Positions 1 to 64,000 of a stretch of 64,000 bases of DNA are shown here, in pieces; within the stretch, counting starts at the first letter, position 1, and every line of letters starts with the position of its first letter. The notes under the pieces were generated by a model. It searched no databases and was not told the origin of the DNA. It saw only the letters and a list, made by a program, of their open reading frames with translations. The stretch comes from Fimbriimonadaceae bacterium. Its GTDB lineage: Bacteria > Armatimonadota > Fimbriimonadia > Fimbriimonadales > Fimbriimonadaceae. A program made the translations under genes and the position numbers. The stretch spans positions 124,001 through 188,000 of the forward strand of contig JAHCHO010000004.1 in NCBI GenBank assembly GCA_026129685.1, in the 5' to 3' direction.

Positions 1-869
1 ACCACACCGTGCCCGGACGACGTGTGGCTCATTTCGTAGGCGAAGTCGCTCCAGAACCGCTCCGCGCTCAGGAACACGCCCGGGGTCGTCAGGAGAAAGG
101 CCAGGATCGCGGTGCCGACGCCGACGGCGGCCAGGCGGACGCCGGAAGGGCCCTTGCGGAGGTCGGGGACAAGGGCGATCGCGGCGAGAAGCGTCGCAAG
201 GCCGAGGATGCCCGTGTACTTCGTGCCCGCGCTCAGGCCGGCGAACAGCCCGGCCCAAGCGACGAGTTTCAGCGGGGTGTCGGACCATCGTCCGAATCGC
301 TCGACGACCCCCGTCTGGGAGGGGAGCAGCCGCAAGGCGAACCAGGCGGAAACGACGAGGAAGAAGGTCGCGGTGACGTCCACCGTTTGGAAGCGCGAGT
401 GGACGGCGTGGCCGGGAAGAACCGCCATCGCCGCCCCGCCGAAGCAGGCGCCGAAGCGATTGGTCACGCGCCTCAGAATCAGAAAGACGAAGAGGGCGGT
501 GCCGGCGCCGGCAAGGGCGCTCAGCGATCGGCCGGAAGCGTGGTAGACGCCGAACGTCTGCCAGAGCGCTTCGGCGCCTCTCCCGAAGTAGGCAGACCCC
601 ACGTCTCCGGCGACCCGAACCATCGTGAGGTACAGGGTTCCGTAGTTGTAGAAGCCGGGGTCGAAGTCGCCATGGCTCGGTTCGATCTGCATCGCGAAGA
701 ACGCGACGTCCCATTCGTCGGGATGAAGGCTATAGTGCTGAGACGCTTTCGGCAACCCCCAACCGATGCCCAGAAGCCGGATCGCGAGGGCAACGAAGAA
801 GATCGCCGCCGCGATGAACGCGGGCCGACGAAACCAGGGATCGGGGGCGACGACGGCTTGGTCCGGCAT
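1..869 (-). CDS. Membrane glycosyltransferase, GT39/PMT-like (partial)
   Basis: The reading frame starts at an ATG at 869 and runs off the left edge, so the C-terminus is missing. About 289 residues are visible. They start with a short polar segment, then a hydrophobic helix (about residues 16-34) followed by the motif HPDEW, typical of the periplasmic first loop of dolichyl-phosphate-mannose/ArnT-like transferases, where the acidic residue is catalytic. More hydrophobic helices alternate with short loops, one holding a GTKYTG motif. Such enzymes move a sugar from a polyprenyl-phosphate carrier onto protein or lipid outside the cytoplasmic membrane. The acceptor cannot be told. A TAAGAT box 6 nt before the ATG supports this start and suggests a leaderless transcript. 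Confidence 0.75.
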   Translation of the reverse strand, partial: MPDQAVVAPDPWFRRPAFIAAAIFFVALAIRLLGIGWGLPKASQHYSLHPDEWDVAFFAMQIEPSHGDFDPGFYNYGTLYLTMVRVAGDVGSAYFGRGAEALWQTFGVYHASGRSLSALAGAGTALFVFLILRRVTNRFGACFGGAAMAVLPGHAVHSRFQTVDVTATFFLVVSAWFALRLLPSQTGVVERFGRWSDTPLKLVAWAGLFAGLSAGTKYTGILGLATLLAAIALVPDLRKGPSGVRLAAVGVGTAILAFLLTTPGVFLSAERFWSDFAYEMSHTSSGHGV

Positions 870-875
870 CGCCCG

Positions 876-881
876 ATCTTA
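876..881 (-). promoter_or_regulatory. -10 box of leaderless promoter (GT39-like gene)
   Basis: TAAGAT on the minus strand, with 6 nt between it and the ATG at 869. Transcription would start at or next to the start codon. The same TANNNT spacing recurs at several other genes in the window. Confidence 0.5.
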
Positions 882-891
882 GCACCTGGGC

Positions 892-1572
892 CTACTTCGG
901 GGCTTCCTCGGTGGTCGCCGGAGTAGGCGTCTCCTCGGTGCTCTTCTTGGTCCGACGCGTGGCGCCGGTTCCGACCTCGGTCCTGCCCTTCTCGGTGACC
1001 AACTCCACGTTGCCGCTCACGTTGAGGACCAGCCATCCGCGGGGCTGGAAGAACATCTTGGGCGCTTGCGCGGCGTTCTGGTCGGTGTATTCGAGCGCCA
1101 AGTCCATTTTGGCCTCCGGGACCTCGAAGAAGAGCGGGGTCGTGCGCGGGTCCTTGATGTCGGCGATCTTCTTGCCCGCGACCTTGGTGTTGTAGGCCAT
1201 GCCGGAGACGACTCGCCCACTCTCGACGCACCCCATGGGTTTGCCGATGTCCGCGAACTCGATGTTGATGAAGGGATTGCCTTGGGGCACGTTTTCCTGC
1301 GCGCTGACCTTCGAGTAGTAGGGGGCAAGGGCTTCCTGCCACTTATCGGCGGGCGGCAACTTGCCGTCGTGATCCTTCGCGTAGTCGTCGACCGCCGCGC
1401 TGACGAAGCCGTACGTCGCCATGCAACCGGCGATCGGCATCGCGTTGCGGCCGCACCAAAGGGCGCCACCACCGCAACAAAGGCAGAGCAGGGCGAGCGC
1501 GGCAAGGGTGATGACGATCCAGTTCGCGCGGCCGCGCCTTGGTGCGCCTTGGAAGGGAGGGGGCGTGTCCAT
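892..1572 (-). CDS. Membrane-anchored hypothetical protein (226 aa)
   Basis: This is an unrecognised protein. It has a short Pro/Arg-rich N-terminus, one hydrophobic segment (about residues 18-40, Cys-rich: CLCCGGG), then an extracytoplasmic domain. The domain begins with a helix and a DGKLPP segment that recalls the first part of pseudopilin-like globular domains. The C-terminal 25 residues are Thr/Glu/Pro-rich and probably disordered. The ATG at 1572 was chosen because a TACAAT box lies 9 nt upstream and the frame further upstream runs antisense through selA. It is divergent from selA with 75 nt between the starts. No function is assigned. Confidence 0.7.
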   Translation of the reverse strand: MDTPPPFQGAPRRGRANWIVITLAALALLCLCCGGGALWCGRNAMPIAGCMATYGFVSAAVDDYAKDHDGKLPPADKWQEALAPYYSKVSAQENVPQGNPFINIEFADIGKPMGCVESGRVVSGMAYNTKVAGKKIADIKDPRTTPLFFEVPEAKMDLALEYTDQNAAQAPKMFFQPRGWLVLNVSGNVELVTEKGRTEVGTGATRRTKKSTEETPTPATTEEAPK

Positions 1573-1634
1573 CTCGGCGCCATTGTACAACGGGTTTCGC
1601 AAGGGACCGGGCCACCGGACCCGCCGCGCTTCGC

Positions 1635-1640
1635 TAAACT
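1635..1640 (+). promoter_or_regulatory. -10 box of leaderless selA promoter
   Basis: TAAACT with 7 nt to the selA ATG at 1648. There is no Shine-Dalgarno sequence in the gap, so leaderless initiation is inferred. Confidence 0.5.
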
Positions 1641-1647
1641 GCAGTCG

Positions 1648-2994
1648 ATGAGCGGCGAACTGCGACTCTTGCCCAAGGTCGACGCGTTGCGCGCAACGCC
1701 CGAACTCGAACCGTTTGCCGATCGGGTTCGGACGGCGGCGGCGCGGCGGGCGATCGAGCGGGCGCGCGGGGCCCTCGTCGCGGGGGAGCCGTTCGATCTG
1801 GCGTCGTTGCCCGCAATCGCGCTCGAGGAGGCGAGGAGGATGGGGGAGGCGACGCTGCGCCCGGCGATCAACATGAGTGGGGTGGTGCTTCACACGGGCC
1901 TCGGTCGAGCCCGCCTCGCCGAATCGGTCGCCGACCGGGTGTTCGAGGTCGCGCGAAGTCACGCCCTTTTGGAGTTGGACGCCGAGACGGGCAAGCGCGG
2001 CGAGCGGCAGACGCACGTCCGCCCTATGCTGTGCGAACTGACGGGCGCAGAGGACGCGCTCGTGGTCAACAACGCGGCGGCGGGGCTGTACCTCGCTTTG
2101 AGCGCGCTCGCGGGGGGGAGGGAGGTGATCCTGTCGCGCGGCGAGATGGTCGAGATCGGCGGGAGCTTTCGGATGCCGGACATCGTGCGCCAGAGCGGGT
2201 GCCGGCTGGTGGAGGTCGGCTGTACGAACAAGACGCGTTTGTCCGACTACGCCGAGGCGATCACCGACGACACGGCGGCGATTCTGTGCTGCCACCCGAG
2301 CAACTTCCGGATTCAGGGATTCACCGAGAAGCCCGACCTGGCGGAGTTGCGCAAACTCGGCAAGAAACGCGGCTTGCTCCTGATCGACGACCACGGGTCG
2401 GGATGCGCGTTCGAGACGGCCCGGTATGGCCTTCCGCGCCAAAACACGATGCGGGATCGGATCGAAAAGGGGGCGGACGTCGTCGTGGCGAGCGGCGACA
2501 AACTGCTCGGGGGTCCCCAAGCCGGGTTGATCCTGGGGCGAAGGGAGGCGGTCGCGACGCTCGCCAAGCACCCGTTGGCCAGGGTGTTGCGGGTGGACAA
2601 GTTGACCCTTGCCGCGCTCGAAGCGACCGTGCGACTGCACCTCGACGGGGCGACGGACCAGATACCGACGATCTGGGCGATGGCGCGGCCGCTGGAAGAC
2701 GTGCGGACGGCGGCGAAGCGACTCGAGAAGGCGTATCGAGGGGAAGCGACGGTGACGTGGGGTCTTACCGAACTCGGCGGCGGGTCGGCCCCGGGGGAGG
2801 GCGTGCCGACTTGGCGGGTCGGACTGGCCCATCCTCGGGCGGATCGGCTGGCGAGGGCCCTTCGGCAGGCTCGCCCCGCCGTGATCGGCCGCATCGAAAA
2901 CGATCGCGTATGGCTCGATCCGCGCACCGCCGAAGCCGACGAAGTGCGGTATGTGGCGAGCCTTCTTGGTAGCCTAGATCTCGATGTCCTCTAG
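1648..2994 (+). CDS. selA: L-seryl-tRNA(Sec) selenium transferase
   Basis: SelA is a PLP enzyme that converts Ser-tRNA(Sec) to Sec-tRNA(Sec) with selenophosphate, in the cytoplasm. The 448-residue product has the usual family length (E. coli about 463). It has the N-terminal LPKVDAL segment, a Gly-rich ALVVNNAAA cofactor region, the IDDHGSG aspartate motif and the PLP-lysine motif SGDKLLGGPQAG. The ATG at 1648 gives the canonical N-terminus; the frame stays open upstream, but that stretch lies antisense to the neighbouring gene. No selB, selD, tRNA-Sec or evident selenoprotein is in the window, so the rest of the pathway must lie elsewhere if the gene has its canonical role. The 3' end overlaps the next gene by 11 nt. 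Confidence 0.93.
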   Translation: MSGELRLLPKVDALRATPELEPFADRVRTAAARRAIERARGALVAGEPFDLASLPAIALEEARRMGEATLRPAINMSGVVLHTGLGRARLAESVADRVFEVARSHALLELDAETGKRGERQTHVRPMLCELTGAEDALVVNNAAAGLYLALSALAGGREVILSRGEMVEIGGSFRMPDIVRQSGCRLVEVGCTNKTRLSDYAEAITDDTAAILCCHPSNFRIQGFTEKPDLAELRKLGKKRGLLLIDDHGSGCAFETARYGLPRQNTMRDRIEKGADVVVASGDKLLGGPQAGLILGRREAVATLAKHPLARVLRVDKLTLAALEATVRLHLDGATDQIPTIWAMARPLEDVRTAAKRLEKAYRGEATVTWGLTELGGGSAPGEGVPTWRVGLAHPRADRLARALRQARPAVIGRIENDRVWLDPRTAEADEVRYVASLLGSLDLDVL

Positions 2995-3280
2995 CGCACT
3001 CTCGTCCCTCCGCGATCTCGGCGCGACCGATCCGGCGTCAGCCGCACGATCCGCGCACGTGGCCGTCCTCGCCGTCGCGATGGCGGAGGCGCTCGGCGAT
3101 TCCGAGGCCGAACTCGAAGCTCTGGCCGACGCAGCGGGGGCCGGCGGTGAGGCGACGCACCCGCTGATCGCTTTCGCGCGCAGCGTGGTCGATCACGGGG
3201 CACCACCCGAGGACGCCTCGGACGAGCATCGCCTGGCCTACGAACGTGTCCGGGGACTGATCCAGCCGATCGAACGCTAG
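2984..3280 (+). CDS. Small HD-GYP-like fragment protein (98 aa)
   Basis: An acidic, helical 98-residue protein whose ATG lies inside the end of selA (11-nt overlap), so it is probably co-translated. The central part (about residues 20-55) has the spacing of the first helices of an HD-GYP domain: a His followed by VAVLAVAMAEALG, then an E-x3-L-x2-AA pattern. The HD metal-binding pair itself is absent. It may be a shortened, inactive HD-like domain or only a chance resemblance. No function is assigned. Confidence 0.6.
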   Translation: MSSSALSSLRDLGATDPASAARSAHVAVLAVAMAEALGDSEAELEALADAAGAGGEATHPLIAFARSVVDHGAPPEDASDEHRLAYERVRGLIQPIER

Positions 3281-3395
3281 TCGGCCTCGGGTGGGGTGAG
3301 CCCTTCGCGCAGTTGTTGACGGCGCATGACCCGTATGGGAACGTACCGATGCTCTACCAGAGCCTCGGAGCGGCATAGACCCGGCGGGAGTCCGG

Positions 3396-4151
3396 TCAGT
3401 CCACGGGGTCGCCGTCGGCGTCCGGCCGTCCGGTCTCGGGTTCGCGGAGGGCAAGGATGCCGCCGATCAGGCAGATGAGGAAGAGCACGCCCCAGAACAC
3501 GGCGGGTGGCAGTTCCGGCGGACGGAAGCCAAGCACGTTGTGGTCGCCGGCGGCGACGGCGTAGTTATGGGCACCCATCATGGCGAGCTTCACACCGACC
3601 CATCCGACCAGCAAGTAGGCGACGTGGTCCAGCCGTGGGTACTTCTCGAGGAGCCCGACGAAGAGGCCAGCGGCGAACCGAAGCAGCACCACGCCGATAA
3701 TCGCCCCGAAGTAGACCACCCAGGTCTTGTCCGGGTACTTGACCAGGTTCACCATGGCGACCGCCGCAAGCACGCTGTCGACGGCGAAGGCGACGTCGGC
3801 GATCTCGACGGCGAGCACGGTTGACCAGAACCCGGCGTGCGACAGTTGCCGCCCCCGTCCGCTCTGGGAGTGACGAACAAAGTGCTTGACCGGGAGGTAG
3901 AGCAGATAGGCCGCGCCGAGGAGTTGCGTCCACCAGAGGGCGATGATCTTGGCGGCCAAGAGGATGGCGGCGGCCCGGAAAACGAACGCGCCGCCCAGCC
4001 CGTAAAGGAGCGCGCGCTTCTGCTGTTCCTTCGGCAGGTGGCGAACCATGATCGCCAGCACGAGGGCGTTGTCCGCCGAAAGCAGTCCTTCCAGCAGAAC
4101 CAGGAACAGCACCACTCCAATGTCGGCGGGCTGAAAGGTCTGGGGAACCAT
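3396..4151 (-). CDS. TerC-family integral membrane protein
   Basis: A 251-residue polytopic membrane protein. It has both TerC hallmarks: an N-terminal EGLLSADNALVLA helix with Asp-Asn in the membrane, and the matching second-half motif VEIADVAFAVDSV. TerC-family proteins (Alx/MntY-like, YkoY-like) are linked to metal efflux, mainly Mn(II), and to loading exported metalloproteins. The last 20 residues form a polar acidic tail. It is convergent with the gene ending at 3280. The 3281-3395 gap between them holds nothing recognisable. No yybP-ykoY-like riboswitch could be made out in the short upstream region. Confidence 0.88.
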   Translation of the reverse strand: MVPQTFQPADIGVVLFLVLLEGLLSADNALVLAIMVRHLPKEQQKRALLYGLGGAFVFRAAAILLAAKIIALWWTQLLGAAYLLYLPVKHFVRHSQSGRGRQLSHAGFWSTVLAVEIADVAFAVDSVLAAVAMVNLVKYPDKTWVVYFGAIIGVVLLRFAAGLFVGLLEKYPRLDHVAYLLVGWVGVKLAMMGAHNYAVAAGDHNVLGFRPPELPPAVFWGVLFLICLIGGILALREPETGRPDADGDPVD

Positions 4152-4254
4152 GAAAGGCTCGTCGCGGGCGAGGCGCCGGCGACCCGATTCATTCTGTCAC
4201 AATCGGAACTTCGGGCGAGGCGGCGGACCCGCCCCCTCGCGAGGAACAGAACTC

Positions 4255-4521
4255 ATGCCTACCTACGTTTACGAGTGCAAGACCTGCGACCGCACGTTCG
4301 AGGTGGAGCAGCGCATCACCGAATCGGCGTTGACGGACTGCGACTGCGGCGCGGCGGGCCAGTTGCGGCGAGTCATCCAGCCGGTGGCCGTTCAGTTCGT
4401 CGGCTCGGGATTCCACATCAACGACTACCGTCCGTCTTCCGGATCGTCGGAGTCCGCCAAGAGCAAGCCCGACGCTCCCGGTTGCGACGCGCCCGGTTGC
4501 GCCTGCAAGCCGTCGGAGTAG
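4255..4521 (+). CDS. FmdB-family zinc-ribbon protein
   Basis: An 88-residue protein that opens with the family signature MPTYVYEC. Paired cysteines CxxC (residues 8 and 11) and CDC (30 and 32) form a zinc ribbon. The C-terminal tail is Ser/Pro-rich and ends with a second small cysteine group. FmdB-type proteins are small putative regulators with poorly known roles. The start has an upstream GAGGAA about 9 nt away. The last 97 nt overlap the convergent lpxB gene, so one of the two C-terminal tails is unusual. Confidence 0.85.
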   Translation: MPTYVYECKTCDRTFEVEQRITESALTDCDCGAAGQLRRVIQPVAVQFVGSGFHINDYRPSSGSSESAKSKPDAPGCDAPGCACKPSE

Positions 4522-5633
4522 CCATCGCGCCCAAGCGCGACGATGCGGTCGGCGGCACGGGCGATGCCTTCCGGTGGGCCGAGCAGGTTCTCCAGTTCCG
4601 CAAAGGCGGCAAGGAGTTCACCACGTCGCGGGCCATCGCGCAGGGCTTCGATTTCGTCGGCGATCCTCTCGGGGGTGGCGTCGTGCTGGAGCAGTTCCTT
4701 GAGCAGGGGCCTGCCGAGCAGGATGTTCGGCAACGACACGTAGTCGAACTTCGGACGAAGGAGGTGGTACTCGAACTCCATCGCCTTGGAGACGACGTAG
4801 ACGACCACGCACGGACAGCCGCAGAGAGCGGCCTCGAGGGTGGCGGTGCCGGAGCAGACGATGGCGGCCTGGGCGCGCAAAAAGACGCCGTAGGTGTCGT
4901 CGGCGGTGAAGAGGTCGAGGCGTCGGCCGGGAGCGAGGTCTTCCCACTTGCGTCGGAAGGCATCCGGGTCGATCGTCGGGGCGACGGCGAACTCTAGGAC
5001 GGTGGCGGGCGCAAGACGTTCGGCAACCCTTGCGACGACGCGGAGAGTGTGCTCGATCTCGTGGAGTCGCGACCCCGCCAGTACGGCGATGCGATTCGGA
5101 TCGCGAGGTACCGCAGGACCCTCGGCGAGGCGGCGCGCGACCATTTCCTTGAGCGGGTGGCCGAACCAGTGCGCCTTCGCACCTGCCTGGGTGAGGAGGT
5201 CGGCCGACCAGGAGAACTGCGTGACGACCTCGTGGGTGATCCGGGGTAGATCCTTGCCCTGACGGTCTTTGCGCCAGGATCCCGGCGGGGCGAAGTACAG
5301 CACCTTCCAGCCCCTAGCCTTCGCGAAACGAGCCAGTTTTATGTTCATCGCGCCGAAGTCGATCGGCACGCACACGCCGGGCGAGCCCCGAGACAGGCGG
5401 CGCTTGGCCCGGACGTAGCCGACGAGGACCCTTGGCAACACGCCCACGGCCTTGACGACGCCGATCGATCCCCACTGGGAGGACTCGGCGACAACGACCG
5501 AGCCGGTTCGAGCGAATCGCTTGCCGCCGACCCCCTCGACGGCGACCTCGGGAACGCGCGCGCGAATCGCTTCGATCAGGGCGGCGGCATAGGCGTCGCC
5601 GGACGCTTCGCCGGCGGAGAAGAAGACCCTCAC
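4425..5633 (-). CDS. lpxB: Lipid-A-disaccharide synthase
   Basis: LpxB joins UDP-2,3-diacylglucosamine and 2,3-diacylglucosamine-1-phosphate to form the lipid A disaccharide at the inner face of the inner membrane. The 402-residue frame has the N-terminal AGEASGD motif, an AVLAGSRLHEIEH segment, ICSGTATLEAAL for UDP binding and the late PNILLGRP motif. The GTG start (5633) overlaps the lpxA stop by 4 nt. The last 35-40 residues (Gln/Pro/Ser/Asp-rich) go beyond the usual family end and are the part that overlaps the convergent fmdB gene. The order fabZ-lpxA-lpxB matches many diderms. Confidence 0.93.
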   Translation of the reverse strand: MRVFFSAGEASGDAYAAALIEAIRARVPEVAVEGVGGKRFARTGSVVVAESSQWGSIGVVKAVGVLPRVLVGYVRAKRRLSRGSPGVCVPIDFGAMNIKLARFAKARGWKVLYFAPPGSWRKDRQGKDLPRITHEVVTQFSWSADLLTQAGAKAHWFGHPLKEMVARRLAEGPAVPRDPNRIAVLAGSRLHEIEHTLRVVARVAERLAPATVLEFAVAPTIDPDAFRRKWEDLAPGRRLDLFTADDTYGVFLRAQAAIVCSGTATLEAALCGCPCVVVYVVSKAMEFEYHLLRPKFDYVSLPNILLGRPLLKELLQHDATPERIADEIEALRDGPRRGELLAAFAELENLLGPPEGIARAADRIVALGRDGYSDGLQAQPGASQPGASGLLLADSDDPEDGR

Positions 5634-6418
5634 GGTTGGTCGCCGCGCCCGCTCTTGCCCCTGAACAGGCGCTCCTGGAACTTGATGAGGTACTCGACCT
5701 CGTCGGTGAGGGGCACCTCACGGCGCACGATGTCGAGGGCGTGGGACAGGCCCAACTGGGATTTGAAAAGCAGTTTGGCGGCTTTGTGGAGGGCGAGGCG
5801 CGACTTGGCGGTCACGCCGATTCGGCGGAGGCCGACGGCATTGATGTCGTGCACCTCCTGTTCGATGCCCTCGACGAGCATGAAGGGGGGGACGTCGCGG
5901 ACGATTCGGCTCATCCCGCCGACCATCGAGACCTTGCCGACGCGAACGAACTGATGGACGCCGACCATGCCACCAATGGTGACCATCGTCTCGATGGTGG
6001 CGTGACCGGACACGCCGACGCCGTTGGCCATGGTCACGTAGTCCTCGACGCGCACGTCGTGGCCGAGGTGGCAGAAGGCCATGAAGAAGCAGTGGTTGCC
6101 CACGACGGTGGCGCCGCCCTCTTTGGAGGCGCGATGCATCGTGACGTACTCTCGGATGGCGCAATCGTCGCCGACCTTCAGAAACGTGCGCGCCCCCTGA
6201 TAGCGGCGATCTTGGGGATCGCCGCCGAGGATGGCGCCTTGGGCGATGAAACAGCGTTCCCCAATCGTCGTGTCGTGCTTGATGGTGACGTGCGAGTCGA
6301 GGACGGTGTCCTTGCCGATAACCGCGCCGTGCTCAATGTTGCAGAAGGGCCCCACGACGACGCCGTCCGCGAGTTCGGCTCGCGGATCGACGTGGGCGAG
6401 GGCGTGGATGGTGGTCAT
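5630..6418 (-). CDS. lpxA: UDP-N-acetylglucosamine acyltransferase
   Basis: LpxA starts lipid A synthesis by moving a 3-hydroxyacyl chain from ACP to UDP-GlcNAc. The 262-residue product has the expected left-handed beta-helix hexapeptide repeats (such as VVVGPFCNIEHGAVIG) and the family segment for catalysis and acyl length near HRASKEGG and CHLGHD. It then has the GLRRIG C-terminal helix domain. The ATG at 6418 overlaps the fabZ stop (ATGA); the frame is open upstream but there is no reason to extend it. Confidence 0.95.
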   Translation of the reverse strand: MTTIHALAHVDPRAELADGVVVGPFCNIEHGAVIGKDTVLDSHVTIKHDTTIGERCFIAQGAILGGDPQDRRYQGARTFLKVGDDCAIREYVTMHRASKEGGATVVGNHCFFMAFCHLGHDVRVEDYVTMANGVGVSGHATIETMVTIGGMVGVHQFVRVGKVSMVGGMSRIVRDVPPFMLVEGIEQEVHDINAVGLRRIGVTAKSRLALHKAAKLLFKSQLGLSHALDIVRREVPLTDEVEYLIKFQERLFRGKSGRGDQP

Positions 6419-6846
6419 TCGGTGCGGTCGACGAGCATGAACGTCATCACCATCGAGCAAGCGAGTTCGCCGTCCACAGTTCCTTCCGCGACCACCTTGC
6501 CGACGCTACTTCGCAATTTGACGACGCGAACCGTGGTGACGAGGGCGTCGCCGGGAACGACCGGGCGTCGGAAGCGCACTTCGTCGATGCTCCCGATAAG
6601 AGGAATTTTGCCAAGATACTCGGGGTTGGTGAGGACGAGCATTGCGCCCGCCTGGGCCATCGCCTCGACGATGATGACGCCGGGCATGATGGGCATGCCG
6701 GGGTAGTGGCCCTGGAAGAAGGGCTCGTTCATCGTGACGTTCTTCAGTCCGACGCACCGAACGCCAGGCTCCAACTCGAGGATCTTGTCGACGAGGAGCA
6801 TGGGGTAGCGGTGCGGAAGATACTTGAGGATTTCCTGGATGTTCAT
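6415..6846 (-). CDS. fabZ: 3-hydroxyacyl-ACP dehydratase
   Basis: FabZ dehydrates beta-hydroxyacyl-ACP in fatty acid elongation. The 143-residue hot-dog protein shows LPHRYPMLLVDKI at the N-terminus, the catalytic His in GHYPGMPIMPGV, and the Glu helix VEAMAQAGAML. It is the first gene of the fabZ-lpxA-lpxB operon, and its position links precursor supply to lipid A. A TATACA sequence some 40 nt upstream could be its -10 box. Confidence 0.95.
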   Translation of the reverse strand: MNIQEILKYLPHRYPMLLVDKILELEPGVRCVGLKNVTMNEPFFQGHYPGMPIMPGVIIVEAMAQAGAMLVLTNPEYLGKIPLIGSIDEVRFRRPVVPGDALVTTVRVVKLRSSVGKVVAEGTVDGELACSMVMTFMLVDRTE

Positions 6847-6892
6847 AGGCGAGCGACCCGTCGGACCTCCCGTGTATACCCGCCGACACGGG

Positions 6893-7990
6893 TCAGGCCG
6901 CCCGGTAGCGATCGCGCAGTTCGGCCCATGAGCCCCGTTCGATGGCCTCCCTGATCTCCCGCATCAGGCGGGAGTAGAAGGCGAGGTTGTGGAGGGTGGC
7001 CAGCCGCTGGGCGAACGGCTCGTCAGCCTTGAAGAGGTGTCGAAGGTAAGCGGCGGAATACCGTTCGGTGGCCGGGAAGACGGATGCGGGGTCATGGGGA
7101 GCAAGGTGCTCGGCCCACCGGCTCGAACCGGCGTTGACCCTTCCATGTAGGGTGTAGAGGCAACGGTGACGCGCCATTCGAGTCGGCAGGACACAGTCGA
7201 AGAGATCCACGCCTTGTTCGACGGCGTGGAGAATGTCCCGAGGGTGCCCAACACCCATCAAATAGCGGGCCTTGTCCGGGGGAAGCAGCGGAGCGGCAAG
7301 CGCCACCACGGGGTACTGCATTTCGGTCGGCTCCCCCACGCTGACGCCGCCGATCGCGAAGCCGGCGAAGGGCAGGGAGGTTAGGTAGTCGGCGGATTCC
7401 CGCCGCAGATCTTCGTGAACGCCGCCCTGGACGATGCCGAAGACCGCCAGGTCCTCTCCGGCGGCGGCCAGATTGCGGGGCGCCCAGACATGCGTTCGGC
7501 GCATCGCGTCGGCAGCCTCGTCCCGCGAGCAGGGGTAGGGCGGGCAATGGTCCAGGGCCATCGCAACGTCCACTCCGAGTTTCGCCTGAATCTGCACGGA
7601 GCGCTCCGGTGAAAGGAAGCGCTCAGAGCCGTCGAGATGCGACTTGAAGCGGACGCCGTCGTCCGTGATCGTACGCATCTTTGCGAGGCTCATGACCTGG
7701 TAGCCCCCGGAATCGGTCAGGATCGCCCCTTTCCATCCGGCGAACCCGTGGAGCCCTCCGGCGCGCGCCACAAGGTCCTCGCCGGGGCGTAGGCTCAGGT
7801 GGTAGGTGTTTGCGAGCACGAGTTCGAAGCCGAGGGATTCGACGTCCTCCCAGCCCAGGGTTTTGACGGCGCCTTGGGTCCCGACGGGCATGAAGGCGGG
7901 GGTCTCCACCGTGCCGTGCGGGGTATGAAGGCGACCCCGTCGAGCCCGAGTATGGGGACAGGCGCCCAGGAGTTCGTAGCGGACGCTCAT
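6893..7990 (-). CDS. tgt: tRNA-guanine transglycosylase lacking zinc cysteines
   Basis: Tgt exchanges G34 for preQ1 in tRNAs with GUN anticodons. The 365-residue product keeps the TDSGGYQV motif (active-site Asp), the DHCPPYP pocket, GGVSVGEP, and the nucleophile motif FDCVLPTRMARH. However, the C-terminal zinc site is gone. The usual CxCxxC stretch before YSRAYLRH is replaced by A-S-V-F-P-A-T in PHDPASVFPAT, while the later His of HNL remains. The reading was checked base by base against the DNA. The pocket Glu of DEC is also His here. The ATG at 7990 overlaps the upstream methyltransferase stop (ATGA). Confidence 0.88.
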   Translation of the reverse strand: MSVRYELLGACPHTRARRGRLHTPHGTVETPAFMPVGTQGAVKTLGWEDVESLGFELVLANTYHLSLRPGEDLVARAGGLHGFAGWKGAILTDSGGYQVMSLAKMRTITDDGVRFKSHLDGSERFLSPERSVQIQAKLGVDVAMALDHCPPYPCSRDEAADAMRRTHVWAPRNLAAAGEDLAVFGIVQGGVHEDLRRESADYLTSLPFAGFAIGGVSVGEPTEMQYPVVALAAPLLPPDKARYLMGVGHPRDILHAVEQGVDLFDCVLPTRMARHRCLYTLHGRVNAGSSRWAEHLAPHDPASVFPATERYSAAYLRHLFKADEPFAQRLATLHNLAFYSRLMREIREAIERGSWAELRDRYRAA

Positions 7991-8739
7991 CGCTTCCGGC
8001 ACACGTACATGACCTCGATCTCGTCCAGCTTGACGGGCCGTTCACCCCATTCGCCCGCGGTGCCGCCCCAGACGTGGCGGACCTCGAATCCCGCTCGACG
8101 GAGCATCGCGACCACCTCGGGCGGGATGAAGAGGCGTTCCCGAACGTTGACCTCGCGCCGACCCTCCGGGAGGTCCCAGTCGTCGCGGTAATGCGCGATC
8201 ATGGTGGCCGGGTCGAAGCTGCCTTGGGCCACGTTCTCGTCCCTCATCTGCCGGATGATCTGGTATCCGTTGAGGCCGGTCAGCACGAAGGGGGCGCCCG
8301 CCTTGAGGGAGGCGCTCACGTTCTCCAGAATCCGGTAGTCGTGGACCTCGGCATCGTCTTCGGGGCCGATCAGTCCAAAGCCACCCTCGCACAGACAGAT
8401 CGCGGCGTCGAAAGCGCGCTCCCGCCGCCAAGCGGTCGCGTCGGCTTGGACCAACTCGACTTCCACCCCGGCGGCGAGGACGGCGGATCGGGCCTGGGCG
8501 AGCATCCCTTCGCTGAGGTCCACGCCGGTGACGCGGTAGCCGCGCCGGGCGAGTTCCACGGCGTGACGCCCGGTGCCACAACCCATGTCGAGGATGGACG
8601 CGCCTTCGACCAGGCCGAACAGCTCGACCAGGAAGTTGACCTCGGCGAGGGTGTAGCGGGTGAACGGGTTGCGCAGATAGTTGGGCGCATGGGCGTCGAA
8701 GAACGCGCGCCAGGAGGTCGGCGTCGGGGAATCCGGCAT
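7987..8739 (-). CDS. Class I SAM-dependent methyltransferase
   Basis: A 250-residue cytoplasmic methyltransferase with motif I ILDMGCGTGRH (about residues 50-60), the motif II acidic VTGVDLS, and later strands of a Rossmann fold. The N-terminus (FFDAHAPNYLRN) resembles the ubiE/BioC-like group. The substrate is unknown. It is translationally coupled to tgt, which hints at a tRNA or small-molecule substrate, but co-transcription alone is weak evidence. A TAGCCT box 7 nt before the ATG suggests a leaderless transcript. Confidence 0.85.
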   Translation of the reverse strand: MPDSPTPTSWRAFFDAHAPNYLRNPFTRYTLAEVNFLVELFGLVEGASILDMGCGTGRHAVELARRGYRVTGVDLSEGMLAQARSAVLAAGVEVELVQADATAWRRERAFDAAICLCEGGFGLIGPEDDAEVHDYRILENVSASLKAGAPFVLTGLNGYQIIRQMRDENVAQGSFDPATMIAHYRDDWDLPEGRREVNVRERLFIPPEVVAMLRRAGFEVRHVWGGTAGEWGERPVKLDEIEVMYVCRKR

Positions 8740-8746
8740 GAGCCCA

Positions 8747-8752
8747 AGGCTA
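8747..8752 (-). promoter_or_regulatory. -10 box of leaderless methyltransferase-tgt promoter
   Basis: TAGCCT with 7 nt to the ATG at 8739. The box overlaps the stop codon of the upstream symporter gene. Confidence 0.4.
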
Positions 8753-10279
8753 CCTGCGGCGCAACGCCCCGATCAGAGAACCGAGGGCGACGGTGAGGGC
8801 GGAGCCGATGACGGTGTACCATGGCCAGCCGATCGCCTTGAGTCCCTGCGCTTTGATCGCGTCCTCGCTCGGACGGAAGGCGAAGACCCATCCGGCATTG
8901 CCGTACCAGACGCCGAAGATCACGACCGTCATGACGGCGATGGTCGTCAAGAAGACGGCGATGGCCTCGGTCTGGCGCGCGCGCTTGTTGACCAGGCCGA
9001 GGACGAAGACTCCGAGAAGACCGCCGTACGTGAAGGACGCGATCGACAGGCCGAGTTCGACGACCGCGTTCTTGGTATCCCGAAACAGGCAAGCGAAGCC
9101 GATGAACACAAACGCCCATACGACGGTGAGGACGCGCCCGACGTAGAGGGCACGGGCGGGCTCCAGGTCTTTGCCGGAGAAGCGCCGGTAGACGTCGCTC
9201 ATCGAGGAGGAGGCCAGGGCGTTGAGGGAGGAGGAGAGGGTGCTCATCGCGGCGGCGAGGATTCCGGCGAGGATCAGGCCGGACACGCCGGGGGGAAGGC
9301 CTTCGATGATGAACTTCGGGAAGACCTCGTCGCCCCGCTCGAGCCCGAGAGTCTTGAAGTCAACAAACCCGTAGTGCGCCCAGAGGAGAATGCCGATGGC
9401 GAGGAAGAGGGCGAACTGAAGGAAGACGACCAGACCGCTGACGACGAGGGCCTTCTGGGCGTCCTTCGTCGCACGACACGTGAGAAGGCGCTGGACGATC
9501 AGATGGTCGGTGCCGTGGGACGCCATGCCGAACACGGCGCCGCCCAGCACCGCACACACGATCCAGTAGGGCTGGGTGAGGTTCTCTCCGAGCGGTTTGC
9601 CGGCGCCGGTGTCGAGCCATTGGGTCTTGCCGGCTTCGACGGCGCGGGCGAGCCAGTCGCCGGGAACGTGGTTCAGCAAGACGACAAGGGCGGCGACCGC
9701 CCCGCCGACGTACACGAACATCTGGACGACGTCCATCCAGATGACCGCTTTGATTCCGCCGATCAGGGTGTAGATCGCGGTGACGATGCCGATGCCGAGG
9801 ATGATGGCGGGGTAGGTCAGAGGCATCTGGACGGAGTCGAAGATCACCTTGATGGGGATGGCGGTCGCGAACAGGCGCACACCGTCGGCAAGAAGTCGGG
9901 TGGCCATGAACACGACGGAAGCCGTCGCCCGCATCCCGTCGCCAAATCGGTGCCCGAGGAACTCGTAGGCGGTCTCCATTTGTCCGGTCGCGTAGCGGGG
10001 GAGGAACCAGAGCGCGACGACGATCCGGGCGAGGATGTACCCGAAGGTCATCTGAATGAAGGTGAGGGTTCCGCCAAAGGCGATGGCGGGGACGCCGATG
10101 ACGGTCAGGGTGCTGGTCTCGGTCGCGACGATCGAGAAGCAGACCGCCCACCAAGGGACGTTTCGCCCGCCGAGGAAGTAGTCACCGGTACCGCGCTGCC
10201 TCCCGCCGGAACGCGCTCCGAACCACGCGACCCCCACGAAGTAGAGGAGGATGATCGCGTAGTCGAGCGTGGTCAGCAT
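8750..10279 (-). CDS. Sodium:solute symporter (SSS family)
   Basis: A 509-residue inner-membrane transporter of the SSS (SGLT-like) fold with about 13 hydrophobic helices. The N-terminal DYFLGGRNVPWW and the following SIVATETSTLTVIG match the family's first two helices and Na+ site region. ASHGTDHLIVQRLL and AAMSTLSSSLNALASSS match later conserved helices. The substrate (sugar, amino acid, sialate or other) cannot be read. The divergent gene is a secreted glycosidase, so a sugar is plausible. Confidence 0.9.
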   Translation of the reverse strand: MLTTLDYAIILLYFVGVAWFGARSGGRQRGTGDYFLGGRNVPWWAVCFSIVATETSTLTVIGVPAIAFGGTLTFIQMTFGYILARIVVALWFLPRYATGQMETAYEFLGHRFGDGMRATASVVFMATRLLADGVRLFATAIPIKVIFDSVQMPLTYPAIILGIGIVTAIYTLIGGIKAVIWMDVVQMFVYVGGAVAALVVLLNHVPGDWLARAVEAGKTQWLDTGAGKPLGENLTQPYWIVCAVLGGAVFGMASHGTDHLIVQRLLTCRATKDAQKALVVSGLVVFLQFALFLAIGILLWAHYGFVDFKTLGLERGDEVFPKFIIEGLPPGVSGLILAGILAAAMSTLSSSLNALASSSMSDVYRRFSGKDLEPARALYVGRVLTVVWAFVFIGFACLFRDTKNAVVELGLSIASFTYGGLLGVFVLGLVNKRARQTEAIAVFLTTIAVMTVVIFGVWYGNAGWVFAFRPSEDAIKAQGLKAIGWPWYTVIGSALTVALGSLIGALRRR

Positions 10280-10401
10280 GACGCAGTTCGGTTCGGTACG
10301 GAGCGGGGGGCTCCTGCCGGGGCCGATAGTCCGGGGGCGGGGGAAACAAGGAATGATATAACGATAAATGTCGGCGGTTCATGCCGCCCAGGAGCGAAGG
10401 A

Positions 10402-12969
10402 ATGACGGTCGCAATGTTGCTCGTCGTCGGTGGGTTGGCGCAGACGCCCGCCATGATCCCGGAAGGCTGGTTCCCGTTCGTGATTCCCTGGGACGATGCG
10501 CTGAAAGGGACGGCGACGGACGTCTCGTTCTTGAACGAGGCGCCGGCGGGCAAGAACGGCCCGATCGTGGTGCGCGGGGGGCGGTTCGTCGAGTCTAAGA
10601 CGGGCAAGCGCATTCGATTTTTCGGCACGAACTGCGGTGCGCGCGCCGCGTTTCCCAGCAAGAGCGACGCGGACAAGATCGCCGCGCACATGGCCAAGCT
10701 GGGCATCAACATCGTTCGCTTTCACCATCTCAACAACGGCTGGGACCTCGATGGGGGCACGATCTGGAAGCCGGGACGGACGTTCCTGGAAGTGGATCCG
10801 AAGCAGCTCGACAAGCTCGACTACTTCGTGGCGGCTCTGAAGCGACACGGGATCTACAGCAACATCAACCTCCAAACGGCGCGAGAGTATCTGCCAGAGA
10901 TGGGTTTCGCGGAGACGGTTCGCCAGATTCCGAACTTCCAGAAGAAGGTCGACAAGTTCGACCGGAAGATGATCGCGCTGCAGAAGCAATACGCGCGAGA
11001 CCTGCTGGATCGGGTCAATCCTTACACGAAACTTCGCTACCGCGACGACCCTGCGCTGGCGGTGGTGGAGATCAACAACGAGAACTCGCTCGTCGGGTGG
11101 CCCGGAGAGAGCCCGGGAAGCGTTCTGCCGGGCTTGCCCGAGCCGTTTCGCGGACAGGCGCTCAAGTTGTGGAACGAGTGGCTTCGCAAGAAGTACGGGT
11201 CGGACGCGAGGTTGGCGAAGGCGTGGGCGTCGGCGAGCACGATTTCGGGTGGGAGCCTGATCGGGCCGGGGCGCGCGTGGAGCACGGAAAACCAGGGCGG
11301 TTCGGACGTGACCTACACGCCGCTCGTTTCGAGCGGCAACTTGGTGGCGGCGAGGCCGCTCCGGGTTGATATCCGGTCGCACACGGGTCCCAACTGGCAC
11401 TTGCAGGCGCATATTGCGGGCCTCGACCTCAAGGAAGGGCAGACCTACACGGTGAAGTTCCGGGCGCGATCGGACCGGGCAAACCGGGTCAACGTTCAGG
11501 CGCGCCTCGACAAGGAGGATTGGCGGATGCTCGGCCTGGACGCCACTTTCGAAGTCGGCCCGGAATGGCGGGAGCGGTCGTACTCCTTCGTGGCCCGAGG
11601 CGTCGAACCGAACCACGCGCGGGTCGGGTTCGTCCTCGGAGACGCGCGAGGCACCCTCGAGTTCGAGCGGCTGCAGTTGTTCCGAGGCCTGGAGGCGGAC
11701 GCGATCGAGCCTGGGCAGTCCCTGGCGAAGGGGAACATCGAATTCGCGGGGGCCGGTCTCGGTCCAAAGTACCGCGACTACTGCGCGTTTGTGCTCGACA
11801 CGGAGAAGGCGTATTCGGAGGAGATGCGCGGCTACCTGCGACGGGACCTCGGTTTTGCGAAGGTGAACCTCATCGACACACAGGTCGGCTGGGGCGGCCT
11901 GAGCGCCTTTACCCGAGAGGCGAGCATGGAGTTCGCCGACAACCACAGCTACTGGAACCACCCGGTCTTTCTGGGTGCGGACTGGGACGCCAAGAACTAC
12001 CGCGTCGATCGGAAGGCCCTGGTCGACGTCCTGGACGGGGACGGGGGAGCCCTCGGACCGATGGCACGGAACCGGTGGGCGGGCAAGCCGTACACCGTCA
12101 GCGAGTACAACCATCCCGCCCCGAGCGACTACCAGATCGAGATGATGCCGCTGCTGGCGACGATCGCCGCGCTGCAGGATTGGGACGGGTTCTACACGTT
12201 CGACTACGGGGCCACCGGGACGGGAGCGGCGAACGATCGCATCGACGGGTACTTCTCGTGTGCGACGAATCCAGCGAAGGCCGCATTCTTCCCGGCGACG
12301 GCACTGATCTTCCGGCTCGGCCAAGTTCCTCCGCTGGCGACCGGCCAAACGGTGCGATTCGACGCCTCGATGTGGCCGGGCATGGGGACCTCGGAGGACC
12401 TATGGCGGGCCAAGGGAGCGTTTCCGTCGGTGCTCGGGGTACGAACGGCGATCACGGTCGGAGGTCGAGAGGCCGGTCCTTTCGGTCAAGGCGTCAGCAA
12501 GGGCCTGTTGCGAACGGCCGGGGGCCGGGCGCTCGTCCAAGAGACCCCGCGCGCCGTGACCGTCGTCGGTTTCCTCGGCGGCCTGTCGTACCGCACGCCT
12601 CAGTTTGCGATCAACATCCCGAAGTGGGGGAACGACTTCGCCGCGCTGAGCCTGAATCCGCTCGACGGCCAAGCGCTCGCTCAGTCGGGTCGATTGCTGT
12701 TGACGCTAGGCGGGCGAGTCGAGAACCCGGGCATGGGCTGGAACGCCGATCGAACGAGCGTTTCGGGCCAGTGGGGTACCGGTCCCTCGATCGCCGAGGC
12801 CATACCGGCCAGCGTGTCGTTCCGGCACGCCGGGGCGCTCAAGGGCTGGGCGCTCGACGGGCGTGGACGCCGCGTGCGGGCGATACCGACGACCTATCGG
12901 AGCGGGTTCGTCGGCGTCCAAACCGACGCCCGCACGGGCAGCATGTGGGTCGAGTTGGCCGCCAAGTAG
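10402..12969 (+). CDS. Secreted GH5-like glycoside hydrolase with CBM4/9 domain
   Basis: An 855-residue exported protein. The ATG at 10402 is preceded by AGGAGcgaagga, and it gives a short signal peptide (MTVAMLLVVGGLAQ). A (beta/alpha)8 hydrolase follows: FFGTNCG, GINIVRFHH, then the acid/base region VVEINNEN (about residue 225). A jelly-roll CenC-like carbohydrate-binding insert spans about residues 300-455. The barrel then resumes with the likely nucleophile in TVSEYNHP (about residue 575). The C-terminal 200 residues are beta-rich. It probably acts on plant or microbial glycans outside the cell. An ATG 7 codons upstream is also open but lacks a ribosome site. Confidence 0.82.
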   Translation: MTVAMLLVVGGLAQTPAMIPEGWFPFVIPWDDALKGTATDVSFLNEAPAGKNGPIVVRGGRFVESKTGKRIRFFGTNCGARAAFPSKSDADKIAAHMAKLGINIVRFHHLNNGWDLDGGTIWKPGRTFLEVDPKQLDKLDYFVAALKRHGIYSNINLQTAREYLPEMGFAETVRQIPNFQKKVDKFDRKMIALQKQYARDLLDRVNPYTKLRYRDDPALAVVEINNENSLVGWPGESPGSVLPGLPEPFRGQALKLWNEWLRKKYGSDARLAKAWASASTISGGSLIGPGRAWSTENQGGSDVTYTPLVSSGNLVAARPLRVDIRSHTGPNWHLQAHIAGLDLKEGQTYTVKFRARSDRANRVNVQARLDKEDWRMLGLDATFEVGPEWRERSYSFVARGVEPNHARVGFVLGDARGTLEFERLQLFRGLEADAIEPGQSLAKGNIEFAGAGLGPKYRDYCAFVLDTEKAYSEEMRGYLRRDLGFAKVNLIDTQVGWGGLSAFTREASMEFADNHSYWNHPVFLGADWDAKNYRVDRKALVDVLDGDGGALGPMARNRWAGKPYTVSEYNHPAPSDYQIEMMPLLATIAALQDWDGFYTFDYGATGTGAANDRIDGYFSCATNPAKAAFFPATALIFRLGQVPPLATGQTVRFDASMWPGMGTSEDLWRAKGAFPSVLGVRTAITVGGREAGPFGQGVSKGLLRTAGGRALVQETPRAVTVVGFLGGLSYRTPQFAINIPKWGNDFAALSLNPLDGQALAQSGRLLLTLGGRVENPGMGWNADRTSVSGQWGTGPSIAEAIPASVSFRHAGALKGWALDGRGRRVRAIPTTYRSGFVGVQTDARTGSMWVELAAK

Positions 12970-12984
12970 CGCGGGATTCCCCAG

Positions 12985-13013
12985 GGACCCGTCTTCGGGA
13001 CGGGGACGGGTCC
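12985..13013 (+). terminator. Hairpin terminator after the GH5-like gene
   Basis: A 9-bp perfect inverted repeat, GGACCCGTC and GACGGGTCC, around an 11-nt loop, 15 nt past the stop codon. No clear U-tract follows, so it could also be only an mRNA 3' stabiliser. Confidence 0.45.
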
Positions 13014-13053
13014 TTGGACGATTCCGACCTTTCGAGTATAAGGGAGCGACCCG

Positions 13054-13857
13054 GTGAACCGTTCCGTTCTGCGCTTCCGATCCGTTTTCGTCTCCGACCT
13101 GCACCTTGGGTCGACGGGTTGCCGCGCCGAACAAATCTCCGAGTTCCTTCAGAGCGTGGAGTCGGACGCGCTGTACCTTGTCGGTGACGTGATCGATTCG
13201 TGGGTGCTACGCCAAGGAGACCGCTGGACGGACAAGCACACCGAAGTCTTGCGGCACATTCTGGGAAAGGAGCAGGCGGGCACCAAGGTGTTCTACACCC
13301 CCGGGAATCATGACGAGGTGCTGAAGCAGATGATCGGCACCGCGCTTGGGAACCTCCGGGTCGAGCGTTCGTTCGTCCACGAGACGGCGGAGGGGAAGCG
13401 GCTGTTGGTGACCCACGGCGACGAGTTCGACCGACTTGGGACCAAGTACAAGAAGCTGGCTTGGGTGATGGCGAACTGCTATGACGAGATCACCCGCTGG
13501 AATCAGAAGTTCAACGGGTTCCTCGCCAAAGTCACCCGCAAACAGGTGGACTTCTCGACCGGCCTGAAGAAGCGGTTGAAGCGCACCGTCAAACGGAAGA
13601 CCGGCTTCGAGCACAACCTGCTCGAGCACGCGATCGAGCTGGGTCTCGACGGAGTCGTCTGCGGGCACATCCACACGCCTGCGCTGACCGCCGTCGGAGA
13701 GCTGCTGTACGTCAACACGGGTGATTGGGTCGAGCACGCGACGGCGGTTGTCGAGCATCTTGACGGCCGACTCGAACTGGTGGACTGGCATGACCTCCAA
13801 CTGCGCCTTTCGCGGAAGATCGAGCAGGGAACTCTGAACTTGGAACGAGAGAGCTGA
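13054..13857 (+). CDS. LpxH/LpxG-like metallophosphoesterase
   Basis: A 267-residue calcineurin-like phosphoesterase with all five metal motifs: SDLHLG, GDVIDSW, GNHD, THGDEFD and GHIHTP. The pattern and the Lys-rich helical insert (about residues 150-195) resemble UDP-2,3-diacylglucosamine pyrophosphatases of lipid A synthesis. This fits the lpxA/lpxB genes in the same window, but no lpx gene is adjacent. The GTG start (13054) is preceded by AGGGAG at a proper distance and by a TATAAG box. Confidence 0.85.
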   Translation: MNRSVLRFRSVFVSDLHLGSTGCRAEQISEFLQSVESDALYLVGDVIDSWVLRQGDRWTDKHTEVLRHILGKEQAGTKVFYTPGNHDEVLKQMIGTALGNLRVERSFVHETAEGKRLLVTHGDEFDRLGTKYKKLAWVMANCYDEITRWNQKFNGFLAKVTRKQVDFSTGLKKRLKRTVKRKTGFEHNLLEHAIELGLDGVVCGHIHTPALTAVGELLYVNTGDWVEHATAVVEHLDGRLELVDWHDLQLRLSRKIEQGTLNLERES

Positions 13858-13892
13858 CCCTTCCACCAGGTTCGGCGAGCCGCCTCAGGCAG

Positions 13893-13898
13893 TACAAT
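13893..13898 (+). promoter_or_regulatory. Possible -10 box for acyl-CoA dehydrogenase
   Basis: TACAAT, 42 nt upstream of the ATG at 13941, in the 83-nt gap after the phosphoesterase gene. No good -35 hexamer is seen. Confidence 0.35.
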
Positions 13899-13940
13899 GG
13901 GTCCTTGCCCACGATGGTCCTCGTCGGGCGATGAGGTTTG

Positions 13941-15059
13941 ATGGTTCCACTTTTCAGCGAAGAAGAGACGGCTTTCCTTGACGGTGTGCGCCGGTTCGTC
14001 GACGAGTATGTTCTCCCCCAGACTCGCGCGTGGGAGGACGCCCGCGGGTTTCCCGCCGACATCTGGCAGCGGATGGCGCCCTTGGGCCTCACGGCGATGA
14101 CGCTCCCCAAGAACCTGGGGGGTCGGGGCTACTCCTGCCTGGCTTACGTCGAGGCTTGCCGCGAACTCGCCAAGGGCGATCCCGCGCTCTCGATGAACGT
14201 GGCGGCGGTGAACGCGCTATGCGTCGCCCACTTCGACCGCTTCGCAAGTGCGGACCAGAGGGAGAAGTATCTTGGCGGTGTTATATCGGGCACAACCGAG
14301 ATGGCTTGGGGACTGACCGAGCCGGACGCGGGATCCGACGCGCGAAGGGTCCAGACGGTGGCGACGCCCATTGCCGGGAGGCCGGGATTCTTCCACCTAA
14401 ACGGGGAGAAGATGTTCATCACGAACGGCGGGCGGGCCAAGCTCATCGTGATCATCGCGCGAACCTCGGAAAAGGAGCTTTCGGCGTTCTTCATCGAGAC
14501 GGACCAACCGGGATTCCGCCTGCAGGAGAGAATCCACACCGTTGGGGTCAGCGCTTCGAACACGGTTCGGTTCACCCTCATGGACGCGGTCGGCTGGCAC
14601 ACGCCGTGCCGGTTCGAGGACGCGATCGGATTGCTGTTCCGAGGACGTCTGGGCATCGCGGGCATGGCGGTCGGGATCGCCGAAAAAGCGTTTGAGCTTA
14701 CGGTCGAATACGCCAAGGAGCGCGAGCAGTTCAACCGGCGTCTTGCCGACATGCAATCCGTGCAGAACATGATCGCGGACAGCGCGATGGAGATCGAAGC
14801 GTCGCGGCTGCTGTTGCACAAAGGCGCCTGGATGTACGACCAAGGCATGCCGATCGTGACGGAAGCGTCCTACGCGAAACTCTACGCGAGCGAAACGTCG
14901 AACCGGGTGACCAATCGCGCGGTGCAGATTCACGGGGGACGTGGGATGACTCGCTTCTACTTGGTCGAGAAGCTTTGGCGCGACGCGAAGCTGACGGAAA
15001 TCGGCGAAGGTTGCAGCGAGATCCAACGGCTGGTGATCGCGAAGCAGGTTCTGCGTTAG
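13941..15059 (+). CDS. Acyl-CoA dehydrogenase
   Basis: A 372-residue FAD flavoenzyme that makes the alpha,beta-double bond in acyl-CoA. It has the N-terminal helical domain, WGLTEPDAGSDA and FITNGGRAKLIV for flavin binding, then a C-terminal four-helix domain with AVQIHGGRGMT. The catalytic base is the Glu in GEGCSEIQR; most relatives read YEGTSEIQR here. The chain length it uses cannot be told. GAGG before the ATG supports this start. It overlaps the next, convergent, gene by 3 nt. Confidence 0.9.
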   Translation: MVPLFSEEETAFLDGVRRFVDEYVLPQTRAWEDARGFPADIWQRMAPLGLTAMTLPKNLGGRGYSCLAYVEACRELAKGDPALSMNVAAVNALCVAHFDRFASADQREKYLGGVISGTTEMAWGLTEPDAGSDARRVQTVATPIAGRPGFFHLNGEKMFITNGGRAKLIVIIARTSEKELSAFFIETDQPGFRLQERIHTVGVSASNTVRFTLMDAVGWHTPCRFEDAIGLLFRGRLGIAGMAVGIAEKAFELTVEYAKEREQFNRRLADMQSVQNMIADSAMEIEASRLLLHKGAWMYDQGMPIVTEASYAKLYASETSNRVTNRAVQIHGGRGMTRFYLVEKLWRDAKLTEIGEGCSEIQRLVIAKQVLR

Positions 15060-15691
15060 GCGGCAAGGTCGAGCGTCGCGCCCGCAAGCGAAGGGGCTTC
15101 GCGATGATAGCGCTCGCGCACCGCGTCGCCCTGGCGCAAGTCGCGGCGCGCCTCTTCCGCGCGCAACTCTGCCCGAAGGGCGGCAGCACGGTCTTCCGGG
15201 CTCATCGTCGCCAAGGCGGCCCGCTTGATGGCGTCGGCCTTCCGCAGGGTGGCACGGGGATCGCCCAAGACGGGTTCGGTGTCGAAGTCGGCTTGCGCCT
15301 CGACGGCGTAGGGCTTGCCGTCGGGGCCCCGCGCATAGCGGAAGCGGACGTTGCCAGAGACGTAGCGGCCCGCGACCGCCTCCCTGAAGTTCTCGGCGGA
15401 TCGGATCGCACGGTCTTTGTCGCGCAAGCGTCTCAGTTCCTCACGCTCGGCGGGCGTCATCTGTTCGAGGCTTTTGCGGAGGGCAACTTCCTTGCCCGTC
15501 TCGCGATCCTCGTTGCGGCGCCATTCGGCGGCGGCGTCCTGTTTGGCCTTTGCGGTCGGCCGGTCGGCGTTCTTCGCGGTCAGACACGCGGGACAGGCGC
15601 CGCAGGTGCATCCCGCCGCGTGGATGGTCTCGGCGGAAGCCCGGTTGGGCGGCTCGTAGTGCGATGTGGTTCCGGCAAGGGCGTTGATCAT
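15056..15691 (-). CDS. SprA-related protein with degenerate metal motif
   Basis: A 211-residue soluble protein. The N-terminus has a compact cysteine group (CTCGACPAC, about residues 28-36), followed by a charged helix. The segment GPDGKPYAVEAQ, then DPRATLRKADAIKRAAL, matches the putative-metalloprotease domain of SprA-related proteins. In that family a HExxH-type motif precedes GPDG by about 20 residues. Here the place reads RSAENFREA, so both His are lost and only the Glu remains. It may be a non-catalytic derivative. GGAGG lies 8 nt before the ATG. The family match is from memory of the pattern and is moderate. Confidence 0.7.
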   Translation of the reverse strand: MINALAGTTSHYEPPNRASAETIHAAGCTCGACPACLTAKNADRPTAKAKQDAAAEWRRNEDRETGKEVALRKSLEQMTPAEREELRRLRDKDRAIRSAENFREAVAGRYVSGNVRFRYARGPDGKPYAVEAQADFDTEPVLGDPRATLRKADAIKRAALATMSPEDRAAALRAELRAEEARRDLRQGDAVRERYHREAPSLAGATLDLAA

Positions 15692-15800
15692 GGACTCGCC
15701 TCCGTTCGCGGTCCATGGATGGTGTGCCGTACTTTGTGACGGGAAAAGTACACAATTCCACGAGGATCGTCGCGAACCCGGTGGGATTGCGGACCTCAGG

Positions 15801-16856
15801 TCACATCACGTCGTCCCAGGTGAGGGGTTGGTCCTCTTGAACCGGACGAGCGAGGGTGCGCCCGATCAGATCATCCAGGACTCCGGGCGGAAGGGCACCG
15901 CCGGGCGACTTGAGGGCCAGGTCGGCGGCGGCGAGGGTGGTGCCCACCGTCATGTCCCGCGCGGCATAGATCGACTTGGCCATTTTGGTGAGCGGCCGTT
16001 CTTCTTGCGGGAGGCGGCGTTTGATGCCGTCGCCGAGGGCGATGCGCGTCCGGTGCAGGTCGCGCACCATCTTGCCCATCCCGGCGGGTTCGAGCGAGAA
16101 GGCGTGGTCGGTGCCCTTCCAGGAGCGGTGGAGGGTGAAGTGCTTCTCGATCACACGGGCACCCAACACATAGGCGGCCACCGACATGGCGATCCCATCT
16201 TGATGGTCGCTGAGTCCCACGACGGTGTTGGGAAAGGCCTCGCGATAGGTGGTCAGCACGCGAAGGTTCATGTCCTCGACCTCGACCGGGTACGCGGCGG
16301 TGCACTGGAGGAGGCAGACCTGGTCGTTGTGGGGCAGGACCGCGTCCATCGCTCTCTGCACGGTCTCCATGGTTCCGCCGCCGGTGCTGAGGACGATCGG
16401 CTTGCCGATTTTGGCGACGTAGGTTAGGAGCGGGGTGTTGATGAGGTCGGCGCTCGCGATCTTGTAGGCGGGCGTGTCGATTTCGGCGAGAAAGTCGGCA
16501 CTGGGCACGTCGAAGGCGGTGGCGAAGAACACCAAGCCGAGGTCGGCGGCGAGCTTCTGCAGTTCCAGGTACTCGGACCTTCCGAACTCGAGGGCCTCGC
16601 GGTGGGCGCCGTAGGTCTCGCCGAAGCTGTTCTCGTTGTCGTAGGGCGAGTCGTACATCGCCTTGGTGAACAGGGTCCGGTTGTCCCGTTTCTGGAGCTT
16701 CACGGCGTCCACCCCGCACTGCTTGGCGACTTCGAACATCTGCTTCGCCTTTTCCAGCGAGCCCTGGTGGTTGTGCCCGATCTCGGCGATGACGAAGCAG
16801 TCGGTATCGTCGGCGACGCGGCGGCCCGCAACCCGCCATTCCCGTGTGGAGGACAT
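15801..16856 (-). CDS. NeuB-family sugar-acid synthase
   Basis: A 351-residue NeuB-type enzyme, which condenses phosphoenolpyruvate with an N-acetylated hexose (ManNAc or related) to make a nonulosonic acid. It shows EIGHNHQGS, AVKLQKR, the TAFD and KIAS active-site strands, LSTGGGT, QCTAAYP, GLSDH and the EKHFTLHRSWKGTDH metal/substrate segment. A C-terminal SAF antifreeze-like domain (about residues 285-345) is also present. Whether the product is sialic, legionaminic or pseudaminic acid cannot be told. It follows the SIS gene by 9 nt, so the pair probably makes a surface sugar. Confidence 0.9.
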   Translation of the reverse strand: MSSTREWRVAGRRVADDTDCFVIAEIGHNHQGSLEKAKQMFEVAKQCGVDAVKLQKRDNRTLFTKAMYDSPYDNENSFGETYGAHREALEFGRSEYLELQKLAADLGLVFFATAFDVPSADFLAEIDTPAYKIASADLINTPLLTYVAKIGKPIVLSTGGGTMETVQRAMDAVLPHNDQVCLLQCTAAYPVEVEDMNLRVLTTYREAFPNTVVGLSDHQDGIAMSVAAYVLGARVIEKHFTLHRSWKGTDHAFSLEPAGMGKMVRDLHRTRIALGDGIKRRLPQEERPLTKMAKSIYAARDMTVGTTLAAADLALKSPGGALPPGVLDDLIGRTLARPVQEDQPLTWDDVM

Positions 16857-16865
16857 ATCGTTAGT

Positions 16866-17807
16866 TTAGAGCGTTTGGGTCACCTTCTGCAGGTGTTGAG
16901 CCTCGTCCGGGTCGAGGGCGCGGGCACGGGCGGCGTGGAGAGCCAGCCATTGGCCGAAGAGGATTTCCCAGATCGGATCGCACGGTCCAGCCTGGGCGTC
17001 GGGGGCGACGACGACGGCCGAGCCGAGTTCCATCAGACCGTCGGCATAGGGACCGTAGACGATGGCGGCGCTGCCAAACCCGGCAAGCGCGCGCGGCCCA
17101 TGCTGAAAGTCGGCGATCGAGTAGCTCTTGCACGCAAGAAGGGCGCACTCCATCAGTTTCAGCGCCGTCTCCTGTGCCGTGGCGAATCCGTAGCCTCGGG
17201 CGAGGGCGAAGAGGGTCTGGGATCGGAGGAGGTAACCGAGCGATCGTTCGGCTGCCTCACGGGTTCGTTCGACCCAGGCGTCGTCGGGCAAGAGGGGGCT
17301 CGGAAGTTTGCCGCCGAGGACGCGGACGAGTTGGTAGAGGGACAAGAGGGAAGCGGTGTAGGTCTTGGTCGCCGCGATGGACCGCTCCTCTTCGACCCCG
17401 AGGCACAAGGTGTGGCGGGCGACTTCGGTGAGCAGGGAGGCGGGGGTGTTGGTGATGGCGAGCGTTTCGTGGCCGGCCTCGCGCACACGACGCAGCACTT
17501 CGGCGACATCGGGCGCCATGCCCGATTGGGAAACGCCGATGCAAAGACACTTCGGGAACCGAACGGTCGCGCCGTACCTCGTCCATACGGAGGGCGCCGC
17601 CAGGCTGACCGGAATCCCAAGGTGCACTTCGATGAGGTAGCGCGCGTAGAGCGCCGCGTTGTCCGACGAACCGCGCGCGACGAGGAGGACCATGTCGAAG
17701 GACTCGCCGCCGAGCGCCTTTTCAAGGACCGCGTGGTAGCGGGGCGCTCCCTCGGCGAGGCGGGCCGGTTGTTCGCGCATCTCGGCTTCCATCAATCTGC
17801 CGTGCAT
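16866..17807 (-). CDS. SIS-domain sugar-phosphate isomerase/deaminase (GlmS/AgaS-like)
   Basis: A 313-residue protein with two SIS domains like the isomerase half of GlmS but no glutaminase domain. It has VARGSSDNAA, SQSGMAPDV, the EEERSIAATKTYTA stretch and the C-terminal CKSYSIADFQHGP. Such proteins interconvert or deaminate amino-sugar phosphates. Next to NeuB it could supply the amino-sugar precursor. The ATG at 17807 was preferred over the one at 17816 because a TACGAT box lies exactly 7 nt before it, the spacing seen at other leaderless starts in the window. Confidence 0.82.
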   Translation of the reverse strand: MHGRLMEAEMREQPARLAEGAPRYHAVLEKALGGESFDMVLLVARGSSDNAALYARYLIEVHLGIPVSLAAPSVWTRYGATVRFPKCLCIGVSQSGMAPDVAEVLRRVREAGHETLAITNTPASLLTEVARHTLCLGVEEERSIAATKTYTASLLSLYQLVRVLGGKLPSPLLPDDAWVERTREAAERSLGYLLRSQTLFALARGYGFATAQETALKLMECALLACKSYSIADFQHGPRALAGFGSAAIVYGPYADGLMELGSAVVVAPDAQAGPCDPIWEILFGQWLALHAARARALDPDEAQHLQKVTQTL

Positions 17808-17814
17808 CCATCCC

Positions 17815-17820
17815 ATCGTA
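17815..17820 (-). promoter_or_regulatory. -10 box of leaderless SIS-neuB promoter
   Basis: TACGAT with 7 nt to the ATG at 17807, in the divergent region shared with the secreted-protein gene at 17889. Confidence 0.45.
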
Positions 17821-17888
17821 CCGTTCGAATCGCAAGGTCCCGGGATGCACGACGCATTCCGCCCGGTCCATTCGTCCAAAATCCAACC

Positions 17889-18968
17889 ATGACGCACATG
17901 TGCCTCGCTCTCGCGTTCGCCCTCTCGGGTGCGACGGCCGCCCCCCAGAACGCGGACGAGCCGATGCAGACCTTCGTGAGCAAGGAACTCGGAATCGAGC
18001 TCCAGGTTCCGAAGGCGTGGAAGATCTCGCGGCGGCGCAATGGGGAGGCCGAGTTCGCGGTGCCGATGCAAGGAGCGACGGCCGAGGTCGAAGTCTTTCC
18101 AACCGACTACCGACGGGAGAAGGACGTTTGGCAGACGATCCAGTTGCGCATCGCGGAACAGATGCGGCAGAAGGTCGAGCGACAGTGGTCCGAGGAGTTG
18201 CTGGGCGTCTCCCTGTTGCTCACGCGGACCTCGTTCGAGCGAAAGGGCGTCCCGTACGCGACGTTGACGGGCCTGCTCTACACGAGCCAGCGGTACAAAC
18301 TACACTTTCGGTTATCCGCCTCGCTCGATCGGTTCGACGACCTCGAGGCCACGTGGCGAAAGTCGTTGGAGTCCATCAAGACGACTTCGGGGCGATTGCC
18401 GTCGGAGGGCGACCCGAACAAGCCGGTCGAGGTCGCTCCGCCGAAGCCCCCCAAAGTGTTCCAGCTTGGCGGCAAGCCGGAAGGCACGGCCGCGTCGATC
18501 GTCAAGGCACCCGTTGTGGTCGAGACGAGCGACGGCGAAAACCAGGTGTTCCTGCGCATCCCGGAAGGCTGGACGGCGACCAAGGACGAAACGGGCAAGT
18601 TGACGCTGTCCCACCGGGACCTGTCGCGTCCGCTGGTCGTTCGGGTCGAGTCTACGAGCATCGCGGGGCCTCCCCCACGGATTCTGATGCAGGCTTCGGC
18701 GGCGTCTCTGTCGCGTTACCGCGAGGTGAAGACGCGGGAAGAGCCCAACGCGCGGCTGAACAAGGCAGGATCCATCGTGGTGTTCGTCCGACGATCGGGT
18801 TCTTCCGCTGCTGGTCCGCTGTTCACGATCGACGCGATGGGCGCCTCGCAGGAGAACGGACGGTTCTGGCTGTTCAGCCACTCGAACACCGACGCGGCCA
18901 CCGACAAACGCGAGGAGCCGGTCCTCCTTGACCTGATCGAAAAGATGAGCGTCGAGACGAGCCGGTGA
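17889..18968 (+). CDS. Secreted hypothetical protein with two related domains
   Basis: A 359-residue exported protein with a short signal peptide (about residues 1-18). It holds two similar beta-rich domains: one from about residue 35 (ELGIELQVPKAWKI) and one from about 215 (VFLRIPEGWTATKD). They are joined by a Pro-rich linker (about 175-200). The pattern resembles DcrB/PsbP-like or stress-associated periplasmic domains. No catalytic motif is seen. Its stop overlaps the tsaB start (GTGA), so it heads a tsaB-murB operon. Confidence 0.7.
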   Translation: MTHMCLALAFALSGATAAPQNADEPMQTFVSKELGIELQVPKAWKISRRRNGEAEFAVPMQGATAEVEVFPTDYRREKDVWQTIQLRIAEQMRQKVERQWSEELLGVSLLLTRTSFERKGVPYATLTGLLYTSQRYKLHFRLSASLDRFDDLEATWRKSLESIKTTSGRLPSEGDPNKPVEVAPPKPPKVFQLGGKPEGTAASIVKAPVVVETSDGENQVFLRIPEGWTATKDETGKLTLSHRDLSRPLVVRVESTSIAGPPPRILMQASAASLSRYREVKTREEPNARLNKAGSIVVFVRRSGSSAAGPLFTIDAMGASQENGRFWLFSHSNTDAATDKREEPVLLDLIEKMSVETSR

Positions 18969-19540
18969 TTCTGGTCGTTTCGACGTCGTCGCCTTGGGTG
19001 TCGGTGGCCGTGCACTCACCTGGTCTGGCCTTGGCGACCCATCGAACGCTCGAAGCGCGCAACGAGGGGCACCGAGTCTTGTACGACCTGGTGGACGGGG
19101 CGCTGGCCGACGCGGGCACCGAGGCTTCATGGGTGACCGACGTGGTGGCAGACGTCGGCCCCGGTGGTTTCACGTCCGTCCGAATCGGGGTGACTTTCGC
19201 GAAACTGTTCGCCTATCTAACGGGTTGCCGAATCTGGGGAGTCGAAGCCTTTGACCTGATCGGTGGGGGCGGACCGGTGATCGTTCCCAGCCGGAAGGGC
19301 GAGTGGTTCGTTCGGTGTCCTCACGAGCCGGCACGGACCACGAGCGCGCCGCCGAAGGAGGCAAGGGGCTACGGAAGACCCGGGGCGCCCGAGGTCTTTC
19401 CCGATGCCCGCCTTGGTGCGCAGGTTCCTGAGGCTTGGCGGGCGGCGGGCGCGATGACCCTCGTGCCTTTCTACCTGGCCCAGCCGAGCATTTCGAGGCC
19501 GAAAACGCCGTACCGACGTCCTGGGGAGACGGTGTCTTGA
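18965..19540 (+). CDS. tsaB: tRNA t6A synthesis protein TsaB
   Basis: TsaB is the inactive ASKHA-fold partner of TsaD that helps make N6-threonylcarbamoyl-adenosine at position 37 of ANN-decoding tRNAs. The 191-residue product has an N-terminal VVSTSSPWVSVAV strand pair, the H-x2-L-x3-V helix, and the signature ADVGPGGFTSVRIG. It is somewhat shorter than usual (about 220-230), with a reduced C-terminal half. The GTG start overlaps the previous stop, and the stop overlaps the murB start. Confidence 0.88.
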   Translation: MILVVSTSSPWVSVAVHSPGLALATHRTLEARNEGHRVLYDLVDGALADAGTEASWVTDVVADVGPGGFTSVRIGVTFAKLFAYLTGCRIWGVEAFDLIGGGGPVIVPSRKGEWFVRCPHEPARTTSAPPKEARGYGRPGAPEVFPDARLGAQVPEAWRAAGAMTLVPFYLAQPSISRPKTPYRRPGETVS

Positions 19541-20526
19541 ACGCCGACTGGTCAACCGAAGTCTCGCTTCGACCACTCACCATGTTGCGGGTCGGCGGGT
19601 GCGCCGAGCACTACGTGGCGGTACGAACGGCGAACGACCTGGCTGGGCACGCCATCCAGGCTCAGCGTTCCGGTCTCAGGACGACCATTCTGGGGTGGGG
19701 AAGCAACGTCGTGCCCGCAGATGACGGCGTGCCCGGCTTGGTGATCCACAACCTTGCCACTCGGATCGAAATCACGGCGACCGAAGGCGGGGGGCAGGGG
19801 TTGGTCCTCGCGGAGTCCGGTTGCTCGTTCCAGGAGCTGTTCTTGCGGTCGGCGCAAGCGGGTCTGCGAGGACTCGAGTTCGCGGTCGGGATTCCGGGGA
19901 CGCTTGGGGGCGCCTTGGTCAGTAACGCCGGGGCGTACCGGAGCAACGTTTCCGAGTTCTTGACGGCGCTCGAGATCGCGGTCGACGGCGAGCGACGGTG
20001 GGTCGATCCGTCCTGGATGGAGTTCGCCTACCGTGACTCGATCCTGCGCCGCCCGAATCCACCGGCGTGCGCGATCGTTCAGGTTCGGATGGCCCTGCCG
20101 AAGGGGGACCCAAAGCGCATCTATGACGAAGCTCGGGAGTACCAGCGGCAACGCATCGCCAAGCAACCGCCCCAGTCGAGCGTGGGGAGTTTCTTCAAGA
20201 ATGTCAACGACCACGGGCTTGCGGAGCGATTGGCGGGCCTGCCCGAGGGGTTGCGAAGGGCCGGCGTCGTGCCGGCCGGGTTCCTGATCGAGCGGGCGGG
20301 ACTGGGAGGGCATCGGGTTGGCGGGGCGAGCCTGAGTCGGCGGCACGCGAACTTCATCGTCAACGATCGGGGAGCGACGGCGTCGGATGTTCGACGACTC
20401 GCCGAGCACGCCCAGTGGCGCGTTTGGGAGACGTTCGGCGTCCTGATCGAGGAAGAGGCGCTCTATCTGGGCGACTGGTCGGGTTGGGACGGGCGCGACG
20501 CACCCGTCCCGGATTCGAAGGCCTAG
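19537..20526 (+). CDS. murB: UDP-N-acetylenolpyruvoylglucosamine reductase
   Basis: MurB reduces UDP-GlcNAc-enolpyruvate to UDP-MurNAc with FAD and NADPH. The 329-residue product has PLTMLRVGG, the GWGSNVVPAD FAD motif, GIPGTLGGALVSNAGAY, the YRDS segment and the catalytic Ser in SSVGSFFKN. A TTG start at 19537 (overlap TTGA with the tsaB stop, GGGGAG 8 nt upstream) is chosen because the ATG at 19582 would delete the first conserved strand. The stop overlaps the convergent lipoprotein gene by 4 nt. Confidence 0.93.
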   Translation: MNADWSTEVSLRPLTMLRVGGCAEHYVAVRTANDLAGHAIQAQRSGLRTTILGWGSNVVPADDGVPGLVIHNLATRIEITATEGGGQGLVLAESGCSFQELFLRSAQAGLRGLEFAVGIPGTLGGALVSNAGAYRSNVSEFLTALEIAVDGERRWVDPSWMEFAYRDSILRRPNPPACAIVQVRMALPKGDPKRIYDEAREYQRQRIAKQPPQSSVGSFFKNVNDHGLAERLAGLPEGLRRAGVVPAGFLIERAGLGGHRVGGASLSRRHANFIVNDRGATASDVRRLAEHAQWRVWETFGVLIEEEALYLGDWSGWDGRDAPVPDSKA

Positions 20527-23500
20527 GACACGCCGCTCCGCCCGAGGTTTCGACGCACGATCAGGAAGTCCTGGATGTTGACGGCGCCGTTGCCGTTCAA
20601 GTCGGCGTTCGGGTTCCAGTTCGCCGACGTCGGTGTCGAGCCGAAGGCGTTCCGGACGGCGAGGAAGTCGGCGATGTTGACGCTGTTGTTCCCGTCCACG
20701 TCGCCATTGAGAAGAGCGATGTCCAGGCCGGTGGCGTCGGCGGTGCGCACGTCCACGGTCGCCTTGGCGCGCAACCAGGTTCGCGGTTTCAGGTAGAGGT
20801 CGATCTCGCCAGCCCAAGCGGTCATCGTGAAGGACCCGTCCGGACCCACGACGACGTTCTGAACGGTGACGGTGCCCGCCTCGCCTTTCCTCTTCATCGT
20901 GACCGCCACCGGGGTGGGGGCGGCGGGCACCCAGTCGCCGAACGCGATTCGTCCGGTGACCACCCTTGCGACGGGCACGACGGTCAGCCATCCTTCGGCG
21001 TCGGCGCCGACGATGTCGGCGGTGATCTTGGAGGACTTCAGGGACGTCACGACCGAAGTGCTGCCGCTCGACTCATTCCCCGTGGTGCCACCGATGATCT
21101 GCATCGCGGGTGGAGCGGTCGCGTAGGCGGGCGCACTGCTCGTGAACACGACATCAACGGGCACGCCTCCCACCGTCTGGTCAAGCAGGACGGTCGCGAC
21201 ATAAGCCTCGCCCCCTACGACGACCCAGGGCTGCAGCAGCAGGGTCGCGACGTACCGCTTGAGGACGAACGAGTCCTGGGTCGAATTCCCGAGGTGGGTG
21301 GCGGTGTAGGTGACGGTGCGGTCGGTCGGGACCAGCTTGTTCACGGTGAACACGCCCGAAGTGGCCTGGTACCCGCCGTTGATGGTCGGCGTCGCCCCGC
21401 CCCAGCCATCGGTGATGCCGGTCTCCGGGCTGGTGAGCGATACCACGACGGGTACCGAGCCCACGACCTGATCGAGGTTGATCGTCCAGACCAAGCTGTG
21501 CCCGCCCCAGATCGGGCCCTCGTCGATGTCGAGCGTGTGGGTGTACTTCTTGACCACGAAGGAGTCCTGGTTGGAGTTGCCAAGGTGAGTCGCGGTATAG
21601 GTGACGGTGCGGTCGGCCGGGACCAGCTTGTTCACGGTGAAGGTGCCGGAAGTCGCCTGATAGCCGCCGTTGATGGTCGGCGTCGCGCCGTTCCAGCCGT
21701 CCGTGATTCCGGTCTCGGTCGTGGTCAAGGCGATCTGGACCGGGTCGATTCCGACCACGTGATCAAGGCTGATCACCCAGTTCAAGGAATGGCCACCCCA
21801 AACAGGGCCTTCATCAATGAGGAGGGTCGGGGTGTACTTCTTGACCAGGTACGCGGTTGTCAACTCACTCGTGGCGTACTTGGCCTTCCACGTCACCAAT
21901 CGGTCGTTCGGGACGACGGTCTTCGCCGTAAACACGCCGCTCGTGTCCTGGTAACCGCCGTTGATCGTCAGTTTGTTGTTGACCCACCCGCTGTCCTGGT
22001 TCGGTTCGGTCGTAGTGAGCTGAATCTCGAGGGGGTACGCGCCGACCGTATGGTCGAGCCCAAGGAAGAACACCGTCGAGTGCCCGCCCCAGATGGTGGC
22101 GTAATCCACGGAGAAGCGGTCGATCGTGTACCGCCGAATGAGGAGGCTTTGCGAACCGCTCGCCCCGTTCGTGGCGGTCACGGTGATGTTCACCCAAGTG
22201 TCCTCGGGGACGTTCTTGGGGAGGATCGTGAAAGTGCCGTCGGTGTAGCCCGCCGGAATCACAAAGCTCGTCGGGTCTATCGTGACGAGGTCGGGCCGGT
22301 CGCTGGTCACCTGGACCAGAACGTCGCCACGGTTCACGCCGAGGCCCACGTGGGCGGTCCCGATGACGGTGTGTCCGCCCCAGGCGCTTCCTTGGCTCAA
22401 GCTCACGCTCGCTCCGTAGACGAGGATCCGGAAGCTGGTCTGACGCACGGTCGTCGGGCCGAGGAAGGCGGACACGTTTACGGTCTCGCCATTCGCGGTC
22501 GCGGTGGTCGAGATGCCGAAAGTGGTGGTGGTCGCGCCGGCGGGAACAGTGACCGAGGCAGGACCTTGGGCGTGGAGCGCGCCGCCGTAGTTGATCTGGA
22601 AGGTGGCGCCGCCGGGAGGGGCAGCCTGGGTCATGGTGATCGTCGCGGCGACGGACTCGCCGCCGGCGACGGCGGCGGGCGCAACGGTGATGTCGTAGTT
22701 CGGTTGGACGAGGGCGACCGACCACATGCCCCTTCCCCAGGTGGCGACGTTCAGGCGATACGTCGTCGGATTCACCTCGATCTGGCTTATCTGAACCTGC
22801 GGCAGACCGGATAGACGAGCCCACGTCGCGCCGCCATCCTGGGTCGCGAACGCGCCGATGTCGGTGCCGACGTACCAGGTGGAGTTCGGGAAGTCCGGGT
22901 CGCGGGCGACGGTGTTGGCGGGAACCTGGGGGAGGCCGGCGGCACCCGCGTTGTCCACCGCCGTCCAGACGGGCGCCCCCACGGTCGTGTCCGGACACCG
23001 GTACAGGTGGGACACGTTCGGAGTGCCGAGTTGGGTGCCCGACATGCTGACAAGGAGGTCGTTCGGGTTGCTCGGGTGGACCGCGATCCCGGTGATCCCT
23101 CGGTTCGGAAGGTTCGAGTCAATTTGAACGACGGTGAAGTTGGCCCCGTTGCGGACGATTCGATAGAGAAAGCCGTCAGTGGTCCCGGCATAGAGGATCA
23201 GGTTGTTGGAAGGGGACACCACGATGGTGCGAACCTGGCCCCCCGAACCGCTCAACTGCGCGTTGCCGATCCGGTTCGTCCAGCCCGCCCCGGGGGTCCA
23301 GGTGTGGAGGAAGGCGGTGCCAACGTAGATGCGATCTTCCGTGGGGTCGGCCGCCATGTAACTCACAAAGCCGGCGGTATCGCCAGCCTGGACGGGCAAC
23401 TGAAAGAAGCCCTGCGATTGCCAGGAGTTCGTGGTTCGGTACAAGCCCCCCGACTGCCCGGATGAGTACTGGATCAACGGGTTGTGGGGCATGATGAGGC

Positions 23501-25136
23501 ACCCGCCACCGTCGCCGGGCGTGATGGAGTCCCACAGGTTGAGGTTGCCGTTCGAAAGCGGGGGAGTGGTGCCGGCGGTGCCGTTGTCCTGCAATCCGCC
23601 GAGAACCCGGGTCACATCGGTCGGATGGAAGGAGGCGGCGTAGAATTGGCTGACGTTGAGGGTCGCGCCAAGGTTGGTGAAGACGAACTGACCGGTCGCG
23701 GGGGTGTAGACGCACCGGTAGAGGCTGCCGTCGCACCCGACCAAACTCTGGTTCGCGTTCGTCGGGTTGACGGCGAACGAGTGTTGGTCGTTGTGGATGA
23801 TCGCGCTGTTCGTGCTGGTCTGGCCGACCGACTGCCAGTTCGCTCCGCTGTCGGTACTGACGGCGAGATCGATCAGGCCGACGAAAACGGTGTCGTTCGC
23901 GCCGTTGGCGGCGGTGTGGATGTGGAAGTCGTAGTAGGTTTGCGACCAGTTGTAGTTCGGGTCGCCGCCCAGCGAGAGATTGGGGAAGTTGCTCGTGACG
24001 TTGCTGAAGGTGGGGGCCACCGCGTTGGCGTCGGTCGAGCGCCAGATCGAGCCCTGTCGTCCAAGGTTCCCATTGAGAGGAGGCGCGTTCAGGAGGTACA
24101 GGGTGGTTCCGTTCACCGAACTCGCCGCGATGTCCACGTTGCGGGTGCCGTTGGGCATCGTGGGGAGCGTTATCGAGGAGAACGTCGCGCCACTGTCCCG
24201 CGATCGGTAAAGGCGCGCCGCGCCGCCGACACGACCGACGACGAACCAGCTTCGCACGTTCCCGGCGTCGGGTCGCCCGACCACCGCGCCGCTCCAGTCG
24301 CCGGCGGGAACCGTCGCGAGGGGCTCGAAGTTGACGCCCGAGTTCGTGGAACGCCAGACGAAGCCGCTTGCCCCGCCACCGTTCGAGCCGGTGACGACAA
24401 GGAGGTTCGCGGAATTCGCCGGGTCCATCACGATGCGCCGGATGGCGTAGCCGCGCATCGAATAGTTGGTGCCGCCGAGAACGCCCGCGAAGTCCATCTG
24501 GGTCCAGCCGGAGCCCTGTTGGTAGGACCATACACCGCGTCCGAGGGCGGACAACTGGTCGGCGTAATCGCCGGTGCCGACGAACACGCGCTCGGGGCTG
24601 ACGCTCGCGTCCACGACGATGCACGACACGTGGGAGTTATCCCAACGATCGCTGAGCGGCGTGAAGGTGGACCCGCCATCCGTGGACTTGAAGAGGCCGC
24701 CGTAGCCGCTGCCGACGTAGATCGTGTTGGCGTTCGTCGGGTGGTAGGCGATCGCGCTGACGCGGCCGTTGACGGGCGGAAGACCCCAATACTGGCGCTG
24801 GGGCGGATCCATGTTGTAGGGTCCGGTGTTCGACCAGGAATTGCCCGGGAACAGGAGGCCGGGGGCGCGCAAACGGAACTCGGGGAGTTTTTCCGCTTGC
24901 TCGACACCGAGGTCGTACGCCTCCCAGTTCACCTGGCCGTTGTCGTCGGCGCGCTCGCGGAGCCAGTCCTTCACCCATTCCTTCATCGGCCGGTCGGGGG
25001 TTCGCCAGGAAGATGCGAGGGCGTCCTTTCCCGGTACGGGCGCGCGCGACGTTGTCTCGGATTCCGGGCGACGGGGCGCTTGGCATCCAGATGCTAACAA
25101 GGCCAAGGCGACGAAGGAGCCAAGTTGTAGACGCAT
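20523..25136 (-). CDS. Large lipoprotein: beta-propeller, six Ig-like repeats, dockerin
   Basis: A 1537-residue surface lipoprotein. The signal peptide ends in a lipobox (LLASGC, Cys18). Residues about 100-800 form one or two BNR/sortilin-like beta-propellers with many STDGG, STNSG and SRDSG Asp-box motifs, as in exo-acting glycosidases or adhesins. About residues 815-1400 hold six Ig-like units of roughly 97 residues, four with the motif WGGH. The C-terminus has a dockerin-like pair of Ca-binding loops (DVDGNNSVNIADF and DLNGNGAVNIQDF, about 1475-1530). No catalytic residue can be assigned. It is probably a cell-surface binding protein. Transcription starts in the 25137-25303 gap. Confidence 0.82.
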   Translation of the reverse strand: MRLQLGSFVALALLASGCQAPRRPESETTSRAPVPGKDALASSWRTPDRPMKEWVKDWLRERADDNGQVNWEAYDLGVEQAEKLPEFRLRAPGLLFPGNSWSNTGPYNMDPPQRQYWGLPPVNGRVSAIAYHPTNANTIYVGSGYGGLFKSTDGGSTFTPLSDRWDNSHVSCIVVDASVSPERVFVGTGDYADQLSALGRGVWSYQQGSGWTQMDFAGVLGGTNYSMRGYAIRRIVMDPANSANLLVVTGSNGGGASGFVWRSTNSGVNFEPLATVPAGDWSGAVVGRPDAGNVRSWFVVGRVGGAARLYRSRDSGATFSSITLPTMPNGTRNVDIAASSVNGTTLYLLNAPPLNGNLGRQGSIWRSTDANAVAPTFSNVTSNFPNLSLGGDPNYNWSQTYYDFHIHTAANGANDTVFVGLIDLAVSTDSGANWQSVGQTSTNSAIIHNDQHSFAVNPTNANQSLVGCDGSLYRCVYTPATGQFVFTNLGATLNVSQFYAASFHPTDVTRVLGGLQDNGTAGTTPPLSNGNLNLWDSITPGDGGGCLIMPHNPLIQYSSGQSGGLYRTTNSWQSQGFFQLPVQAGDTAGFVSYMAADPTEDRIYVGTAFLHTWTPGAGWTNRIGNAQLSGSGGQVRTIVVSPSNNLILYAGTTDGFLYRIVRNGANFTVVQIDSNLPNRGITGIAVHPSNPNDLLVSMSGTQLGTPNVSHLYRCPDTTVGAPVWTAVDNAGAAGLPQVPANTVARDPDFPNSTWYVGTDIGAFATQDGGATWARLSGLPQVQISQIEVNPTTYRLNVATWGRGMWSVALVQPNYDITVAPAAVAGGESVAATITMTQAAPPGGATFQINYGGALHAQGPASVTVPAGATTTTFGISTTATANGETVNVSAFLGPTTVRQTSFRILVYGASVSLSQGSAWGGHTVIGTAHVGLGVNRGDVLVQVTSDRPDLVTIDPTSFVIPAGYTDGTFTILPKNVPEDTWVNITVTATNGASGSQSLLIRRYTIDRFSVDYATIWGGHSTVFFLGLDHTVGAYPLEIQLTTTEPNQDSGWVNNKLTINGGYQDTSGVFTAKTVVPNDRLVTWKAKYATSELTTAYLVKKYTPTLLIDEGPVWGGHSLNWVISLDHVVGIDPVQIALTTTETGITDGWNGATPTINGGYQATSGTFTVNKLVPADRTVTYTATHLGNSNQDSFVVKKYTHTLDIDEGPIWGGHSLVWTINLDQVVGSVPVVVSLTSPETGITDGWGGATPTINGGYQATSGVFTVNKLVPTDRTVTYTATHLGNSTQDSFVLKRYVATLLLQPWVVVGGEAYVATVLLDQTVGGVPVDVVFTSSAPAYATAPPAMQIIGGTTGNESSGSTSVVTSLKSSKITADIVGADAEGWLTVVPVARVVTGRIAFGDWVPAAPTPVAVTMKRKGEAGTVTVQNVVVGPDGSFTMTAWAGEIDLYLKPRTWLRAKATVDVRTADATGLDIALLNGDVDGNNSVNIADFLAVRNAFGSTPTSANWNPNADLNGNGAVNIQDFLIVRRNLGRSGVS
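21240..22125 (-). repeat. Three near-identical 291-bp units within the lipoprotein gene
   Basis: Units repeat with a 291-bp period (97 codons). For example, the stretch tgacggtgcggtcgg occurs at 21311 and 21602, and the WGGHS codons lie near 21500, 21791 and 22085. The two downstream-most units are the most alike (TGITDGW and the TINGGYQATSG motif). This points to recent in-frame duplication, with more diverged units toward the N-terminal side up to about 22700. Confidence 0.8.
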
Positions 25137-25303
25137 GCTCTGATTCGCAGTTAGACAAGGTCAGTGTAACAGGACGCGGACCGCTTGCGAGGTCAATATC
25201 GATATTCCGGTCAAGATTGATCGGTTGAGCCTCCGGAGAACTCCGCGATCCTGAAGAAGCGCCACCATCCAGGTCTCGCCCTGGGTCGGGTACACCTGAG
25301 ACC
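25137..25303. promoter_or_regulatory. Divergent promoter region, lipoprotein and M42 peptidase
   Basis: A 167-bp gap between divergent starts, richer in A+T than its surroundings. It holds a perfect 12-bp palindrome, AATATCGATATT (25195-25206), and a TTACACT that could be a -10 for the lipoprotein gene. No specific regulator is suggested. Confidence 0.35.
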
Positions 25304-26365
25304 ATGAACGTCCCCCTTCTCAAGCGTTTGACGGAAGCGCACGGTGTTCCCGGTTTCGAGGACGCGATCCGGGAGATCGTCCGCGACGAACTCGGTTCGC
25401 GGACGACGATCACGGTCGATCGGATGGGCAATGCGATTTGCCTCAAACCCGCCACCCAAAAGCCGCCTCACGGCAAGCCGAAGAAGCTGATGCTCGCGGC
25501 GCACATGGACGAGATCGGCTTTGTCGTCAAGTACATCGACGACAAGGGCTTTCTGCGGTTGAACCCGCTCGGGGGTTGGGACCCGCGGCAGATGTTCAGC
25601 CAGCGCGTTTGGGTGCATGCGTCGGGAGGCAAACTCCCGGGAACGCTGAACTACGGGACGAAGCCCAAGCACCTTCTCACCGACGCCGAGACGAACCAGG
25701 GGGCCAAGATCGAGAACTTCTTCGTGGACCTCGGGATGTCCGGAGAGGAGGTCAAGAAGGCCGTCCGGCTCGGCGACCCGGTGACGATGCATCGCGAACT
25801 GCAGGAGATCGGCGAGCTGCTGACCAACAAGTGCATGGACGACCGCGTCGCGGTGTACGTAATGATCGAGGCGCTCAAGGCGGCGGGAGACCACGAAGTG
25901 GACGTCTACGCGGTGGCGACCGTTCAGGAGGAGATCGGGTTGCGGGGGGCGGCGGCGGCGGGATCGGCGATCGAACCGGACATCTGCGTCGCGATCGACA
26001 TCACGCTCGCCAACGACATTCCGGGGGTTCCGGCCGAGGAAGCGATCACCGAACTCGGGAAGGGCACCGCGATCAAGATCATGGACTCCTCGCTCATTTG
26101 TCACCCGAAGGTGGTCGCGCACTTCCGGGCGCTCGCCGAGAAGCACGCGATTCCTCACCAGATGGAGATCTTGACGCGGGGCGGGACCGACGCGGGCGGG
26201 GTCCAGCGGTTGCACGGGGGCATTCCCTCGTTCACCCTCTCGATTCCGACGCGCTACGTGCACACCGTCAACGAGACGGTGCATCGGAGCGACGTGGACG
26301 CCTCGGTGGCGCTCCTCGCGCGGTACATCGAGGACGCCCACGCGGGCGAGTACGGTTACGCTTAG
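25304..26365 (+). CDS. M42-family metal aminopeptidase
   Basis: A 353-residue M42 (FrvX/TET-like) cytoplasmic aminopeptidase, a dinuclear metal enzyme that trims peptides. The metal and catalytic residues are in place: AAHMDEIG (His/Asp), the bridging Asp in KCMDDR, the base and ligand Glu pair in VQEEIGLRG, the Asp in AIDIT, and the last His in RYVHTVNE. A PDZ-like insert lies at about residues 75-165. Members of this family have also been labelled endoglucanases, but peptidase is the better-founded call. Confidence 0.9.
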   Translation: MNVPLLKRLTEAHGVPGFEDAIREIVRDELGSRTTITVDRMGNAICLKPATQKPPHGKPKKLMLAAHMDEIGFVVKYIDDKGFLRLNPLGGWDPRQMFSQRVWVHASGGKLPGTLNYGTKPKHLLTDAETNQGAKIENFFVDLGMSGEEVKKAVRLGDPVTMHRELQEIGELLTNKCMDDRVAVYVMIEALKAAGDHEVDVYAVATVQEEIGLRGAAAAGSAIEPDICVAIDITLANDIPGVPAEEAITELGKGTAIKIMDSSLICHPKVVAHFRALAEKHAIPHQMEILTRGGTDAGGVQRLHGGIPSFTLSIPTRYVHTVNETVHRSDVDASVALLARYIEDAHAGEYGYA

Positions 26366-26380
26366 TCCCTAACGGAAAGA

Positions 26381-26412
26381 CGCCTGGGCGTTGATCGAAC
26401 GACGCCCAGGCG
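26381..26412. terminator. Bidirectional hairpin terminator
   Basis: A perfect 11-bp stem, CGCCTGGGCGT and ACGCCCAGGCG, with a 10-nt loop between the convergent M42 and PEP-CTERM genes. TTTTGTTT follows some 15 nt later on the plus strand. Confidence 0.7.
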
Positions 26413-26464
26413 AATGGTACGGAAAGGGGTTTTGTTTGGAGGAGGATCGCCTTGGGAGGAGGGA

Positions 26465-27064
26465 TCAGGCCTTGGCGCGCATGCGTCGCCGGAGCAGGCC
26501 GGCCGCGCCGATGGCGAGAGCGGTGACCGACATCGGCTCGGGAACGCCTTCCACCTTAATGCCGGCGGTGCTGATTTGGTAGTTGAACGGCGAGGCTCCC
26601 TGCTTGTAGGCGACCAAGTCCGCCGTCGCGCCGAGAGGAACGTACCAACCACCGTTGAAGGCGGCGTCCGGATTCACGAGCAGCCAATACTTCGAACCGG
26701 CGGTGACGGGGACGTTGAATCCGCTCACGGTGAACGGCGTCGGGTCGGTCCAGTCCTGAACACCGGTAAAGGCGACGGTCTGCAGGGTCGTGCCGAGGGT
26801 GTCGCTTCCGGAATCCGTCATGAAGGAGAGGGTGCCAGAGCCGCCGGTACCGGGTTGCTTGCGGATGGCGACCGTCACGTCGGTCGCGATACCGGTGCCG
26901 GTCGAGGTGAAGCGAGCGGCGGTCATCTGCGGGTTGCTGAAGCCCGTTCCCTGCAGGGTCCAGGCGGAGCTTTCCCAAGAGCCGTTGATGTTGTTGAAGA
27001 AGACCTGGGCGTTCGAGGCCGAGGCGACGACGATGGTGGCGAGGATCGCGAGAGTTCGTTTCAT
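26465..27064 (-). CDS. PEP-CTERM exported protein A (199 aa)
   Basis: A secreted protein with a signal peptide (about residues 1-19), a beta-rich domain of about 150 residues with TGTGIATDVTVAI and a YWLLVNPD segment like the choice-of-anchor R domain, and a C-terminal sorting signal. The signal is VPEP, a hydrophobic helix and RRRMR. PEP-CTERM tails are processed by exosortase/archaeosortase systems and tie proteins to the surface or exopolysaccharide. No exosortase is in the window. A paralogue is the next gene upstream. Confidence 0.8.
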   Translation of the reverse strand: MKRTLAILATIVVASASNAQVFFNNINGSWESSAWTLQGTGFSNPQMTAARFTSTGTGIATDVTVAIRKQPGTGGSGTLSFMTDSGSDTLGTTLQTVAFTGVQDWTDPTPFTVSGFNVPVTAGSKYWLLVNPDAAFNGGWYVPLGATADLVAYKQGASPFNYQISTAGIKVEGVPEPMSVTALAIGAAGLLRRRMRAKA

Positions 27065-27097
27065 GTGTCCTTGTTCTCTAGTCTTGATCGATGATGG

Positions 27098-27739
27098 TTA
27101 GCGAAGTCGATTGCCGGCAGACGAGGCTCTTCGACGCTTGAGGAGGCCGAGGGCGCCAATGCCGAGCGCCCCGAGGGACATCGGCTCGGGTACCGCCGTA
27201 CCTTCGACGGTCATGCCGGCTTGAGGCCCGTTGAAGTAGGTTGGAGGAGACGCCGCGTTGCCCGCCCAAGCGATGTTGCCGTTCGCCGAACCGGGCACGA
27301 TGCGCCAACCCATGTCCGACGTGAGCGACGGATTCACTTGAACCCAGTAACTCGTGCCGGAGATCACCGGTATGTTCAGTCCTCCAAAGGTGAGCAGCGA
27401 CGTCGAGTCCCAGGTCGGACTGGCGCCGAAGGCCACGGAGGCGATCGGCGAGCCGCTCATCGTGTTGCCCGAGTCGTTGAACACCGACATGGTGCCGCTT
27501 TGCATGGCGGAGCCGTTTTGGTGTTGGACGGAGAGCTTGATGTCCGTGATGTTCCCTGTTGCGCTCGACGTGAATTGCTGGGCCAGCCACTGTGGATTCG
27601 ACAAGCCGGTACCCCGAAGCGTGTAGGACGACGTACCGGTCCAAGCGCTGTACCCGTTGATGTTGTCGTAGAAGACGGTCTGAGCTCCGGAGAGCGATGC
27701 ACCGCATAGCGCGGCGGCCACGATGAGAGTTCTATTCAT
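27098..27739 (-). CDS. PEP-CTERM exported protein B (213 aa)
   Basis: A paralogue of the protein encoded just downstream, with the same plan: signal peptide (about 1-19), a NINGYSAW segment, the domain with YWVQVNPS, and a VPEPMSLGALGIGALGLL sorting helix ending in KRRR. The 34-nt gap to the second gene suggests one transcript. AGGA lies 4 nt before the ATG. The promoter may be the minus-facing half of the SARP-type operator at 27833-27894, with a TACATT box at 27817-27822. Confidence 0.82.
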   Translation of the reverse strand: MNRTLIVAAALCGASLSGAQTVFYDNINGYSAWTGTSSYTLRGTGLSNPQWLAQQFTSSATGNITDIKLSVQHQNGSAMQSGTMSVFNDSGNTMSGSPIASVAFGASPTWDSTSLLTFGGLNIPVISGTSYWVQVNPSLTSDMGWRIVPGSANGNIAWAGNAASPPTYFNGPQAGMTVEGTAVPEPMSLGALGIGALGLLKRRRASSAGNRLR

Positions 27740-27816
27740 TTGTCCTGTACCTGGTCGGTCGATTCCATCCGCGCTGCTCGTCGTTAGCGGCGAGTCTCTT
27801 GGCGATTGGTGATACG

Positions 27817-27909
27817 AATGTACGAGCTTGATCGTGACGAAACCGTGACGGCCATTCGGCGTTCGGGAGGTCTCCCCGTCACGATTCCGTCACGCCGGAA
27901 GGCTAACAT
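27817..27909. promoter_or_regulatory. Divergent SARP-type operator/promoter with four 7-bp boxes
   Basis: Boxes CGTGACG at 27833-27839 and 27844-27850, and CGTCACG (its reverse complement) at 27877-27883 and 27888-27894. Starts lie at 0, 11, 44 and 55 bp, all on an 11-bp register. The right pair ends 9 nt before a -10 box TAACAT (27904-27909) facing the AAA/WD40 gene. The left pair, read on the minus strand, ends 10 nt before TACATT (27822-27817) facing the PEP-CTERM genes. Streptomyces antibiotic regulatory proteins bind heptamers repeated at 11 bp with the last one 8 bp from the -10. A SARP-like regulator is encoded at 31149-32957. Binding is inferred. Confidence 0.7.
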
Positions 27910-27916
27910 TGTCGGA

Positions 27917-30900
27917 GTGACCGAGCACGTCGCCTTCTTCAGGCCCGGCGGGACGCTACCGCCGGGGACGGCCAGCTACGTGCCGCGACGCGCCGACGAC
28001 GAGATCGTCGAGGCGCTCCTCGCGGGCGTCTACGTGTTCGTGCTCGACTCGCGGCAAAAGGGCAAGTCGTCCCTGATCGTCCGTTCCCTCGACCGTTTGC
28101 AGCAGGCGGGCGTGACCACCGTCCGGATCGATCTGCAGCGTCTCGGTTCGAATCTGCTTCCGGAACAGTGGTACGCGGGTTTGCTTCGAGGGCTCGGCCA
28201 GGACCTCGGGTTGACCGGGCCGCTGTTCGACCACTGGCGAGCGAACATCGAGATCGGGCCGGTCGCACGGCTCTTCAGCGCCCTCGAGGAGGTCGTTCTG
28301 GCTTCGGCGGCGGGACCGATCGTGGTTTTCGTGGACGAGGTGGACTTCGTTCGCTCCCTGCCGTTCTCGGCCGACGAGTTCTTCGCGGCGATTCGCGAGT
28401 GTTACAATCGCAGGTCCCAGTGCCCACGATTCGGGCGCCTTACCTTCTGCCTGGTCGGGGTCGCCGCGCCGAGTCAACTGATCGACAACGACGACGTGAC
28501 CCCGTTCAACATCGGCCGGCAGGTGGAACTGACCGACTTCACCCGCGAGGAAACCGCCCCCTATGTCGGACCGCTGTCGGCAGGGGGGAGGGACGGCGAG
28601 CGACTTCTCGATCGAATCCACTTCTGGGTATCCGGGCATCCCTACCTGACCCAACTGCTTGCCGCGAGGATCGCCGCCGATCCGAAGGTCCGCAGTCCCG
28701 GGGCGGTGGACGCGGTGGTTCGCGAGACGCTGCTCGGCGAGGACGCGCGCCACAAGGAACCGAACCTGGCCGACGTCGAGCGGCGTCTGCTCGAGGCGGA
28801 GCTGCCCGGCACCACACCCGAGGAGTCGCGAAGCCGGGTCCTCGAGGCCCATGGCGAACTCCTGCGGAACGGTCTCGCGCCGGGACGCCACGATGCCTTG
28901 CTGATCGCGACGCTCCGCCTGTCGGGCGTCGCGATCGAGGAATCGGGCAAGATCCGCGTTCGGAACCGGCTCTACCGGGTCCTCTTCGACGAGCGGTGGC
29001 GTCGGGCCAACCTGCCGGAGGCGGAGTTCCGGCGGCAACGAGCGGCTTCGCGTAGGGCAGCGTGGCGGGTCGGTTTGGTGGCGACGATGGTGGTCGCGGC
29101 GTTCGCGGCCATGGTCGTTTGGCTGGTCGTGGTCGCGAGCGAACGGGACTCGGCCCTCCGCGAGGCACGACGGCTCCAGATCGAGACCGCGGACATGGCG
29201 TACGCCTCGTCGATCGGACTCGCCGCGGAGCAGATCGAGGACGGGAGCTTTGTCTCGGCGGCGAGTTTGCTCGATTCCCAGCGGGACTATGCCAGGAAGG
29301 GCTGGGAGTGGTCGTACCTGTCGGCGGTGTTCGGACGGGCCCGAGTGCTTCGGCCGGCGATTCCGGGTGATCCCAACCGAACCCGGGTCATTTGGTGGGA
29401 GGGTGGGTTGGTCGAGGGCAAGGATCGCGGAATCTGCTTGAACGGACGCTCGATCGACGCGGAGTTTGGGTTCGAGGGGCAGTTCTCGGCGTACCGAACC
29501 TGGATTCGGGACACGGCCGGCCGGATACCGCTCCTGCAGCGCATCCGCTTGGCGAAGGCGGCGCGCGGCCAAGAAGATCAACCGATCGGGCTCAGCGGGA
29601 CCCCCGGTATCGAGTTTCTCGCCCACGCGAACCGAACGGGGTTCGACATTCGCCGGGACGGGTCGCCGGTGGAGCACGTTCCAACGGCGAAGGTGCCGGG
29701 AAGCCTAAGGCTTTCGCCGACCGGACGGTTTGTCGCGATGGGGGCGGAAGACGGGAGCCCCCATCTTTACGACCGAACGACGAAGCGGTGGTACGACGGT
29801 TTCGGGGCAGGATTCCGGTCCGACGACCGGTTCTTCACGGTGCTGTTCCCGACGGGCCGGGAACCGGAAGTTTGGCGGGCCGATGGAACGGTGGTCTGCA
29901 CTTTGGTCGGGCATTTGGGCTCCACGACCAGCCTGAACTGGTTCGCCGACGGCAAGCGTCTGCTGTCCTCCGGGTTCGACGGGTCGGTTCGCGTCTGGGA
30001 CGCGATGACGGGTCGACAACTCGGCATGTACCTCGGCTCTCGCTCTCCCCTAACTCACGCAACCCTAACCGAGGGCGAACGGACGGTGATCGCCCTAACC
30101 GCCGAGGGCGGGCTCCTCGAGTGGGACCTCCGGACTTCCGCACCGGCTCGAACCGCCAAGGCCAATGACGGCGAAGTGTTGGCGGGCAGGCTGTCTCCTC
30201 AGGGCGACCTGTACGCGACGGTCGGCACGGACGGCAAGTCGGCGATCTTCGACGTCGCTTCGGGTCGGAGGGTCGCCACGGTCGATGTCGGGTTCTCGGT
30301 CGAGGCGAACCCCCTCGCGTTCTGCGAGGACGGGAAGCGGGTGGCGTACATCACCGGCGAGGGTGACCTCTTGATCGTGGAGGCCCGAACGGGACGGGTC
30401 GTTCGTCGTACGAGGATCGACGGCCGGCCGGCCAAGGCCCTCGCGATCGGGCCGACCGGCCAGATCGTGGTGACGCTGGGCCGGTACGGCGTCGCCACGC
30501 TGGCCGGCCCCCTGTCCGAAGCCAAAGTCCGGGGCGACCAAGGAATCGAGTGCCTTCGCGCGGCGATCTCGCCGGACGGCCGCTTCCTTGCGGTCGGTTC
30601 CTCGGAAGGGCGGGTCGCAGTTTTGGACGCAAGCACCCTCGCGATGGTCCGATCGGTCACCGACGTCAAGGCTCCGGTGCGGCATCTCGAATGGTCGCAC
30701 GACGGACGTTGGCTCGCGGTGACGACGGCAACCTCCTATGTCGGCCTGTTCTCGATGGACCGACCGGGCTGGAGCCGGTCCTTGGTCGGGCACGCGAGCC
30801 GCGCTTGGGGCGCCCGCTTCACGAAGGACGACAAGCGTCTGTTGACGAACTCCTTTGACCGGACGGTTCGCGTTTGGGACACCTCGACCGGCGAAGAGAT

Positions 30901-31144
30901 CGCGGTCCTACAACACCCCGGGTGGGTTTCCACCGCCGAGTGGTTTCCCAACGATGAACGGATCGTCACGTCCTGCGCGGACGGCTTCGTGCGCGTGTTC
31001 AATCCAAGGACCGGCCAGGAGTTGATCAAACTCAAGGGGCACGAAGGCTACGCGTTCGACGCGGAACCGACGCCGGACGGGGCGACGGTCGTCAGCACGG
31101 GAGCCGACGGCACCGCCCGGTTTTGGCGAGGCGCGCCGCGCTAG
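27917..31144 (+). CDS. AAA-like ATPase, transmembrane, WD40 sensor protein
   Basis: A 1075-residue STAND-like protein. Residues 1-330 form an AAA-like NTPase domain: Walker A in SRQKGKSS (about 45-52), Walker B IVVFVDEVD (about 133-141) and a winged-helix part near 290-330. A transmembrane helix (about 384-408) is followed by a short coiled segment and a WD40 beta-propeller (about 440-1075), with repeats such as GFDGSVRVWD and SFDRTVRVWD. Such proteins couple ligand or stress sensing by WD40 to NTPase switching. The GTG at 27917 was chosen because the upstream frame is operator DNA and TAACAT lies 7 nt before it (leaderless). Its 3' end meets the SARP gene with a 4-nt gap. Confidence 0.82.
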   Translation: MTEHVAFFRPGGTLPPGTASYVPRRADDEIVEALLAGVYVFVLDSRQKGKSSLIVRSLDRLQQAGVTTVRIDLQRLGSNLLPEQWYAGLLRGLGQDLGLTGPLFDHWRANIEIGPVARLFSALEEVVLASAAGPIVVFVDEVDFVRSLPFSADEFFAAIRECYNRRSQCPRFGRLTFCLVGVAAPSQLIDNDDVTPFNIGRQVELTDFTREETAPYVGPLSAGGRDGERLLDRIHFWVSGHPYLTQLLAARIAADPKVRSPGAVDAVVRETLLGEDARHKEPNLADVERRLLEAELPGTTPEESRSRVLEAHGELLRNGLAPGRHDALLIATLRLSGVAIEESGKIRVRNRLYRVLFDERWRRANLPEAEFRRQRAASRRAAWRVGLVATMVVAAFAAMVVWLVVVASERDSALREARRLQIETADMAYASSIGLAAEQIEDGSFVSAASLLDSQRDYARKGWEWSYLSAVFGRARVLRPAIPGDPNRTRVIWWEGGLVEGKDRGICLNGRSIDAEFGFEGQFSAYRTWIRDTAGRIPLLQRIRLAKAARGQEDQPIGLSGTPGIEFLAHANRTGFDIRRDGSPVEHVPTAKVPGSLRLSPTGRFVAMGAEDGSPHLYDRTTKRWYDGFGAGFRSDDRFFTVLFPTGREPEVWRADGTVVCTLVGHLGSTTSLNWFADGKRLLSSGFDGSVRVWDAMTGRQLGMYLGSRSPLTHATLTEGERTVIALTAEGGLLEWDLRTSAPARTAKANDGEVLAGRLSPQGDLYATVGTDGKSAIFDVASGRRVATVDVGFSVEANPLAFCEDGKRVAYITGEGDLLIVEARTGRVVRRTRIDGRPAKALAIGPTGQIVVTLGRYGVATLAGPLSEAKVRGDQGIECLRAAISPDGRFLAVGSSEGRVAVLDASTLAMVRSVTDVKAPVRHLEWSHDGRWLAVTTATSYVGLFSMDRPGWSRSLVGHASRAWGARFTKDDKRLLTNSFDRTVRVWDTSTGEEIAVLQHPGWVSTAEWFPNDERIVTSCADGFVRVFNPRTGQELIKLKGHEGYAFDAEPTPDGATVVSTGADGTARFWRGAPR

Positions 31145-31148
31145 CCGC

Positions 31149-32957
31149 TCAGGAGTTCAAGGCATCGAGAGACCGCCCAAGAAAGTCCCGGTACGCCGGT
31201 ACCCGGAACTCCAGAGCGCCATCGGACTTCCGAACCAGCATCCCCCCGGCGATCAGGCGGTGGGCGGACTTTGCGTCCCGAAAAGGTTGGTTGCGCAGCA
31301 AGCGCCGGACCTCGTCTTTCGTGGGCTCGTCACGGTCAAGCACATCGAGGAGGCGACGAAGGTGCTCGCCGAAGGGTCCGTCCTCTTGCGCCGCGTTGGC
31401 CTCGAGGTCATCCAGTCGGGTCCCGCCGAGAACGAGGGCGTCCAACGCTCGTCGGGTCAGGAACGGCTGGCCACCGGTGAGATTCGCCAACCGACGGACC
31501 TCGGAATCCTTCAACGTCGTGCCGTAGCGCAAGCTCAGTTCGCGCGTTTCGGCTTCGCCGAAGTCGCGCATCGGAATCCTGACCCCGACGTTGAAGGGGG
31601 ACTGGTTGATGTCCTTGATGAACAAGTGCGCCTCGGTCGCATAGGCGATCACGAGGGTGAGTTTGTTGAAGGGACCCTCGGCCTCCATGGCGCGGCGGTT
31701 GTGCCAGCTGCGAACCAGGCCGAAGAAGTCGTCGGCGAACACGGTGCCGAAGAGACGGTCGGTCTCGTCCATCGCCCAGACGACCGGTCCCTCGACTTTC
31801 GCCAAGGCTGACTCGACCACGGCATCGAGGTTCGAGTTCGGCCCGAGCCACTCGTTCCACATCGCGGGAAGGTTCAGATCCGCGCCCAATTGGGTTGAAA
31901 AGCCATAGGCGATCGCCCGGCAGAAGGCATCGGCCGTGGCGAGTTGCGATCGGCTGAGAACCTGAAAGTCGGTGATCGCGACGCGGGAGTCCGAGCGCCG
32001 AACCTCGTTGAGGACGCGACCCAAGAGGGACGTTTTGCCGACCTGGCGCGCGCCGTGAACCAAGATCGTCGTCTCGCGTCGGCCGATCGCACGACGGAGC
32101 GCCCCGTCGCAGTCCCGCGCGATATAGAAGGGCGATCCGGCCGGCACCGCCCCTCCCGCCGACTCGGCCGCCGGCACCTCGGAAGTCGGCCGGCGCGAGG
32201 GCTCGCCGGTTGGATCGGCACCCGCCAAGCTTTCCAACGCTTTCACGCTCTTGGCGGAGGGTGGCTCGCCCCATTGGTCGTCCAGCAAGGTTTCCAGTTC
32301 TTCGAACTGCCGGATCGCTTGGGAACGAAGCCCGGCCGAGGCATAGGCCCGCATGAGGGCGACGTGAACATCCTCTCGCAGAGGCGCGACGGTGACGGCG
32401 TGGCGACCGACGCGAAGCGCCTCGTCATGGCGCTCGTTTCGGAGCAACAGGGCGATCAACTGCTCGACGGTCTGCGCGAACAACTCCTCGAGTTCCATTC
32501 GGTAGACGCCGATCCTCGGGTCGTCGTCGTCGGGAAGCAACCGGCCGGTGTAGAGTTGGAACGCGGACCGGAGGTTGCTCTCTTCTTCGCTGCCTTCCAG
32601 GCCGGCGTCGGTGGTCTGTTTGAAGATCGCGACGTCCGTCTGAACCCGCTCCGGATCGAGCCAAATGTGGTCGTGGTCGGCATGGACGATCAGGGGGATA
32701 CCGGGCTCCTCCTCGAGGGCTTGCCGGACGTCCGCGAGGGCTCGGCGCAGATTCTGGGCCTGCCGGTCTCCGTCGCTCTCGGGCCAAAGCAACTCCATGA
32801 GCTCCGACTTTGCGACCGATTTGCCGAGCCGGAGCGCGAGGCGCGACAGCAACCTCTCGGCAGTGCGCGACCGGAATTTGGGCGGTACGGCGGGCTCCCG
32901 AGTAGAGACTCGGAGCCCGCCGAGCATCTGGACGCTGACGGCCGCATTGCCGTTCAC
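31149..32957 (-). CDS. SARP-type regulator fused to AAA-like ATPase
   Basis: A 602-residue regulator. An OmpR/SARP winged-helix domain (about 6-95; TAERLLSRLALRLG, then ELMELLWPES and LRRALADVRQAL) precedes a bacterial transcriptional activation domain of TPR type (about 105-245). After a Pro-rich linker comes an AAA-like domain (about 275-600) with Walker A HGARQVGKTS and Walker B VVWAMDETD. The AAA part resembles that of the convergent AAA/WD40 protein. The 11-bp-spaced boxes at 27833-27894 are its likely target. The GTG at 32957 overlaps the stop of a 23-codon upstream frame (GTGA). An in-frame TTG at 32999 is a weaker choice. Confidence 0.82.
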   Translation of the reverse strand: MNGNAAVSVQMLGGLRVSTREPAVPPKFRSRTAERLLSRLALRLGKSVAKSELMELLWPESDGDRQAQNLRRALADVRQALEEEPGIPLIVHADHDHIWLDPERVQTDVAIFKQTTDAGLEGSEEESNLRSAFQLYTGRLLPDDDDPRIGVYRMELEELFAQTVEQLIALLLRNERHDEALRVGRHAVTVAPLREDVHVALMRAYASAGLRSQAIRQFEELETLLDDQWGEPPSAKSVKALESLAGADPTGEPSRRPTSEVPAAESAGGAVPAGSPFYIARDCDGALRRAIGRRETTILVHGARQVGKTSLLGRVLNEVRRSDSRVAITDFQVLSRSQLATADAFCRAIAYGFSTQLGADLNLPAMWNEWLGPNSNLDAVVESALAKVEGPVVWAMDETDRLFGTVFADDFFGLVRSWHNRRAMEAEGPFNKLTLVIAYATEAHLFIKDINQSPFNVGVRIPMRDFGEAETRELSLRYGTTLKDSEVRRLANLTGGQPFLTRRALDALVLGGTRLDDLEANAAQEDGPFGEHLRRLLDVLDRDEPTKDEVRRLLRNQPFRDAKSAHRLIAGGMLVRKSDGALEFRVPAYRDFLGRSLDALNS

Positions 32958-33025
32958 GGAAGGCGCTTCTCGGAGGGAGTTCTCGCCTTGCGCCCGCAAC
33001 CGGACGATCGCCAGCGTACCGTCAT
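32954..33025 (-). CDS. Possible 23-residue leader peptide of the SARP gene
   Basis: A short open frame with ATG at 33025, 7 nt after a TAGACT -10 box, ending in TGA that overlaps the GTG start of the SARP-AAA gene. Its product would be basic (many Arg, Lys). No Shine-Dalgarno precedes the SARP GTG, so translation of the leader could carry ribosomes onto it. It may also be chance. Confidence 0.35.
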   Translation of the reverse strand: MTVRWRSSGCGRKARTPSEKRLP

Positions 33026-33048
33026 GGGGTCCAGTCTAGCATGACGGT
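33018..33048. promoter_or_regulatory. Inverted repeat and -10 box at the SARP-AAA promoter
   Basis: Perfect 9-bp arms ACCGTCATG and CATGACGGT separated by 13 nt. On the minus strand the -10 box TAGACT (33038-33033) sits between the arms, 7 nt before an ATG. The layout looks like an operator over the promoter of the regulator gene. The half-site shares TGACGG with the palindromes of the nitrate region, but the spacing differs. Confidence 0.45.
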
Positions 33049-33067
33049 GGTCTTTCGGGGGTCGCGG

Positions 33068-34252
33068 TCAAGGGGTGCCATCGGGCGTCGGCGCCTCGGC
33101 CTTGGCCGCGGGCGGATGGTGTGGGGGCGGGGTTTCGATAACGCCCTTGAGGGTCATGAGACCGATCGTCAGGCTGACGAAGGTGCCGGCGAGGATGATG
33201 GAGGCGCGCATCGCGGGATGGCGCGAAGGCGACCGATCTAGCCAGGGCAGGAACAGCATTCCAAGCGAAATCAGACCGGGAATGACGACGGTCGCCAAGA
33301 CCTCGTACCCCTGGGGCACGATCTTCAGCAGCTCGTACAGGCCCAAGAAGTACCACTCGGGCCGGGGGGTGAAGTCGGTCCCGGCGGGGTCGGCCATGGC
33401 CTCGATGGCCGGGGGAAAGGCGAGGGCCAGGTATACCACGATGCCGAGGCCCACGAGCACGACGATCGCATCGCGGAACAGCTGAACGGGGAAGAAGGGA
33501 ACGGGTTTGCCCTTTTGCGGCAAGACGGGGCCCGCGATGTGGAGTCGGCGCACGAGGTACAGGTGCAACCCGGTCAGGACGACGAGGGACGCGGGCAGGA
33601 GCATGACGTGAATCGCGTAGAACCGGGTCAGCGTCAGGGCGCCGACCTCCTCGCCGCCACGGATCAGCCTCAATAGGTCCGGGCCGACAAACGGAACGGT
33701 GGCGGCAATGCGCGTGCCCACCACCGTCGCCCAATAGGCTTTCTGATCCCACGGCAACAGGTAGCCGGTAAAGGAGAAGCCCAGCACCACGTTGAAGATG
33801 AGGACGCCGAAAACCCACGTGAGTTCGCGAGGCTTCTTGTAGGACCCCCAGTAGAACACGCGCAGAATGTGGAGCACCACGGTGACGACGATCGCTCCCG
33901 ACCCCCACATGTGAAGTCCCCTCACAAAGGAACCCAGGGGGACGGTCTCGGTCAGGTGCTTCACCGAGTGGTAGGCGCTCGACGGGCTCGGCGCATAGTA
34001 CATCGCCAGGGCGAATCCGGTCACGAACTGGAAGAGCAGCAGGGTCAACAGGAGGTTGCCGAGGGTCTGCCACCAACCGACGCCGGGAGGCATCGGTTCG
34101 TCAAGGTTCTTTCGGACGAAACCCCACCAGCCCAGGCGCAAATCCGTCCAGTCCCGTAGGCTGGGTCGCTCGAGGCGCAGGGCCTCTTCTTGGGTCTCGG
34201 GAACGGGCACGTTCTCGACGGGTCGCTCAGGGCTCAGGGTTCTTCGACTCAT
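33068..34252 (-). CDS. Cytochrome b of a Rieske/cytochrome b complex
   Basis: A 394-residue inner-membrane diheme cytochrome b. Heme ligand His pairs lie on two helices (RGLHMWGSG plus VVLHILR; AIHVMLLP plus GLHLYLVRR). The Qo-site motif PEWYFLG follows in the C-terminal half, so both the b6-like and subunit IV-like parts are in one chain. It oxidises quinol and passes electrons to the Rieske protein, whose gene ends 3 nt upstream. The Pro/His-rich C-terminal 30 residues are low complexity. It is the last gene of the nitrate-reductase-like operon. Haloarchaeal nar operons also pair NarGH with Rieske and cytochrome b. Confidence 0.92.
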   Translation of the reverse strand: MSRRTLSPERPVENVPVPETQEEALRLERPSLRDWTDLRLGWWGFVRKNLDEPMPPGVGWWQTLGNLLLTLLLFQFVTGFALAMYYAPSPSSAYHSVKHLTETVPLGSFVRGLHMWGSGAIVVTVVLHILRVFYWGSYKKPRELTWVFGVLIFNVVLGFSFTGYLLPWDQKAYWATVVGTRIAATVPFVGPDLLRLIRGGEEVGALTLTRFYAIHVMLLPASLVVLTGLHLYLVRRLHIAGPVLPQKGKPVPFFPVQLFRDAIVVLVGLGIVVYLALAFPPAIEAMADPAGTDFTPRPEWYFLGLYELLKIVPQGYEVLATVVIPGLISLGMLFLPWLDRSPSRHPAMRASIILAGTFVSLTIGLMTLKGVIETPPPHHPPAAKAEAPTPDGTP

Positions 34253-34255
34253 GTT

Positions 34256-34765
34256 TCAAACGCTCCGCTGGACCCAGATCTTCCCCTCACGGACCTCGAC
34301 GGCGTGCCGAACAAGGGGTTTCGGCGGCGGGCCGGAAACGACGGTGCCCCGATTGTCGAACACGCCGCCGTGGCAAGGGCAGAAGTAGCGGTTCTTGTCC
34401 GCTTGAAACTTGATCCGGCAACCAAGGTGGGTGCAGGACGGGTCGAGGGCGACGATGCCCTCTTCCGACCGGACGAGGTACACCACGTAGGTACGGTCCA
34501 CCATCTCGTAACCGTCCTTGACGCGAACGGTGAACGGGACTTCCTTGGTTTCGCCCTCTCCCAACGCACCCTCATCGAGGACCGGCACCCACTGCTTCAT
34601 TTGCCGGTGACGCAAGGGAGAGCCGAGGAACCCGAGGACGGGACCGAAAACCGCGCCGAAGACGGCGAGATTGATCGCCCCGACCGACCAGGCCATGAAC
34701 TTTCGTCGGCTGACGACCTTCTTCTGGCCGTTCTCGCAGTTACCGCAGTTTTGGCATTCACACAT
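34256..34765 (-). CDS. Rieske iron-sulfur protein
   Basis: A 169-residue membrane-anchored [2Fe-2S] protein. The cluster motifs CTHLGC and CPCHGG hold the two Cys and two His ligands. A Tat-type SRRKF and one hydrophobic helix (about residues 24-46) export and anchor it. Ahead of this there is an odd cysteine cluster MCECQNCGNC (Cys at 2, 4, 7, 10) that would stay on the cytoplasmic side. Rieske proteins rarely have this. It probably works with the cytochrome b encoded next. Confidence 0.93.
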   Translation of the reverse strand: MCECQNCGNCENGQKKVVSRRKFMAWSVGAINLAVFGAVFGPVLGFLGSPLRHRQMKQWVPVLDEGALGEGETKEVPFTVRVKDGYEMVDRTYVVYLVRSEEGIVALDPSCTHLGCRIKFQADKNRYFCPCHGGVFDNRGTVVSGPPPKPLVRHAVEVREGKIWVQRSV

Positions 34766-34777
34766 GGGGGTATCCGT

Positions 34778-35917
34778 TTAGGGGTAGTAGCGAATCCGGA
34801 TCGCGTCCGGCGAGTCCCGATCGATGGTGCGTAGCAATCCCTCGGCGATTCGTTGCGACTTGTGGTCTCGGCCGGGCGAAGGTTCGCGAAGGAACCCGAG
34901 GTCCTTCTCGTCTTGAACGATCGCCTCGGTGAGGGCGGTGCACGCCGCCAAGAAAGGCGCCACGAACGCGTGGTTGAACCGGGTGAAGGGCGAGGTGGCG
35001 ATCAGCAATCCGACCGAGGTCAAGTGGTAGATGTAGATCGGCATGATCCACCCGGCGGCCCCACCTTGGTTCAGCCACATCGTCAGGAAGCCGCTGAGAA
35101 CGGTGTGGAACAGCAGGTTCACGAACAGGAAGTCGCGACCGAGGGTAACGCCGTTGTCGATAAACCGGTCCGTTCGGTAGCGTACGTAGACGTACAGAAC
35201 GCCGGTGAACACCGCCGCCCCAGAGAGCAGGGGCAACAGCTTGAGCGGATGAGTGAGGGCGACGTCGGCCCGGGTCGGGTTGAAGATCTGCATCAGGACG
35301 TCGGCGAGCATCAGCCCCAGGAACCCGTACAGGATGAGGCCGTGCCACAGCCAGCGAACCCGGTCCTTGCGCCAAACCGAAGCGACGAGCAGTCCGTCCA
35401 CCACGAGCGACCGCACGAACACCCAGGCGGCCCGCCCTCGGCCAAATCGCGCGATCTTGGGGCCGAGCCGGCGCAGTCCGGCGTTGCCCGCCCAGTAGGC
35501 GAGGACTCGAACGGCGAAGACCAGCGCGAACAAGCTGACGAACAGGAAGAACAGGGCCACGTTGCGCGTCGTCAGGAGCGAGCCGACCTTGAAGGCAAGG
35601 GGAATCTGGGTGGGGTCCCAGGGCATCTCCCTCAGTTGGGCGTGGAGGATCGCCGCGTCTTGGTCGGAGAGCATGTCGGGCTTGGTGCCCGGCATCATGC
35701 CCCGGCCCTTGCGCAGGATCGTCATGAACTGCTCGTCGGTGAGCTTGGTCTTGGCGATGGGGGGTCCCAGGCCACCCATCGCGGAGACCCCGTGACATCC
35801 CACGCAGGCGGTGGTGGAGAAGACGTCCTTCGACGGGGCAGGCGTCGCCACCTTGGGTTGCGCAAGGAGCGTGCCCGCAAGAGCGGCGACGGAGAGGACC
35901 GCGAGGGCGAGCTTCAT
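34778..35917 (-). CDS. Cytochrome c fused to NarI-like membrane cytochrome b
   Basis: A 379-residue fusion. The signal peptide (about 1-19) leads to a class I cytochrome c domain (heme motif CVGCH at about 38-42, likely Met ligand in GRGMMPGTK). Then come about six transmembrane helices with His residues (WLWHGLILYG, LLFHTVLSGF, YHLTSVGLL) and a SPFTRFNHAF stretch like the Pf..lvH segment of NarI. It would join the periplasmic cytochrome c pool to the cytoplasmic reductase. It overlaps the beta-subunit gene by 4 nt (ATGA). Confidence 0.82.
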   Translation of the reverse strand: MKLALAVLSVAALAGTLLAQPKVATPAPSKDVFSTTACVGCHGVSAMGGLGPPIAKTKLTDEQFMTILRKGRGMMPGTKPDMLSDQDAAILHAQLREMPWDPTQIPLAFKVGSLLTTRNVALFFLFVSLFALVFAVRVLAYWAGNAGLRRLGPKIARFGRGRAAWVFVRSLVVDGLLVASVWRKDRVRWLWHGLILYGFLGLMLADVLMQIFNPTRADVALTHPLKLLPLLSGAAVFTGVLYVYVRYRTDRFIDNGVTLGRDFLFVNLLFHTVLSGFLTMWLNQGGAAGWIMPIYIYHLTSVGLLIATSPFTRFNHAFVAPFLAACTALTEAIVQDEKDLGFLREPSPGRDHKSQRIAEGLLRTIDRDSPDAIRIRYYP

Positions 35918-36594
35918 CGTTTCACCTCCGCGAAGCTGCCGTCCGGCACGCTCGAAGACGCCTGCTCAGCCATTGGACCGAGGTAGCAGGTCGTCGGTAC
36001 GGTCTTCGCCTCCGGGAGAAGGTGGAAGGGTTCGCGACCGGTCTCGGACCTCTGCTCGGCGACGTACTTGCTGACCGGACTCTCGGGGTCCTCGAGATCG
36101 CCGAAAATGCGCGCGGTGGTCGGGCAAGCCACCACGCAGGCCGGGTCGAGGGACTGGTCCACCCGGTGCGCGCAGTAGGTGCACTTCCGCGCCACGTTCT
36201 GGTTGAGCCGCGGCTTGACGTAGTCGCGCTCGTAGGCCTCGTCCTCGTTGAGGTACCAGCGGTCGGAGCGGACCAGGTAGACGTTTCCGTAGGGACAGGC
36301 GGCGACGCAAGCGCCGGTCCCGCGACAGCGATCCTGGTCGATCAGGACGATGCCGTCGGGTCGGCGAAAGATCGCTTTGTTCGGGCAGCCCTTGAGGCAA
36401 GGCGCGTCCTCACAGTGGTTGCAGAGGACGGGCAGATAGACCCGCTTGACATTGGGGAACGTCCCGGCCTCGATGTTCAAGACGCGCGCGAAGAACACGT
36501 CCATCGGCGTGCCGTTCTCCTGCTTGCAGGCGAGGGTGCAGGCGTCGCAACCGATGCAACGGGTCAGGTCCACCAGCATCGCGAGCTTGGCCAT
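35914..36594 (-). CDS. Four-cluster Fe-S subunit of molybdoenzyme (NarH/PsrB-like)
   Basis: A 226-residue ferredoxin-like beta subunit with four cysteine motifs: CIGCDACTLAC, CNHCEDAPC with a following CP, the third CRGTGACVAACP, and CTYCAHR with a distal ACVVACP. In the third the second Cys is replaced by Thr (C-x5-C-x3-CP), as NarH has Trp in its [3Fe-4S] motif, so a [3Fe-4S] centre is likely. It is shorter than NarH (about 500) and nearer NrfC/PsrB in size. There is no signal peptide. It transfers electrons between the NarI-like subunit and the molybdenum subunit. The ATG overlaps the previous stop by 1 nt (TAATG). Confidence 0.9.
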   Translation of the reverse strand: MAKLAMLVDLTRCIGCDACTLACKQENGTPMDVFFARVLNIEAGTFPNVKRVYLPVLCNHCEDAPCLKGCPNKAIFRRPDGIVLIDQDRCRGTGACVAACPYGNVYLVRSDRWYLNEDEAYERDYVKPRLNQNVARKCTYCAHRVDQSLDPACVVACPTTARIFGDLEDPESPVSKYVAEQRSETGREPFHLLPEAKTVPTTCYLGPMAEQASSSVPDGSFAEVKR

Positions 36595-39032
36595 TACTTC
36601 ACCCTCCGGACGTCGACTCGCGTGTCTTTCCAGTGCTGGCCAGGGGCGTACACCGCGGGCAGATAGTAGTTCTCGTGGGTCGGTTTGACCTTCTGGTGCG
36701 TGTGGACGCTGTGGTACTTGCCGGCGCCGAGGAAGCGGTCCCACCAGCCATGGTCGACGCAGAGCACGCCCGGCTTGATCGTCTCGGTCACGAGCGCCCA
36801 GACCTGGTACGCGCCGTTTCGGTTGAAGATCTCGACGGGGTCGCCGTCGGCGATGCCGCGATCGGCGGCATCCCGGGGGTTGATCTCAACGACCGGCTTT
36901 CGATTCACGTTCATGAGAAGCGGGTTGTTGCAGTGGGTGGAGTGGACGCGCCACTTCGAGTGGGGGGTGACGATGGACAGCGGAAACGCGCGGTCCTCTT
37001 CCGGCAGGTGCTCGAAGGCAGGCTTGAAGGTCGGGAGGGCCTCGCCGAGCTTCTGAAAGACCTCCTCCTCTTTGAAGAACTCCATCCGACCCGTCTTGAG
37101 AAACTCGCGCTGCGCGCCTTCGGGGAAGGGGTACGCCCTTGGCGGGAAGAGCCTGTCCTCAAGGAACTGCTCGTCGCAACCGACCTCCGGGTCGTGGACC
37201 TTCAGCCGGACGGGTCCCTTCTGAAGTTGCTCGACGGTGATGCCCGCGACCTCTTTGCCTCCGTCTTCGAGCATCATGCGGATGGCGTCGAGCTCGTCGA
37301 ACTCGAAGTGGGGAAGCAAGGACGGGTCCACCCTTCGGACCAGTTCGCGGACCATCCAGAGTTCCGTGCGCGAGTCGTAGCGGGGAGTGAGGACCTCCTG
37401 CTGCATTTGCAGGTACGGGTGACAGCTCGTCCCGACCAACTCGACCTTTTCCCAGAAGGTGGGGGCGGGAAGCACGACGTCGGCGTACTCGCAGGTCGGC
37501 GTCATCGAGAAGTCCACGACGACGAACAACTCAAGGTCGTCGATCGCTTTCTTGATCGGATCGCTGAACTCGGTGACGAGAGGGTTCCCGTGCGAGACGA
37601 ACAGCGCCTTGAACCCGCTCTTGGGAAACTTGATCTTGGGGTTCATCGTGGCGGTCGGCTTGCCCATCGTGAAGTAATGCATGGGGACGGCGTTCGGCCG
37701 CTTGCCGCCGGGGAACCACCAGGCGGAGACGTCCAGCCGGAAGTGGTGTTGGCCGGAATAGATGGAGACGGACTCGCCGGGTTTGCCGTGCGCCCCCACC
37801 AGGGCGGAGAGCAACAGCACGGCCCGGATGGTGAGGTCGCCGTGCAAGCGGTGATTGAGGCCCATCCCGATCACGATCGAACTGGGACGGTTCACGGCGT
37901 AGTCGCGGGCGAGTTGCCGGATGGTGTCGGCGGGGATGTCGGTGACGCGCGACGCCGCTTCCAGCGTGTAAGCGTCGCTTCGCAGTTCGTCCTCGATCAG
38001 GTCGAATACCGTGCGGACGGTCACGGAGCGGCCCTCGACCTCGACCGTTCTGTGGCCACGAAGGGCGGGCCGGATCCCGTCGCCCAGGTCAAGGGTGTCC
38101 ATGGGCAAAACGGTCCAGCCATCGGTGACCTCGTTCCAGACGACGAACCGGTCGTCGCCGCCCATGCCGAGATCGCTCGCCCGCAGCCGCCGACCATTGT
38201 CCTCACGGACGCAAGTGCCGAAATCCGTGTACTTGCGCAGGAACTCCTCGTCCAAAAGGCCGTCGTCCAGGACGACTCGGCACATGGCGAGGGCGAGGGC
38301 GGCGTCGGTACCGGGCTGGATCGGCAACCAAAGGTCGGCGCCCTTCGCGGTCTGGCTGCAACGGGGATCGATCACAACGATCTTGCAGTTGTTCCGCTGC
38401 TTGGCGACGCGGGTCAGAAACTGGGCGTCGGGGATGCGGGTTTGGAAGACGTTGCTGGACCAAAGGATCGCGGTCTTGGCGTGGCCCCAGCTCTTGGTCT
38501 CGCATTCGACGCAGTCGATGCCCATCGTATGGGTGAAACCCATCGAAATGTCGCCGTTGAAGTCGTACGCCGTCGCGAAGGACATACCCAGGAGGGCCGC
38601 CATGCGGACTTGGGCTCCCTTCTGGACGTAGCCCGTTCCGACGACCTGGTTGAAGAGGAGCATGCTCTCCGGCCCGAACTCGTCGCGGATCCGGATCATC
38701 CGGCCGGCGATGTGGTCCAAGGCCTCGTCCCACATGGCGACCTTCCACTGCCCGGCCCCGCGCGCGCCCGTCCGGATCAGAGGGGTCTTGACGCGGTCTG
38801 GGCCGTAAATGAGGTGGGTCATGGACATCCCCCGCAGACATCCGCGAGGGTTGTACTCGTCGCACGGGTAGTCCGCAGCGGGCTTAAGGTCGACGATCGT
38901 GTCGTTCACGACCGTCGCGAGCCAGCCGCACGCGCCGGTGCAGTTCGGGCTGTCGGTGGTACGGACGACCCGCGCCACGCCGGGCGGGGATTCGGTCGGG
39001 TGTCTTCCGGGTACTGCGTGTCGCGTCGCCAT
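36594..39032 (-). CDS. NarG-like molybdopterin oxidoreductase, catalytic subunit
   Basis: An 812-residue bis-MGD enzyme of the DMSO-reductase family. The FS0 region is TDSPNCTGACGW, then PRGCLRG. Against NarG (H-x3-C-x3-C) an Asp takes the His place. YDFNGDI lines up with YDWYCDL of NarG, whose Asp binds Mo; SNVFQTRIPDA and PGTDAALALAM also match NarG. The C-terminal cofactor domain holds PHSKWRVHSTH. There is no Tat signal, so it probably faces the cytoplasm, fitting the two NarK genes. NarG is about 1250 residues, so this is a compact form. Nitrate reduction is inferred from context. The ATG at 39032 is used because an upstream in-frame ATG lies inside an operator. Confidence 0.85.
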   Translation of the reverse strand: MATRHAVPGRHPTESPPGVARVVRTTDSPNCTGACGWLATVVNDTIVDLKPAADYPCDEYNPRGCLRGMSMTHLIYGPDRVKTPLIRTGARGAGQWKVAMWDEALDHIAGRMIRIRDEFGPESMLLFNQVVGTGYVQKGAQVRMAALLGMSFATAYDFNGDISMGFTHTMGIDCVECETKSWGHAKTAILWSSNVFQTRIPDAQFLTRVAKQRNNCKIVVIDPRCSQTAKGADLWLPIQPGTDAALALAMCRVVLDDGLLDEEFLRKYTDFGTCVREDNGRRLRASDLGMGGDDRFVVWNEVTDGWTVLPMDTLDLGDGIRPALRGHRTVEVEGRSVTVRTVFDLIEDELRSDAYTLEAASRVTDIPADTIRQLARDYAVNRPSSIVIGMGLNHRLHGDLTIRAVLLLSALVGAHGKPGESVSIYSGQHHFRLDVSAWWFPGGKRPNAVPMHYFTMGKPTATMNPKIKFPKSGFKALFVSHGNPLVTEFSDPIKKAIDDLELFVVVDFSMTPTCEYADVVLPAPTFWEKVELVGTSCHPYLQMQQEVLTPRYDSRTELWMVRELVRRVDPSLLPHFEFDELDAIRMMLEDGGKEVAGITVEQLQKGPVRLKVHDPEVGCDEQFLEDRLFPPRAYPFPEGAQREFLKTGRMEFFKEEEVFQKLGEALPTFKPAFEHLPEEDRAFPLSIVTPHSKWRVHSTHCNNPLLMNVNRKPVVEINPRDAADRGIADGDPVEIFNRNGAYQVWALVTETIKPGVLCVDHGWWDRFLGAGKYHSVHTHQKVKPTHENYYLPAVYAPGQHWKDTRVDVRRVK

Positions 39033-39088
39033 CGGTTGCCTACCCCCAGGGGAGGTAGGGTCATTCTCCGGGAGACCCTTGGGGGGCG

Positions 39089-39106
39089 CTATGACGGTCG
39101 TCATAG
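39089..39106. promoter_or_regulatory. Crp/Fnr-type palindrome, molybdoenzyme promoter
   Basis: CTATGACGGTCGTCATAG: 8-bp arms around a 2-nt centre, or ATGAC-N4-GTCAT in Crp/Fnr spacing. The centre lies about 65 bp before the molybdoenzyme ATG (39032). The same 18 bases occur at 45080-45097. Confidence 0.75.
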
Positions 39107-39136
39107 TCGGCGTTTTCTGGAGAGAAAAGTGCGGAA

Positions 39137-39152
39137 TATGACGGGCGTCATA
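39137..39152. promoter_or_regulatory. Crp/Fnr-type palindrome, nnrS promoter
   Basis: TATGACGGGCGTCATA, the same arms with centre GG. It is centred about 41.5 bp before the nnrS-like ATG at 39186, the class II activator position if transcription starts at the ATG. A GATGAT sequence (39175-39180) is a candidate -10. Confidence 0.75.
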
Positions 39153-39185
39153 GGATCATCCGGTTCGCAAGAACGATGATGGGGC

Positions 39186-40553
39186 ATGTCCCAGACCGTC
39201 CGACCTTTGAGGGTAGTGCCGGCGCGCGCTCCCGTGCGCTCGATGAACGATCGAGCCGACGTCTCCATCTACCGGCCGTTCTTTTTGGCGGGCATGGTCT
39301 GCGTCCTGACGGTAGGGTGCCTATTGGGGGCGACCGCTTTGCTCGGAATCAGCCGGCAGGCCAGCTATACGGCGAACGCCTGGACGCCGTATGTCCTGGC
39401 GCACGCCAACTCACAGCTATTCGGATGGGTCGGGTTCTTCGTGCTGGGCTTCGCGCTTCAGCAACACGCACCGACCGAATCCAAGAAGCGCCTGTTCCAT
39501 CGCCTCGCGTTTCTGTCCATGCAGAGCATGGCGGCCGGAATCGCCCTACGGTTTGTCGCCGAGCCGTTGGTCCGGATCGACCGACCCCTGTGGCTACCCG
39601 TCGGGGTGGCAGCGTGCCTCCTCCAAGCGCTGGCGGTCGTGCTCTTCCTCGCCAACACGCAACTGACGCGGCATCGTTCCGGCGCCCCGACGACGTGGAC
39701 CTCGAAGTTCGTCTTCGCGTCCCTGTTTTGGTTTCTGGCGGTGGCCCTGGCAGAACCCATCGTTTTCGCCCTGTCCCATCGGTCGGACGCGCGGGCGTCC
39801 ATCCTGTTCGTGGCGGAGTGGTTCGCACCCTTGAGGGAAGCGCAGTTCCTCGGCTTCGCGGCGATGATGATCTTCGGCGTGTCGCTCACCAAGTTTGGGA
39901 CCTGCTTCGGTTGGAAGCCGGCCCATCGAACGCTGGGAGAGATCGGATTCGTTCTGTGGACCTTCGGGTTGATCGCCCGCATGGTGGGCTGGAACCGGAC
40001 CTTCGCCGCCGGTATGTCGCCCGGTTCGGCGGGACTCTACCAGGCGGGGGGCGTGCTGATCGCGTTGGCAACGGTGGCGCTGTTCGCGGCCAGCCGGCTT
40101 TACGAACGCCCAGATCGTCCCGCCCGGAGCCACAAGTTCGTCCGAGGGGCGTACGGCTGGCTGGTCCTCGCGGGGCTCCTTTTGGTCCTGGAGCCCCTGC
40201 ATCTGGCCGCGATCGGCCAGCCGTTCTCGCACGCTTATACCGGAGCGATTCGGCACGCCGTCACCGTCGGCTTCATCAGCCAAATGATCGTTGGCGTCTC
40301 GATGCACGTCGTCGCCCGGATGCACGGCCTGGCGGAGGAGCGGCTGGCCGGGCTGTGGTCGGTGTTCGTCCTGCTGAACCTAGGGAACGCGGCCCGAGTT
40401 GGCCTCGAGACTCTTACCGATTACCAGGTTGCCGCTTTCGCACCGATGGGCTGGACGGGTTTCGTCGAGTTGCTCGCCCTCGGCGTCTGGGCGATTCACG
40501 TCGGCGGTCCCCTGGTTCGCACCAGACTGAGGAGGCGGGCCTATGCCTGTTAG
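39186..40553 (+). CDS. nnrS: NnrS-family heme/copper membrane protein
   Basis: A 455-residue polytopic membrane protein with about 12 hydrophobic helices. The opening SIYRPFFLAG and HANSQLFGWVGFFVLGFALQ match NnrS, whose members help bacteria resist nitric oxide and are usually controlled by NO-responsive Crp/Fnr regulators. Its place between a nitrate-reductase-like operon and a Crp/Fnr gene fits that. The stop overlaps the regulator gene by 11 nt. An internal ATG at 39243 would remove a polar stretch only; the upstream ATG is kept because it fits the operator spacing. Confidence 0.82.
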   Translation: MSQTVRPLRVVPARAPVRSMNDRADVSIYRPFFLAGMVCVLTVGCLLGATALLGISRQASYTANAWTPYVLAHANSQLFGWVGFFVLGFALQQHAPTESKKRLFHRLAFLSMQSMAAGIALRFVAEPLVRIDRPLWLPVGVAACLLQALAVVLFLANTQLTRHRSGAPTTWTSKFVFASLFWFLAVALAEPIVFALSHRSDARASILFVAEWFAPLREAQFLGFAAMMIFGVSLTKFGTCFGWKPAHRTLGEIGFVLWTFGLIARMVGWNRTFAAGMSPGSAGLYQAGGVLIALATVALFAASRLYERPDRPARSHKFVRGAYGWLVLAGLLLVLEPLHLAAIGQPFSHAYTGAIRHAVTVGFISQMIVGVSMHVVARMHGLAEERLAGLWSVFVLLNLGNAARVGLETLTDYQVAAFAPMGWTGFVELLALGVWAIHVGGPLVRTRLRRRAYAC

Positions 40554-41274
40554 GGCACCCGTCTGGGAGGGGGGTAGCCGACCGGAGCGCCCCCCCACCG
40601 TCGCCGTCGTCGAAGCGTGCACGCTCCTGAACGGGGTTGCGCCCGAGCACCGGGACCGGCTCGTCTCCGAGACGTACCTCGCCTACGCGGAGCGGGGAGA
40701 GGTCATCTGGTTCGCCGGGGCCGACTGTCGATTCGCGGCGGTCGTCGGCGTCGGGTTCGTTAAGATGACGCGCACGACGCCGCAGAGCACGTCGGTCACG
40801 GTCGAACTGATGGGGCCGGGACAGAGCCTGGGGATCATCGCGGCGGTCGAGGGGCGGGTGTACCCGCTCACGGCGATCGCCGTCACGAACTGCTGGTATC
40901 TCAAGGTCCCGAGCGAACTCCTCCGCCAAGTCTACGAGGGAAGCGCGATCCTACGCGACCAGGTTCTGCGCTCGATGTCGCCCCGATTGCGGCGCGCGCA
41001 CGATATGATGGCGCGGATGTCGAGCACCAAGGTGGAGCAGCGGATCGCGGCGGTCCTTCTGTTGCTCATGGACTCGTACGGCGTCAAGGGGTCGTGCGGG
41101 GTGACCCTGTCCGTTCCACTCACGCGCCAGGATCTGGCGGAGATGGCGGGTACCACGGTCGAGACGACGATCCGCGTGATGAGCCGATGGACCAAGCGAA
41201 AGCTGCTGAGCGCCGAGAGACAACGGGTGACGATCCTCGATCCGGTTGGGTTGCTCGGCACGGAGACTCCGTGA
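40543..41274 (+). CDS. Crp/Fnr-family transcriptional regulator
   Basis: A 243-residue regulator with a cNMP-type sensory beta-roll (about residues 30-145), a long dimer helix and a C-terminal winged helix (about 165-240). The recognition helix reads TTVETTIRVMSRW, keeping the Glu and Arg of Fnr-type helices with Ile where Fnr has Ser. The Fnr iron-sulfur cysteines are absent (only a single Cys, in VVEACTLL, near the N-terminus), so a heme/NO sensor (DNR/NnrR-like) or ligand-free type is more likely. It overlaps nnrS, and the three palindromes at 39089, 39137 and 45080 are its probable sites. Confidence 0.9.
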   Translation: MPVRAPVWEGGSRPERPPTVAVVEACTLLNGVAPEHRDRLVSETYLAYAERGEVIWFAGADCRFAAVVGVGFVKMTRTTPQSTSVTVELMGPGQSLGIIAAVEGRVYPLTAIAVTNCWYLKVPSELLRQVYEGSAILRDQVLRSMSPRLRRAHDMMARMSSTKVEQRIAAVLLLLMDSYGVKGSCGVTLSVPLTRQDLAEMAGTTVETTIRVMSRWTKRKLLSAERQRVTILDPVGLLGTETP

Positions 41275-41299
41275 GGAGAAGGATCGAGGCCCAAGTCTC

Positions 41300-41791
41300 A
41301 TGAAACGTCACCCGGCTCTGCAGCCCTTCTCGAGGGATCACAACGTCGGCCTGGTGTTCGCGCGGCGCCTTGCGAGAGGCGACGACGCGGGCGACGAGTT
41401 TGCCCGACTCTGGGCGGACGAATTGGACGCCCACTTTCGGGAAGAGGAGGCGTTGCTGAGCCCCCTCTTGAGCGAGGCGATTCGAGAGAAGCTTCTCGAG
41501 GACCACCAAGCGATTCGTCGTCTCGCGATGGACTTGGCCAATGCGGACCTCGCGCTCCTGGGCCGGTTGCTCGATGCGCACATCCGGTGGGAGGAGCGAG
41601 CGCTGTTTCCGACGATCGAGGCGACCGCCACCGAGGCGCAACTCGCGACCCTCGCTCGGCAGACCGCCGAGGTCGAAGCCCGCCGAGCGTCCTCAACGTG
41701 GGCGCCGAGGCGAGGCGAACTGAACCGGCCATCCACCGAGACGCCGGTACCTAGCGATGGACCCCAGGGGGGCCGAGGTTCGATAGGATAG
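41300..41791 (+). CDS. Hemerythrin HHE-domain protein
   Basis: A 163-residue protein whose first 120 residues form a four-helix hemerythrin-like fold. It has the metal-ligand pattern H (SRDHNVG), H-x3-E (AHFREEE), H (EDHQAI) and H-x3-E (AHIRWEE). The C-terminal 45 residues are Arg/Pro/Ser-rich and probably disordered. Di-iron hemerythrins of this type (YtfE/RIC-like) bind NO or O2 or repair Fe-S clusters. It is 25 nt downstream of the Crp/Fnr gene, so it is probably part of the nitrosative stress response here. Confidence 0.85.
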   Translation: MKRHPALQPFSRDHNVGLVFARRLARGDDAGDEFARLWADELDAHFREEEALLSPLLSEAIREKLLEDHQAIRRLAMDLANADLALLGRLLDAHIRWEERALFPTIEATATEAQLATLARQTAEVEARRASSTWAPRRGELNRPSTETPVPSDGPQGGRGSIG

Positions 41792-41795
41792 AGAC

Positions 41796-42116
41796 ATGGC
41801 AAAGCTCCCCAAGCGCTACGAACGGTTTCTCGAGAAGTACCCCGAGATCGCACGGGCGTACCACTCTCTGGGAGAGGCGACGGCCCAGGCTGGACCGCTC
41901 GACGAGAAGGCCCGGTCCCTGGCGAAGCTCGCGATCGCGATCGGCGCGCGACAAGAGGGGGCGGTGCGCAGCCATGCCCGGCGCTCGATCGAGGCGGGCG
42001 CAACGGTCGACGAGATCCGGCACGTGGCCCTGCTGGCCACCACCACGATCGGCTTTCCGAACATGATGGCGGCCCTGTCTTGGATCGAGAAGGTTTTGGA
42101 GGAATCCGAGGCCTAG
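41796..42116 (+). CDS. AhpD/carboxymuconolactone decarboxylase-like protein
   Basis: A 106-residue all-helical protein with the CMD/AhpD layout: DEKARSLAKLAIAIG, then HARRSIEAGAT and EEIRHVALLA-like helices. The redox pair CxxC-x2-H of AhpD is lost (sequence QEGAVRSH), so peroxidase-partner activity is unlikely. The gene is 4 nt from the hemerythrin gene and is probably co-transcribed. The exact function is unknown. Confidence 0.8.
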   Translation: MAKLPKRYERFLEKYPEIARAYHSLGEATAQAGPLDEKARSLAKLAIAIGARQEGAVRSHARRSIEAGATVDEIRHVALLATTTIGFPNMMAALSWIEKVLEESEA

Positions 42117-42153
42117 TCGGACCGTCCGCATTCCGGCCCCCGTGCTCACTCGG

Positions 42154-43479
42154 TCAGCAGGGCTTTTCGGCGTTCCTCCGCGCGTAGTACCAGTGGTTCA
42201 GGATCACGTTCAGGGCGTAGAAAACCGCGGCCCCGTAGAAGAAGTTCGTCGGTGATCCGGTGTTCGCGATGATCGCGCCGAAGGCGACCGAGAACACAAA
42301 GGGGCCGTAGGCGGCGATCGCCGAGGTCCAACCGATCACGCCGCCCGCTTGGCGTGGCGGGAAGATCATCGGCATCTGCTTGAAGGTGGAGGCGTTGCCG
42401 ATGCCGCTGAAGAAGAACAGACCGAGCATGAAACCAAGGAACCCCGGCCATTGCTGCAGGCTTTGCGGGTGGGTGTAGCCGGTGACGCCGATCGCGCAAA
42501 CGAGAAGCCCGATCCCGCTTAGGGCGGTCACTCTCGCGCCGCCCAGTTTGTCGCTGATCGGACCGAACAAGGCGCGCACCGCCGCCCCGATGAAGGGCCC
42601 GATGAACGCGAACTTCAGGGGTTCGGGCGCGTTCGGGAAACCGCCGTAGACCTTGCCGATCAACAAGGGAAAGGCCGCCGAGTACCCGCTGAAAGAACCA
42701 AAGGTCATGATGTAGAGGGAGGTCATGATCCAAGTGTGCTTGTCGCGGAAGATGTCGAGCTGCTCACGGAAGGTGGCTTTGACGGGCACGCTACGCAAGC
42801 CGAGCCAGGCTACGACCGCGCCGATGAGGACAAAGGGCGCCCACACGTAGGCGGCGTTCTGGAGCCAGAGGTCGCTCTTCGCCTCGCCCTTGGTGAACGT
42901 CTGGGGGTTGCCGATCAGAGAGACGCCGATGATCCAAGGAACGACGAACTGGGTGACGCTCACGCCGAAGTTTCCGATCCCGGCCTGGAGCCCGAGGGCG
43001 GTGCCCTGGAGCCGCTTGGGAAAGAACAGGCTCGTGCTGGGCATGAACGAGCTGAAGTTCCCGCCGCCCAGCCCGGCGAGAAACGCGAGGGCCAGGAACG
43101 TTCCGTAAGGCGTGGTCGGGTCCGTCACCGCGTAGCCCCACCCGAGGGCGGGCAGGACGAGCAACAGCGTCGAGACGGCGATCGTCTTGCGCGTTCCGAA
43201 CAGCGGGATCAGGAAGGTGTGGACGATGCGCAGGGTGCCGGCGGCCAGGCCAGGCATCGCGTTCAGCCAGAACAGCTGCTGGGTATCGAACTTGAACCCG
43301 ATGCCGGAGAGCTTCACGACGATCGCGCTGACCATGAACCAGGTCGCGAAGGAGAGCAACAGGCAGTAGGTGGTGATCCAGAGGGTTCGCCACGCGATCG
43401 CGGCGCCCTCGGACGCCCAGAAGCCCTCATCCTCGGGATTCCAGGTTTCGGCGGTTGGTGGGTTTTTCGGGTTGGTCAC
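42154..43479 (-). CDS. narK: NarK-family nitrate/nitrite transporter (second copy)
   Basis: A 441-residue major-facilitator transporter with 12 helices. The nitrate-signature GLGGGNFSSFMPSTS on helix 5 and GIGNASTFKQMP on helix 11 place it in the NNP family, with binding Arg on helices 2 and 8 (TLRIVHTF and AAVRALFG). It probably exchanges nitrate and nitrite across the inner membrane for the cytoplasm-facing reductase. It lies 22 nt downstream of a second narK and is likely in the same transcript. Confidence 0.9.
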   Translation of the reverse strand: MTNPKNPPTAETWNPEDEGFWASEGAAIAWRTLWITTYCLLLSFATWFMVSAIVVKLSGIGFKFDTQQLFWLNAMPGLAAGTLRIVHTFLIPLFGTRKTIAVSTLLLVLPALGWGYAVTDPTTPYGTFLALAFLAGLGGGNFSSFMPSTSLFFPKRLQGTALGLQAGIGNFGVSVTQFVVPWIIGVSLIGNPQTFTKGEAKSDLWLQNAAYVWAPFVLIGAVVAWLGLRSVPVKATFREQLDIFRDKHTWIMTSLYIMTFGSFSGYSAAFPLLIGKVYGGFPNAPEPLKFAFIGPFIGAAVRALFGPISDKLGGARVTALSGIGLLVCAIGVTGYTHPQSLQQWPGFLGFMLGLFFFSGIGNASTFKQMPMIFPPRQAGGVIGWTSAIAAYGPFVFSVAFGAIIANTGSPTNFFYGAAVFYALNVILNHWYYARRNAEKPC

Positions 43480-43501
43480 GAGGGTAGGCTCCGAGGTTCG
43501 G

Positions 43502-45046
43502 TCATGGGCGTCCCGCCGGGACGGCGGTGGGCGCCTCGGTCAAAGAGGGAAGGGGGACGGTTCGACCGTCAAGCGAAACGCTCGGCGCGTCCTGCTTGCG
43601 GCCCATCTTCAGGATCACGAGGTGCATCCATACGAGGCATCCGATGCTGAAGAGGGCGAGGAACAGCCAACAACTGGTCCATAGGCCCGACCAGCGCAGC
43701 AGGTATCCGAAAACGATGGGGCAGAAGAACCCGCCCAAGCCGCCGATGACGCCGACAAGCCCACCGACGACGCCGACGTCGTTCGGGAAGTACTCGGGGA
43801 TGTGCTTGTAGACGGCCGCCTTCCCAACCCCCATCATGATACCGGCGAGAAACACCAGGGCGGTGAAGACCCAGACGTTGGCCTGGAAGTAGACGTGCGT
43901 CACGCCACGGGCCAGCAACTCCTTCTTCTTCACCGCTTGTCCGGGCTCGACGACGGGCTCGTGCCAGGAACGGAACGCGGGCAGAATGAGGGTGCCCTCC
44001 GGCTCGCGAACCCCGTCGCTCGCCGGCTTGCCGCGCAAGGGGTACGACTGGTCACCGATCTTGATCGTGCCGCTCTCCACATCGGTGACGACGCCCGCCC
44101 GTTCCGCCATGACGCCTTCGCCGGGAGAAGTGAGGTCCATGCGGGGGGCGACGAGAAGGAGAAAGAACACGGCGCAGGCGCTGAGGACCCAGTACATCGT
44201 CGTGCGCGCGCCGAACTTGTCGGATGCCCAACCACCGAGCGCGCGAATGACGCCAGAGGGCAGGCTGAACACGGAGGCGAGCATGCCCGCCATCGCGAGG
44301 CTCATGCCGTAGACGTTCAGGTAGTAAGGAACCAGCCACTGGGCCAGCGCGACGAAAGCGCCGAAGACGAGGAAGTAGTACGCGCCAAAGCGCCAGACCC
44401 GCACCTGGCGAAGGGGAAGGAGGGAGTTGCGCCAAGTCTTGCGCTGGGCGTCGGCGAGACGCCTGTTCTGGGTGGCGAAGGCGAACACCAGCGCCATAAG
44501 GGCAAGCACGGCCGCATAGATCAGGGGGAGTTGGCGCCAACCCTCGAGGTGCTTGCCGCCGTCGGTCAGGCGCTGAAGGAGGGTCGGGGCGCCCAGGGTG
44601 GTCAGGGCGGCGCCAGCGTTGCCGACGCCGAAGATCCCAAGCGCGGTGCCCTGCCGTTCGCGCGGGAACCAGAGCGAGGAGTAGGCGATTCCGACCGCGA
44701 AGGCCGCGCCCGAACTGCCGAACATGAGGCCGGCCCAAAACAGCCCCCAAAACCCGTTGGCAAACGAGACGAGGGTGGTCGAAGCCGCCGCGAAAAGCAT
44801 CAAGGTCACGTACACGGGCTTCCCACCGTAACGATCCGTGAGCATGCCGACCGGTAACCTCAGGAGCGAGCCGGTGAGGATGGGGATGCCGATCAGCCAA
44901 CCGATTTGCGCCTTGTCGAGGGCGACGAGCCGATTGTCGGCCAAGAAGGTGACGAGCACCCCGTACATCGTCCAGACCGCGAAACAAACGGTGAAGGCCA
45001 AGGTGTTCATGGCCAGGATGCGATTCGCTTGGCGGCGGCTCGACAT
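43502..45046 (-). CDS. narK: NarK-family nitrate transporter (first copy) with large loop
   Basis: A 514-residue NNP-family transporter. The helix 5 motif is GSSGAAFAVGIAYSS; conserved Arg lie at RLPVGML and RALGGWAS. Between helices about 8 and 9 there is a polar insert of about 90 residues (roughly 300-390), ending in GVTHVYFQANVW. With the two-copy order, one may be a nitrate/proton symporter and the other a nitrate/nitrite antiporter. The ATG at 45046 lies 6 nt after a TAGGAT box and about 42 bp from the centre of the 45080 palindrome. Confidence 0.9.
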   Translation of the reverse strand: MSSRRQANRILAMNTLAFTVCFAVWTMYGVLVTFLADNRLVALDKAQIGWLIGIPILTGSLLRLPVGMLTDRYGGKPVYVTLMLFAAASTTLVSFANGFWGLFWAGLMFGSSGAAFAVGIAYSSLWFPRERQGTALGIFGVGNAGAALTTLGAPTLLQRLTDGGKHLEGWRQLPLIYAAVLALMALVFAFATQNRRLADAQRKTWRNSLLPLRQVRVWRFGAYYFLVFGAFVALAQWLVPYYLNVYGMSLAMAGMLASVFSLPSGVIRALGGWASDKFGARTTMYWVLSACAVFFLLLVAPRMDLTSPGEGVMAERAGVVTDVESGTIKIGDQSYPLRGKPASDGVREPEGTLILPAFRSWHEPVVEPGQAVKKKELLARGVTHVYFQANVWVFTALVFLAGIMMGVGKAAVYKHIPEYFPNDVGVVGGLVGVIGGLGGFFCPIVFGYLLRWSGLWTSCWLFLALFSIGCLVWMHLVILKMGRKQDAPSVSLDGRTVPLPSLTEAPTAVPAGRP

Positions 45047-45052
45047 GAAGCC

Positions 45053-45058
45053 ATCCTA
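45053..45058 (-). promoter_or_regulatory. -10 box of leaderless narK promoter
   Basis: TAGGAT with 6 nt to the ATG at 45046. The palindrome centre (45088.5) is about 42 bp from the expected transcription start, a class II activator position. Confidence 0.55.
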
Positions 45059-45079
45059 AACCCCGGGGGCCATGGCGTA

Positions 45080-45097
45080 CTATGACGGTCGTCATAG
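45080..45097. promoter_or_regulatory. Crp/Fnr-type palindrome between narK and moaA
   Basis: CTATGACGGTCGTCATAG, identical to the copy at 39089-39106. It lies midway between divergent starts and is centred about 42 bp before both predicted transcription starts, so one dimer could activate both directions. Confidence 0.8.
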
Positions 45098-45118
45098 CTT
45101 CTCGTCCGGACAACGCAA

Positions 45119-45124
45119 TAGTCT
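45119..45124 (+). promoter_or_regulatory. -10 box of the moaA operon promoter
   Basis: TAGTCT placed where a class II promoter activated from the 45080 palindrome would have its -10. The moaA ATG is 11 nt downstream. Confidence 0.5.
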
Positions 45125-45135
45125 GAACCTCGGCC

Positions 45136-46149
45136 ATGGTGATCGCCCCCTCGCCCCTCGTTCCGACCGCCCCTTGGACCGACTCGTTCGGCCGTCGGCA
45201 CACGTATCTGCGCGTCTCGATCACCGACCGCTGCAACTTCCGATGTGGGTACTGCATGCCGGCGGAGGGCGTGAACTGGCGTCCGCGCACCGAGATTCTG
45301 AGTTTTGAGGAGATCGAGAGGCTGGTGCGGTTGTTCGTGCGGGGCGGGGTCACCAAGGTGCGGCTCACCGGGGGCGAACCGACGGTTCGCAAAGACCTTG
45401 AAGAACTGATCGAGCGATTGGCTCGGATCGAGGGCTTGGGCGAGGTCTGGATGACGACGAACGGTTCCACGCTCGCGAAGAAGGCCGACGCCTACCGAAC
45501 CGCCGGGTTGAAGGGCCTCAACGTGAGCCTGGATTCGTTGCGGCGCGCGCGGTTTGCCGAAATCACGCGTCGGGACGAACTGCCAAAGGTGCTGGACGGG
45601 ATCGACGCGGCCCTCGCGGCGGGCTTTCGTCCGCTGAAGATCAACGTCGTCGTGATGGCGGGCGTGAACGAAGACGAACTCCTTGATTTCGCCGACTTCG
45701 CCGTGGACCGCCCGGTTCAGGTTCGGTTCATCGAGTTCATGCCGTTCAAGGGAAACGAATGGCAACGAGGCGACCTCTACCCGGCGGCGCAAATGCGGGA
45801 GGACCTGCGAACGCGCTACCGGCTCGCGCCGCTGACCGTGGGTCCCAACGCGGTGGCGCGCGAATTCGCGATCGAGGGAGGGAAGGGGTCGGTGGCCTTC
45901 GTCGCTTCGATGACAGAGAGCTTCTGCGAGGGCTGCAACCGTCTCCGCCTGACCGCCGACGGCATGGTGAAGTCTTGCCTGTTCCTGCGGGCTGATGGCA
46001 ACCTGCGCGATCCGTTGCGCACCGGAGCGGACGATGAGACGCTCGCAAGGATCGTGCGCGACTCGCTCGCGCGAAAGTGGAAGGAGCACCCCCCGATGGA
46101 GAACCTCTTGTCGACAAACGACCGCTCGATGCTGGAGATCGGCGGCTGA
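45136..46149 (+). CDS. moaA: GTP 3',8-cyclase MoaA
   Basis: MoaA is a radical-SAM enzyme that starts molybdenum-cofactor synthesis by rearranging GTP to 3',8-cH2GTP. The 337-residue product has the SAM cluster motif CNFRCGYC, LTGGEPT, and a second C-terminal cluster in CEGCNRLRLTADG with a following CLF. It ends in the conserved Gly-Gly. It is the first gene of the cofactor operon that serves the molybdoenzyme upstream, with the Crp/Fnr palindrome in its promoter. Confidence 0.95.
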   Translation: MVIAPSPLVPTAPWTDSFGRRHTYLRVSITDRCNFRCGYCMPAEGVNWRPRTEILSFEEIERLVRLFVRGGVTKVRLTGGEPTVRKDLEELIERLARIEGLGEVWMTTNGSTLAKKADAYRTAGLKGLNVSLDSLRRARFAEITRRDELPKVLDGIDAALAAGFRPLKINVVVMAGVNEDELLDFADFAVDRPVQVRFIEFMPFKGNEWQRGDLYPAAQMREDLRTRYRLAPLTVGPNAVAREFAIEGGKGSVAFVASMTESFCEGCNRLRLTADGMVKSCLFLRADGNLRDPLRTGADDETLARIVRDSLARKWKEHPPMENLLSTNDRSMLEIGG

Positions 46150-47045
46150 TGCGCGACGTCTCGGCGAAGGTCTCTTCGCTAAGGACGGCGGTGGCCGCCG
46201 CCACCCTTCGTGCGTCTCCGGCAACGGTCGCCGTCGTACGCGAAGGACGCGCCCCGAAGGGGGACCCGTTGCCGGTCGCCCGAACGGCGGCCATTCTTGC
46301 GGCCAAGAACACGCCGAACCTGGTGCCGTATTGTCACCACGTTGCGCTCGATTTGGTGGACGTTTCCTTTTCGTTTGAGATGGACGCGATCACCGCGCGG
46401 GTTCGGGTCGTGGCGGTCGACCGGACCGGGGTCGAGATGGAGGCGCTCACGGCCGCCGCCGTCGCGGCCCTGAACCTCTACGATATGCTGAAGCCGATCG
46501 ACGAGGCGATGCGCATCGAGGCCGTCGAACTGCTCGAGAAGACGGGGGGCAAGTCGGCGTGGGTGCGCCAGCCGTTTCGGGCGGCGATCATCGTCGCATC
46601 CGATCGCTCGTCGTCCGGCACGCGCGAGGATGCGACGGGCCCGACCCTTGCGTCCCTTCTGCGCGAGGAGGGAGCGAACGACGTGAGCCTTGTCGTCGTG
46701 CCGGACGACGTTGGGGCGATCCGGGCGGCGGTCGAGGGGGCCGCCGAGCGGGCGGACCTGCTGTTCGTGGCGGGAGGAACCGGGGTCGGACCGAGAGACG
46801 TGACTCCCGAGGCGATCCTCCCGATGTTGGAGCGTAGACTCCCCGGGGTCGAAGAGCATCTTCGGGCATACGGGCAACGCCGACTTCCGACGGCGATGTT
46901 GTCGCGCTCCGTGGCCGGCCTGTACGGCGAGACGATCGTGGTCGCCCTTCCGGGTTCACCCGGGGCGGCCCGGGACGCGATCGCCGCCCTGTTTCCGTAC
47001 CTTGCGCACGCGCTCGACGTGCTCCGGGGAGGGGGCCACGAGTGA
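46149..47045 (+). CDS. MoaC-MogA fusion
   Basis: A 298-residue fusion of two cofactor steps. Residues 1-140 are MoaC (cyclic pyranopterin monophosphate synthase): KGDPLPVA, VPYCHHV and YDMLKPID with the catalytic Lys. Residues 145-298 are a MogA/MoaB domain (molybdopterin adenylyltransferase): VASDRSSSG, GGTGVGPRDVTPE, and a SRSVAG segment. The ATG overlaps the moaA stop by 1 nt. MoaC and MogA act on separate, non-consecutive steps, so the fusion probably sets dosage rather than channelling a direct product. Confidence 0.92.
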   Translation: MRDVSAKVSSLRTAVAAATLRASPATVAVVREGRAPKGDPLPVARTAAILAAKNTPNLVPYCHHVALDLVDVSFSFEMDAITARVRVVAVDRTGVEMEALTAAAVAALNLYDMLKPIDEAMRIEAVELLEKTGGKSAWVRQPFRAAIIVASDRSSSGTREDATGPTLASLLREEGANDVSLVVVPDDVGAIRAAVEGAAERADLLFVAGGTGVGPRDVTPEAILPMLERRLPGVEEHLRAYGQRRLPTAMLSRSVAGLYGETIVVALPGSPGAARDAIAALFPYLAHALDVLRGGGHE

Positions 47046-48253
47046 ACCTGATCTCGTACTGGGAGGCGCTCGAGAGGGTGCGGTCGCTCGTTCCGCCGGT
47101 GATCGCGGAGCACGTCGGACTTCCTGAGGCCCTTGGGCGGGTGCTCGCCATCCCGGTGACGGCACGGTGCGACCTGCCTCCCTTCGACAACTCGGCCGTG
47201 GACGGATACGCCCTGCTCGACCTCGACGTCCGGGCGGCACGAACCACCTACCGCCTAGGAAAGGAATCGCGGGCGGGCGATCCGCCGCTCGGCGAGGACT
47301 GGGAGCCCGGAACGGCGGTGCGGGTGTTCACCGGTGCCCCGGTCCCCCAGGGGACGGGGGCCGTCGTCATGCAGGAGATCGTTCGACGCGACGGCGACCG
47401 CCTCGACCTCGACCAGCCTCCTCGCATGGGAGCGCACATTCGGCGACGCGCCGAGGAGCACGAGTGTGGCGATCCTGTTCTCGAGCCTCCGCTCGTCCTA
47501 GGTCCATCCGCGATCGCGGCGGCGGCGGCGGCGGGAGCGGATCGCCTTGAAGTCGCGCGTCGCCCGTTGGTCGGGATTCTGGCGACGGGAAGCGAACTCG
47601 CGGCTCCTGGCGACGAACTTCGGGCCGGCCAAGTGTACGAGGCGAACGCCTTCGGACTCGCCCATGCCGTCCGATCCCTGGGCTTGCCCGAGCCACGGGT
47701 CGAGCGGGTCGCCGATGAGGGGCTTGCGACGCAGTACGCCATCGACCGGCTCGCCGACGAGGTCGACGTGCTCGTCGTGACGGGCGGCGTCTCGGTGGGC
47801 GACTACGACCTTGTGCGACCGGCGCTTGCGACCGCCGGATTCGAGACCGCCTTCTGGGGGGTTCGCATGAAGCCGGGCAAGCCCGTCTATCTCGGGGTCA
47901 GGCAGGGCAAGGTCAGCTTCGGCCTTCCCGGGAACCCGCTCTCGACCTTGGTGACCTGGAGCGTTCTCGTCCGGCCTTACCTCCTGGGGCGCCTGGGGTT
48001 GCCCTGCGAACTCCCGCGTTTGCAGACGGTGTGCGGCGATGCGATCGAACGCAAGGCGGGTCGGCTCGAGTTCGTGCCGGCGTCCTGGGGCGATCCCCTT
48101 CGGACGACGGTTCGGCCGATGGGCCCAAGGGGGTCTCACCGGCTCGACGGAGCGGTGCGGGCAGAAGCGCTCATCGTGCTGGAAGAGGATCAGGAAAGCG
48201 TCGCTCCCGGCGAAACCGTAACGGCGACCCCTTGGGTCTGGGGGCTCCCATGA
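47042..48253 (+). CDS. moeA: Molybdopterin molybdenumtransferase MoeA
   Basis: MoeA inserts molybdate into adenylylated molybdopterin. The 403-residue product shows PPFDNSAVDGYAL, the ATGSELAAPGD region, TGGVSVGDYDLV, and GLPGNPLSTL in the central domain. A beta-barrel C-terminal domain closes it. The GTG start overlaps the stop of the moaC-mogA fusion (GTGA). Confidence 0.94.
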   Translation: MNLISYWEALERVRSLVPPVIAEHVGLPEALGRVLAIPVTARCDLPPFDNSAVDGYALLDLDVRAARTTYRLGKESRAGDPPLGEDWEPGTAVRVFTGAPVPQGTGAVVMQEIVRRDGDRLDLDQPPRMGAHIRRRAEEHECGDPVLEPPLVLGPSAIAAAAAAGADRLEVARRPLVGILATGSELAAPGDELRAGQVYEANAFGLAHAVRSLGLPEPRVERVADEGLATQYAIDRLADEVDVLVVTGGVSVGDYDLVRPALATAGFETAFWGVRMKPGKPVYLGVRQGKVSFGLPGNPLSTLVTWSVLVRPYLLGRLGLPCELPRLQTVCGDAIERKAGRLEFVPASWGDPLRTTVRPMGPRGSHRLDGAVRAEALIVLEEDQESVAPGETVTATPWVWGLP

Positions 48254-48492
48254 ACACGGTTCACGTACGCTACTTTGCCGTGCTTCGCGAACGCCGCGGC
48301 CTCGCGTCCGAAACCGTGGTGACAGACGCAGGGAGTTGGGCCGACCTTTACCGCGAACTCGATGCGGCCCACCGGTTCGGCCTCGATCCGAGCGTCGTTC
48401 GGGTCGCGGTCGCGGACGCCTTCGTCGAACCCCACGCCGCCGTCGCCGATGGGGCGACGGTGGTGTTCATCCCACCGGTGGCGGGAGGCTGA
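48250..48492 (+). CDS. moaD: Molybdopterin synthase small subunit
   Basis: An 80-residue ubiquitin-fold sulfur carrier ending in PPVAGG. The terminal Gly-Gly is adenylated by MoeB and thiocarboxylated. The N-terminal VHVRYFAVLRERRG is typical of MoaD. The ATG overlaps the moeA stop (ATGA). Confidence 0.94.
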   Translation: MNTVHVRYFAVLRERRGLASETVVTDAGSWADLYRELDAAHRFGLDPSVVRVAVADAFVEPHAAVADGATVVFIPPVAGG

Positions 48493-48494
48493 CG

Positions 48495-49961
48495 GTGTTT
48501 CGCCTCATGCGCCACCCGTTGGCTCTCGAGCCTTCCCAAAGGCCCGAAGCGGGCGGGTACGCGTCGTTCGTGGGGCGGGTTCGCGCCCACAACGAGGGAC
48601 GGGCCGTCGTGGGTTTGGCCTATGAGGCGTACGACGAGCTGGCGATGGCCGAAGGCGCGCGCATTGTCGAGGAAGCGAGGTGCCGCTTCGACGTGCTGAC
48701 CATCCGGTGCGATCATCGGGTCGGCGAACTTGCCATCGGGGACGCGGCGATCGTCGTCGAGGTGGCGGCGGCGCACCGTCGAGAGGCGTTTCGGGCCTGC
48801 GAGTTCGTGGTGGACGAGGTCAAGAAGCGCGTTCCGATCTGGAAGCGGGAGCGCTATGAGGACGGACGGTCCGATTGGATCAACGCGGGGACGGCGCGAC
48901 CGGTGGCCGGCTTGACCGAATCAGGCTACTACGAGCGCCAGCAACGGTTGCCCGAGATTGGGGTCGAGGGCCAACGACGCTTGGGAGACGCGCGGGTGCT
49001 CGTGGTGGGCGCGGGCGGACTCGGATGCCCAGCGATCGAGTTTCTGGCGCGCGCCGGGGTGGGGACGGTCGGCGTCGCCGATGGCGATAGCCTCGACGTG
49101 ACCAACCTCCATCGTCAGTCGCTTTTCCGCTCGCGCGATACCGGCCGGCCCAAAGTGGATCTCGTCGCAGAAGCCGTCGCGGAGGCCAATCCCTACGTCC
49201 GGGTCGAGCCCCACCCCCTGAGGGTATCGGCGGGCAACGCGGATGCCCTCGTCGAAGGTTACGACTTGGTTTTGGACGGGACGGACAACTTCGAGACGAA
49301 GTACCTGCTGAACGATCGATGCGTGTCGCTCGGCAAAACCCTGGTCCAAGCAGGGGTTTACCGCTACGAGGGTTGGGCGATGCGGGTGGAACCGGGGCAT
49401 CCGGGCGGTTGCCTGCGGTGCCTCTGGCCCGATCCCCCGGCGGGGGTTCGATCGTGCGCGGACGTGGGCGTGCTCGGGGTCGTGCCGGGCCTCTTTGGGG
49501 TCCTCATGGCAACGGAGGCGGTCAAGGCCCTTCTGGGCCTCGGCGACTCCTTGGCCGACCGCTTTTGGATTCTCGACATGCTCTCCATGGAGGCACGTTC
49601 CATCCGGAGGACGGCGCGACCGGGATGTCCCGCTTGCTCGCGTGCCGCGTCGTCACCACCTGGTCGGGCGGCGTTCGAACCCATTGAGGTGACGCCAGGC
49701 GATCCACTTCTGGACGGCGGCCCGTGGATTCTGCTCGATCTTCGGGCGAGCGAGCAGGGCTCGGATCGCCCGGCCAGCCAATGGCCATGGGCGTCGGCCG
49801 TCCCGGAGTTCGCGGACCTTCGACCGGAAGTTCGGTATCTGGCGGTGTGCGCGCACGGGGTCACGAGTCTGGAATGGACGCGCCGTGCCCGCGCGTCGGG
49901 CCATCTCAACGTTTGGTCGCTCCGCAACGGCGCGACCGGGCTCGATCGGATCGGACGATGA
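48495..49961 (+). CDS. MoaE-MoeB-rhodanese three-domain fusion
   Basis: A 488-residue fusion. Residues 1-140 are MoaE, the large molybdopterin synthase subunit (YASFVGRVR, YEAYDELA, and VDEVKKRVPIWKRE with the catalytic lysines). Residues about 150-395 are MoeB, the MoaD-adenylylating E1-like enzyme (GAGGLGCPA, DLVLDGTDNF, zinc pairs CLRC and CPAC). The last 90 residues look like a reduced rhodanese domain with a candidate Cys in VCAHGVTS. One chain could thus activate, sulfurate and use the MoaD encoded next to it. The GTG at 48495 directly follows moaD. Confidence 0.9.
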   Translation: MFRLMRHPLALEPSQRPEAGGYASFVGRVRAHNEGRAVVGLAYEAYDELAMAEGARIVEEARCRFDVLTIRCDHRVGELAIGDAAIVVEVAAAHRREAFRACEFVVDEVKKRVPIWKRERYEDGRSDWINAGTARPVAGLTESGYYERQQRLPEIGVEGQRRLGDARVLVVGAGGLGCPAIEFLARAGVGTVGVADGDSLDVTNLHRQSLFRSRDTGRPKVDLVAEAVAEANPYVRVEPHPLRVSAGNADALVEGYDLVLDGTDNFETKYLLNDRCVSLGKTLVQAGVYRYEGWAMRVEPGHPGGCLRCLWPDPPAGVRSCADVGVLGVVPGLFGVLMATEAVKALLGLGDSLADRFWILDMLSMEARSIRRTARPGCPACSRAASSPPGRAAFEPIEVTPGDPLLDGGPWILLDLRASEQGSDRPASQWPWASAVPEFADLRPEVRYLAVCAHGVTSLEWTRRARASGHLNVWSLRNGATGLDRIGR

Positions 49962-50692
49962 GCGAGGCCGCCCTTCCGCTGGTCCTCTTTGGCGTCGCCC
50001 TTCTCTACGCCTCGGTCGGGCACGGGGGGGCTTCGGGTTACCTGGCGGCGCTGTCCCTTAGCTCCGCCTCGATCTCGGACTCCGCGACACTCGCGCTCGC
50101 GGCAAACGTCTTGGTGGCGGGGATCGCATTCCTCGCCTTCTGGCGGGCCGGTTTCCACCGCCCGTCTCTTACCTGGCCGTTCCTGATCGGCTCGGCCCCG
50201 CTGGCGCTGGTCGGGGCCACGATCAAACTGCCTCCCGGGCCGCACTACGCTCTGGCCGGGGCCGTCGTCTTGGTGGCGGGCCTTCGAATGCTCTTCCCGT
50301 TGGCCCAACCTGCCGGAGATTGGCTTCCTTCCCTGCCGCTCAAGATCGCGATCGGGATGGGAATCGGACTTCTTTCCGGACTGGTCGGGGTCGGAGGGGG
50401 CATTTTCCTGAGTCCGGTCCTTGTGTTGTCACGTTGGGCGGACGCCAAGGAAGCGGCGGCCTCCTCGGCGGCGTTCATCGTGGTCAACTCCGTCTTCGGG
50501 CTCGTCCCGCGCGCCGGCACACTGGCCACGCTACCGGCATCGACGATCGGGCTTGTTGGAGCGTGCGTCGCCGGATCCTTGCTCGGAGCCAGATTTGGGG
50601 CTGACCATGCCCGGCCAGTAGCCCTCCGGCGCTTGCTGGGCCTTGTGCTCGTCGTCGCCGGCGTCAAGCTTCTTCAACGCGCCGTCGCTTGA
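49958..50692 (+). CDS. TauE/SafE-family permease
   Basis: A 244-residue membrane protein of about eight helices with the two-fold family motif SVGHGGASGYLAAL and SGLVGVGGGIFLSPVL. TauE/SafE proteins move sulfite, sulfoacetate or other small anions. It overlaps the upstream fusion gene by 4 nt and ends the cofactor operon, so a role in anion or sulfur handling for cofactor synthesis is plausible but unproven. Confidence 0.88.
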   Translation: MSEAALPLVLFGVALLYASVGHGGASGYLAALSLSSASISDSATLALAANVLVAGIAFLAFWRAGFHRPSLTWPFLIGSAPLALVGATIKLPPGPHYALAGAVVLVAGLRMLFPLAQPAGDWLPSLPLKIAIGMGIGLLSGLVGVGGGIFLSPVLVLSRWADAKEAAASSAAFIVVNSVFGLVPRAGTLATLPASTIGLVGACVAGSLLGARFGADHARPVALRRLLGLVLVVAGVKLLQRAVA

Positions 50693-50733
50693 GGGATCCG
50701 GCTCAAACCGTTCCTCAGATCGCGAGAACGTGG

Positions 50734-51780
50734 TCACCGATCGAAGCGCAACGGCTCGGTTTGGCCCGCCCGAGACAAGGGCCAAGCCAAGTCGGACGGG
50801 CGAACGCCCTTTCGGAAGCGGTCGAATCCGAACGGACTCGGGCGATAGTCGCCGACCAGGTTCACATCGGCGCGATCGGGGACATCTAGACCGAGGAGCC
50901 AGTAGGCGCCGTTCACCAAGAGTCGCCGGAGCCCCTCGTTCCGAAGATCGGTGGCGGCGCCCATCGTGCATGTTAGGACCCGGCTAGGGTTTCCCGCCTC
51001 ACGGGGCAGGGTGCGAGTCCACGCGATCGGCATCATGGGTTCGTTCAGGTCCTGTTCCTCGCCCGAATCCGTCTTCTTCCGCCCGGCGGCGGGCGGGTCG
51101 CCGGGGTTCATCCCGGAGAGCACGCAGCCCCGCATCAGGACCTGCGCGTCGGGCGGGGGGTGGGCTTCGTAGACGTCCGTATCACCGAACACGTCCTCGA
51201 CGCCTCGCAGCACGGGGTGGGAATGCGCGCTCGCCTCGAGGACGCCCCGCGTCGCTTGCTTCCCGTGCTCGCCCCAGTGGCTCACCCAGCTCTCTCCCAA
51301 CACCTGCCGACCGAATCCGCCGGGCCAGGCCCGGCTCTGCCAGCCGTACTCCTTGAACTCGCTCTTCGAGTCGGCGTCGTAGGCGAAGGCGTGCGTGCTC
51401 GTGCGTAGGGCGAGGATCGGCTTGCCCGCGAGGCGGTAGCTCACGAAGCTCCGCATCGAATCGTCGGGCCACTGGCGGAAACGGAGCAGCATCACGCACA
51501 GGTCCGCCGAGTCGAGGATCGACATCCCGGGTTGATGGTCTCGCGCGTTCGGATCGATCGTGCCGTCTTTGCCGATCGGGAACAGCACCGTGCAGCGGAA
51601 ACCGTGGCGGAAGGCCAAAATGCGGGCGAGTTGGGGGAGACCCTCCTCGGATCGGTACTCCTCGTCGCCGGCGAGGAACACGATATGGCGTCCCTTGCCG
51701 AGTCCCTCCTTGCCCTCATAGACGAGGAGGTCCGCCGGAGCCGTCAGGACCAGAGCGCCGAGGGCGAGGAGGGCGACCAT
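50734..51780 (-). CDS. ThuA-like exported protein
   Basis: A 348-residue protein with a short hydrophobic N-terminus (about 1-16). Its ThuA-type Rossmann-like fold has HIVFLAGDEEYRSEEG, an SADLCVMLLRFRQWPDD segment and a late SHPVLRG, as in trehalose-utilization family members and related glycoside-metabolism proteins. The catalytic role of ThuA domains is not settled. Its ATG abuts the stop of the SUMF1-like gene without a gap. Confidence 0.75.
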   Translation of the reverse strand: MVALLALGALVLTAPADLLVYEGKEGLGKGRHIVFLAGDEEYRSEEGLPQLARILAFRHGFRCTVLFPIGKDGTIDPNARDHQPGMSILDSADLCVMLLRFRQWPDDSMRSFVSYRLAGKPILALRTSTHAFAYDADSKSEFKEYGWQSRAWPGGFGRQVLGESWVSHWGEHGKQATRGVLEASAHSHPVLRGVEDVFGDTDVYEAHPPPDAQVLMRGCVLSGMNPGDPPAAGRKKTDSGEEQDLNEPMMPIAWTRTLPREAGNPSRVLTCTMGAATDLRNEGLRRLLVNGAYWLLGLDVPDRADVNLVGDYRPSPFGFDRFRKGVRPSDLAWPLSRAGQTEPLRFDR

Positions 51781-52626
51781 TCAGGGCTCGCAGACGACGC
51801 GGAACCCGACGAACGGCGCGTCCGCCAGCCACCAGCGGCTCTTGGGCATTTGGGGATCGGTTTCCTGCCACTCGGGCGACCACCGTTGGCGGCGAGTCGG
51901 CGTGCAGTCGGCAGGACCGTCCAGGAAGGTTCCACCGCAGAGAACGGGTTTGCCTTCGGCGTCGGTCGCCCATTCGCCGACGTTGCCGAGGGTGTCGTGG
52001 AGGCCGAGCTTGTTGGCGAGTTTCTTGCCGACGGGGTGGGTCTGTTCGCCGGAGTTCGAGGCGTACCAGGCCGTTTTGTCCAGTTCGGCCTTGTCCGGCT
52101 TCCAGTGGGGCGGGGACCCGGCTCGGCAAGCCATCTCCCATTCCGCCTCGGTCGGCAAGCGGTACTTGCGTTTGGTCACCGACGAGAGCCAGCGGCAGAA
52201 CATGGTTGCGGTGTCGAAGGTCGCGTTGATGACCGGATAGCCGTTGTGGCCCCAGCCAAGGTCGGGCAGGATGTAACTTCGACTCGGTCGGGCGATCGCA
52301 TCGAGGGCGAACTCCGTTTGGTCGTAGGGCTTCGAGGGTGGGCCGCTCGCCGCGAAGGCGTCGTAGGCCTCCCAGGTCGTCTCGGTCTTGGCGATGTAGA
52401 AAGGCTTGACGGTGATCGGCTTGCCGCCGATCGTCACCGTGCCTCCCGGGACGGGAAGCATCGCGAGCTTGACGGCGGCCTTGGGCAGGGTTTCGGTGAA
52501 CGCCTCGTGCTTCTGGGGGGACGACAACGGTGAGGTGACTCCCACCGCAGGGAAGACGGCCGCCATGGCGGGAAGAACCAGCATGGTGCCGACTGCACCG
52601 ATCCATAGCCTTTCAGGAAGCTTCAT
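51781..52626 (-). CDS. SUMF1/formylglycine-generating-enzyme-like protein
   Basis: A 281-residue exported protein. After a signal region (about 1-25) comes the SUMF1 fold: GGTVTIGGKP, FYIAKTETTWEAY, the WLSSVTKRKYRLPTEAEWEMACRAG core and FVGFRVV at the end. In true sulfatase activators two Cys in the last segment bind copper; here the segment GGTFLDGPADC keeps only one. It may be a non-catalytic SUMF1 domain. It lies between ThuA and Gfo/Idh genes in a probable three-gene operon. Confidence 0.82.
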   Translation of the reverse strand: MKLPERLWIGAVGTMLVLPAMAAVFPAVGVTSPLSSPQKHEAFTETLPKAAVKLAMLPVPGGTVTIGGKPITVKPFYIAKTETTWEAYDAFAASGPPSKPYDQTEFALDAIARPSRSYILPDLGWGHNGYPVINATFDTATMFCRWLSSVTKRKYRLPTEAEWEMACRAGSPPHWKPDKAELDKTAWYASNSGEQTHPVGKKLANKLGLHDTLGNVGEWATDAEGKPVLCGGTFLDGPADCTPTRRQRWSPEWQETDPQMPKSRWWLADAPFVGFRVVCEP

Positions 52627-52650
52627 GGTGCGTTGGGGGTGAACCTTGGA

Positions 52651-54036
52651 TCAGTACTCCGTGTTCGGATTCAGCCCGGGGCGAGGCACCGGGTACCGTC
52701 CGTCCGGACCCGGCATGAGGGGCGCGTCGGATTCGTAGCTCAGCTTGTCCACCGTCGGGGCGAACTCGTGCTCGCAGTTGAGCATCATGTCGTAGGTGAC
52801 TTCCTGGCCGGTGTGGGCGGCCATGCGGCCCATGCTGCTCACGACGCTCGTCTCCACCCCACGCTTCACCTCGTTGAAGGGCTTGTCGTTGCGGATGGCG
52901 TCCATCAGCACGTCCCACTCGTTCTGGTAGGGGTTCCCACGGTCGGTGGACTGCCAGATCAGGTTCTCTGGAACGGGCCGCTGACCCCTGTAGGTCGAGG
53001 ACGGACCGTTGCAGTCGCCGGACTTGGCGGCGATCGCCATGCCCTTGGTGCCGTGAACGTAGCTGGAGTAAATGCCCTTGGCGCCGTCCACGCACCGCCC
53101 CTCGAAGAAGAACTTGCTTCCGTCGTCAAAGGTGTATTCGACGGCGTAGTTGTCGAAGTTCTGGTCCACGAACGGGACGCCTTCCGGCGTCTGGCGATAG
53201 TGCCGGCCGCCGACTCCCTGAGCGCTGACCGGCCACGCGTTCTTCATCCAGCAAAGATGGTCGATGTGATGGATGTAGAAGTCGTTGTAGCACCCGCCGC
53301 TCGCCCAGAGAAAGCTGTGGAATCGGCGAATCTGGTACTCGAGGTGGGAGATTCCGTCGGGCTTGGGGGGGGACTCGAACGAGGCGGCCGGGCCGTGCAT
53401 CCGGTAGCCGCGCATCAGAACGACGTCGCCGATCTCCCCGTCCTGGATGCGCTTCTGCAATTCCTGAAGCCAACGCGCGTGGCGGGACATCAGCCCGACG
53501 CCGACCTTTAGGTTCGCGGCGGCCGCTTCATCGGCGAGTTTGAGCATGCGTCGACTGCTCGGCCCGTCCACGGTGACGGGCTTCTCCATGAACACATTGA
53601 GCTTCTTCGAAATGGCGTACTGGAAGTGAACCCAGCGGAAGGCGGGCGGGGTGGTCAGGATCACGACGTCCCCCGGCTTCAGGCAGTCCATCGCGCGCCT
53701 GTAACCGTCGAATCCTAGGAACCGACGGTCCTCCGGGACGTCCACCAGGTCCGCCTGGCCGGACTTGGATAGGTTGTCGTAGCACCCGTTCAGTCGGTCG
53801 GCAAATACGTCGGCCATGGCCACCAGCTTCACCGGGCCGCCCTTCGTCGACAGGGCGTTCGCGGCGGCGCCGCCACCGCGTCCGCCACATCCGACGAGGG
53901 CGACCTGAATCAGATCGCTTCCGCCGGCAAAGACGGAAGGGATGCGGAAGTCCGGAAGCGCGGTCGCGGCGACAAGGCTGCCCGCCGTCTGCAGGAAGGT
54001 CCGTCGCGAAGGGTTGGGTCCGTGGTGGTTGCTCAT
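52651..54036 (-). CDS. Tat-exported Gfo/Idh/MocA-family oxidoreductase
   Basis: A 461-residue NAD(P)-dependent sugar oxidoreductase-like protein. The Tat signal (SRRTFLQTAGS) shows it is exported folded, as often seen in Planctomycetes and Armatimonadetes. The Rossmann motif is GCGGRGGGAA (about residues 49-58), the sugar-binding lysine is in EKPVTVDG, and the GGCYNDFYIHHIDHL segment carries the usual His residues. Its partners downstream (SUMF1-like and ThuA-like) suggest polysaccharide breakdown. No sulfatase is present in the window. Confidence 0.88.
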   Translation of the reverse strand: MSNHHGPNPSRRTFLQTAGSLVAATALPDFRIPSVFAGGSDLIQVALVGCGGRGGGAAANALSTKGGPVKLVAMADVFADRLNGCYDNLSKSGQADLVDVPEDRRFLGFDGYRRAMDCLKPGDVVILTTPPAFRWVHFQYAISKKLNVFMEKPVTVDGPSSRRMLKLADEAAAANLKVGVGLMSRHARWLQELQKRIQDGEIGDVVLMRGYRMHGPAASFESPPKPDGISHLEYQIRRFHSFLWASGGCYNDFYIHHIDHLCWMKNAWPVSAQGVGGRHYRQTPEGVPFVDQNFDNYAVEYTFDDGSKFFFEGRCVDGAKGIYSSYVHGTKGMAIAAKSGDCNGPSSTYRGQRPVPENLIWQSTDRGNPYQNEWDVLMDAIRNDKPFNEVKRGVETSVVSSMGRMAAHTGQEVTYDMMLNCEHEFAPTVDKLSYESDAPLMPGPDGRYPVPRPGLNPNTEY

Positions 54037-54107
54037 GGCCGGTGATCAGGGGAATGGGGAGAAGGGATGTTCGATGGAAGCGGCGCGGCCTCCTTTGGCG
54101 TCCGAGG

Positions 54108-54224
54108 CTATTCCGAATCGCGTTCGGCTTCGGCAATCCGAGACTCGATCCGACGCAAGTACCACAGCAGGGCACCGAACACGAGGACGGGCGGGATCGC
54201 GGCGATTAGGCGGGTCGGTTCCAT
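54108..54224 (-). CDS. Small single-helix membrane protein (38 aa)
   Basis: A 38-residue protein made of one transmembrane helix ([16 protein letters not shown]) and a charged helical tail ([15 protein letters not shown]). The form resembles CcmD-like small membrane proteins, but no cytochrome c maturation gene is near. The ATG at 54224 is used; a TACAAT (54264-54269, minus strand) lies about 40 nt upstream. Confidence 0.5.
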
Positions 54225-54355
54225 AGTTTTTTCGTCTACTTCGATCAGGCGCGGACGAGTGTCATTGTAGCCCGACGAGGCGTGGAGGTTCCGCGCGCCG
54301 CGACCGCCACAGATCGTCAAGATCGAATATCCAGCCGACATCGGTCCGATCTCGC

Positions 54356-54361
54356 TATAAT
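54356..54361 (+). promoter_or_regulatory. -10 box of the DUF1559 gene
   Basis: A consensus TATAAT, with a poor -35 (CCGACA, 15 nt before). The transcript would have a leader of about 50 nt ending in GGAGGAAG, 9 nt before the ATG at 54420. Confidence 0.55.
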
Positions 54362-54419
54362 GCGTCTGGGTCGGGGTCCATCGAAGGCACCGATCACTCT
54401 CCGGAGGAAGCGCATTTCA

Positions 54420-55253
54420 ATGTCGAAAACCCTCAGGACACGAGCGTTCACGCTGATCGAACTGCTCGTCGTCATTGCCATCATCGCCATTCTCGCGGCC
54501 ATTCTGTTCCCGGTCTTCGCCCAAGCGAAGATGGCGGCGAAGAAGGCCTCGTCCATCTCCAACACCAAGCAGATCATCCTCGCCTCGATGATGTATCTCG
54601 GCGACTTCGACGATCGGTTCCACGCGATCCGGCAGATCATCCCAATGCCGCCTCCCAAGTGGGCGTTCGGCTCCCAGGACATGCTCCAGCCCTACATTAA
54701 GAGCATGGACCTCTTCAAGGATCCGGGCGACGGCGTCCAGCGCAACGACTGCGACGCGTCCTACGGGTATCCGCTGAGCTACAGCTGGACGCACTACCGA
54801 TCGGACGACACGAACCTCGTGTTCGGCCTCCACGCCTACAACCACCCGACGTGGACCCAGGCCCAAATGCGCACGTCGTTGAGCCAGTCCGAGGTCGGTT
54901 CCCCCGCGTCGACGATCAACATGTACCCCATGTGGTTCGGCGGCAGCGTCAGCGAAGGGTACGCCTACTATCGCTGGTACACGATCGAGATCGGCGGCAA
55001 GAGCACGGGCGGCAACAACATCGGGCTCCCGGTCTGGCCGCAAGGTTACAGTGTGGCCTGGTGCACGGGCTGGAACACGATCATGTCGATCGGCGCGTAC
55101 AACGGCTCGGTGGTATGGGGCTTTGCCGACGGTCACGTGGCGGCGATGGCTCGGGCTCGCGTGATGGATCCCACTTGGGACGTTTCGCCGACCGGCGCGG
55201 CCAACAACGTGGGCAAGAAGAACCTGCTGCACTACAGCGAGATCTACAAGTAA
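54420..55253 (+). CDS. Type II/IV pilin-like DUF1559 protein
   Basis: A 277-residue pseudopilin. The leader ends at the prepilin motif [11 protein letters not shown] (Glu at +5), then a long hydrophobic helix (about residues 10-32) and a beta-rich domain. The end has the family's FADGHVAAM stretch (H-x-G type) and a Tyr-rich tail. DUF1559 proteins occur in many copies in Planctomycetes and Armatimonadetes and are thought to be minor pilins or secretion pseudopilins. A strong ribosome site (GGAGGA) precedes the ATG. The next gene is 4 nt away. Confidence 0.9.
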
Positions 55254-55257
55254 GGCC

Positions 55258-55476
55258 ATGGACGACAAGAAGAAGACCGTCGCGCTCGTCATCCTCGTGA
55301 TCGCCGCCATTGGCGCCGCCGTCTTCATGGGCGTGCGGACGATGGGCGGGGAGCAGGTCGAGATCGTGGGAACGCTGGAAGGCGTCAGCAAGGAGGGTGA
55401 AACCGGCCAGAACGGAACCGACCCCTCGGGTGACATGTCCAACGCCCCGATCATCAACGCTCACGACGGCAAGTAG
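55258..55476 (+). CDS. Small membrane-anchored protein (72 aa)
   Basis: A 72-residue protein with a Lys-rich start (DDKKKT), one transmembrane helix (about 8-27), and an extracytoplasmic acidic tail ending in NAHDGK. It begins 4 nt after the DUF1559 stop and is probably co-translated with it. It may assist the pseudopilin, but the function is unknown. Confidence 0.65.
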   Translation: MDDKKKTVALVILVIAAIGAAVFMGVRTMGGEQVEIVGTLEGVSKEGETGQNGTDPSGDMSNAPIINAHDGK

Positions 55477-55509
55477 CGCCGGACTTCCATCGACGAAGCG
55501 GCGGGCGAC

Positions 55510-55758
55510 CTATTCGGTCGCTCGCCGTTCGTCTTTCAGGATCGCATCCCGATCTCTGCTGCGCCAATGAAGCCACGCGGTCGCGGCCAACCCTAGGAGG
55601 ACGACCCAGACGCCGAACCCTCCGACCATTAGGGCCACCGTAACAACCGTCAGCCCTAGAGCGGCAAGGGTCACCCAGACAGAACCGGCGTCGCGCGGGA
55701 GCATGTCGCGCCGAAGTCTACCGATCCGGGCGGCATAATCGGTGGATATGGGTTCCAT
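55510..55758 (-). CDS. Small membrane protein (82 aa)
   Basis: An 82-residue protein with an N-terminal polar segment, two closely spaced transmembrane helices (about 28-66) and a basic C-terminus. The first codons overlap the predicted start of recJ on the other strand by about 11 nt. No family is recognised. Confidence 0.55.
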   Translation of the reverse strand: MEPISTDYAARIGRLRRDMLPRDAGSVWVTLAALGLTVVTVALMVGGFGVWVVLLGLAATAWLHWRSRDRDAILKDERRATE

Positions 55759-57487
55759 GCACGGGGCTTCGATGCGCTGGGAGATGCCGGACGTGGACGC
55801 CGAGACGGTGAACCGCCTCGCCCGGGAGGTCGGGGTGCCGAGGCTCGTGGCCGAAGTGCTCGTTCGTCGGGGTTACGACGACCAGGTCGGGGCGGCCACG
55901 TTCCTGCACCCCAGCCTGGGCGCGTTGCACGACCCACGGCTCCTCCCCGACTACGATGCCGCCGTTTCGTGCCTTTTGTCGGCCAAGGAGCAGGGCAAGC
56001 GCGTGTTCGTTCACGGCGACTACGACGTGGACGGCGTGACGAGCGCCGCCCTCTTGTACCGGTTCCTGAAGGGGCGCGGGTTCGAGGTGGACGTGTTCGT
56101 ACCCCACCGCATGAAGCAGGGATTCGGGATTCACAGCGACTCGGTCGACGCCGCAAGGGAGCTCGGAGCGGGCCTCTTTCTCTCCTGCGATTGCGGGACG
56201 GCGGCGGTGGTTCAGGTGGCCAAGGCGCGCGAGTACGGGATGGACGTGGTCGTGACCGATCACCACGAGGTTTCCGGCGACCTGCCGCCCGCGAACGCGG
56301 TGGTGAACCCCCATCGGGCGGACTCCGTCTACCCGTTCTCGGAACTGAGCGGGGTCGGCGTGGCTTTCAAACTCTGCGCCGGCCTCTCGCTCGAGATGGG
56401 ATTGCCGCTGGATCGATACTACAACGCCTATCTCGATCTGGCGGCGCTGGGTACGGTCGTGGACGTGATGCCTCTTGTCGGGGAGAACCGGATCATCACG
56501 CGCTTCGGGCTGCCGTTGATCAAGGAAACGCGCAAAGTTGGGTTACGCGCCCTTATCGCCGAATACGCGAAGACCGTTCGAGGGGGACAACTGCAAGCCA
56601 TATCGGTAAAGGACCTCTCGTTCGGGCTTGGGCCGAGACTCAACGCGGCCGGCCGGGTCGATGACGCTTCCCACGCACTCCAGCTTCTGATCACGGAGGA
56701 CGCGTCGGAGGCCCATGCGCTCGCCACCCGAATCGAAGAGATGAACCGGGCTCGCAAGGCCGAGCAAGACGCGATGATCGAGGCGGCGGCCCAGCGCATT
56801 CGGGACGAGGGGCTGGACGAGGGCAACGTCATCGTCTTGCTCGACAAGAGCTGGCATCCCGGCATCGTCGGCATTGTCGCGGGCAAGCTGGTCGAGCAGT
56901 TCCGCCGTCCTTGCTTCGTAGGGACGTTCGACCCCGAGACGGGCAAGGCCAAGGCCTCGGCGCGGACGATTCCTGCTTTCAACCTTGCCCAGGCCATCGA
57001 GCGGCACGCGCACCTGGTTCAGGGCGGAGGCCACGCGATGGCAGCGGGGATCAGTTTCGAGTTCGCACAACTCGATTCCTTTCGCGCGGAGATGGACGCC
57101 TACGCGGCGACGTTCCTCTCGCCCGAGGACTTCGTCCCGTCCATTCGGCTGGACGCCGCGATCGAGCCGGGAGAGCTGACGGCGCCCGTCGTCCATTCTT
57201 TGGAGGCGCTCCAACCCTTCGGCATGGGGAATCCCGGCCCGCACTTCGTCGCCCGTGGGGTCACCGTTCGGGAACTGCGACCGACGCGCGCCGAGCACAT
57301 TCTCCAGGTTACGATCGAAGAGCCGGGCGGGAAGAGAGTCAACGCGGTCACGTTCGACCAAGCGGATCTGCTCCGGAAGGTCGACCCGGGGACCCGCCTG
57401 GACGTCGTCGTTCGGGCGGAGATCGACGACTTTCGCAACGACGGTTCCGTGAAGTGGACGATCAAGGACTTCGCGCCGGTGTCCTGA
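55748..57487 (+). CDS. recJ: Single-stranded-DNA-specific exonuclease RecJ
   Basis: RecJ is the 5'-3' ssDNA exonuclease of recombination and mismatch repair. The 579-residue product has all DHH motifs: HGDYDVDGVTSAAL, SCDCGTAA, TDHHEV, GTVVDVMPL, and the DHHA1 GGHAMAAGI (about residue 425), plus the C-terminal OB fold. The start is uncertain. The ATG at 55748 has a CATAAT box just before it; the ATG at 55772 (MRWEMPD) fits the family N-terminus as well. Confidence 0.92.
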   Translation: MGSMHGASMRWEMPDVDAETVNRLAREVGVPRLVAEVLVRRGYDDQVGAATFLHPSLGALHDPRLLPDYDAAVSCLLSAKEQGKRVFVHGDYDVDGVTSAALLYRFLKGRGFEVDVFVPHRMKQGFGIHSDSVDAARELGAGLFLSCDCGTAAVVQVAKAREYGMDVVVTDHHEVSGDLPPANAVVNPHRADSVYPFSELSGVGVAFKLCAGLSLEMGLPLDRYYNAYLDLAALGTVVDVMPLVGENRIITRFGLPLIKETRKVGLRALIAEYAKTVRGGQLQAISVKDLSFGLGPRLNAAGRVDDASHALQLLITEDASEAHALATRIEEMNRARKAEQDAMIEAAAQRIRDEGLDEGNVIVLLDKSWHPGIVGIVAGKLVEQFRRPCFVGTFDPETGKAKASARTIPAFNLAQAIERHAHLVQGGGHAMAAGISFEFAQLDSFRAEMDAYAATFLSPEDFVPSIRLDAAIEPGELTAPVVHSLEALQPFGMGNPGPHFVARGVTVRELRPTRAEHILQVTIEEPGGKRVNAVTFDQADLLRKVDPGTRLDVVVRAEIDDFRNDGSVKWTIKDFAPVS

Positions 57488-57530
57488 AAAGGAAGGGAAG
57501 TCGACACCTCACGCGAACTGGGAAGAGCCC

Positions 57531-59933
57531 ATGTCCCGAGAACTGTTCCGACCCTCGTTCGAACTCGCCCCCTTCACCTACTCGGGAGACCGTCTTCGCG
57601 AGGTCGCGATGCCGATCGGTGGCATCGGGACGGGTTGCGTCAGCCTTGACGGACGGGGTGGGTTCCGCGACTGGGAGATCTACGGGCGACCCAACAAGCA
57701 CTCGCTCCTGAAGTACACCGCGCCGTTGCTTTGGTGGCGCGAAGCGGGGGGCGTCGGCCGAGCCGTGACCGTCCACGGACCGCGCACGCGCGACTTCGTG
57801 GGCGAGGCGATGGGGTTCTGGGGCTACGGTCACGGGCAGTTCTTTCAGCAACTGGACGGCCTCCCTGGGTTCGAGTCGCTGGAGTTCGCGGGGACGTATC
57901 CCCTCGCCCGACTCCGTTTCCACAAGCCGGCCCTGCCGCTGACGGTCGAACTCGCGGCCTTCAACCCCTTGATTCCGCTGGACACGCGCTCGTCGAGCTT
58001 CCCCATGGTCGTACTGGTGTACCGCCTCCAGAACACGAGCGACCGACCGGTCGAGTACACGATGGCGATGAACCTGCTCAATCCGGTGACCCACGGCATC
58101 GAGAACGAGGCGGAAGACCGATCGTGGAACCGGTACCGGGCCGAGGAAGGGGTCGCGGGGATCGTGTTCGGCAACGACCGCTTCGGCGACGGCGACCCCC
58201 GCAACGGAACCGCTCTGCTCGCGACGGATCACCCGGACCCTCGGGTCTGGGAGCGCTGGCCGGTCGGCGAATGGTACGACCCGCTCCAGACCTTCTGGAA
58301 CCGGTTCGCGGGCACCGGCGAACTCGGCGACGGTTCTCGGTCCGAAACCGGACCTCGCATGCCGGGCACCCTTGGTGGCCATGGGGTCCTGGCGCCCGGC
58401 GAGTCGGCCGAAGTTCGGTTCGTCATCGCTTGGCGCTTCCCGACCTCCAGCAAGTACTGGGGCGACGAGGCGGGCGGAAGAGGCTCGACGTGGACCCCCT
58501 GGTACGCCAAGGAGTGGCCGGAGGTCTGGGCGGTCGGCCGCGAGTTCTTCGAAAGGCGGGAGGAACTGACCGAGCGGACGTTGGCCTTCGAGGAGGCGCT
58601 CTACGGATCGACCTTGCCGGCCGAGGTGATCGAGTCGGTTGGTTCGACCCTGAGCATTTTGCGCACGCCGACGCTGTTGCGCCTTGGCGACGGCACGTTC
58701 TGGGGTTGGGAGGGCTGTTCGCCGAACGAGGGCTGTTGCGAAGGCACCTGCTCCCACGTCTGGAACTACGCGCTGACGCACGCCTACCTCTTCCCGGACA
58801 TCCAACGCAGCTTCCGGGAGACCGACTACAAGCACAACTTCAACTGCGGGCCGTCGGGGGAGAAGGGCGCCCTCATCTTCCGCACGATGATCCCGCTCGG
58901 ACGGGAGGCGACGCTCTGGCACGCCGCGAGCGACGGGCAGCTCGGGGGAGTCGTTCAGCTCTATCGGGACTGGAGGTTGACGGGCGACGAGGAGTTCCTC
59001 GCCCGATGGTGGCCGAGCGCGAAGCGCGCCCTCGAGTTCGCCTGGGTGCAATGGGACCGGGACCGCGACGGACTCGTGGACGGGGATCAGCACAACACCT
59101 ACGACATCAACTTCCAGGGACCGAACCCCTTGACCCAGTTCTTCTACCTCGCTGCCCTTCGGGCGGGCGAGGCGATCACGAGGCATTTGGGCGACGCCTC
59201 GTCCGCCGCGGCGTACCGGGCCCTCTACGAAAACGGCCGGAAGCTCACCGAGGAGCGCCTGTTCAACGGGGAGTTCTTCGTCCAGACGGACGACTGCTTG
59301 CGCGCCGACGCGCCGAAGTATCAGCACGGGATCGGTTGCCTCAGCGACCAGATCTTTGGGCAACTCGCCGCCGAGGTCGCGGGCCTGGGAGACCTGGTGG
59401 GGCGGGAGTTCGTCGATCGGGCGCTGGACGCCGTCTTCCGCCACAACTTCCGGGCGCCCCTGGGCGACCACGAAAACCTCCAGCGAGTCTACGCGCTTTC
59501 GGACGAGGACGGGCTCTTACTCTGCTCCTGGCCGAACGGCGGACGACCGGCCTACCCGTTCGTCTATTCGGACGAAGTCTGGACGGGGATCGAGTACCAG
59601 GTGGCATCCCACCTGGCCCTCCATGGCCGGGTCGAGGAGTGCCTCGCGATCGTGCGGGGGATTCGGCGGCGGTACGACGGGGAGCGGCGGAACCCGTACA
59701 ACGAGTTCGAGTGCGGTTCGCACTATGCGCGCGCCCTGGCGTCATACGGCGTTTGGCTGGGACTGACGGGTTTTCGCTACGATGCGGTGGACGGCTACGG
59801 CGGGATGGAACCCCGAATCCCAGGTCCAATGCGGTGCTTTTTCTCGACCCCGCACGCCTGGGGAGTGGCGACGCACGAGGACGGCCAGACCACGCTGACG
59901 CCCTACGAAGGCGAACTGCGCGTGGCGGAATGA
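57531..59933 (+). CDS. GH116-family beta-glucosidase/glucosylceramidase-like
   Basis: An 800-residue cytoplasmic GH116 enzyme (related to mammalian GBA2 and archaeal beta-glucosidase). The N-terminal beta-sandwich has MPIGGIGTGCVSLDG. The (alpha/alpha)6 catalytic domain has GCCEGTCSHVWNYALTHAYLFPD with the candidate nucleophile Glu, and DQHNTYDINFQGPN with the candidate acid/base Asp. No signal peptide is visible. It fits the other glycan-active genes. The start is 43 nt after recJ. Confidence 0.88.
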   Translation: MSRELFRPSFELAPFTYSGDRLREVAMPIGGIGTGCVSLDGRGGFRDWEIYGRPNKHSLLKYTAPLLWWREAGGVGRAVTVHGPRTRDFVGEAMGFWGYGHGQFFQQLDGLPGFESLEFAGTYPLARLRFHKPALPLTVELAAFNPLIPLDTRSSSFPMVVLVYRLQNTSDRPVEYTMAMNLLNPVTHGIENEAEDRSWNRYRAEEGVAGIVFGNDRFGDGDPRNGTALLATDHPDPRVWERWPVGEWYDPLQTFWNRFAGTGELGDGSRSETGPRMPGTLGGHGVLAPGESAEVRFVIAWRFPTSSKYWGDEAGGRGSTWTPWYAKEWPEVWAVGREFFERREELTERTLAFEEALYGSTLPAEVIESVGSTLSILRTPTLLRLGDGTFWGWEGCSPNEGCCEGTCSHVWNYALTHAYLFPDIQRSFRETDYKHNFNCGPSGEKGALIFRTMIPLGREATLWHAASDGQLGGVVQLYRDWRLTGDEEFLARWWPSAKRALEFAWVQWDRDRDGLVDGDQHNTYDINFQGPNPLTQFFYLAALRAGEAITRHLGDASSAAAYRALYENGRKLTEERLFNGEFFVQTDDCLRADAPKYQHGIGCLSDQIFGQLAAEVAGLGDLVGREFVDRALDAVFRHNFRAPLGDHENLQRVYALSDEDGLLLCSWPNGGRPAYPFVYSDEVWTGIEYQVASHLALHGRVEECLAIVRGIRRRYDGERRNPYNEFECGSHYARALASYGVWLGLTGFRYDAVDGYGGMEPRIPGPMRCFFSTPHAWGVATHEDGQTTLTPYEGELRVAE

Positions 59934-59939
59934 GGGAAG

Positions 59940-60015
59940 TGGTAGCCCGGACGGGACTTGAACCCGCGACCTCCGCCTTGAAAGGGCGGCATCCTAACCA
60001 CTAGACGACCGGGCC
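59940..60015 (-). tRNA. tRNA-Glu (anticodon UUC), CCA encoded
   Basis: A 76-nt cloverleaf on the minus strand. The 7-bp acceptor stem is GGCCCGG with CCGGGCT (one G-U). The D arm contains CTAGTGGTTAGG. The anticodon stem CCGCC/GGCGG holds the loop CTTTCAA, anticodon TTC. The T arm has GGTTCAAGTCC and the 3' CCA is encoded (59942-59940). It lies between convergent genes. Confidence 0.95.
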
Positions 60016-60052
60016 AGAGGCGTCCGATGATACCAGCAAGCGGCCCGCCGGG

Positions 60053-61303
60053 TCAGCCCTTGGGGGCCTTCACGGTGATCCAGTGGGTGTGCTCGATCTC
60101 CCGTCCACCGACCGTCACCGTCACGCGAAACGGGAAGGTCCCGTTGGCGTCGTCGGGTATCTGCGCCTCGATCACGCGCCGCACGGACCCGCGAGCCTGG
60201 TAGATCACGAAGCCCTTGTCGTCGCCGGCGAGGATCTTCCATCGGTCGGGGGTCACGATTCGGGTGACCCCGTCGAGGCGGTTCCGTGAGTTGGAGATCA
60301 GGTAGAGGCTGAATTTGAGCACCCTGGCCCCCGCCTTGTTCTTCTCATCGCGCACCCGCGTCAGGTCCACCGAGACGATGGGCGAGACGACGACGCTCGT
60401 TCGCACGACGATCGGACTCGACGGTCCCGACACCGTCCCTCGAACGACTCGCCAGCCCGAATCCGCGTCGCTCGCCACCATCGTCTTGTAGTCGACGAAA
60501 GCGCGCCCCTTGCGGTCGAACTTGGGGAAGGGAAGAGCGGTGGTCATCGATCGCTTCTCAAGGAAGCCCTCGCTCCGGAGTTCGATGCGCTCGAGCGGCA
60601 TTTCGTCCTTACCCTCGAAGTTGAGGCGAACGGGGATCTCTTCGCCGGGGGCGACCCGGCGGAACTTGAGTTCGGGCTTCCACTTCATGCCCTCGAGCAG
60701 GCCCGTGCCCAAGTCGAAGACCAAGTTCACCGGGGCCGTCGCCCGGGGGAGAAAGGCGTCCAAGGTTTCGGGATCGGGCTCGATCGCGTCCACCCGGACG
60801 CCGACCGTGTTCCCGTTCGAGGTCGGAATCAGTCCGGTTCGGACGTCCACCAGGCTGACTTCGACCGTCCAGGAATCGTCGCCCGAGGACGCCCCGTACT
60901 TCAAGGCGTCGGCGAGCCCGGGCGCGTCCATCCAGATCGGCCCGTCCCGGCGGGTACCGTCGAGGCGCTTCACGGTGGCCTTCGCCTGTCCCTCGACGAA
61001 TCGGACGGCCACCTGGATGTTGTCGTCACCGTTGAGCCAGCCGTCGCCACGAAGGTCGAAGCTGGCGACGAAAGACCGGTCCAAGGGCAGGGTCGCGGCA
61101 GCGTGGACCACGTTGGGTTCCCACTCGAAGTAGCTCTTGACGCCATCCACATCGGCGAGCGCCTCCCATTCCTCGTGCTCGATCTTCCCGTCGAGTTTCG
61201 GCGTCAGCGCGAGCCGAAGGGGTTGGTCCACCTTGAACGCTCCCTGGAACGGGCGCTCTTGAATCGTGGCGAGCGAAGCGGCGAGCAGGATCGGTACGAA
61301 CAT
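60053..61303 (-). CDS. Exported protein with CBM9/DOMON-like domain
   Basis: A 416-residue secreted protein with a signal peptide (about 1-16). Residues about 25-200 look like a CBM9/DOMON-type beta-sandwich (LTPKLDGKIEHEEWEAL, ending in NLVFDLGTG), as found on surface sugar-binding or cytochrome-linked proteins. The second half is beta-rich, with a terminal Ig-like segment (TVTVGGREIEHTHW). No enzyme motif is seen. Confidence 0.7.
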   Translation of the reverse strand: MFVPILLAASLATIQERPFQGAFKVDQPLRLALTPKLDGKIEHEEWEALADVDGVKSYFEWEPNVVHAAATLPLDRSFVASFDLRGDGWLNGDDNIQVAVRFVEGQAKATVKRLDGTRRDGPIWMDAPGLADALKYGASSGDDSWTVEVSLVDVRTGLIPTSNGNTVGVRVDAIEPDPETLDAFLPRATAPVNLVFDLGTGLLEGMKWKPELKFRRVAPGEEIPVRLNFEGKDEMPLERIELRSEGFLEKRSMTTALPFPKFDRKGRAFVDYKTMVASDADSGWRVVRGTVSGPSSPIVVRTSVVVSPIVSVDLTRVRDEKNKAGARVLKFSLYLISNSRNRLDGVTRIVTPDRWKILAGDDKGFVIYQARGSVRRVIEAQIPDDANGTFPFRVTVTVGGREIEHTHWITVKAPKG

Positions 61304-61413
61304 GGCACATCGGGAGCGGAGACGCTCCGCCCTCTAGGTTTAGGACGAACGACGAGCCCTAGACTTATCGCGGCTTCTGCCGAACCGACCCGTCCTGGTA
61401 GCATCCCGCAGGA

Positions 61414-62916
61414 ATGAAGCCCGAACGAGAGCTCGAAATCCTCATCCGCGCCAAGTACCCGATCTTGTTCGTCGTCTCCTGGGAAGAACGCCGCGTGGAG
61501 TCCGAGGTCAAGAGCATCTGCGAGAAGCTCAACCGCTCGATGCACACCTGGTCCATCACGCAAGGGATGCGACCGGCGGTCACCCGCACGTCCGGACCGG
61601 ACAAGCCGAGCGCCCTCAGCCCCGAACTCGAGGCGCTCGCCCTCGCGCACGAAGCCCCCGAGTACACGGTGTTCGTGTTGCGCGATTTCCACCACTACAT
61701 GAAGGACCCACGGGTCTCGCGGCTCCTGCGCGACCTCGGGCAGCGACTGCGCGGGCGCTCCCAGACCCTGATGCTGATGGGGCCGGTCCTGACGCTTCCA
61801 CCAGACCTGGAGAAAGAGGTGACCGTCGTGGACTTCGGCCTTCCGGGGGCGGACGAGATCGAGAAGAAGCTGGAACAAGTCCTTGAGACGGTCCAGGACA
61901 ACCCCAAGATCGACGCCACGTTGACCGACGAGCAACGCGAGCTCATCGTCAAGTCCGCCCAGGGTCTCACTCTCGACGAAATCGAATCGGTCTTCGCGCG
62001 GAGCCTGGTCGAGACGCACCGGTTCGACGTGAACGCGATTCTGGAGGAGAAGAAGCAGATCGTCCGCAAGTCGGGCCTGCTCGAGTACTACCCAGCGGAA
62101 TCCAAGCTGAAAGACGTCGGCGGGATGGAGATGCTCAAGGAGTGGCTCGAGCAGCGCACCTCCAGCTTTACCGACCGGGCGCGCGACTTTGGGATTCCGG
62201 CGCCGAAAGGGGTGCTCTTGATCGGGGTCCAGGGCTGCGGCAAGTCGTTGCTCGCCAAGGCGATCGCCGCCCAATGGAACCTGCCCATGCTCAAGATGGA
62301 CGTGGGGCGGGTGTTCGGCAGCCTGGTCGGGCAGAGTGAGCAGAACATGCGCAAAGCGATCTCGGTCGCCGAGTCCCTCGCGCCGTGTTGCCTCTGGACC
62401 GACGAACTCGAAAAGGGCTTCGCGGGTCTGGGCGGGTCGGGAGTCAGCGACGGGGGCACGACCGCGCGGGTGTTCGCCACCTTCCTGACGTGGATGCAGG
62501 AGAAGACGGAGCCGGTGTTCCTGATCGCGACCGCGAACGACGTGACGAAACTTCCGCCGGAGATGCTCCGCAAGGGGCGCTTCGACGAGATCTTCTTTGT
62601 GGACCTGCCGGACCTCGACGAGAGGGAAGAGATCTTCGCGATCCACCTTCGCAAGCGCAAACGCGACCCGGCGCTGTTCGACCTTCGCGCCGTTGGGGCG
62701 GAGACGAAGGGTTATAGCGGGGCGGAGATCGAGCAGATCGTCGTCGGGGCGCTGTACCGGGCGTTCGCGAAGGGACGGGAACTGGAGCAGACCGACCTCC
62801 TCGAGGAGAGCCGCGCCATCGTCCCCCTCAGTCGGATGATGGAGGAGGAGATCTCCTGGCTCCGGGCATGGGCGGAGAAGCGGACGCGGCCAAGCTCGGA
62901 TCGAAAGGGGGACTGA
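61414..62916 (+). CDS. Ycf46-like AAA ATPase
   Basis: A 500-residue ATPase. The N-terminal 240 residues form a degenerate P-loop-like domain (LIRAKYPILFVVSWEERRV, and YTVFVLRDFHHYM). The C-terminal AAA domain has Walker A GVQGCGKS (about 270), Walker B CCLWTDELE, and a sensor segment IATANDVTKLPPEM with the arginine finger region RKGRFDEIF. This two-part plan is the same as chloroplast/cyanobacterial Ycf46. The function is unclear (inorganic-carbon or stress related in cyanobacteria). TAGCAT and AGGA lie just before the ATG. Confidence 0.85.
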   Translation: MKPERELEILIRAKYPILFVVSWEERRVESEVKSICEKLNRSMHTWSITQGMRPAVTRTSGPDKPSALSPELEALALAHEAPEYTVFVLRDFHHYMKDPRVSRLLRDLGQRLRGRSQTLMLMGPVLTLPPDLEKEVTVVDFGLPGADEIEKKLEQVLETVQDNPKIDATLTDEQRELIVKSAQGLTLDEIESVFARSLVETHRFDVNAILEEKKQIVRKSGLLEYYPAESKLKDVGGMEMLKEWLEQRTSSFTDRARDFGIPAPKGVLLIGVQGCGKSLLAKAIAAQWNLPMLKMDVGRVFGSLVGQSEQNMRKAISVAESLAPCCLWTDELEKGFAGLGGSGVSDGGTTARVFATFLTWMQEKTEPVFLIATANDVTKLPPEMLRKGRFDEIFFVDLPDLDEREEIFAIHLRKRKRDPALFDLRAVGAETKGYSGAEIEQIVVGALYRAFAKGRELEQTDLLEESRAIVPLSRMMEEEISWLRAWAEKRTRPSSDRKGD

Positions 62917-63013
62917 CCTGCCTGGTCCCGGCGGGCTCTTCGTCGGGTTTCCCACACGTTCTCGGTTGAAATTGGGTCGGTGCTCGTCGCCCGGTCCGGT
63001 CCAACGGGTGCCC

Positions 63014-63035
63014 GGGATCCTTCGTTCCCCAGGAT
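63014..63035 (+). repeat. Short dispersed repeat, copy 1
   Basis: GGGATCCTTCGTTCCCCAGG followed by atg, with ATCCT and AGGAT as inverted ends. It lies just past the 3' end of the VOC gene. Related copies lie beyond the 5' end of that gene. Confidence 0.6.
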
Positions 63036-63051
63036 GGCCGGCCTCAAGCCG

Positions 63052-63399
63052 TTACTTCGCGTACTTGGGTTGGTAGAGTTGGACGGTGAAGTCGCCGGGG
63101 ACGCGGAAGAAGGTGACGAGGCCGTAGCCGTGGTCCTCGATCTCCGTCGCGAACTCGACCCCACGGACGCGCAGTTCGGCAACGGTGGCCTCGATGTCGT
63201 CGCAGTAGAAGGACAGGTCGACGGTGCCGGACGGAGGGTTGCCGTCGGTCGGGTGCACCCCCAGATCGGCTTCCGGCGCGTCGAAGATCAGCCATCCGCC
63301 GCCGATGTCGGTTCCGGAAAGGCCGAGTTGGTCGCGGAGGAACGCGCGCAGGGCGTCCGCTTCGGACGAGTAGAACATGGCGTGCATGCCGCGGATCAT
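63052..63399 (-). CDS. VOC-family (glyoxalase-like) protein
   Basis: A 115-residue vicinal-oxygen-chelate protein with paired beta-alpha-beta-beta-beta modules: HAMFYSSEADALRAF, LGVHPTD, then VDLSFYCDDIEATVAELRVRG and VTFFRVPGDFTVQLYQP. It is of the bleomycin-resistance/glyoxalase type with unknown substrate. The gene is flanked by copies of a short intergenic repeat. Confidence 0.85.
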   Translation of the reverse strand: MIRGMHAMFYSSEADALRAFLRDQLGLSGTDIGGGWLIFDAPEADLGVHPTDGNPPSGTVDLSFYCDDIEATVAELRVRGVEFATEIEDHGYGLVTFFRVPGDFTVQLYQPKYAK

Positions 63400-63455
63400 C
63401 GAGGACCTCAGACGCTCGGACCCGGACGAACGACACGAGTCGGAATCCGAGGCGA

Positions 63456-63562
63456 CCTTCCTCAGGATGACGGGGTCCCGTACGACCGGGGTCCTTCGTT
63501 CCCCCGGGATGACGGGAATGGCTTTCCGTGGCGACCGGGATCCCTCGTTCCTCCGGATGACA
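63456..63562 (+). repeat. Short dispersed repeat, copies 2-4 in tandem
   Basis: Three imperfect copies of GGGATCCTTCGTTCCYCSGG plus ATGAC: about 63456-63480, 63488-63516 and 63537-63562. They are spaced by about 30-50 nt and share the GGATGAC end. The cluster fills the 185-bp gap between the VOC and P-type ATPase genes. Confidence 0.6.
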
Positions 63563-63584
63563 CAGATCCAGGAGGACAGGCAGC

Positions 63585-64000
63585 CTAGCGGAAGCGGCGC
63601 AAGCGGAGCGAGTTGAGGACCACGGAGACGCTGCTGAGGGCCATCGCGCCCGCTGCCAGCATCGGGTTGAGCTTGCCCATCGCGGCCAAGGGGATCATGA
63701 CCACGTTGTAGCCGAAGGCCCAGATCAGGTTGCCACGGATGGTGCGCATCGTCGCGCGGGCGAGGCGAACGGCGCGGGGCACCCCGCGCAAGTCGGCGCC
63801 GAGGAGCGTGACGCCCGCCGTTTCCATCGCGATGTCGGTGCCGGTGCCCATCGCGATGCCAAGGTCAGCGGCGGCGAGGGCGGGGGCGTCGTTGATGCCG
63901 TCGCCGACCATCGCGACCGAGCCTCGCGTCCGGTATCGGGTCACGACCTCGGCCTTGCCCTCGGGGCGGACCTCGGCCACGATGCTCTGGACGCCCACCT
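63585..64000 (-). CDS. Heavy-metal P-type ATPase, C-terminal part (partial)
   Basis: The frame enters from the right edge, so only about 138 C-terminal residues are seen. They hold the hinge motif [23 protein letters not shown], the following [14 protein letters not shown] end, and the last two transmembrane helices ([15 protein letters not shown]). This is a typical P1B Cu+/Ag+-type transporter end. The CPx metal motif lies outside the window, so the metal cannot be fixed. Confidence 0.88.

Follow-up and report, generated by a model that had tools for sequence, protein, structure and literature searches.

The intergenic region at positions 27,817 to 27,909 of the window (the whole 64,000-nucleotide stretch analysed here) is best read as a divergent, two-sided operator-promoter, whose regulator would most likely be the SARP-AAA_35 protein encoded at 31149-32957, and which would drive a membrane sensor gene on one side and PEP-CTERM genes on the other. 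We give this reading a probability of roughly 0.8. No binding or expression data are available, so that binding, activation and signal relay are all inferred. The features concerned are as follows, from left to right.

26465..27064, minus strand: second PEP-CTERM-like gene, 44% identical to the first (tblastn); C-terminus VPEP...RRR
27098..27739, minus strand: PEP-CTERM protein of 213 aa; NCBIfam TIGR02595 at 22.1 bits (cut-off 16); C-terminus VPEP...KRRR
27817..27822, minus strand (read 27822-27817): -10 element TACATT for leftward transcription; the downstream repeat starts 17 bp away
27833..27839, minus strand: heptamer CGTGACG (CGTCACG on the minus strand), downstream repeat of the leftward promoter; from direct reading and invariant columns in the near-relative alignment
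27844..27850, minus strand: heptamer CGTGACG (CGTCACG on the minus strand), upstream repeat of the leftward promoter, spaced 11 bp from the other heptamer; from direct reading and the near-relative alignment
27877..27883, plus strand: heptamer CGTCACG, upstream repeat of the rightward promoter; from direct reading and the genome pattern search
27888..27894, plus strand: heptamer CGTCACG, downstream repeat of the rightward promoter; CGTCAC columns invariant in the near-relative alignment
27904..27910, plus strand: -10 element TAACATT (TAACAT or AACATT) of the rightward promoter; A and T positions conserved over 24 promoters
27917..31144, plus strand: AAA_35 (STAND-type), single TM and WD40 propeller protein of 1075 aa; from Pfam, a TM with positive N-side and an invariant GTG in the alignment
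31149..32957, minus strand: SARP (OmpR-type DNA-binding domain plus BTAD) joined to a STAND-like AAA_35 domain; 602 aa when started at GTG 32957; from Pfam, profile and predicted fold

The four exact heptamers lie between two back-to-back promoters at offsets of 0, 11, 44 and 55, just as the sequence-only reading had claimed and as direct reading of the positions bears out. Read outward, each side takes the form CGTCACG-N4-CGTCACG-N9/10-(-10), and a repeat search recovered two direct-repeat families at 11 bp together with one 19-nt inverted repeat of 89% complementarity. Heptameric direct repeats on an 11-bp register are a criterion for a SARP operator, and this criterion is fulfilled. Taken alone, CGTSACG shows no enrichment in the window (22 occurrences against 27 expected). 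The genome scan for pairs spaced by 11 bp, which had been proposed along with the original claim, returned exactly two perfect copies of CGTCACG-N4-CGTCACG in 3,941,356 bases, both of them at this operator. The shorter GTCAC-N6-GTCAC occurs in seven genomic copies versus none for the reversed control. The remaining five of these lie in or beside reading frames or inside an 11-bp tandem array, and inspection revealed no -10 pattern at the other exact GTCAC pairs of the genome, so that the direct regulon predicted for this genome consists of this one region. Across 113 genomes, the exact two-sided pattern of four boxes was found at six places, and its control at none. The tandem array just mentioned comprises about six GAATCACAACA-like units at L193 3366-3440 (G000:C16, about 253366-253440). 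Separately, low-complexity CGTCACC repeats are present in G017, a genome without BTAD.

Both -10 elements had also been named beforehand, the minus-strand TACATT beginning 10 nt past the left heptamer pair and TAACAT (27904-27909) beginning 9 nt past the right one. The former stands, and the latter is indeed present at that distance, although its exact frame needs a small correction: relatives place the rightward -10 one base further right (AACATT, 27905-27910), which leaves TAACATT ambiguous by one base. From the start of the downstream repeat to the -10, the window thus shows 16 and 17 bp, the rightward side being one base shorter unless it is read as AACATT. When 24 promoters were aligned on the downstream repeat, the -10 having played no part in site selection, an A stood at +19 in 19 of the 24 and a T at +23 in 21, and these fixed positions make the -10 hexamer begin 17 bp after the downstream-repeat start. 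The afs box in its complex with AfsR extends from -40 to -19, so that the downstream repeat begins at -29 (PMC10936776); if the -10 is taken to begin near -12, this again gives 17 bp, as in the promoters aligned here. SARP operators are expected to have their 3' repeat about 8 bp before the -10, and the distance observed here satisfies this second criterion. A scan of the region for sigma70-type -35/-10 promoters found no consensus promoter, and no T-tract terminator was found at the operator.

The candidate regulator gene is convergent with the AAA-WD40 gene, and besides GTG 32957 an alternative TTG start at 32999 is also open. A SARP is recognised by an OmpR-type winged-helix DNA-binding domain followed by a BTAD, and the domain matches and the predicted model indicate that this protein qualifies. 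The BTAD scores 67.7 bits (Pfam cut-off 22.1); Trans_reg_C reaches 22.7 bits in the window protein, under the cut-off of 26.2, and 32.2 bits in the L072 homologue. A profile of 14 relatives matches AfsR (E 2.8e-13) and EmbR (E 3.6e-10). In the predicted model (mean pLDDT 83, pTM 0.53), about the first 250 residues resemble AfsR and EmbR with Z about 18, and the remainder superposes on STAND/NLR ATPases with Z 15-21. The BTAD score over its cut-off and the AfsR and EmbR matches in profile and fold confirm the earlier proposal of a SARP-type regulator nearby, and the term “STAND-like” finds support in the predicted fold of the AAA_35 domain, which meets the expectation of a NOD-type ATPase as far as a model can. 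AAA_35 covers residues 283-607 of 616 and the chain ends with it; there are no sensor repeats in the regulator chain, and the WD40 repeats sit on the neighbouring protein.

With respect to the contacts made by AfsR, W58, R71 and R78 of the regulator are conserved (AfsR W74, R87 and R94), and the positions equivalent to AfsR P79, T88 and K95 differ, as does R92, which is D76 here. Since the base-contacting T88 and R92 of AfsR are R72 and D76 in this protein, specificity cannot be transferred from AfsR, and the differing recognition helix, judged by alignment, would be in keeping with a different box. The score against the AfsR equivalog NF053617 falls far short of the curated cut-off (25.9 bits, cut-off 1430), and PADLOC gave weak partial matches only. 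The genome encodes only two BTAD proteins, the other one being a 911-aa SARP at G000:C14. A SARP with a similar recognition helix at L052 has no box nearby.

The link between boxes and regulator was examined in relatives, the named ones being mostly Armatimonadota MAGs (Chthonomonas sp., Fimbriimonadaceae). In these genomes the AAA_35-TM-WD40 gene usually lies near an AAA_35 partner whose front end is either a SARP or a cyclase/TIR, and because this front end varies beside the same AAA-WD40 gene, the loci constitute a natural experiment. A region was scored as positive when the 300 bp before the AAA-WD40 start contained a GTCAC pair at lag 11 that matched 9 or more of the 10 bases. Such a pair precedes the gene in 15 of the 18 regions with a linked SARP-AAA_35 and in none of the 16 with a cyclase/TIR-AAA_35 partner. 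It also occurs in one of the 12 regions without a linked partner, in a genome (G076) that encodes a 63% identical SARP-AAA_35 elsewhere. The SARP genes of the same loci, which served as a matched control, have no pair upstream (0/18). The conservation test set out with the original claim, on whether boxes and spacing are kept in relatives, was thus passed. Autoregulation of the SARP gene was considered as well, and finds no support, given the 0/18 boxes in the SARP upstream regions.

Three SARP-linked regions are exceptions. In one, the AAA-WD40 gene stands second in a tandem of two, and another has its pair about 1 kb upstream, before a PD40-type propeller gene that precedes the AAA-WD40 gene; at L075 a SARP is linked and no box was found. 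When the window is excluded, 14 of 17 regions still carry the pair, against 0.4 expected in dinucleotide shuffles. Moreover, a de novo count of all 5-mers at lags 8-14, in which no motif or lag was named, placed GTCAC at lag 11 on top (16 of 19 regions), with the best 5-mer at any other lag reaching 6; GTCAC itself is found at lag 11 in 15/18 regions and at any other lag in no more than 5/18. When five near relatives are compared, invariance within the intergenic region is mainly confined to the boxes, the A and T of the -10 and the GTG start, and the spacing between the two heptamer pairs differs. On the AAA_35 tree, AAA-WD40 genes with a linked SARP group together (3 label changes); the loci therefore do not count as independent, and Fisher values exaggerate the association. 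Within the range of these sequence comparisons, the operator is conserved together with the SARP gene, which is a further criterion for a SARP operator, and the SARP reading of the boxes is computationally well supported.

The association has its limits. The more distant SARP-AAA_35 proteins at L208, L217 and L219 have no such boxes, and there is one pair at L218. In several relatives only the exported-protein side carries a strong pair, the sensor side having a single half-site (in some of them at the proper distance) or a weaker match. In G001 the operator is present and the SARP-AAA_35 gene was not found in an assembly that is 89% complete. As a separate observation, four 11-bp units of another heptamer, GTTCGAC/GTCCGAC, precede a cyclase-type AAA-WD40 gene at L076 about 4600-4700 (G022:C18), where no SARP is linked.

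The two leftward genes are separated by 33 nt, the second lying downstream of the first, and they are probably co-transcribed. The second has no NCBIfam match, and its sorting motif was recognised by eye only. Among relatives the divergent gene differs and is usually exported-looking: a PEP-CTERM protein in the window and at L130, PD40 propellers at L072, L073 and L125, a subtilase at L127 and an M43 protease at L126. Three of the six four-box places are at AAA-WD40 genes, two are before homologues of the window PEP-CTERM genes and one is before another PEP-CTERM gene (G099). These homologues, 37-41% identical to the window PEP-CTERM proteins, come from both sister genomes (G001 and G002), where they lie elsewhere than at this locus. 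We also collected as promoter-like boxes the exact pairs with a proper -10 from those examined in 14 relative genomes, this locus and G001 (n=35). A PEP-CTERM gene is directly downstream of 11 of these 35, versus 6 of 355 background ORFs, and many of the other boxes precede genes with signal-peptide-like starts. The proposal that PEP-CTERM genes are targets, for which no binding or expression data exist, thus gains support from the boxes before homologous PEP-CTERM genes at other loci of the sister genomes, and the boxes would mark these genes as targets. Since several relatives encode many SARPs, some boxes there may serve other SARPs. It was also observed that a family of PEP-CTERM proteins of about 210 aa occurs at several loci in the genus (L244, L245, L181, L250; G001, G002), with a GTCAC 11-bp box upstream of each.

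On the rightward side the reading frame opens at TTG 27806, and the best start is instead GTG 27917, about 7 nt after the -10. This spacing is conserved in near relatives (window, L069, L116, L119, L120), a pattern from which we infer that the AAA-WD40 mRNA is probably leaderless. The protein has a likely single TM at residues 387-407. Because the flank on the N-side of this segment is positive, both in the window and in nearly every relative whose full length was read, AAA_35 should lie inside and the propeller outside. The AAA_35 assignment in this protein comes from a Pfam match only. Elsewhere in the window, 20523-25136 on the minus strand encodes a secreted-looking protein of 1537 aa, in which a part resembling sortilin/Vps10 is combined with a dockerin type I domain at the C-terminus.

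Direct repeats on an 11-bp register are not exclusive to SARPs. The PHO boxes bound by PhoB/PhoP-type response regulators of the OmpR family are also 7-bp units on this register and resemble the present boxes in sequence (CTGTCAT in E. coli, GTTCACC in S. coelicolor; PMC4415409), and a site common to AfsR and PhoP is known in Streptomyces (PMC10972967). That the window boxes are PHO-box-like sites is nevertheless improbable: they track a linked or genome-encoded SARP-AAA_35 gene, the genes downstream are sensors and exported or PEP-CTERM proteins, and there is no pair near the only PF12849 (pstS-type) gene found in the genome, other phosphate genes being outside this check. The -10 distance fits SARPs as well, though it may not exclude PhoB-type sites. 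We regard it as similarly hard to credit that the main user of the boxes is a different SARP, be it the 911-aa protein or the large SARPs of relatives. Most genomes of the class encode several SARPs, and box sites are also found away from SARP-AAA_35 genes, which leaves room for such a user. However, the AAA-WD40 boxes follow the SARP-AAA_35 partner, no box lies near the 911-aa SARP gene, and this second of only two BTAD proteins in the genome has the recognition helix SLRTALSSLR as compared with NLRRALADVR.

The inverted repeat, with its 19-nt arms, could in principle form an RNA hairpin or terminator, or the cluster could be due to chance, and both options are scarcely tenable. Besides the lack of a T-tract, the half-sites are direct repeats at 11 bp, conservation lies mainly in boxes, -10 and start, the pair-to-pair spacing varies, and relatives showed neither compensatory stem changes nor loss of the 11-bp register. 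Chance is made improbable by the uniqueness of the two perfect pairs in the genome, the shuffle expectation of 0.4, the de novo recovery and the null control for the four-box pattern. A last possibility accepts SARP binding and supposes that the protein represses, or that it acts on only one of the two genes; the relatives in which the strong pair faces the exported-protein gene only would agree with it. It remains unlikely, given that in the window and near relatives the repeats replace the -35 at an activating distance on both sides, and that the region lacks a consensus -35/-10 promoter.

The preferred reading, a SARP-driven divergent promoter, suggests the following course of events. On each side, two head-to-tail heptamers would stand in for the -35 element, with the -10 beginning 16-17 bp from where the downstream repeat starts. 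Each pair would receive a side-by-side dimer of the SARP domain, which would contact sigma and RNA polymerase as AfsR does. The inferred outcome is activation rather than repression, switching on the membrane AAA_35-TM-WD40 protein rightward and the PEP-CTERM protein pair leftward. The regulator combines SARP and STAND without a sensor, and its neighbour combines STAND, TM and WD40 without an effector, with AAA_35 common to both. From this we infer a split, membrane-linked signalling pair, in which the WD40 membrane protein may relay its signal to the regulator through the common AAA_35 domains.

More tentatively, and at somewhat less than even odds, we propose a general “split STAND” system, where a membrane STAND-WD40 protein, its propeller lying outside, would detect a cue at the surface and hand it on by AAA_35 pairing to a soluble partner with an exchangeable front (SARP, cyclase+TIR, kinase+TIR or CHAT). 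In the SARP version, GTCAC boxes on the 11-bp register would define the output, a regulon comprising PEP-CTERM and other exported proteins together with the gene of the sensor itself. Among relatives (L076-L085, L222, L231, L234), the partner front ends observed are SARP, class III cyclase+TIR, protein kinase+TIR, CHAT and CHAT+TIR, those with kinase+TIR, CHAT or CHAT+TIR being in Chloroflexi and other relatives. In both Armatimonadota and Chloroflexi, the AAA_35 pair has the look of a modular system for signalling or conflict.

To our knowledge, SARPs are known almost wholly as activators of antibiotic clusters in actinomycetes, and within our partial coverage of the literature SARP work was found only in these bacteria. 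Under the same restriction, we found no report of a link between SARPs and the control of PEP-CTERM or exported proteins, and novelty is claimed with care. For a little-studied bacterium of the Armatimonadota, the comparative evidence presented here provides a SARP operator together with a likely regulator and likely targets, and ties the family to the control of PEP-CTERM and other exported proteins. Next to one and the same membrane STAND-WD40 gene, SARP is exchanged for cyclase/TIR partners and the boxes come and go with it, which makes the split STAND relay directly testable.

Among the closest known systems is AfsR with its afs box in Streptomyces coelicolor (PMC10936776; PDB 8HVR, 8K60, 8JKE). 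Both regulators combine an OmpR-type DNA-binding domain, a BTAD and a STAND/NOD domain, and both sites have two 11-bp direct repeats over the -35, the downstream repeat of the afs box starting 17 bp before the -10. To the profile match given above (E 2.8e-13), the fold adds Z about 18 over 236-240 residues. However, AfsR has a TPR sensor in its chain, which the window regulator lacks, and their identity is only about 22%. The AfsR unit is CGTT(T/C)ATCG as opposed to CGTCACG, and the contact residues T88 and R92 are replaced by R and D. AfsR targets antibiotic genes, whereas the likely targets here are sensor and surface-protein genes in another phylum. The PHO boxes of PhoB/PhoP resemble the window boxes in their 7+4-bp direct repeat units at the -35 region, and differ in that the window boxes are linked to a SARP gene and none is present at the phosphate-type gene tested. 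As for the STAND NTPases, the regulator AAA_35 model superposes on archaeal 2QEN (Z 21.5, 305 residues), CED-4 (Z 17.9), the plant NLR RPP1 (Z 17.9) and the MalT complex 8BOB (Z 14.8), but in the present case two proteins, each with AAA_35 and one with a TM, divide effector (SARP) and sensor (WD40) between them. Finally, the predicted bacterial STAND conflict systems share with the partners of relatives a TIR, CHAT, protein kinase or cyclase before AAA_35, while the output domain in the window is of the transcription activator type, with a likely operator and likely exported-protein targets.

Follow-up and report, generated by a model that had tools for sequence, protein, structure and literature searches.

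An operon of five genes lies on the minus strand of the window, the whole 64,000-nucleotide stretch of Fimbriimonadaceae DNA that was analysed. It encodes a molybdoenzyme (A), an Fe-S subunit (B), a cytochrome c/NarI-like fusion (C), a Rieske protein (D) and a cytochrome b (E), in the order A-B-C-D-E (39032–33068; Table 1). The genes overlap or nearly touch one another, as an earlier sequence-only reading of this DNA had described. The longest open reading frame of A starts at 39104, and it was rejected since this start sits in a palindrome and relatives begin at MATRH. Because the MATRH start at 39032 is kept in about 30 relatives, the length of A and the gene boundaries of the sequence-only reading are correct. 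Its observation that A has no Tat signal also holds: neither a Tat signal nor a twin-arginine N-terminus was found on A in the 20 relatives inspected.

Table 1. Features of the operon and its neighbourhood (window coordinates)
Feature	Position	Strand	Remarks
E, cytochrome b	34252-33068	-	394 aa; 3-nt gap after D
D, Rieske	34765-34256	-	169 aa; 12-nt gap after C
C, cytochrome c/NarI-like	35917-34778	-	379 aa; overlap with B 4 nt
B, Fe-S subunit	36594-35914	-	226 aa; overlap with A 1 nt (TAATG)
A, molybdoenzyme	39032-36594	-	812 aa
Palindrome TATGACGGTCGTCATA	39090-39105	.	divergent A/NnrS promoter
Palindrome, second copy	39137-39152	.	divergent A/NnrS promoter
NnrS-like membrane protein (NO-related)	39186-40553	+	
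Crp/Fnr-family regulator	40543-41274	+	candidate reader of the palindrome
Hemerythrin-domain protein	41246-41791	+	
Carboxymuconolactone decarboxylase-family protein	41796-42116	+	frequently linked in relatives
NarK2, NarK-family nitrate/nitrite transporter	42154-43479	-	TIGR00886, 302.5 bits (cut-off 311.7)
NarK1, second NarK-like MFS transporter	43502-45046	-	TIGR00886, 185 bits (under cut-off)
Palindrome, third copy	45081-45096	.	divergent NarK1/MoaA promoter
Mo-cofactor genes: MoaA, MoaC-MoaB/MogA fusion, MoeA, MoaE-ThiF/MoeB fusion	45136-49961	+	

Conservation and genomic neighbourhood

The catalytic subunit A was found in 32 of the 113 genomes of the order, and the operon's cytochrome b in exactly those 32. 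At that level both are absent from the other 81 genomes, the one exception to this pairing being a second E-like copy in one carrier. The gene order was identical in 19 of the 20 neighbourhoods fetched, and together with the complete co-occurrence of A and E this means that the operon is not a chance arrangement. A-E is kept across Armatimonadota, with 68-84% identity for A. In one relative (G039) the cytochrome b gene lies about 9 kb away from A rather than adjacent, and in another (G169) the fetched locus contains A-C only. Some relatives have one to three small or membrane-like proteins between A and B; no NarJ was recognised by eye among these frames. Some of the carriers originate in anammox and wastewater communities. 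No published description of the operon in Armatimonadota was found in the literature searched, outside which most subscription journals lie.

The genome contains four copies of the palindrome TATGACGNNCGTCATA: two before A, one before NarK1/MoaA and one before a second MoaA. Many relatives also have it upstream of A. A promoter scan gave no matches and a terminator scan gave matches at chance level. NarK2 is 39% identical to E. coli NarK. Linkage to NarK, whose loss in relatives the sequence-only reading had named as evidence against itself, was kept in the window and in 13 of the 20 relatives, which have NarK1 and/or NarK2 within the fetched neighbourhoods of about 19 kb; an E. coli NarK query agrees. 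The linkage of the operon to NarK, NnrS, the Fnr/Crp regulator and the Mo-cofactor genes far exceeds chance.

No NapA was found in any of the 113 genomes of the order, and canonical NarG was found in only one, which lacks the A-E operon. Therefore, the operon is likely to encode the nitrate reductase of its carriers. The genome of the window encodes a separate NxrA-type enzyme, and its sole NarJ/Nitrate_red_del match is on contig C18 beside the NxrA gene, in agreement with the earlier remark that the operon has no NarJ. A further Rieske/cytochrome b pair is on contig C16. NirK was not found in the genome, and matches to NirS and NosZ were all below cut-off. In the fetched neighbourhoods, tblastn found no TorD/NarJ and no homologue of two chlorite dismutase queries.

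The five subunits

A matches PF00384, PF01568 and PF04879. The top-scoring family model is TIGR03479, yet the score is 459 bits against a cut-off of 985, and A fails the NarG equivalog model TIGR01580 (251 bits, cut-off 1084). In alignments, Asp161 is invariant and corresponds to the Mo-ligand Asp of NarG and PcrA. The FS0 motif is TTDSPNCTGAC, with an invariant Asp27 where NarG has His49, and N30, the Asn preceding the second FS0 ligand, is invariant in relatives. In NXR, the Asn at this place has been proposed to coordinate the substrate, and in the NXR of Kuenenia an Asp ligates FS0 at the following ligand position (PMC8387239). In the tree, A is sister to the sampled type II enzymes (support 92/87; type II group minus A, 96/96). 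Grouping of A with canonical NarG was rejected by the AU test (p=7.3e-9), while a position within the wider NarG/Pcr/Clr/pNar group was not firmly rejected (p=0.063). A is probably a deep-branching member of the type II (Asp-ligated) DMSO reductases and lies outside NarG. Canonical NarG identity is ruled out by the AU test, the TIGR01580 score, the FS0 Asp and the missing NarJ, so the label "NarG-like" is not supported in its strict sense. By sequence inspection, the lack of a Tat signal is a trait that A shares with canonical NarG. As for the expected placement in the type II clade, the grouping with NarG fell, but A joined no clade of known substrate. The AlphaFold model of A is poor (pLDDT 58). 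The closest solved structure is perchlorate reductase PcrA (5e7o) rather than NarG; its match to A spans almost the full length and scores 425 bits against the family profile. PcrA shares the Mo-ligand Asp, but it has an FS0 His, a longer beta subunit and a position inside the group from which the A clade is separated.

B is a short, four-cluster ferredoxin-type Fe-S protein whose best profile is ArrB, and a NarH type is not supported for it. One of its cluster motifs, C-x2-[TA]-x2-C-x3-C, lacks a Cys, and all members have Thr or Ala at this position, where NarH has Trp and other type II betas have Tyr or Phe. From the alignment, one Cys-deficient cluster motif is thus shared by B, NarH ([3Fe-4S]) and other type II betas. 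Export signals are missing from both A and B, which, with import by NarK, is consistent with a cytoplasmic active site.

C consists of a signal peptide, a class-I cytochrome c domain of periplasmic type (C38xxCH42, M74/M75) that holds the sole c-heme encoded in the operon, and a NarI-like membrane domain with invariant His192, His298, His316 and Lys226. The membrane domain has no Pfam match and an NCBIfam match to QmoC (NarI-like). With the AlphaFold model (pLDDT 78), EtfD (Z 12.5) and E. coli NarI (VIA Z 10.8) came out on top for this domain, in a comparison where unrelated helical proteins score Z 7-10 and helical bundles can reach about 13 by chance. The best Foldseek E value was 0.025, and profile comparison with NarI gave 53% probability, for the C-terminal half only. 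Motif-based mapping found three of the four NarI heme histidines and Leu in place of H66; one heme-b histidine is missing in 18 of 18 C proteins. Lys226 may match the quinol-site Lys86 of NarI, and C may conceivably oxidise quinol directly.

D is a Rieske 2Fe-2S protein with a twin-arginine N-terminus (SRRKFM) and the cluster motif CTHLGC/CPCHGG. E combines b6 and subunit-IV parts, with the PEWY Qo motif and two His pairs and without CxxCH. By sequence and profiles, D and E together have the hallmarks of a bc/b6 complex. E is 60% identical to the cytochrome b of a local bcc complex (G037) and groups with it (support 99/100), away from haloarchaeal NarC. A C-terminal CxxCH domain is present on the E relatives of G037, G107 and Deinococcus and absent in 23 of 23 operon E proteins. 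These data point to descent of E from the local bcc complex, minus its C-terminal cytochrome c domain. For cytochrome b, the tree rejects a relationship of the bc genes to haloarchaeal NarB/NarC.

A putative bc-coupled nitrate reductase and its alternatives

The operon would encode one menaquinol:nitrate oxidoreductase with two modules in series, a reading to which we give a probability of about 0.6. Quinol would be oxidised at the Qo site by E and D, running a Q-cycle, and Rieske would hand its electron to the periplasm-facing cytochrome c domain of C. The NarI-like domain would carry the electron inward via heme b to B and to the Mo centre of A, where nitrate brought in by NarK would be reduced in the cytoplasm. 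Calculated as in the Streptomyces Nar1 study, proton movement per nitrate would be 4 H+ instead of 2. We infer nitrate as the substrate, the direction, the step from Rieske to C, menaquinone and the single complex. The series wiring is inferred from the c-domain on C, the missing heme-b histidine in C and the lack of a c-domain on E. The sequence-only reading had proposed a respiratory reductase in which a NarI-like subunit and a Rieske/cytochrome b module come together; this is supported, with nitrate probably its substrate. More tentatively, with somewhat less than even confidence, this might be a nitrate reductase class not described before, which diverges below NarG/NXR/PcrA/pNar and serves the whole order for nitrate respiration. 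Joined in a single complex with its own Q-cycle module, it would reduce nitrate in the cytoplasm and move 4 charges per electron pair.

Known systems resemble the operon in part. Streptomyces coelicolor Nar1, a cytoplasmic Nar, requires and co-purifies with the bcc complex of a bcc-aa3 supercomplex; a path from cytochrome c to the NarI heme was proposed there and 4 H+ per 2 e- calculated (PMC7931247), the same scheme as proposed here. However, Nar1 is a canonical NarGHI and its bcc is the ordinary oxidase partner, while here A is not NarG, the bc genes are inside the operon and the NarI-like subunit carries the cytochrome c as a fused domain. Campylobacter relies on Qcr for nitrate reduction (PMC6195509). 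The haloarchaeal nar operon (Haloferax narB narC narG narH; L136, L137; PMC2483277) also has Rieske and cytochrome b with a type II molybdoenzyme and an Fe-S subunit. It differs in its outward-facing NarG, EBDH-related subunit and TorD-family chaperone, lacks a NarI-like or cytochrome c subunit, and has a cytochrome b from another lineage. In Thermus NarCGHJI (PMC7694296), NarI binds a cytochrome c subunit in the periplasm, but this NarC is separate, NarGHJI is canonical and the operon contains no Rieske/cytochrome b. In other families of the same phylum, periplasmic bc-Nar operons (L127, L129) have a type II alpha downstream of Rieske/cytochrome b; unlike A, these alphas have a Tat signal and FS0 His, with hexaheme cytochrome c and a longer beta in the operon, and they are only 37-41% identical to A over half the length.

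Two parallel quinol entries, with the NarI-like domain oxidising quinol and the bc module feeding the enzyme independently, had been proposed by the sequence-only reading. The predicted NarI-like fold of C and the invariant Lys226 near the place of NarI Lys86 would suit this arrangement, but the heme-b histidine is missing in every C protein compared, and with a c-heme on C and none on E the operon offers the bc module no other evident way to pass on its electrons. We consider this unlikely, and less likely than one branch in series. It is slightly less probable again that the enzyme reduces another oxyanion (chlorate, perchlorate or selenate) and that nitrate genes are adjacent through regulation only. 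PcrA is the top solved match to A, and an Alisedimentitalea homologue (33%) adjoins a chlorite-dismutase-family gene. Against this, no homologue of the two chlorite dismutase queries turned up in any fetched neighbourhood, the NarK/NnrS linkage recurs, carriers have no other canonical nitrate reductase, and the invariant N30 matches the proposed substrate-coordinating Asn of NXR (PMC8387239).

A reverse-running nitrite oxidase, with electrons going to cytochrome c and the bc genes serving reverse electron flow, would parallel Nitrobacter, for which a path from a NarG homologue via a NarI homologue to a periplasmic NarC homologue has been described (PMC7694296), and Kuenenia NXR also has an Asp-ligated FS0, at another position. 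Since the separate NxrA-type enzyme could do this job and the presence of a Q-cycle module among the operon's genes suits quinol oxidation, we regard it as improbable. bc complexes commonly feed periplasmic nitrite and NO reductases, and the bc genes might be merely co-transcribed for other denitrification steps, with A-C alone the nitrate reductase. This is marginally more improbable still: the genome has no NirK and no NirS above cut-off, a separate Rieske/cytochrome b lies on contig C16, and the c-heme is on C and not on E.

If the series reading is right, the bc-Nar coupling proposed for Streptomyces would have a genetically hard-wired version here, joining a bc module to a cytoplasmic Nar and making the 4 H+ hypothesis testable. 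The evidence for such coupling has so far come from Streptomyces spores, in the form of co-purification and a dependence phenotype (PMC7931247). If true, the energy obtained per nitrate could nearly double. The operon would also account for nitrate reduction by these little-studied Armatimonadota without NarG or NapA, which standard narG/napA models would miss at their curated cut-offs, and the deep branch of A is relevant to how the NarG/NXR/PcrA enzymes arose.

Operon structure and distribution

The sequence-only reading had described five tightly packed genes for a molybdoenzyme, an Fe-S subunit, a cytochrome c/NarI-like fusion, a Rieske protein and a cytochrome b, and this description was right. 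All five (A to E, table) are closely packed on one strand of a 3.9-Mb genome that is 99% complete. The start of A is kept in relatives, which confirms its 812 residues and its lack of a Tat signal. The gene order was identical in 19 of 20 fetched neighbourhoods, and in a few of these a small gene lies between A and B. Beside the operon end are two large convergent genes. Judged by eye, one product (1112 aa) combines an ATPase-like region with WD40-like repeats at its C-terminus, and the other (616 aa) has an N-terminus resembling that of a regulator.

Among 113 species of the order Fimbriimonadales, 32 encode A, and E at at least 66% identity was found in exactly these 32 and no others. In a search of the phylum, A was found at 67-73% identity in a few further families; the relatives with names are Fimbriimonadales, Chthonomonadaceae-labelled and other Armatimonadota MAGs, and bin HRbin16. 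The two most conserved peptides, scanned against 84,980 species genomes, matched Armatimonadota records and one record labelled Methanoregulaceae, which by contig and coordinates corresponds to a genome from the same family as the window. They also matched one contig of a MAG labelled Acidobacteria (L113), which contained the whole operon with A 73% identical, either by horizontal transfer or because the contig is misbinned. The operon is real and conserved.

Coordinates of the features (window positions unless a locus or contig is named; the window is C13:124001-188000, and C18 is another contig of the same genome)
Feature	Position	Strand	Remark
A	39032-36594	minus	molybdoenzyme
B	36594-35914	minus	Fe-S subunit
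C	35917-34778	minus	cytochrome c/NarI-like
D	34765-34256	minus	Rieske
E	34252-33068	minus	cytochrome b
D N-terminus	34720-34765		MCECQNCGNCENG
Convergent genes	27806-32999
Palindrome copies 1, 2	39090-39105, 39137-39152		before A
Palindrome copy 3	45081-45096		between NarK1 and MoaA
Palindrome copy 4	C18:3613-3628		before second MoaA
MoaC-MoaB/MogA	46077-47045		fused genes
MoaE-ThiF/MoeB	48336-49961		fused genes
NxrA-type locus	C18:14056-17523 (L041:8054-12130)
Alisedimentitalea locus	L119:6672-12201		conjugative plasmid
bc-Nar operons	L127:4313-9788, L129:106-9433

Catalytic subunit and substrate

The label NarG-like for A proved too narrow. Its top family model was TIGR03479 (type II DMSO reductase; 459 bits, far under the cut-off), while the NarG model gave 251 bits and the top solved-structure match was PcrA. 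Asp161 aligns with the Mo-ligating Asp of NarG and PcrA. The motif TTDSPNCTGAC is invariant, and Asp27 occupies, by alignment, the place of NarG His49 and KsNXR Cys67. FS0 of KsNXR has 3Cys/1Asp coordination, but through Asp71, the next ligand position relative to Asp27 (PMC8387239). The Asn before Asp71 was proposed to coordinate substrate (PMC8387239), and A has it as invariant N30.

Phylogeny of the catalytic subunit, which the sequence-only reading had suggested, did not place A with NarG (grouping rejected, p=7e-9). In a maximum-likelihood tree, which has several long end branches, the A clade was sister to every type II enzyme in the sample, with support of 92/87 and 96/96 on the two adjoining branches. 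The sample comprised NarG, PcrA, ClrA, NXR, haloarchaeal Nar and an enzyme from an Alisedimentitalea plasmid (SerA, DdhA and EbdA left out). A position within the wider NarG/Pcr/Clr/pNar group was not firmly rejected (p=0.063). The distant Alisedimentitalea homologue (33%) has Asn at FS0 position 1 and adjoins a chlorite-dismutase-family gene, TorD and a cytochrome c.

NarK1/NarK2, NnrS, a Crp/Fnr regulator and Mo-cofactor genes, including two gene fusions (table), surround the operon. This linkage, including that to NarK, recurs in the fetched neighbourhoods of relatives. No NapA was found in the 113 genomes, and the only canonical NarG is in a genome without the operon. The palindrome TATGACGNNCGTCATA, with Fnr/Crp geometry, has four copies in the genome, three of them in the window (0.03 expected), and also occurs upstream of A in many relatives; it appears to mark a small nitrate/Mo-cofactor regulon. 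From the gene context, the lack of NapA, the near-absence of NarG and the shared palindrome, we infer that nitrate is the substrate of A. A nearly full-length protein of NxrA type (1609 bits to Kuenenia NXR-A 7b04_B) is also encoded in this genome, together with NxrB (415 aa) and a chaperone of the NarJ family. The NxrA-type enzyme is present in nine of the 113 genomes, seven of which also have the operon.

Electron transfer subunits and the proposed path

B is short, with four clusters and ArrB as top profile; one cysteine of one cluster motif is replaced by Thr/Ala, and NarH and other type II beta subunits likewise miss one cysteine in one motif. C joins a class-I cytochrome c domain, behind a signal peptide, to a membrane domain. 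In its predicted structure (pLDDT 78), the soluble part matched best cytochromes such as c-553, and the membrane part EtfD and E. coli NarI. Three His and one Lys are invariant in the membrane part and correspond by motif to NarI His56, His187, His205 and Lys86, while Leu stands in the place of His66. In NarI, His66 and His187 are assigned to the distal heme.

D, a Rieske protein, bears a twin-arginine signal; its N-terminus is Cys-rich ahead of the Tat motif, and only some relatives are alike in this. E, a cytochrome b, carries a PEWY Qo motif and in the tree was sister to a bcc-type cytochrome b from the genome G037 (99/100), not to haloarchaeal NarC. Sequences from G037, from the genome G107 and from Deinococcus have a C-terminal CxxCH domain, which is missing from each of 23 operon E proteins. 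Thus E lacks the c-heme in which those bcc complexes end, and the NarI-like subunit C carries a c-heme instead. Periplasmic (Tat) bc-Nar operons occur in other Armatimonadota families; in these, a hexaheme cytochrome c separates cytochrome b from alpha.

Quinol electrons had been proposed to enter by parallel NarI-like and bc-like branches. With a c-heme on C and none on E, this is less likely than wiring in series, in which quinol would be oxidised at E/D, the electron would pass to the c-domain of C and then inward via heme b to B and A, and nitrate would be reduced in the cytoplasm. The same path has already been proposed for Streptomyces Nar1, with 4 H+ per electron pair instead of 2 and a stated driving force of 505 mV from menaquinol (PMC7931247). 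Periplasmic nitrate reduction in Campylobacter depends on bc (PMC6195509), and Thermus has a cytochrome c subunit on NarI (PMC7694296). Each kind of component therefore has a precedent; judging by the papers searched, the novelty lies in how they are combined, in the fusion, in a bc module dedicated to the operon and in the deep lineage to which alpha belongs.

Follow-up and report, generated by a model that had tools for sequence, protein, structure and literature searches.

A candidate Crp/Fnr-type nitrate-to-ammonium regulon with ATGAC palindromes in a Fimbriimonadaceae bacterium (Armatimonadota)

DNR and NnrR are Crp/Fnr activators of nitrogen-oxide respiration, including nnrS, and recognize palindromes with a four-base spacer, CTTGAT-N4-ATCAAG in the case of DNR and TTGCG-N4-CGCAA in that of NnrR (PMC1274295). 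The operator of delta-proteobacterial HcpR is TTGAC-N4-GTCAA (PMC1274295), and the main contact residues of Escherichia coli FNR are E209, S212, and R213 (PMC4505428). Thermus thermophilus encodes DnrT, a Crp-family protein lacking an Fe-S cluster, beside nar in its nitrate respiration element (NCE); from sites near -43, DnrT turns on nitrate respiration, and its published site is CTTGACCCCGGTCAT (PMC7694296). The neighbourhood of its gene was part of the present analysis. In our literature search, no study of Crp/Fnr regulons in Armatimonadota came up, and a search for the literal operator sequence described below returned unrelated sequences only.

The 64-kb stretch of DNA analysed here (the window) contained TATGAC-N4-GTCATA three times, each copy within a divergent promoter region (Table 1), as a sequence-only reading of the same DNA had described. 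With flanking bases, CTATGACGGTCGTCATAG occupied 39089-39106 and was found again, identical, at 45080-45097, while ATATGACGGGCGTCATAG occupied 39136-39153. Scanning the window with up to three mismatches returned just these three places, against an expectation of 0.04. Across the 3.94-Mb genome there were six perfect copies and no copy with one mismatch, where 0.035 (base composition) or 0.009 (first-order Markov) perfect copies were expected; two-mismatch copies numbered 16, as did those of the reversed-pattern control. All six perfect sites were in promoters, and the palindromes are far from chance. A looser ATGAC-N4-GTCAT matched three extra places, inside long open reading frames and without the outer T/A, and the 16-mer was therefore preferred.

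Table 1. Operators, inferred promoter elements, and genes in the window
Feature	Position	Strand	Remarks
Operator 1, TATGACGGTCGTCATA	39090..39105	.	Centre 39097.5; upstream of reductase operon (minus strand)
Inferred -10 box GAGAAT, reductase promoter	39063..39068	-	About 29-34 bases from operator centre; inferred +1 near 39056
narG-like molybdopterin reductase large subunit	36594..39032	-	Start codon 39032 inferred
narH-like 4Fe-4S subunit	35914..36744	-	ORF overlaps narG, start unrefined
Cytochrome c domain fused to membrane anchor	34778..35917	-	Weak QmoC-like match
Rieske protein	34256..34765	-	
Cytochrome b / b6	33068..34252	-	
Operator 2, TATGACGGGCGTCATA	39137..39152	.	Centre 39144.5; upstream of nnrS-crp
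Inferred -10 box GATGAT, nnrS-crp promoter	39175..39180	+	Inferred +1 at or adjoining nnrS ATG
nnrS-like gene	39186..40553	+	PF05940; ATG 41.5 bases from operator centre; predicted to be leaderless
Crp/Fnr-family regulator P0001	40543..41274	+	Overlaps nnrS; recognition helix GTTVETTIRVMSRW
Second narK-family transporter	42154..43479	-	
narK-family transporter, first of two-gene narK unit	43502..45046	-	
Inferred -10 box TAGGAT, narK promoter	45053..45058	-	narK ATG 45046, 42.5 bases from operator centre
Operator 3, TATGACGGTCGTCATA	45081..45096	.	Centre 45088.5; common to divergent narK and moaA promoters
Inferred -10 box TAGTCT, moaA promoter	45119..45124	+	
moaA	45136..46149	+	TIGR02666 above cut-off
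moaC-mog fusion	46077..47045	+	
moeA	47042..48253	+	

The nitrate-reductase-like operon (33068-39032) encodes large and Fe-S subunits, followed by a cytochrome c/membrane-anchor fusion, a Rieske protein, and cytochrome b, a make-up that is unusual, yet conserved family-wide. Its narG-like protein has Molybdopterin and Molydop_binding domains, and the match to the DMSO reductase type II subfamily was below cut-off. A short hairpin, CCTACCTCCCCTGGGGGTAGG, lies at 39037-39058 in the inferred leader of this operon.

Of the three sites outside the window, two are on contig C18, where one lies before a second nnrS-crp block and the other before a second moaA operon. The sixth site (contig C16) is upstream of nrfHA, in the interval that separates nrfH-nrfA-ccs from the gene for an alginate-export-family porin. 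NrfHA converts nitrite to ammonium. From the locations of the six sites, the genome therefore appears to have one small, coherent target set, covering nitrate uptake and reduction, the molybdenum cofactor, NnrS, and the step from nitrite to ammonium. The targets named from the window alone (reductase, nnrS, narK, and moa) stood, but that list was incomplete, as the predicted regulon includes nrfHA-ccs and the porin on another contig, plus a second, partly decayed island copy. This second nnrS-crp-moaA block occupies 685-9639 of L014 (G000 C18:1-12000); its moaC-mog is split between frames near L014:4985, and its moeA is without the middle (149 aa). Because the block sits at a contig end, the assembly may have failed to capture a copy of the reductase. 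Near that end, upstream of the second nnrS, a long inverted repeat with arms GCGTCATAAGG and CCTTATGACGC was observed at L014:285-365.

P0001, the regulator encoded in the window, is 243 aa long and contains a cNMP-binding-like sensor domain (PF00027) and a Crp-type helix-turn-helix domain (PF13545), both above cut-off, which places it in the Crp/Fnr superfamily. Its predicted model (pLDDT 86) resembled GlxR, CRP, NtcA, and FNR chains over nearly the full length (Z 20-26), a comparison that speaks for superfamily membership only; no chain named DNR or HcpR was among the 50 structure matches listed, which is uninformative either way. The protein has four cysteines, at positions 26, 62, 117, and 185, and an N-terminal Fnr-type cysteine cluster motif was not found in it, in agreement with the earlier description of a Crp/Fnr protein lacking the Fnr cysteines. 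Identification as Fnr (NF008365, 58.8 bits against a cut-off of 228; 4Fe-4S cysteine ligands missing), CRP (NF008732, 26.5 bits against 266), or NtcA (TIGR03697, 69.3 bits against 244.95) was rejected, and scores were far below the cut-offs of other equivalog models too. The closest named relatives of P0001 came from Armatimonadota, in genomes that bear the labels Fimbriimonadaceae, Fimbriimonadales, or Chthonomonas.

The comparison across the family covered 85 Fimbriimonadaceae genomes: the host, 2 genus mates, and 82 further members. The palindrome occurred 87 times, in 45 genomes, against once for the reversed control, and 55 of the 85 encoded Crp homologues of P0001 (E up to 1e-20). Palindrome and homologue occurred together in 42 genomes, with 3 having the palindrome only, 13 the protein only, and 27 neither. 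The variant TATGAT-N4-RTCATA was found in 11 of the 13 protein-only genomes; with TATGAY as the half-site the counts became 53 with both, 7 with a site only, 23 with neither, and 2 with the protein only, neither TATGAC nor the TATGAT variant being found in those 2 by the 85-genome scan. The corresponding Fisher p values, 2.4e-9 for TATGAC and 1.4e-12 for TATGAY, are optimistic, as the genomes share ancestry and their independence is overstated.

Homologues of island, nrf, or porin genes started no more than 330 bp away from 54 of 75 examined sites. The family targets were narG, narH, narK, nnrS, moaA, nrfH, a carboxymuconolactone-decarboxylase-like gene, the porin, and crp, and a second molybdopterin oxidoreductase with a 4Fe-4S partner was a frequent target in relatives. 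Other sites preceded nitronate-monooxygenase-like proteins, a multihaem cytochrome, CcmF, or YwiC, and a few were without an obvious respiratory target. The presence of two of the six host sites in the second island copy could suggest that the sites arose by chance or were copied along with a duplicated island. However, the central N4 varied between most sites while the arms were perfect across 45 genomes, which contradicts such an origin, and with an expected number of approximately 0.01-0.03 we consider it hardly credible.

In the three Crp-less palindrome genomes, the copies lay upstream of mutS. Within one genus the palindrome was found 11-25 bases before mutS (L097:7017, L098:7003, L100:7002, and L104:6410), three of these four copies being in genomes without a detected Crp homologue, and the mutS-linked palindromes may belong to another regulator. 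Such copies would fit the idea that the palindrome is read by some other, unrelated dimeric protein, such as a repressor, whose sites happen to fall in the same promoters. We regard this as improbable, since the presence of the palindrome tracks that of Crp homologues, copies adjoin crp genes in several phyla, and the fixed -41.5 spacing to the -10 box described below is that of an activator.

To describe promoter geometry, 73 non-redundant promoters were lined up by their operator centres, each read in the direction of its gene. The sole further signal was A.AAT at offsets 30-34, with three of its four letters matched in 31 of the 73 promoters at offset 30 and in 16 at offset 31, against a background of about 3; none of 2000 random placements matched the observed information. 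A strict TANNNT search for the -10 box gave a weak peak, and it was the column-wise test that showed A.AAT instead. All four oriented promoters of the window had -10-like boxes at the same distance, and the position of the GAGAAT box before the reductase operon agreed with the family-wide signal. We read A.AAT as the -10 box at class II promoter spacing, with the palindrome at -41.5. Because of this spacing, +1 would fall 41-42 bases from the operator centre, and these would be class II Crp/Fnr-dependent promoters, with the operator at -41.5, a fixed -10 spacing, and predicted starts. The spacing of about 42 bp to likely transcription starts, proposed earlier for the window, was thus borne out there and across the family. 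Of 63 cases, 21 had their first in-frame ATG at a distance of 39.5-46.5 bases from the centre of the operator, and narK homology began 40.5-44.5 bases from the centre in seven genomes. That many start codons coincide with the predicted +1 suggests leaderless mRNAs, which would be the simplest reading of this clustering.

The host genome encodes three paralogues, including P0001 itself (100, 85, and 48% identical), the third being located at C16:233626-234306, near nrfHA. In a tree of the family's proteins, the first two belonged to an nnrS-linked clade (A) and the third to a second clade (B). His153 was common, though not invariant, in clade A and missing in clade B; the heme ligands of HcpR are Met68 and His149. 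All three paralogues have the same recognition helix, GTT[VT]E[TS]xIR, in which E, I, and R were invariant among 25 homologues. One relative, G034, has a clade-A homologue only, yet carries a site at nrfHA, and another, G029, has a clade-B homologue only, yet carries sites at narG, narK, and nnrS. As these one-clade relatives have sites at the other clade's usual genes, the two clades probably share one recognition word, and the paralogues of the host genome would be expected to cross-talk. The sequence-only reading had assigned activation of the reductase, nnrS, narK, and moa operons to the window protein. Its Crp/Fnr regulon, class II geometry, and members were supported by the comparison, but the window protein as sole regulator was not, since two paralogues carry the same helix. 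We consider it a serious possibility, if one that we somewhat doubt, that the third paralogue mainly, or all three, read the island operators, rather than P0001 specifically. The common helix and the sites in G029 and G034 favour such an arrangement, whereas clade A is usually encoded beside nnrS and palindromes, and in the window nnrS and crp form a single unit, in that order, downstream of operator 2.

For an unbiased view of the half-site, every 5-base arm with N4 spacing was counted around Crp homologues. ATGAC ranked first in Armatimonadota loci (38 against 0.45 expected) and was also enriched in loci of other phyla (14 against 0.42 expected), where some GC-rich and AT-rich arms exceeded it in count or ratio. 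In contrast, TTGAT arms were near absent (1 in Armatimonadota loci and 0 in other phyla), as were TTGAC arms (2 and 0), and the Fnr operator TTGAT-N4-ATCAA and the delta-proteobacterial HcpR operator were both rejected as descriptions of these sites. DNR- and NnrR-type operators (TTGAT-N4-ATCAA and TTGCG-N4-CGCAA) were likewise rejected, both being rare around the homologues. No hcp was found among the targets scanned, part of which were annotated. The comparison upheld the earlier distinction of the ATGAC half-site with N4 from those of Fnr (TTGAT) and Crp (GTGAT), and it lends good support to a distinct recognition code of the regulon.

The P0001 helix has the E and R contact positions of Fnr (E209 and R213), and the N4 spacing is the same, but S212 is replaced by an invariant I in the island-type helix and the Fnr half-site is TTGAT. 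HcpR likewise combines the Crp/Fnr family, a nitrogen-oxide regulon, and C at the fifth half-site position, but with T rather than A as the first base. The DnrT site shares the N4 spacing and one ATGAC arm with the Armatimonadota operator, whereas its arms are asymmetric (TTGAC/ATGAC) and those of Armatimonadota are symmetric (TATGAC); the latter operator therefore resembles a symmetrical form of one Thermus arm. Orthology with DnrT was rejected (27% identity, helix GTVPEAVSR, and a distant long branch of unsure exact place), and DnrS (GAF), the partner of DnrT, was not seen beside the P0001 gene. DnrT is the closest functional parallel, and HcpR and DNR/NnrR are the other nearest systems known.

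Beyond the family, sites were found near the crp gene in Acidobacteriota, Omnitrophota, and one Anaerolineae genome. The helix was present in Nitrospirota and Aquificota loci, where the palindrome was not seen, which indicates that the operator depends on more than the helix. A Ser-to-Ile change in the helix accompanies the shift from TTGAT to ATGAY, and that change may be a cause of the ATGAY half-site. Tentatively, at close to but just short of even confidence, we suggest that GTT[VTI]E[TS]xIR, with Ile at the FNR Ser212 position, may represent an undescribed Crp/Fnr specificity class reading ATGAY-N4-RTCAT in Armatimonadota, Acidobacteriota, Omnitrophota, and Chloroflexota, and that in Fimbriimonadaceae-type genomes it drives leaderless nitrate-respiration transcripts, with the operator fixed 41.5 bases before the start codon. 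An Armatimonadota-type Crp homologue and two palindrome copies were also observed in L193 (JADZEW010000018.1), which is labelled Methanoregulaceae archaeon; given this content, the public MAG probably either carries a wrong label or comes from a contaminated bin.

As a whole, the sequence comparisons make it very probable that the palindromes mark a Crp/Fnr class II nitrate-to-ammonium regulon with ATGAC operators. The palindromes would serve as candidate operators for dimers of island-type Crp/Fnr proteins with the recognition helix given above. A dimer at -41.5 would act as a class II activator, contacting RNA polymerase just upstream of the -10 box, and would induce the respiratory nitrate reductase, narK, nnrS-crp, molybdopterin synthesis, and nrfHA. 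Activation of nnrS-crp would amount to positive autoregulation, and many of the transcripts would begin at or beside the ATG. Our best guess for the inducing signal is NO or another nitrogen oxide; the main alternative, suggested by DnrT, would be a signal-independent activity set by protein level.

These findings offer a testable nitrate/nitrite respiration regulon for a little-cultured phylum, with member genes predicted in dozens of genomes. They would add an operator type to the Crp/Fnr protein-DNA code, together with a candidate residue behind the change, and they predict a coupling of activator placement and leaderless translation.
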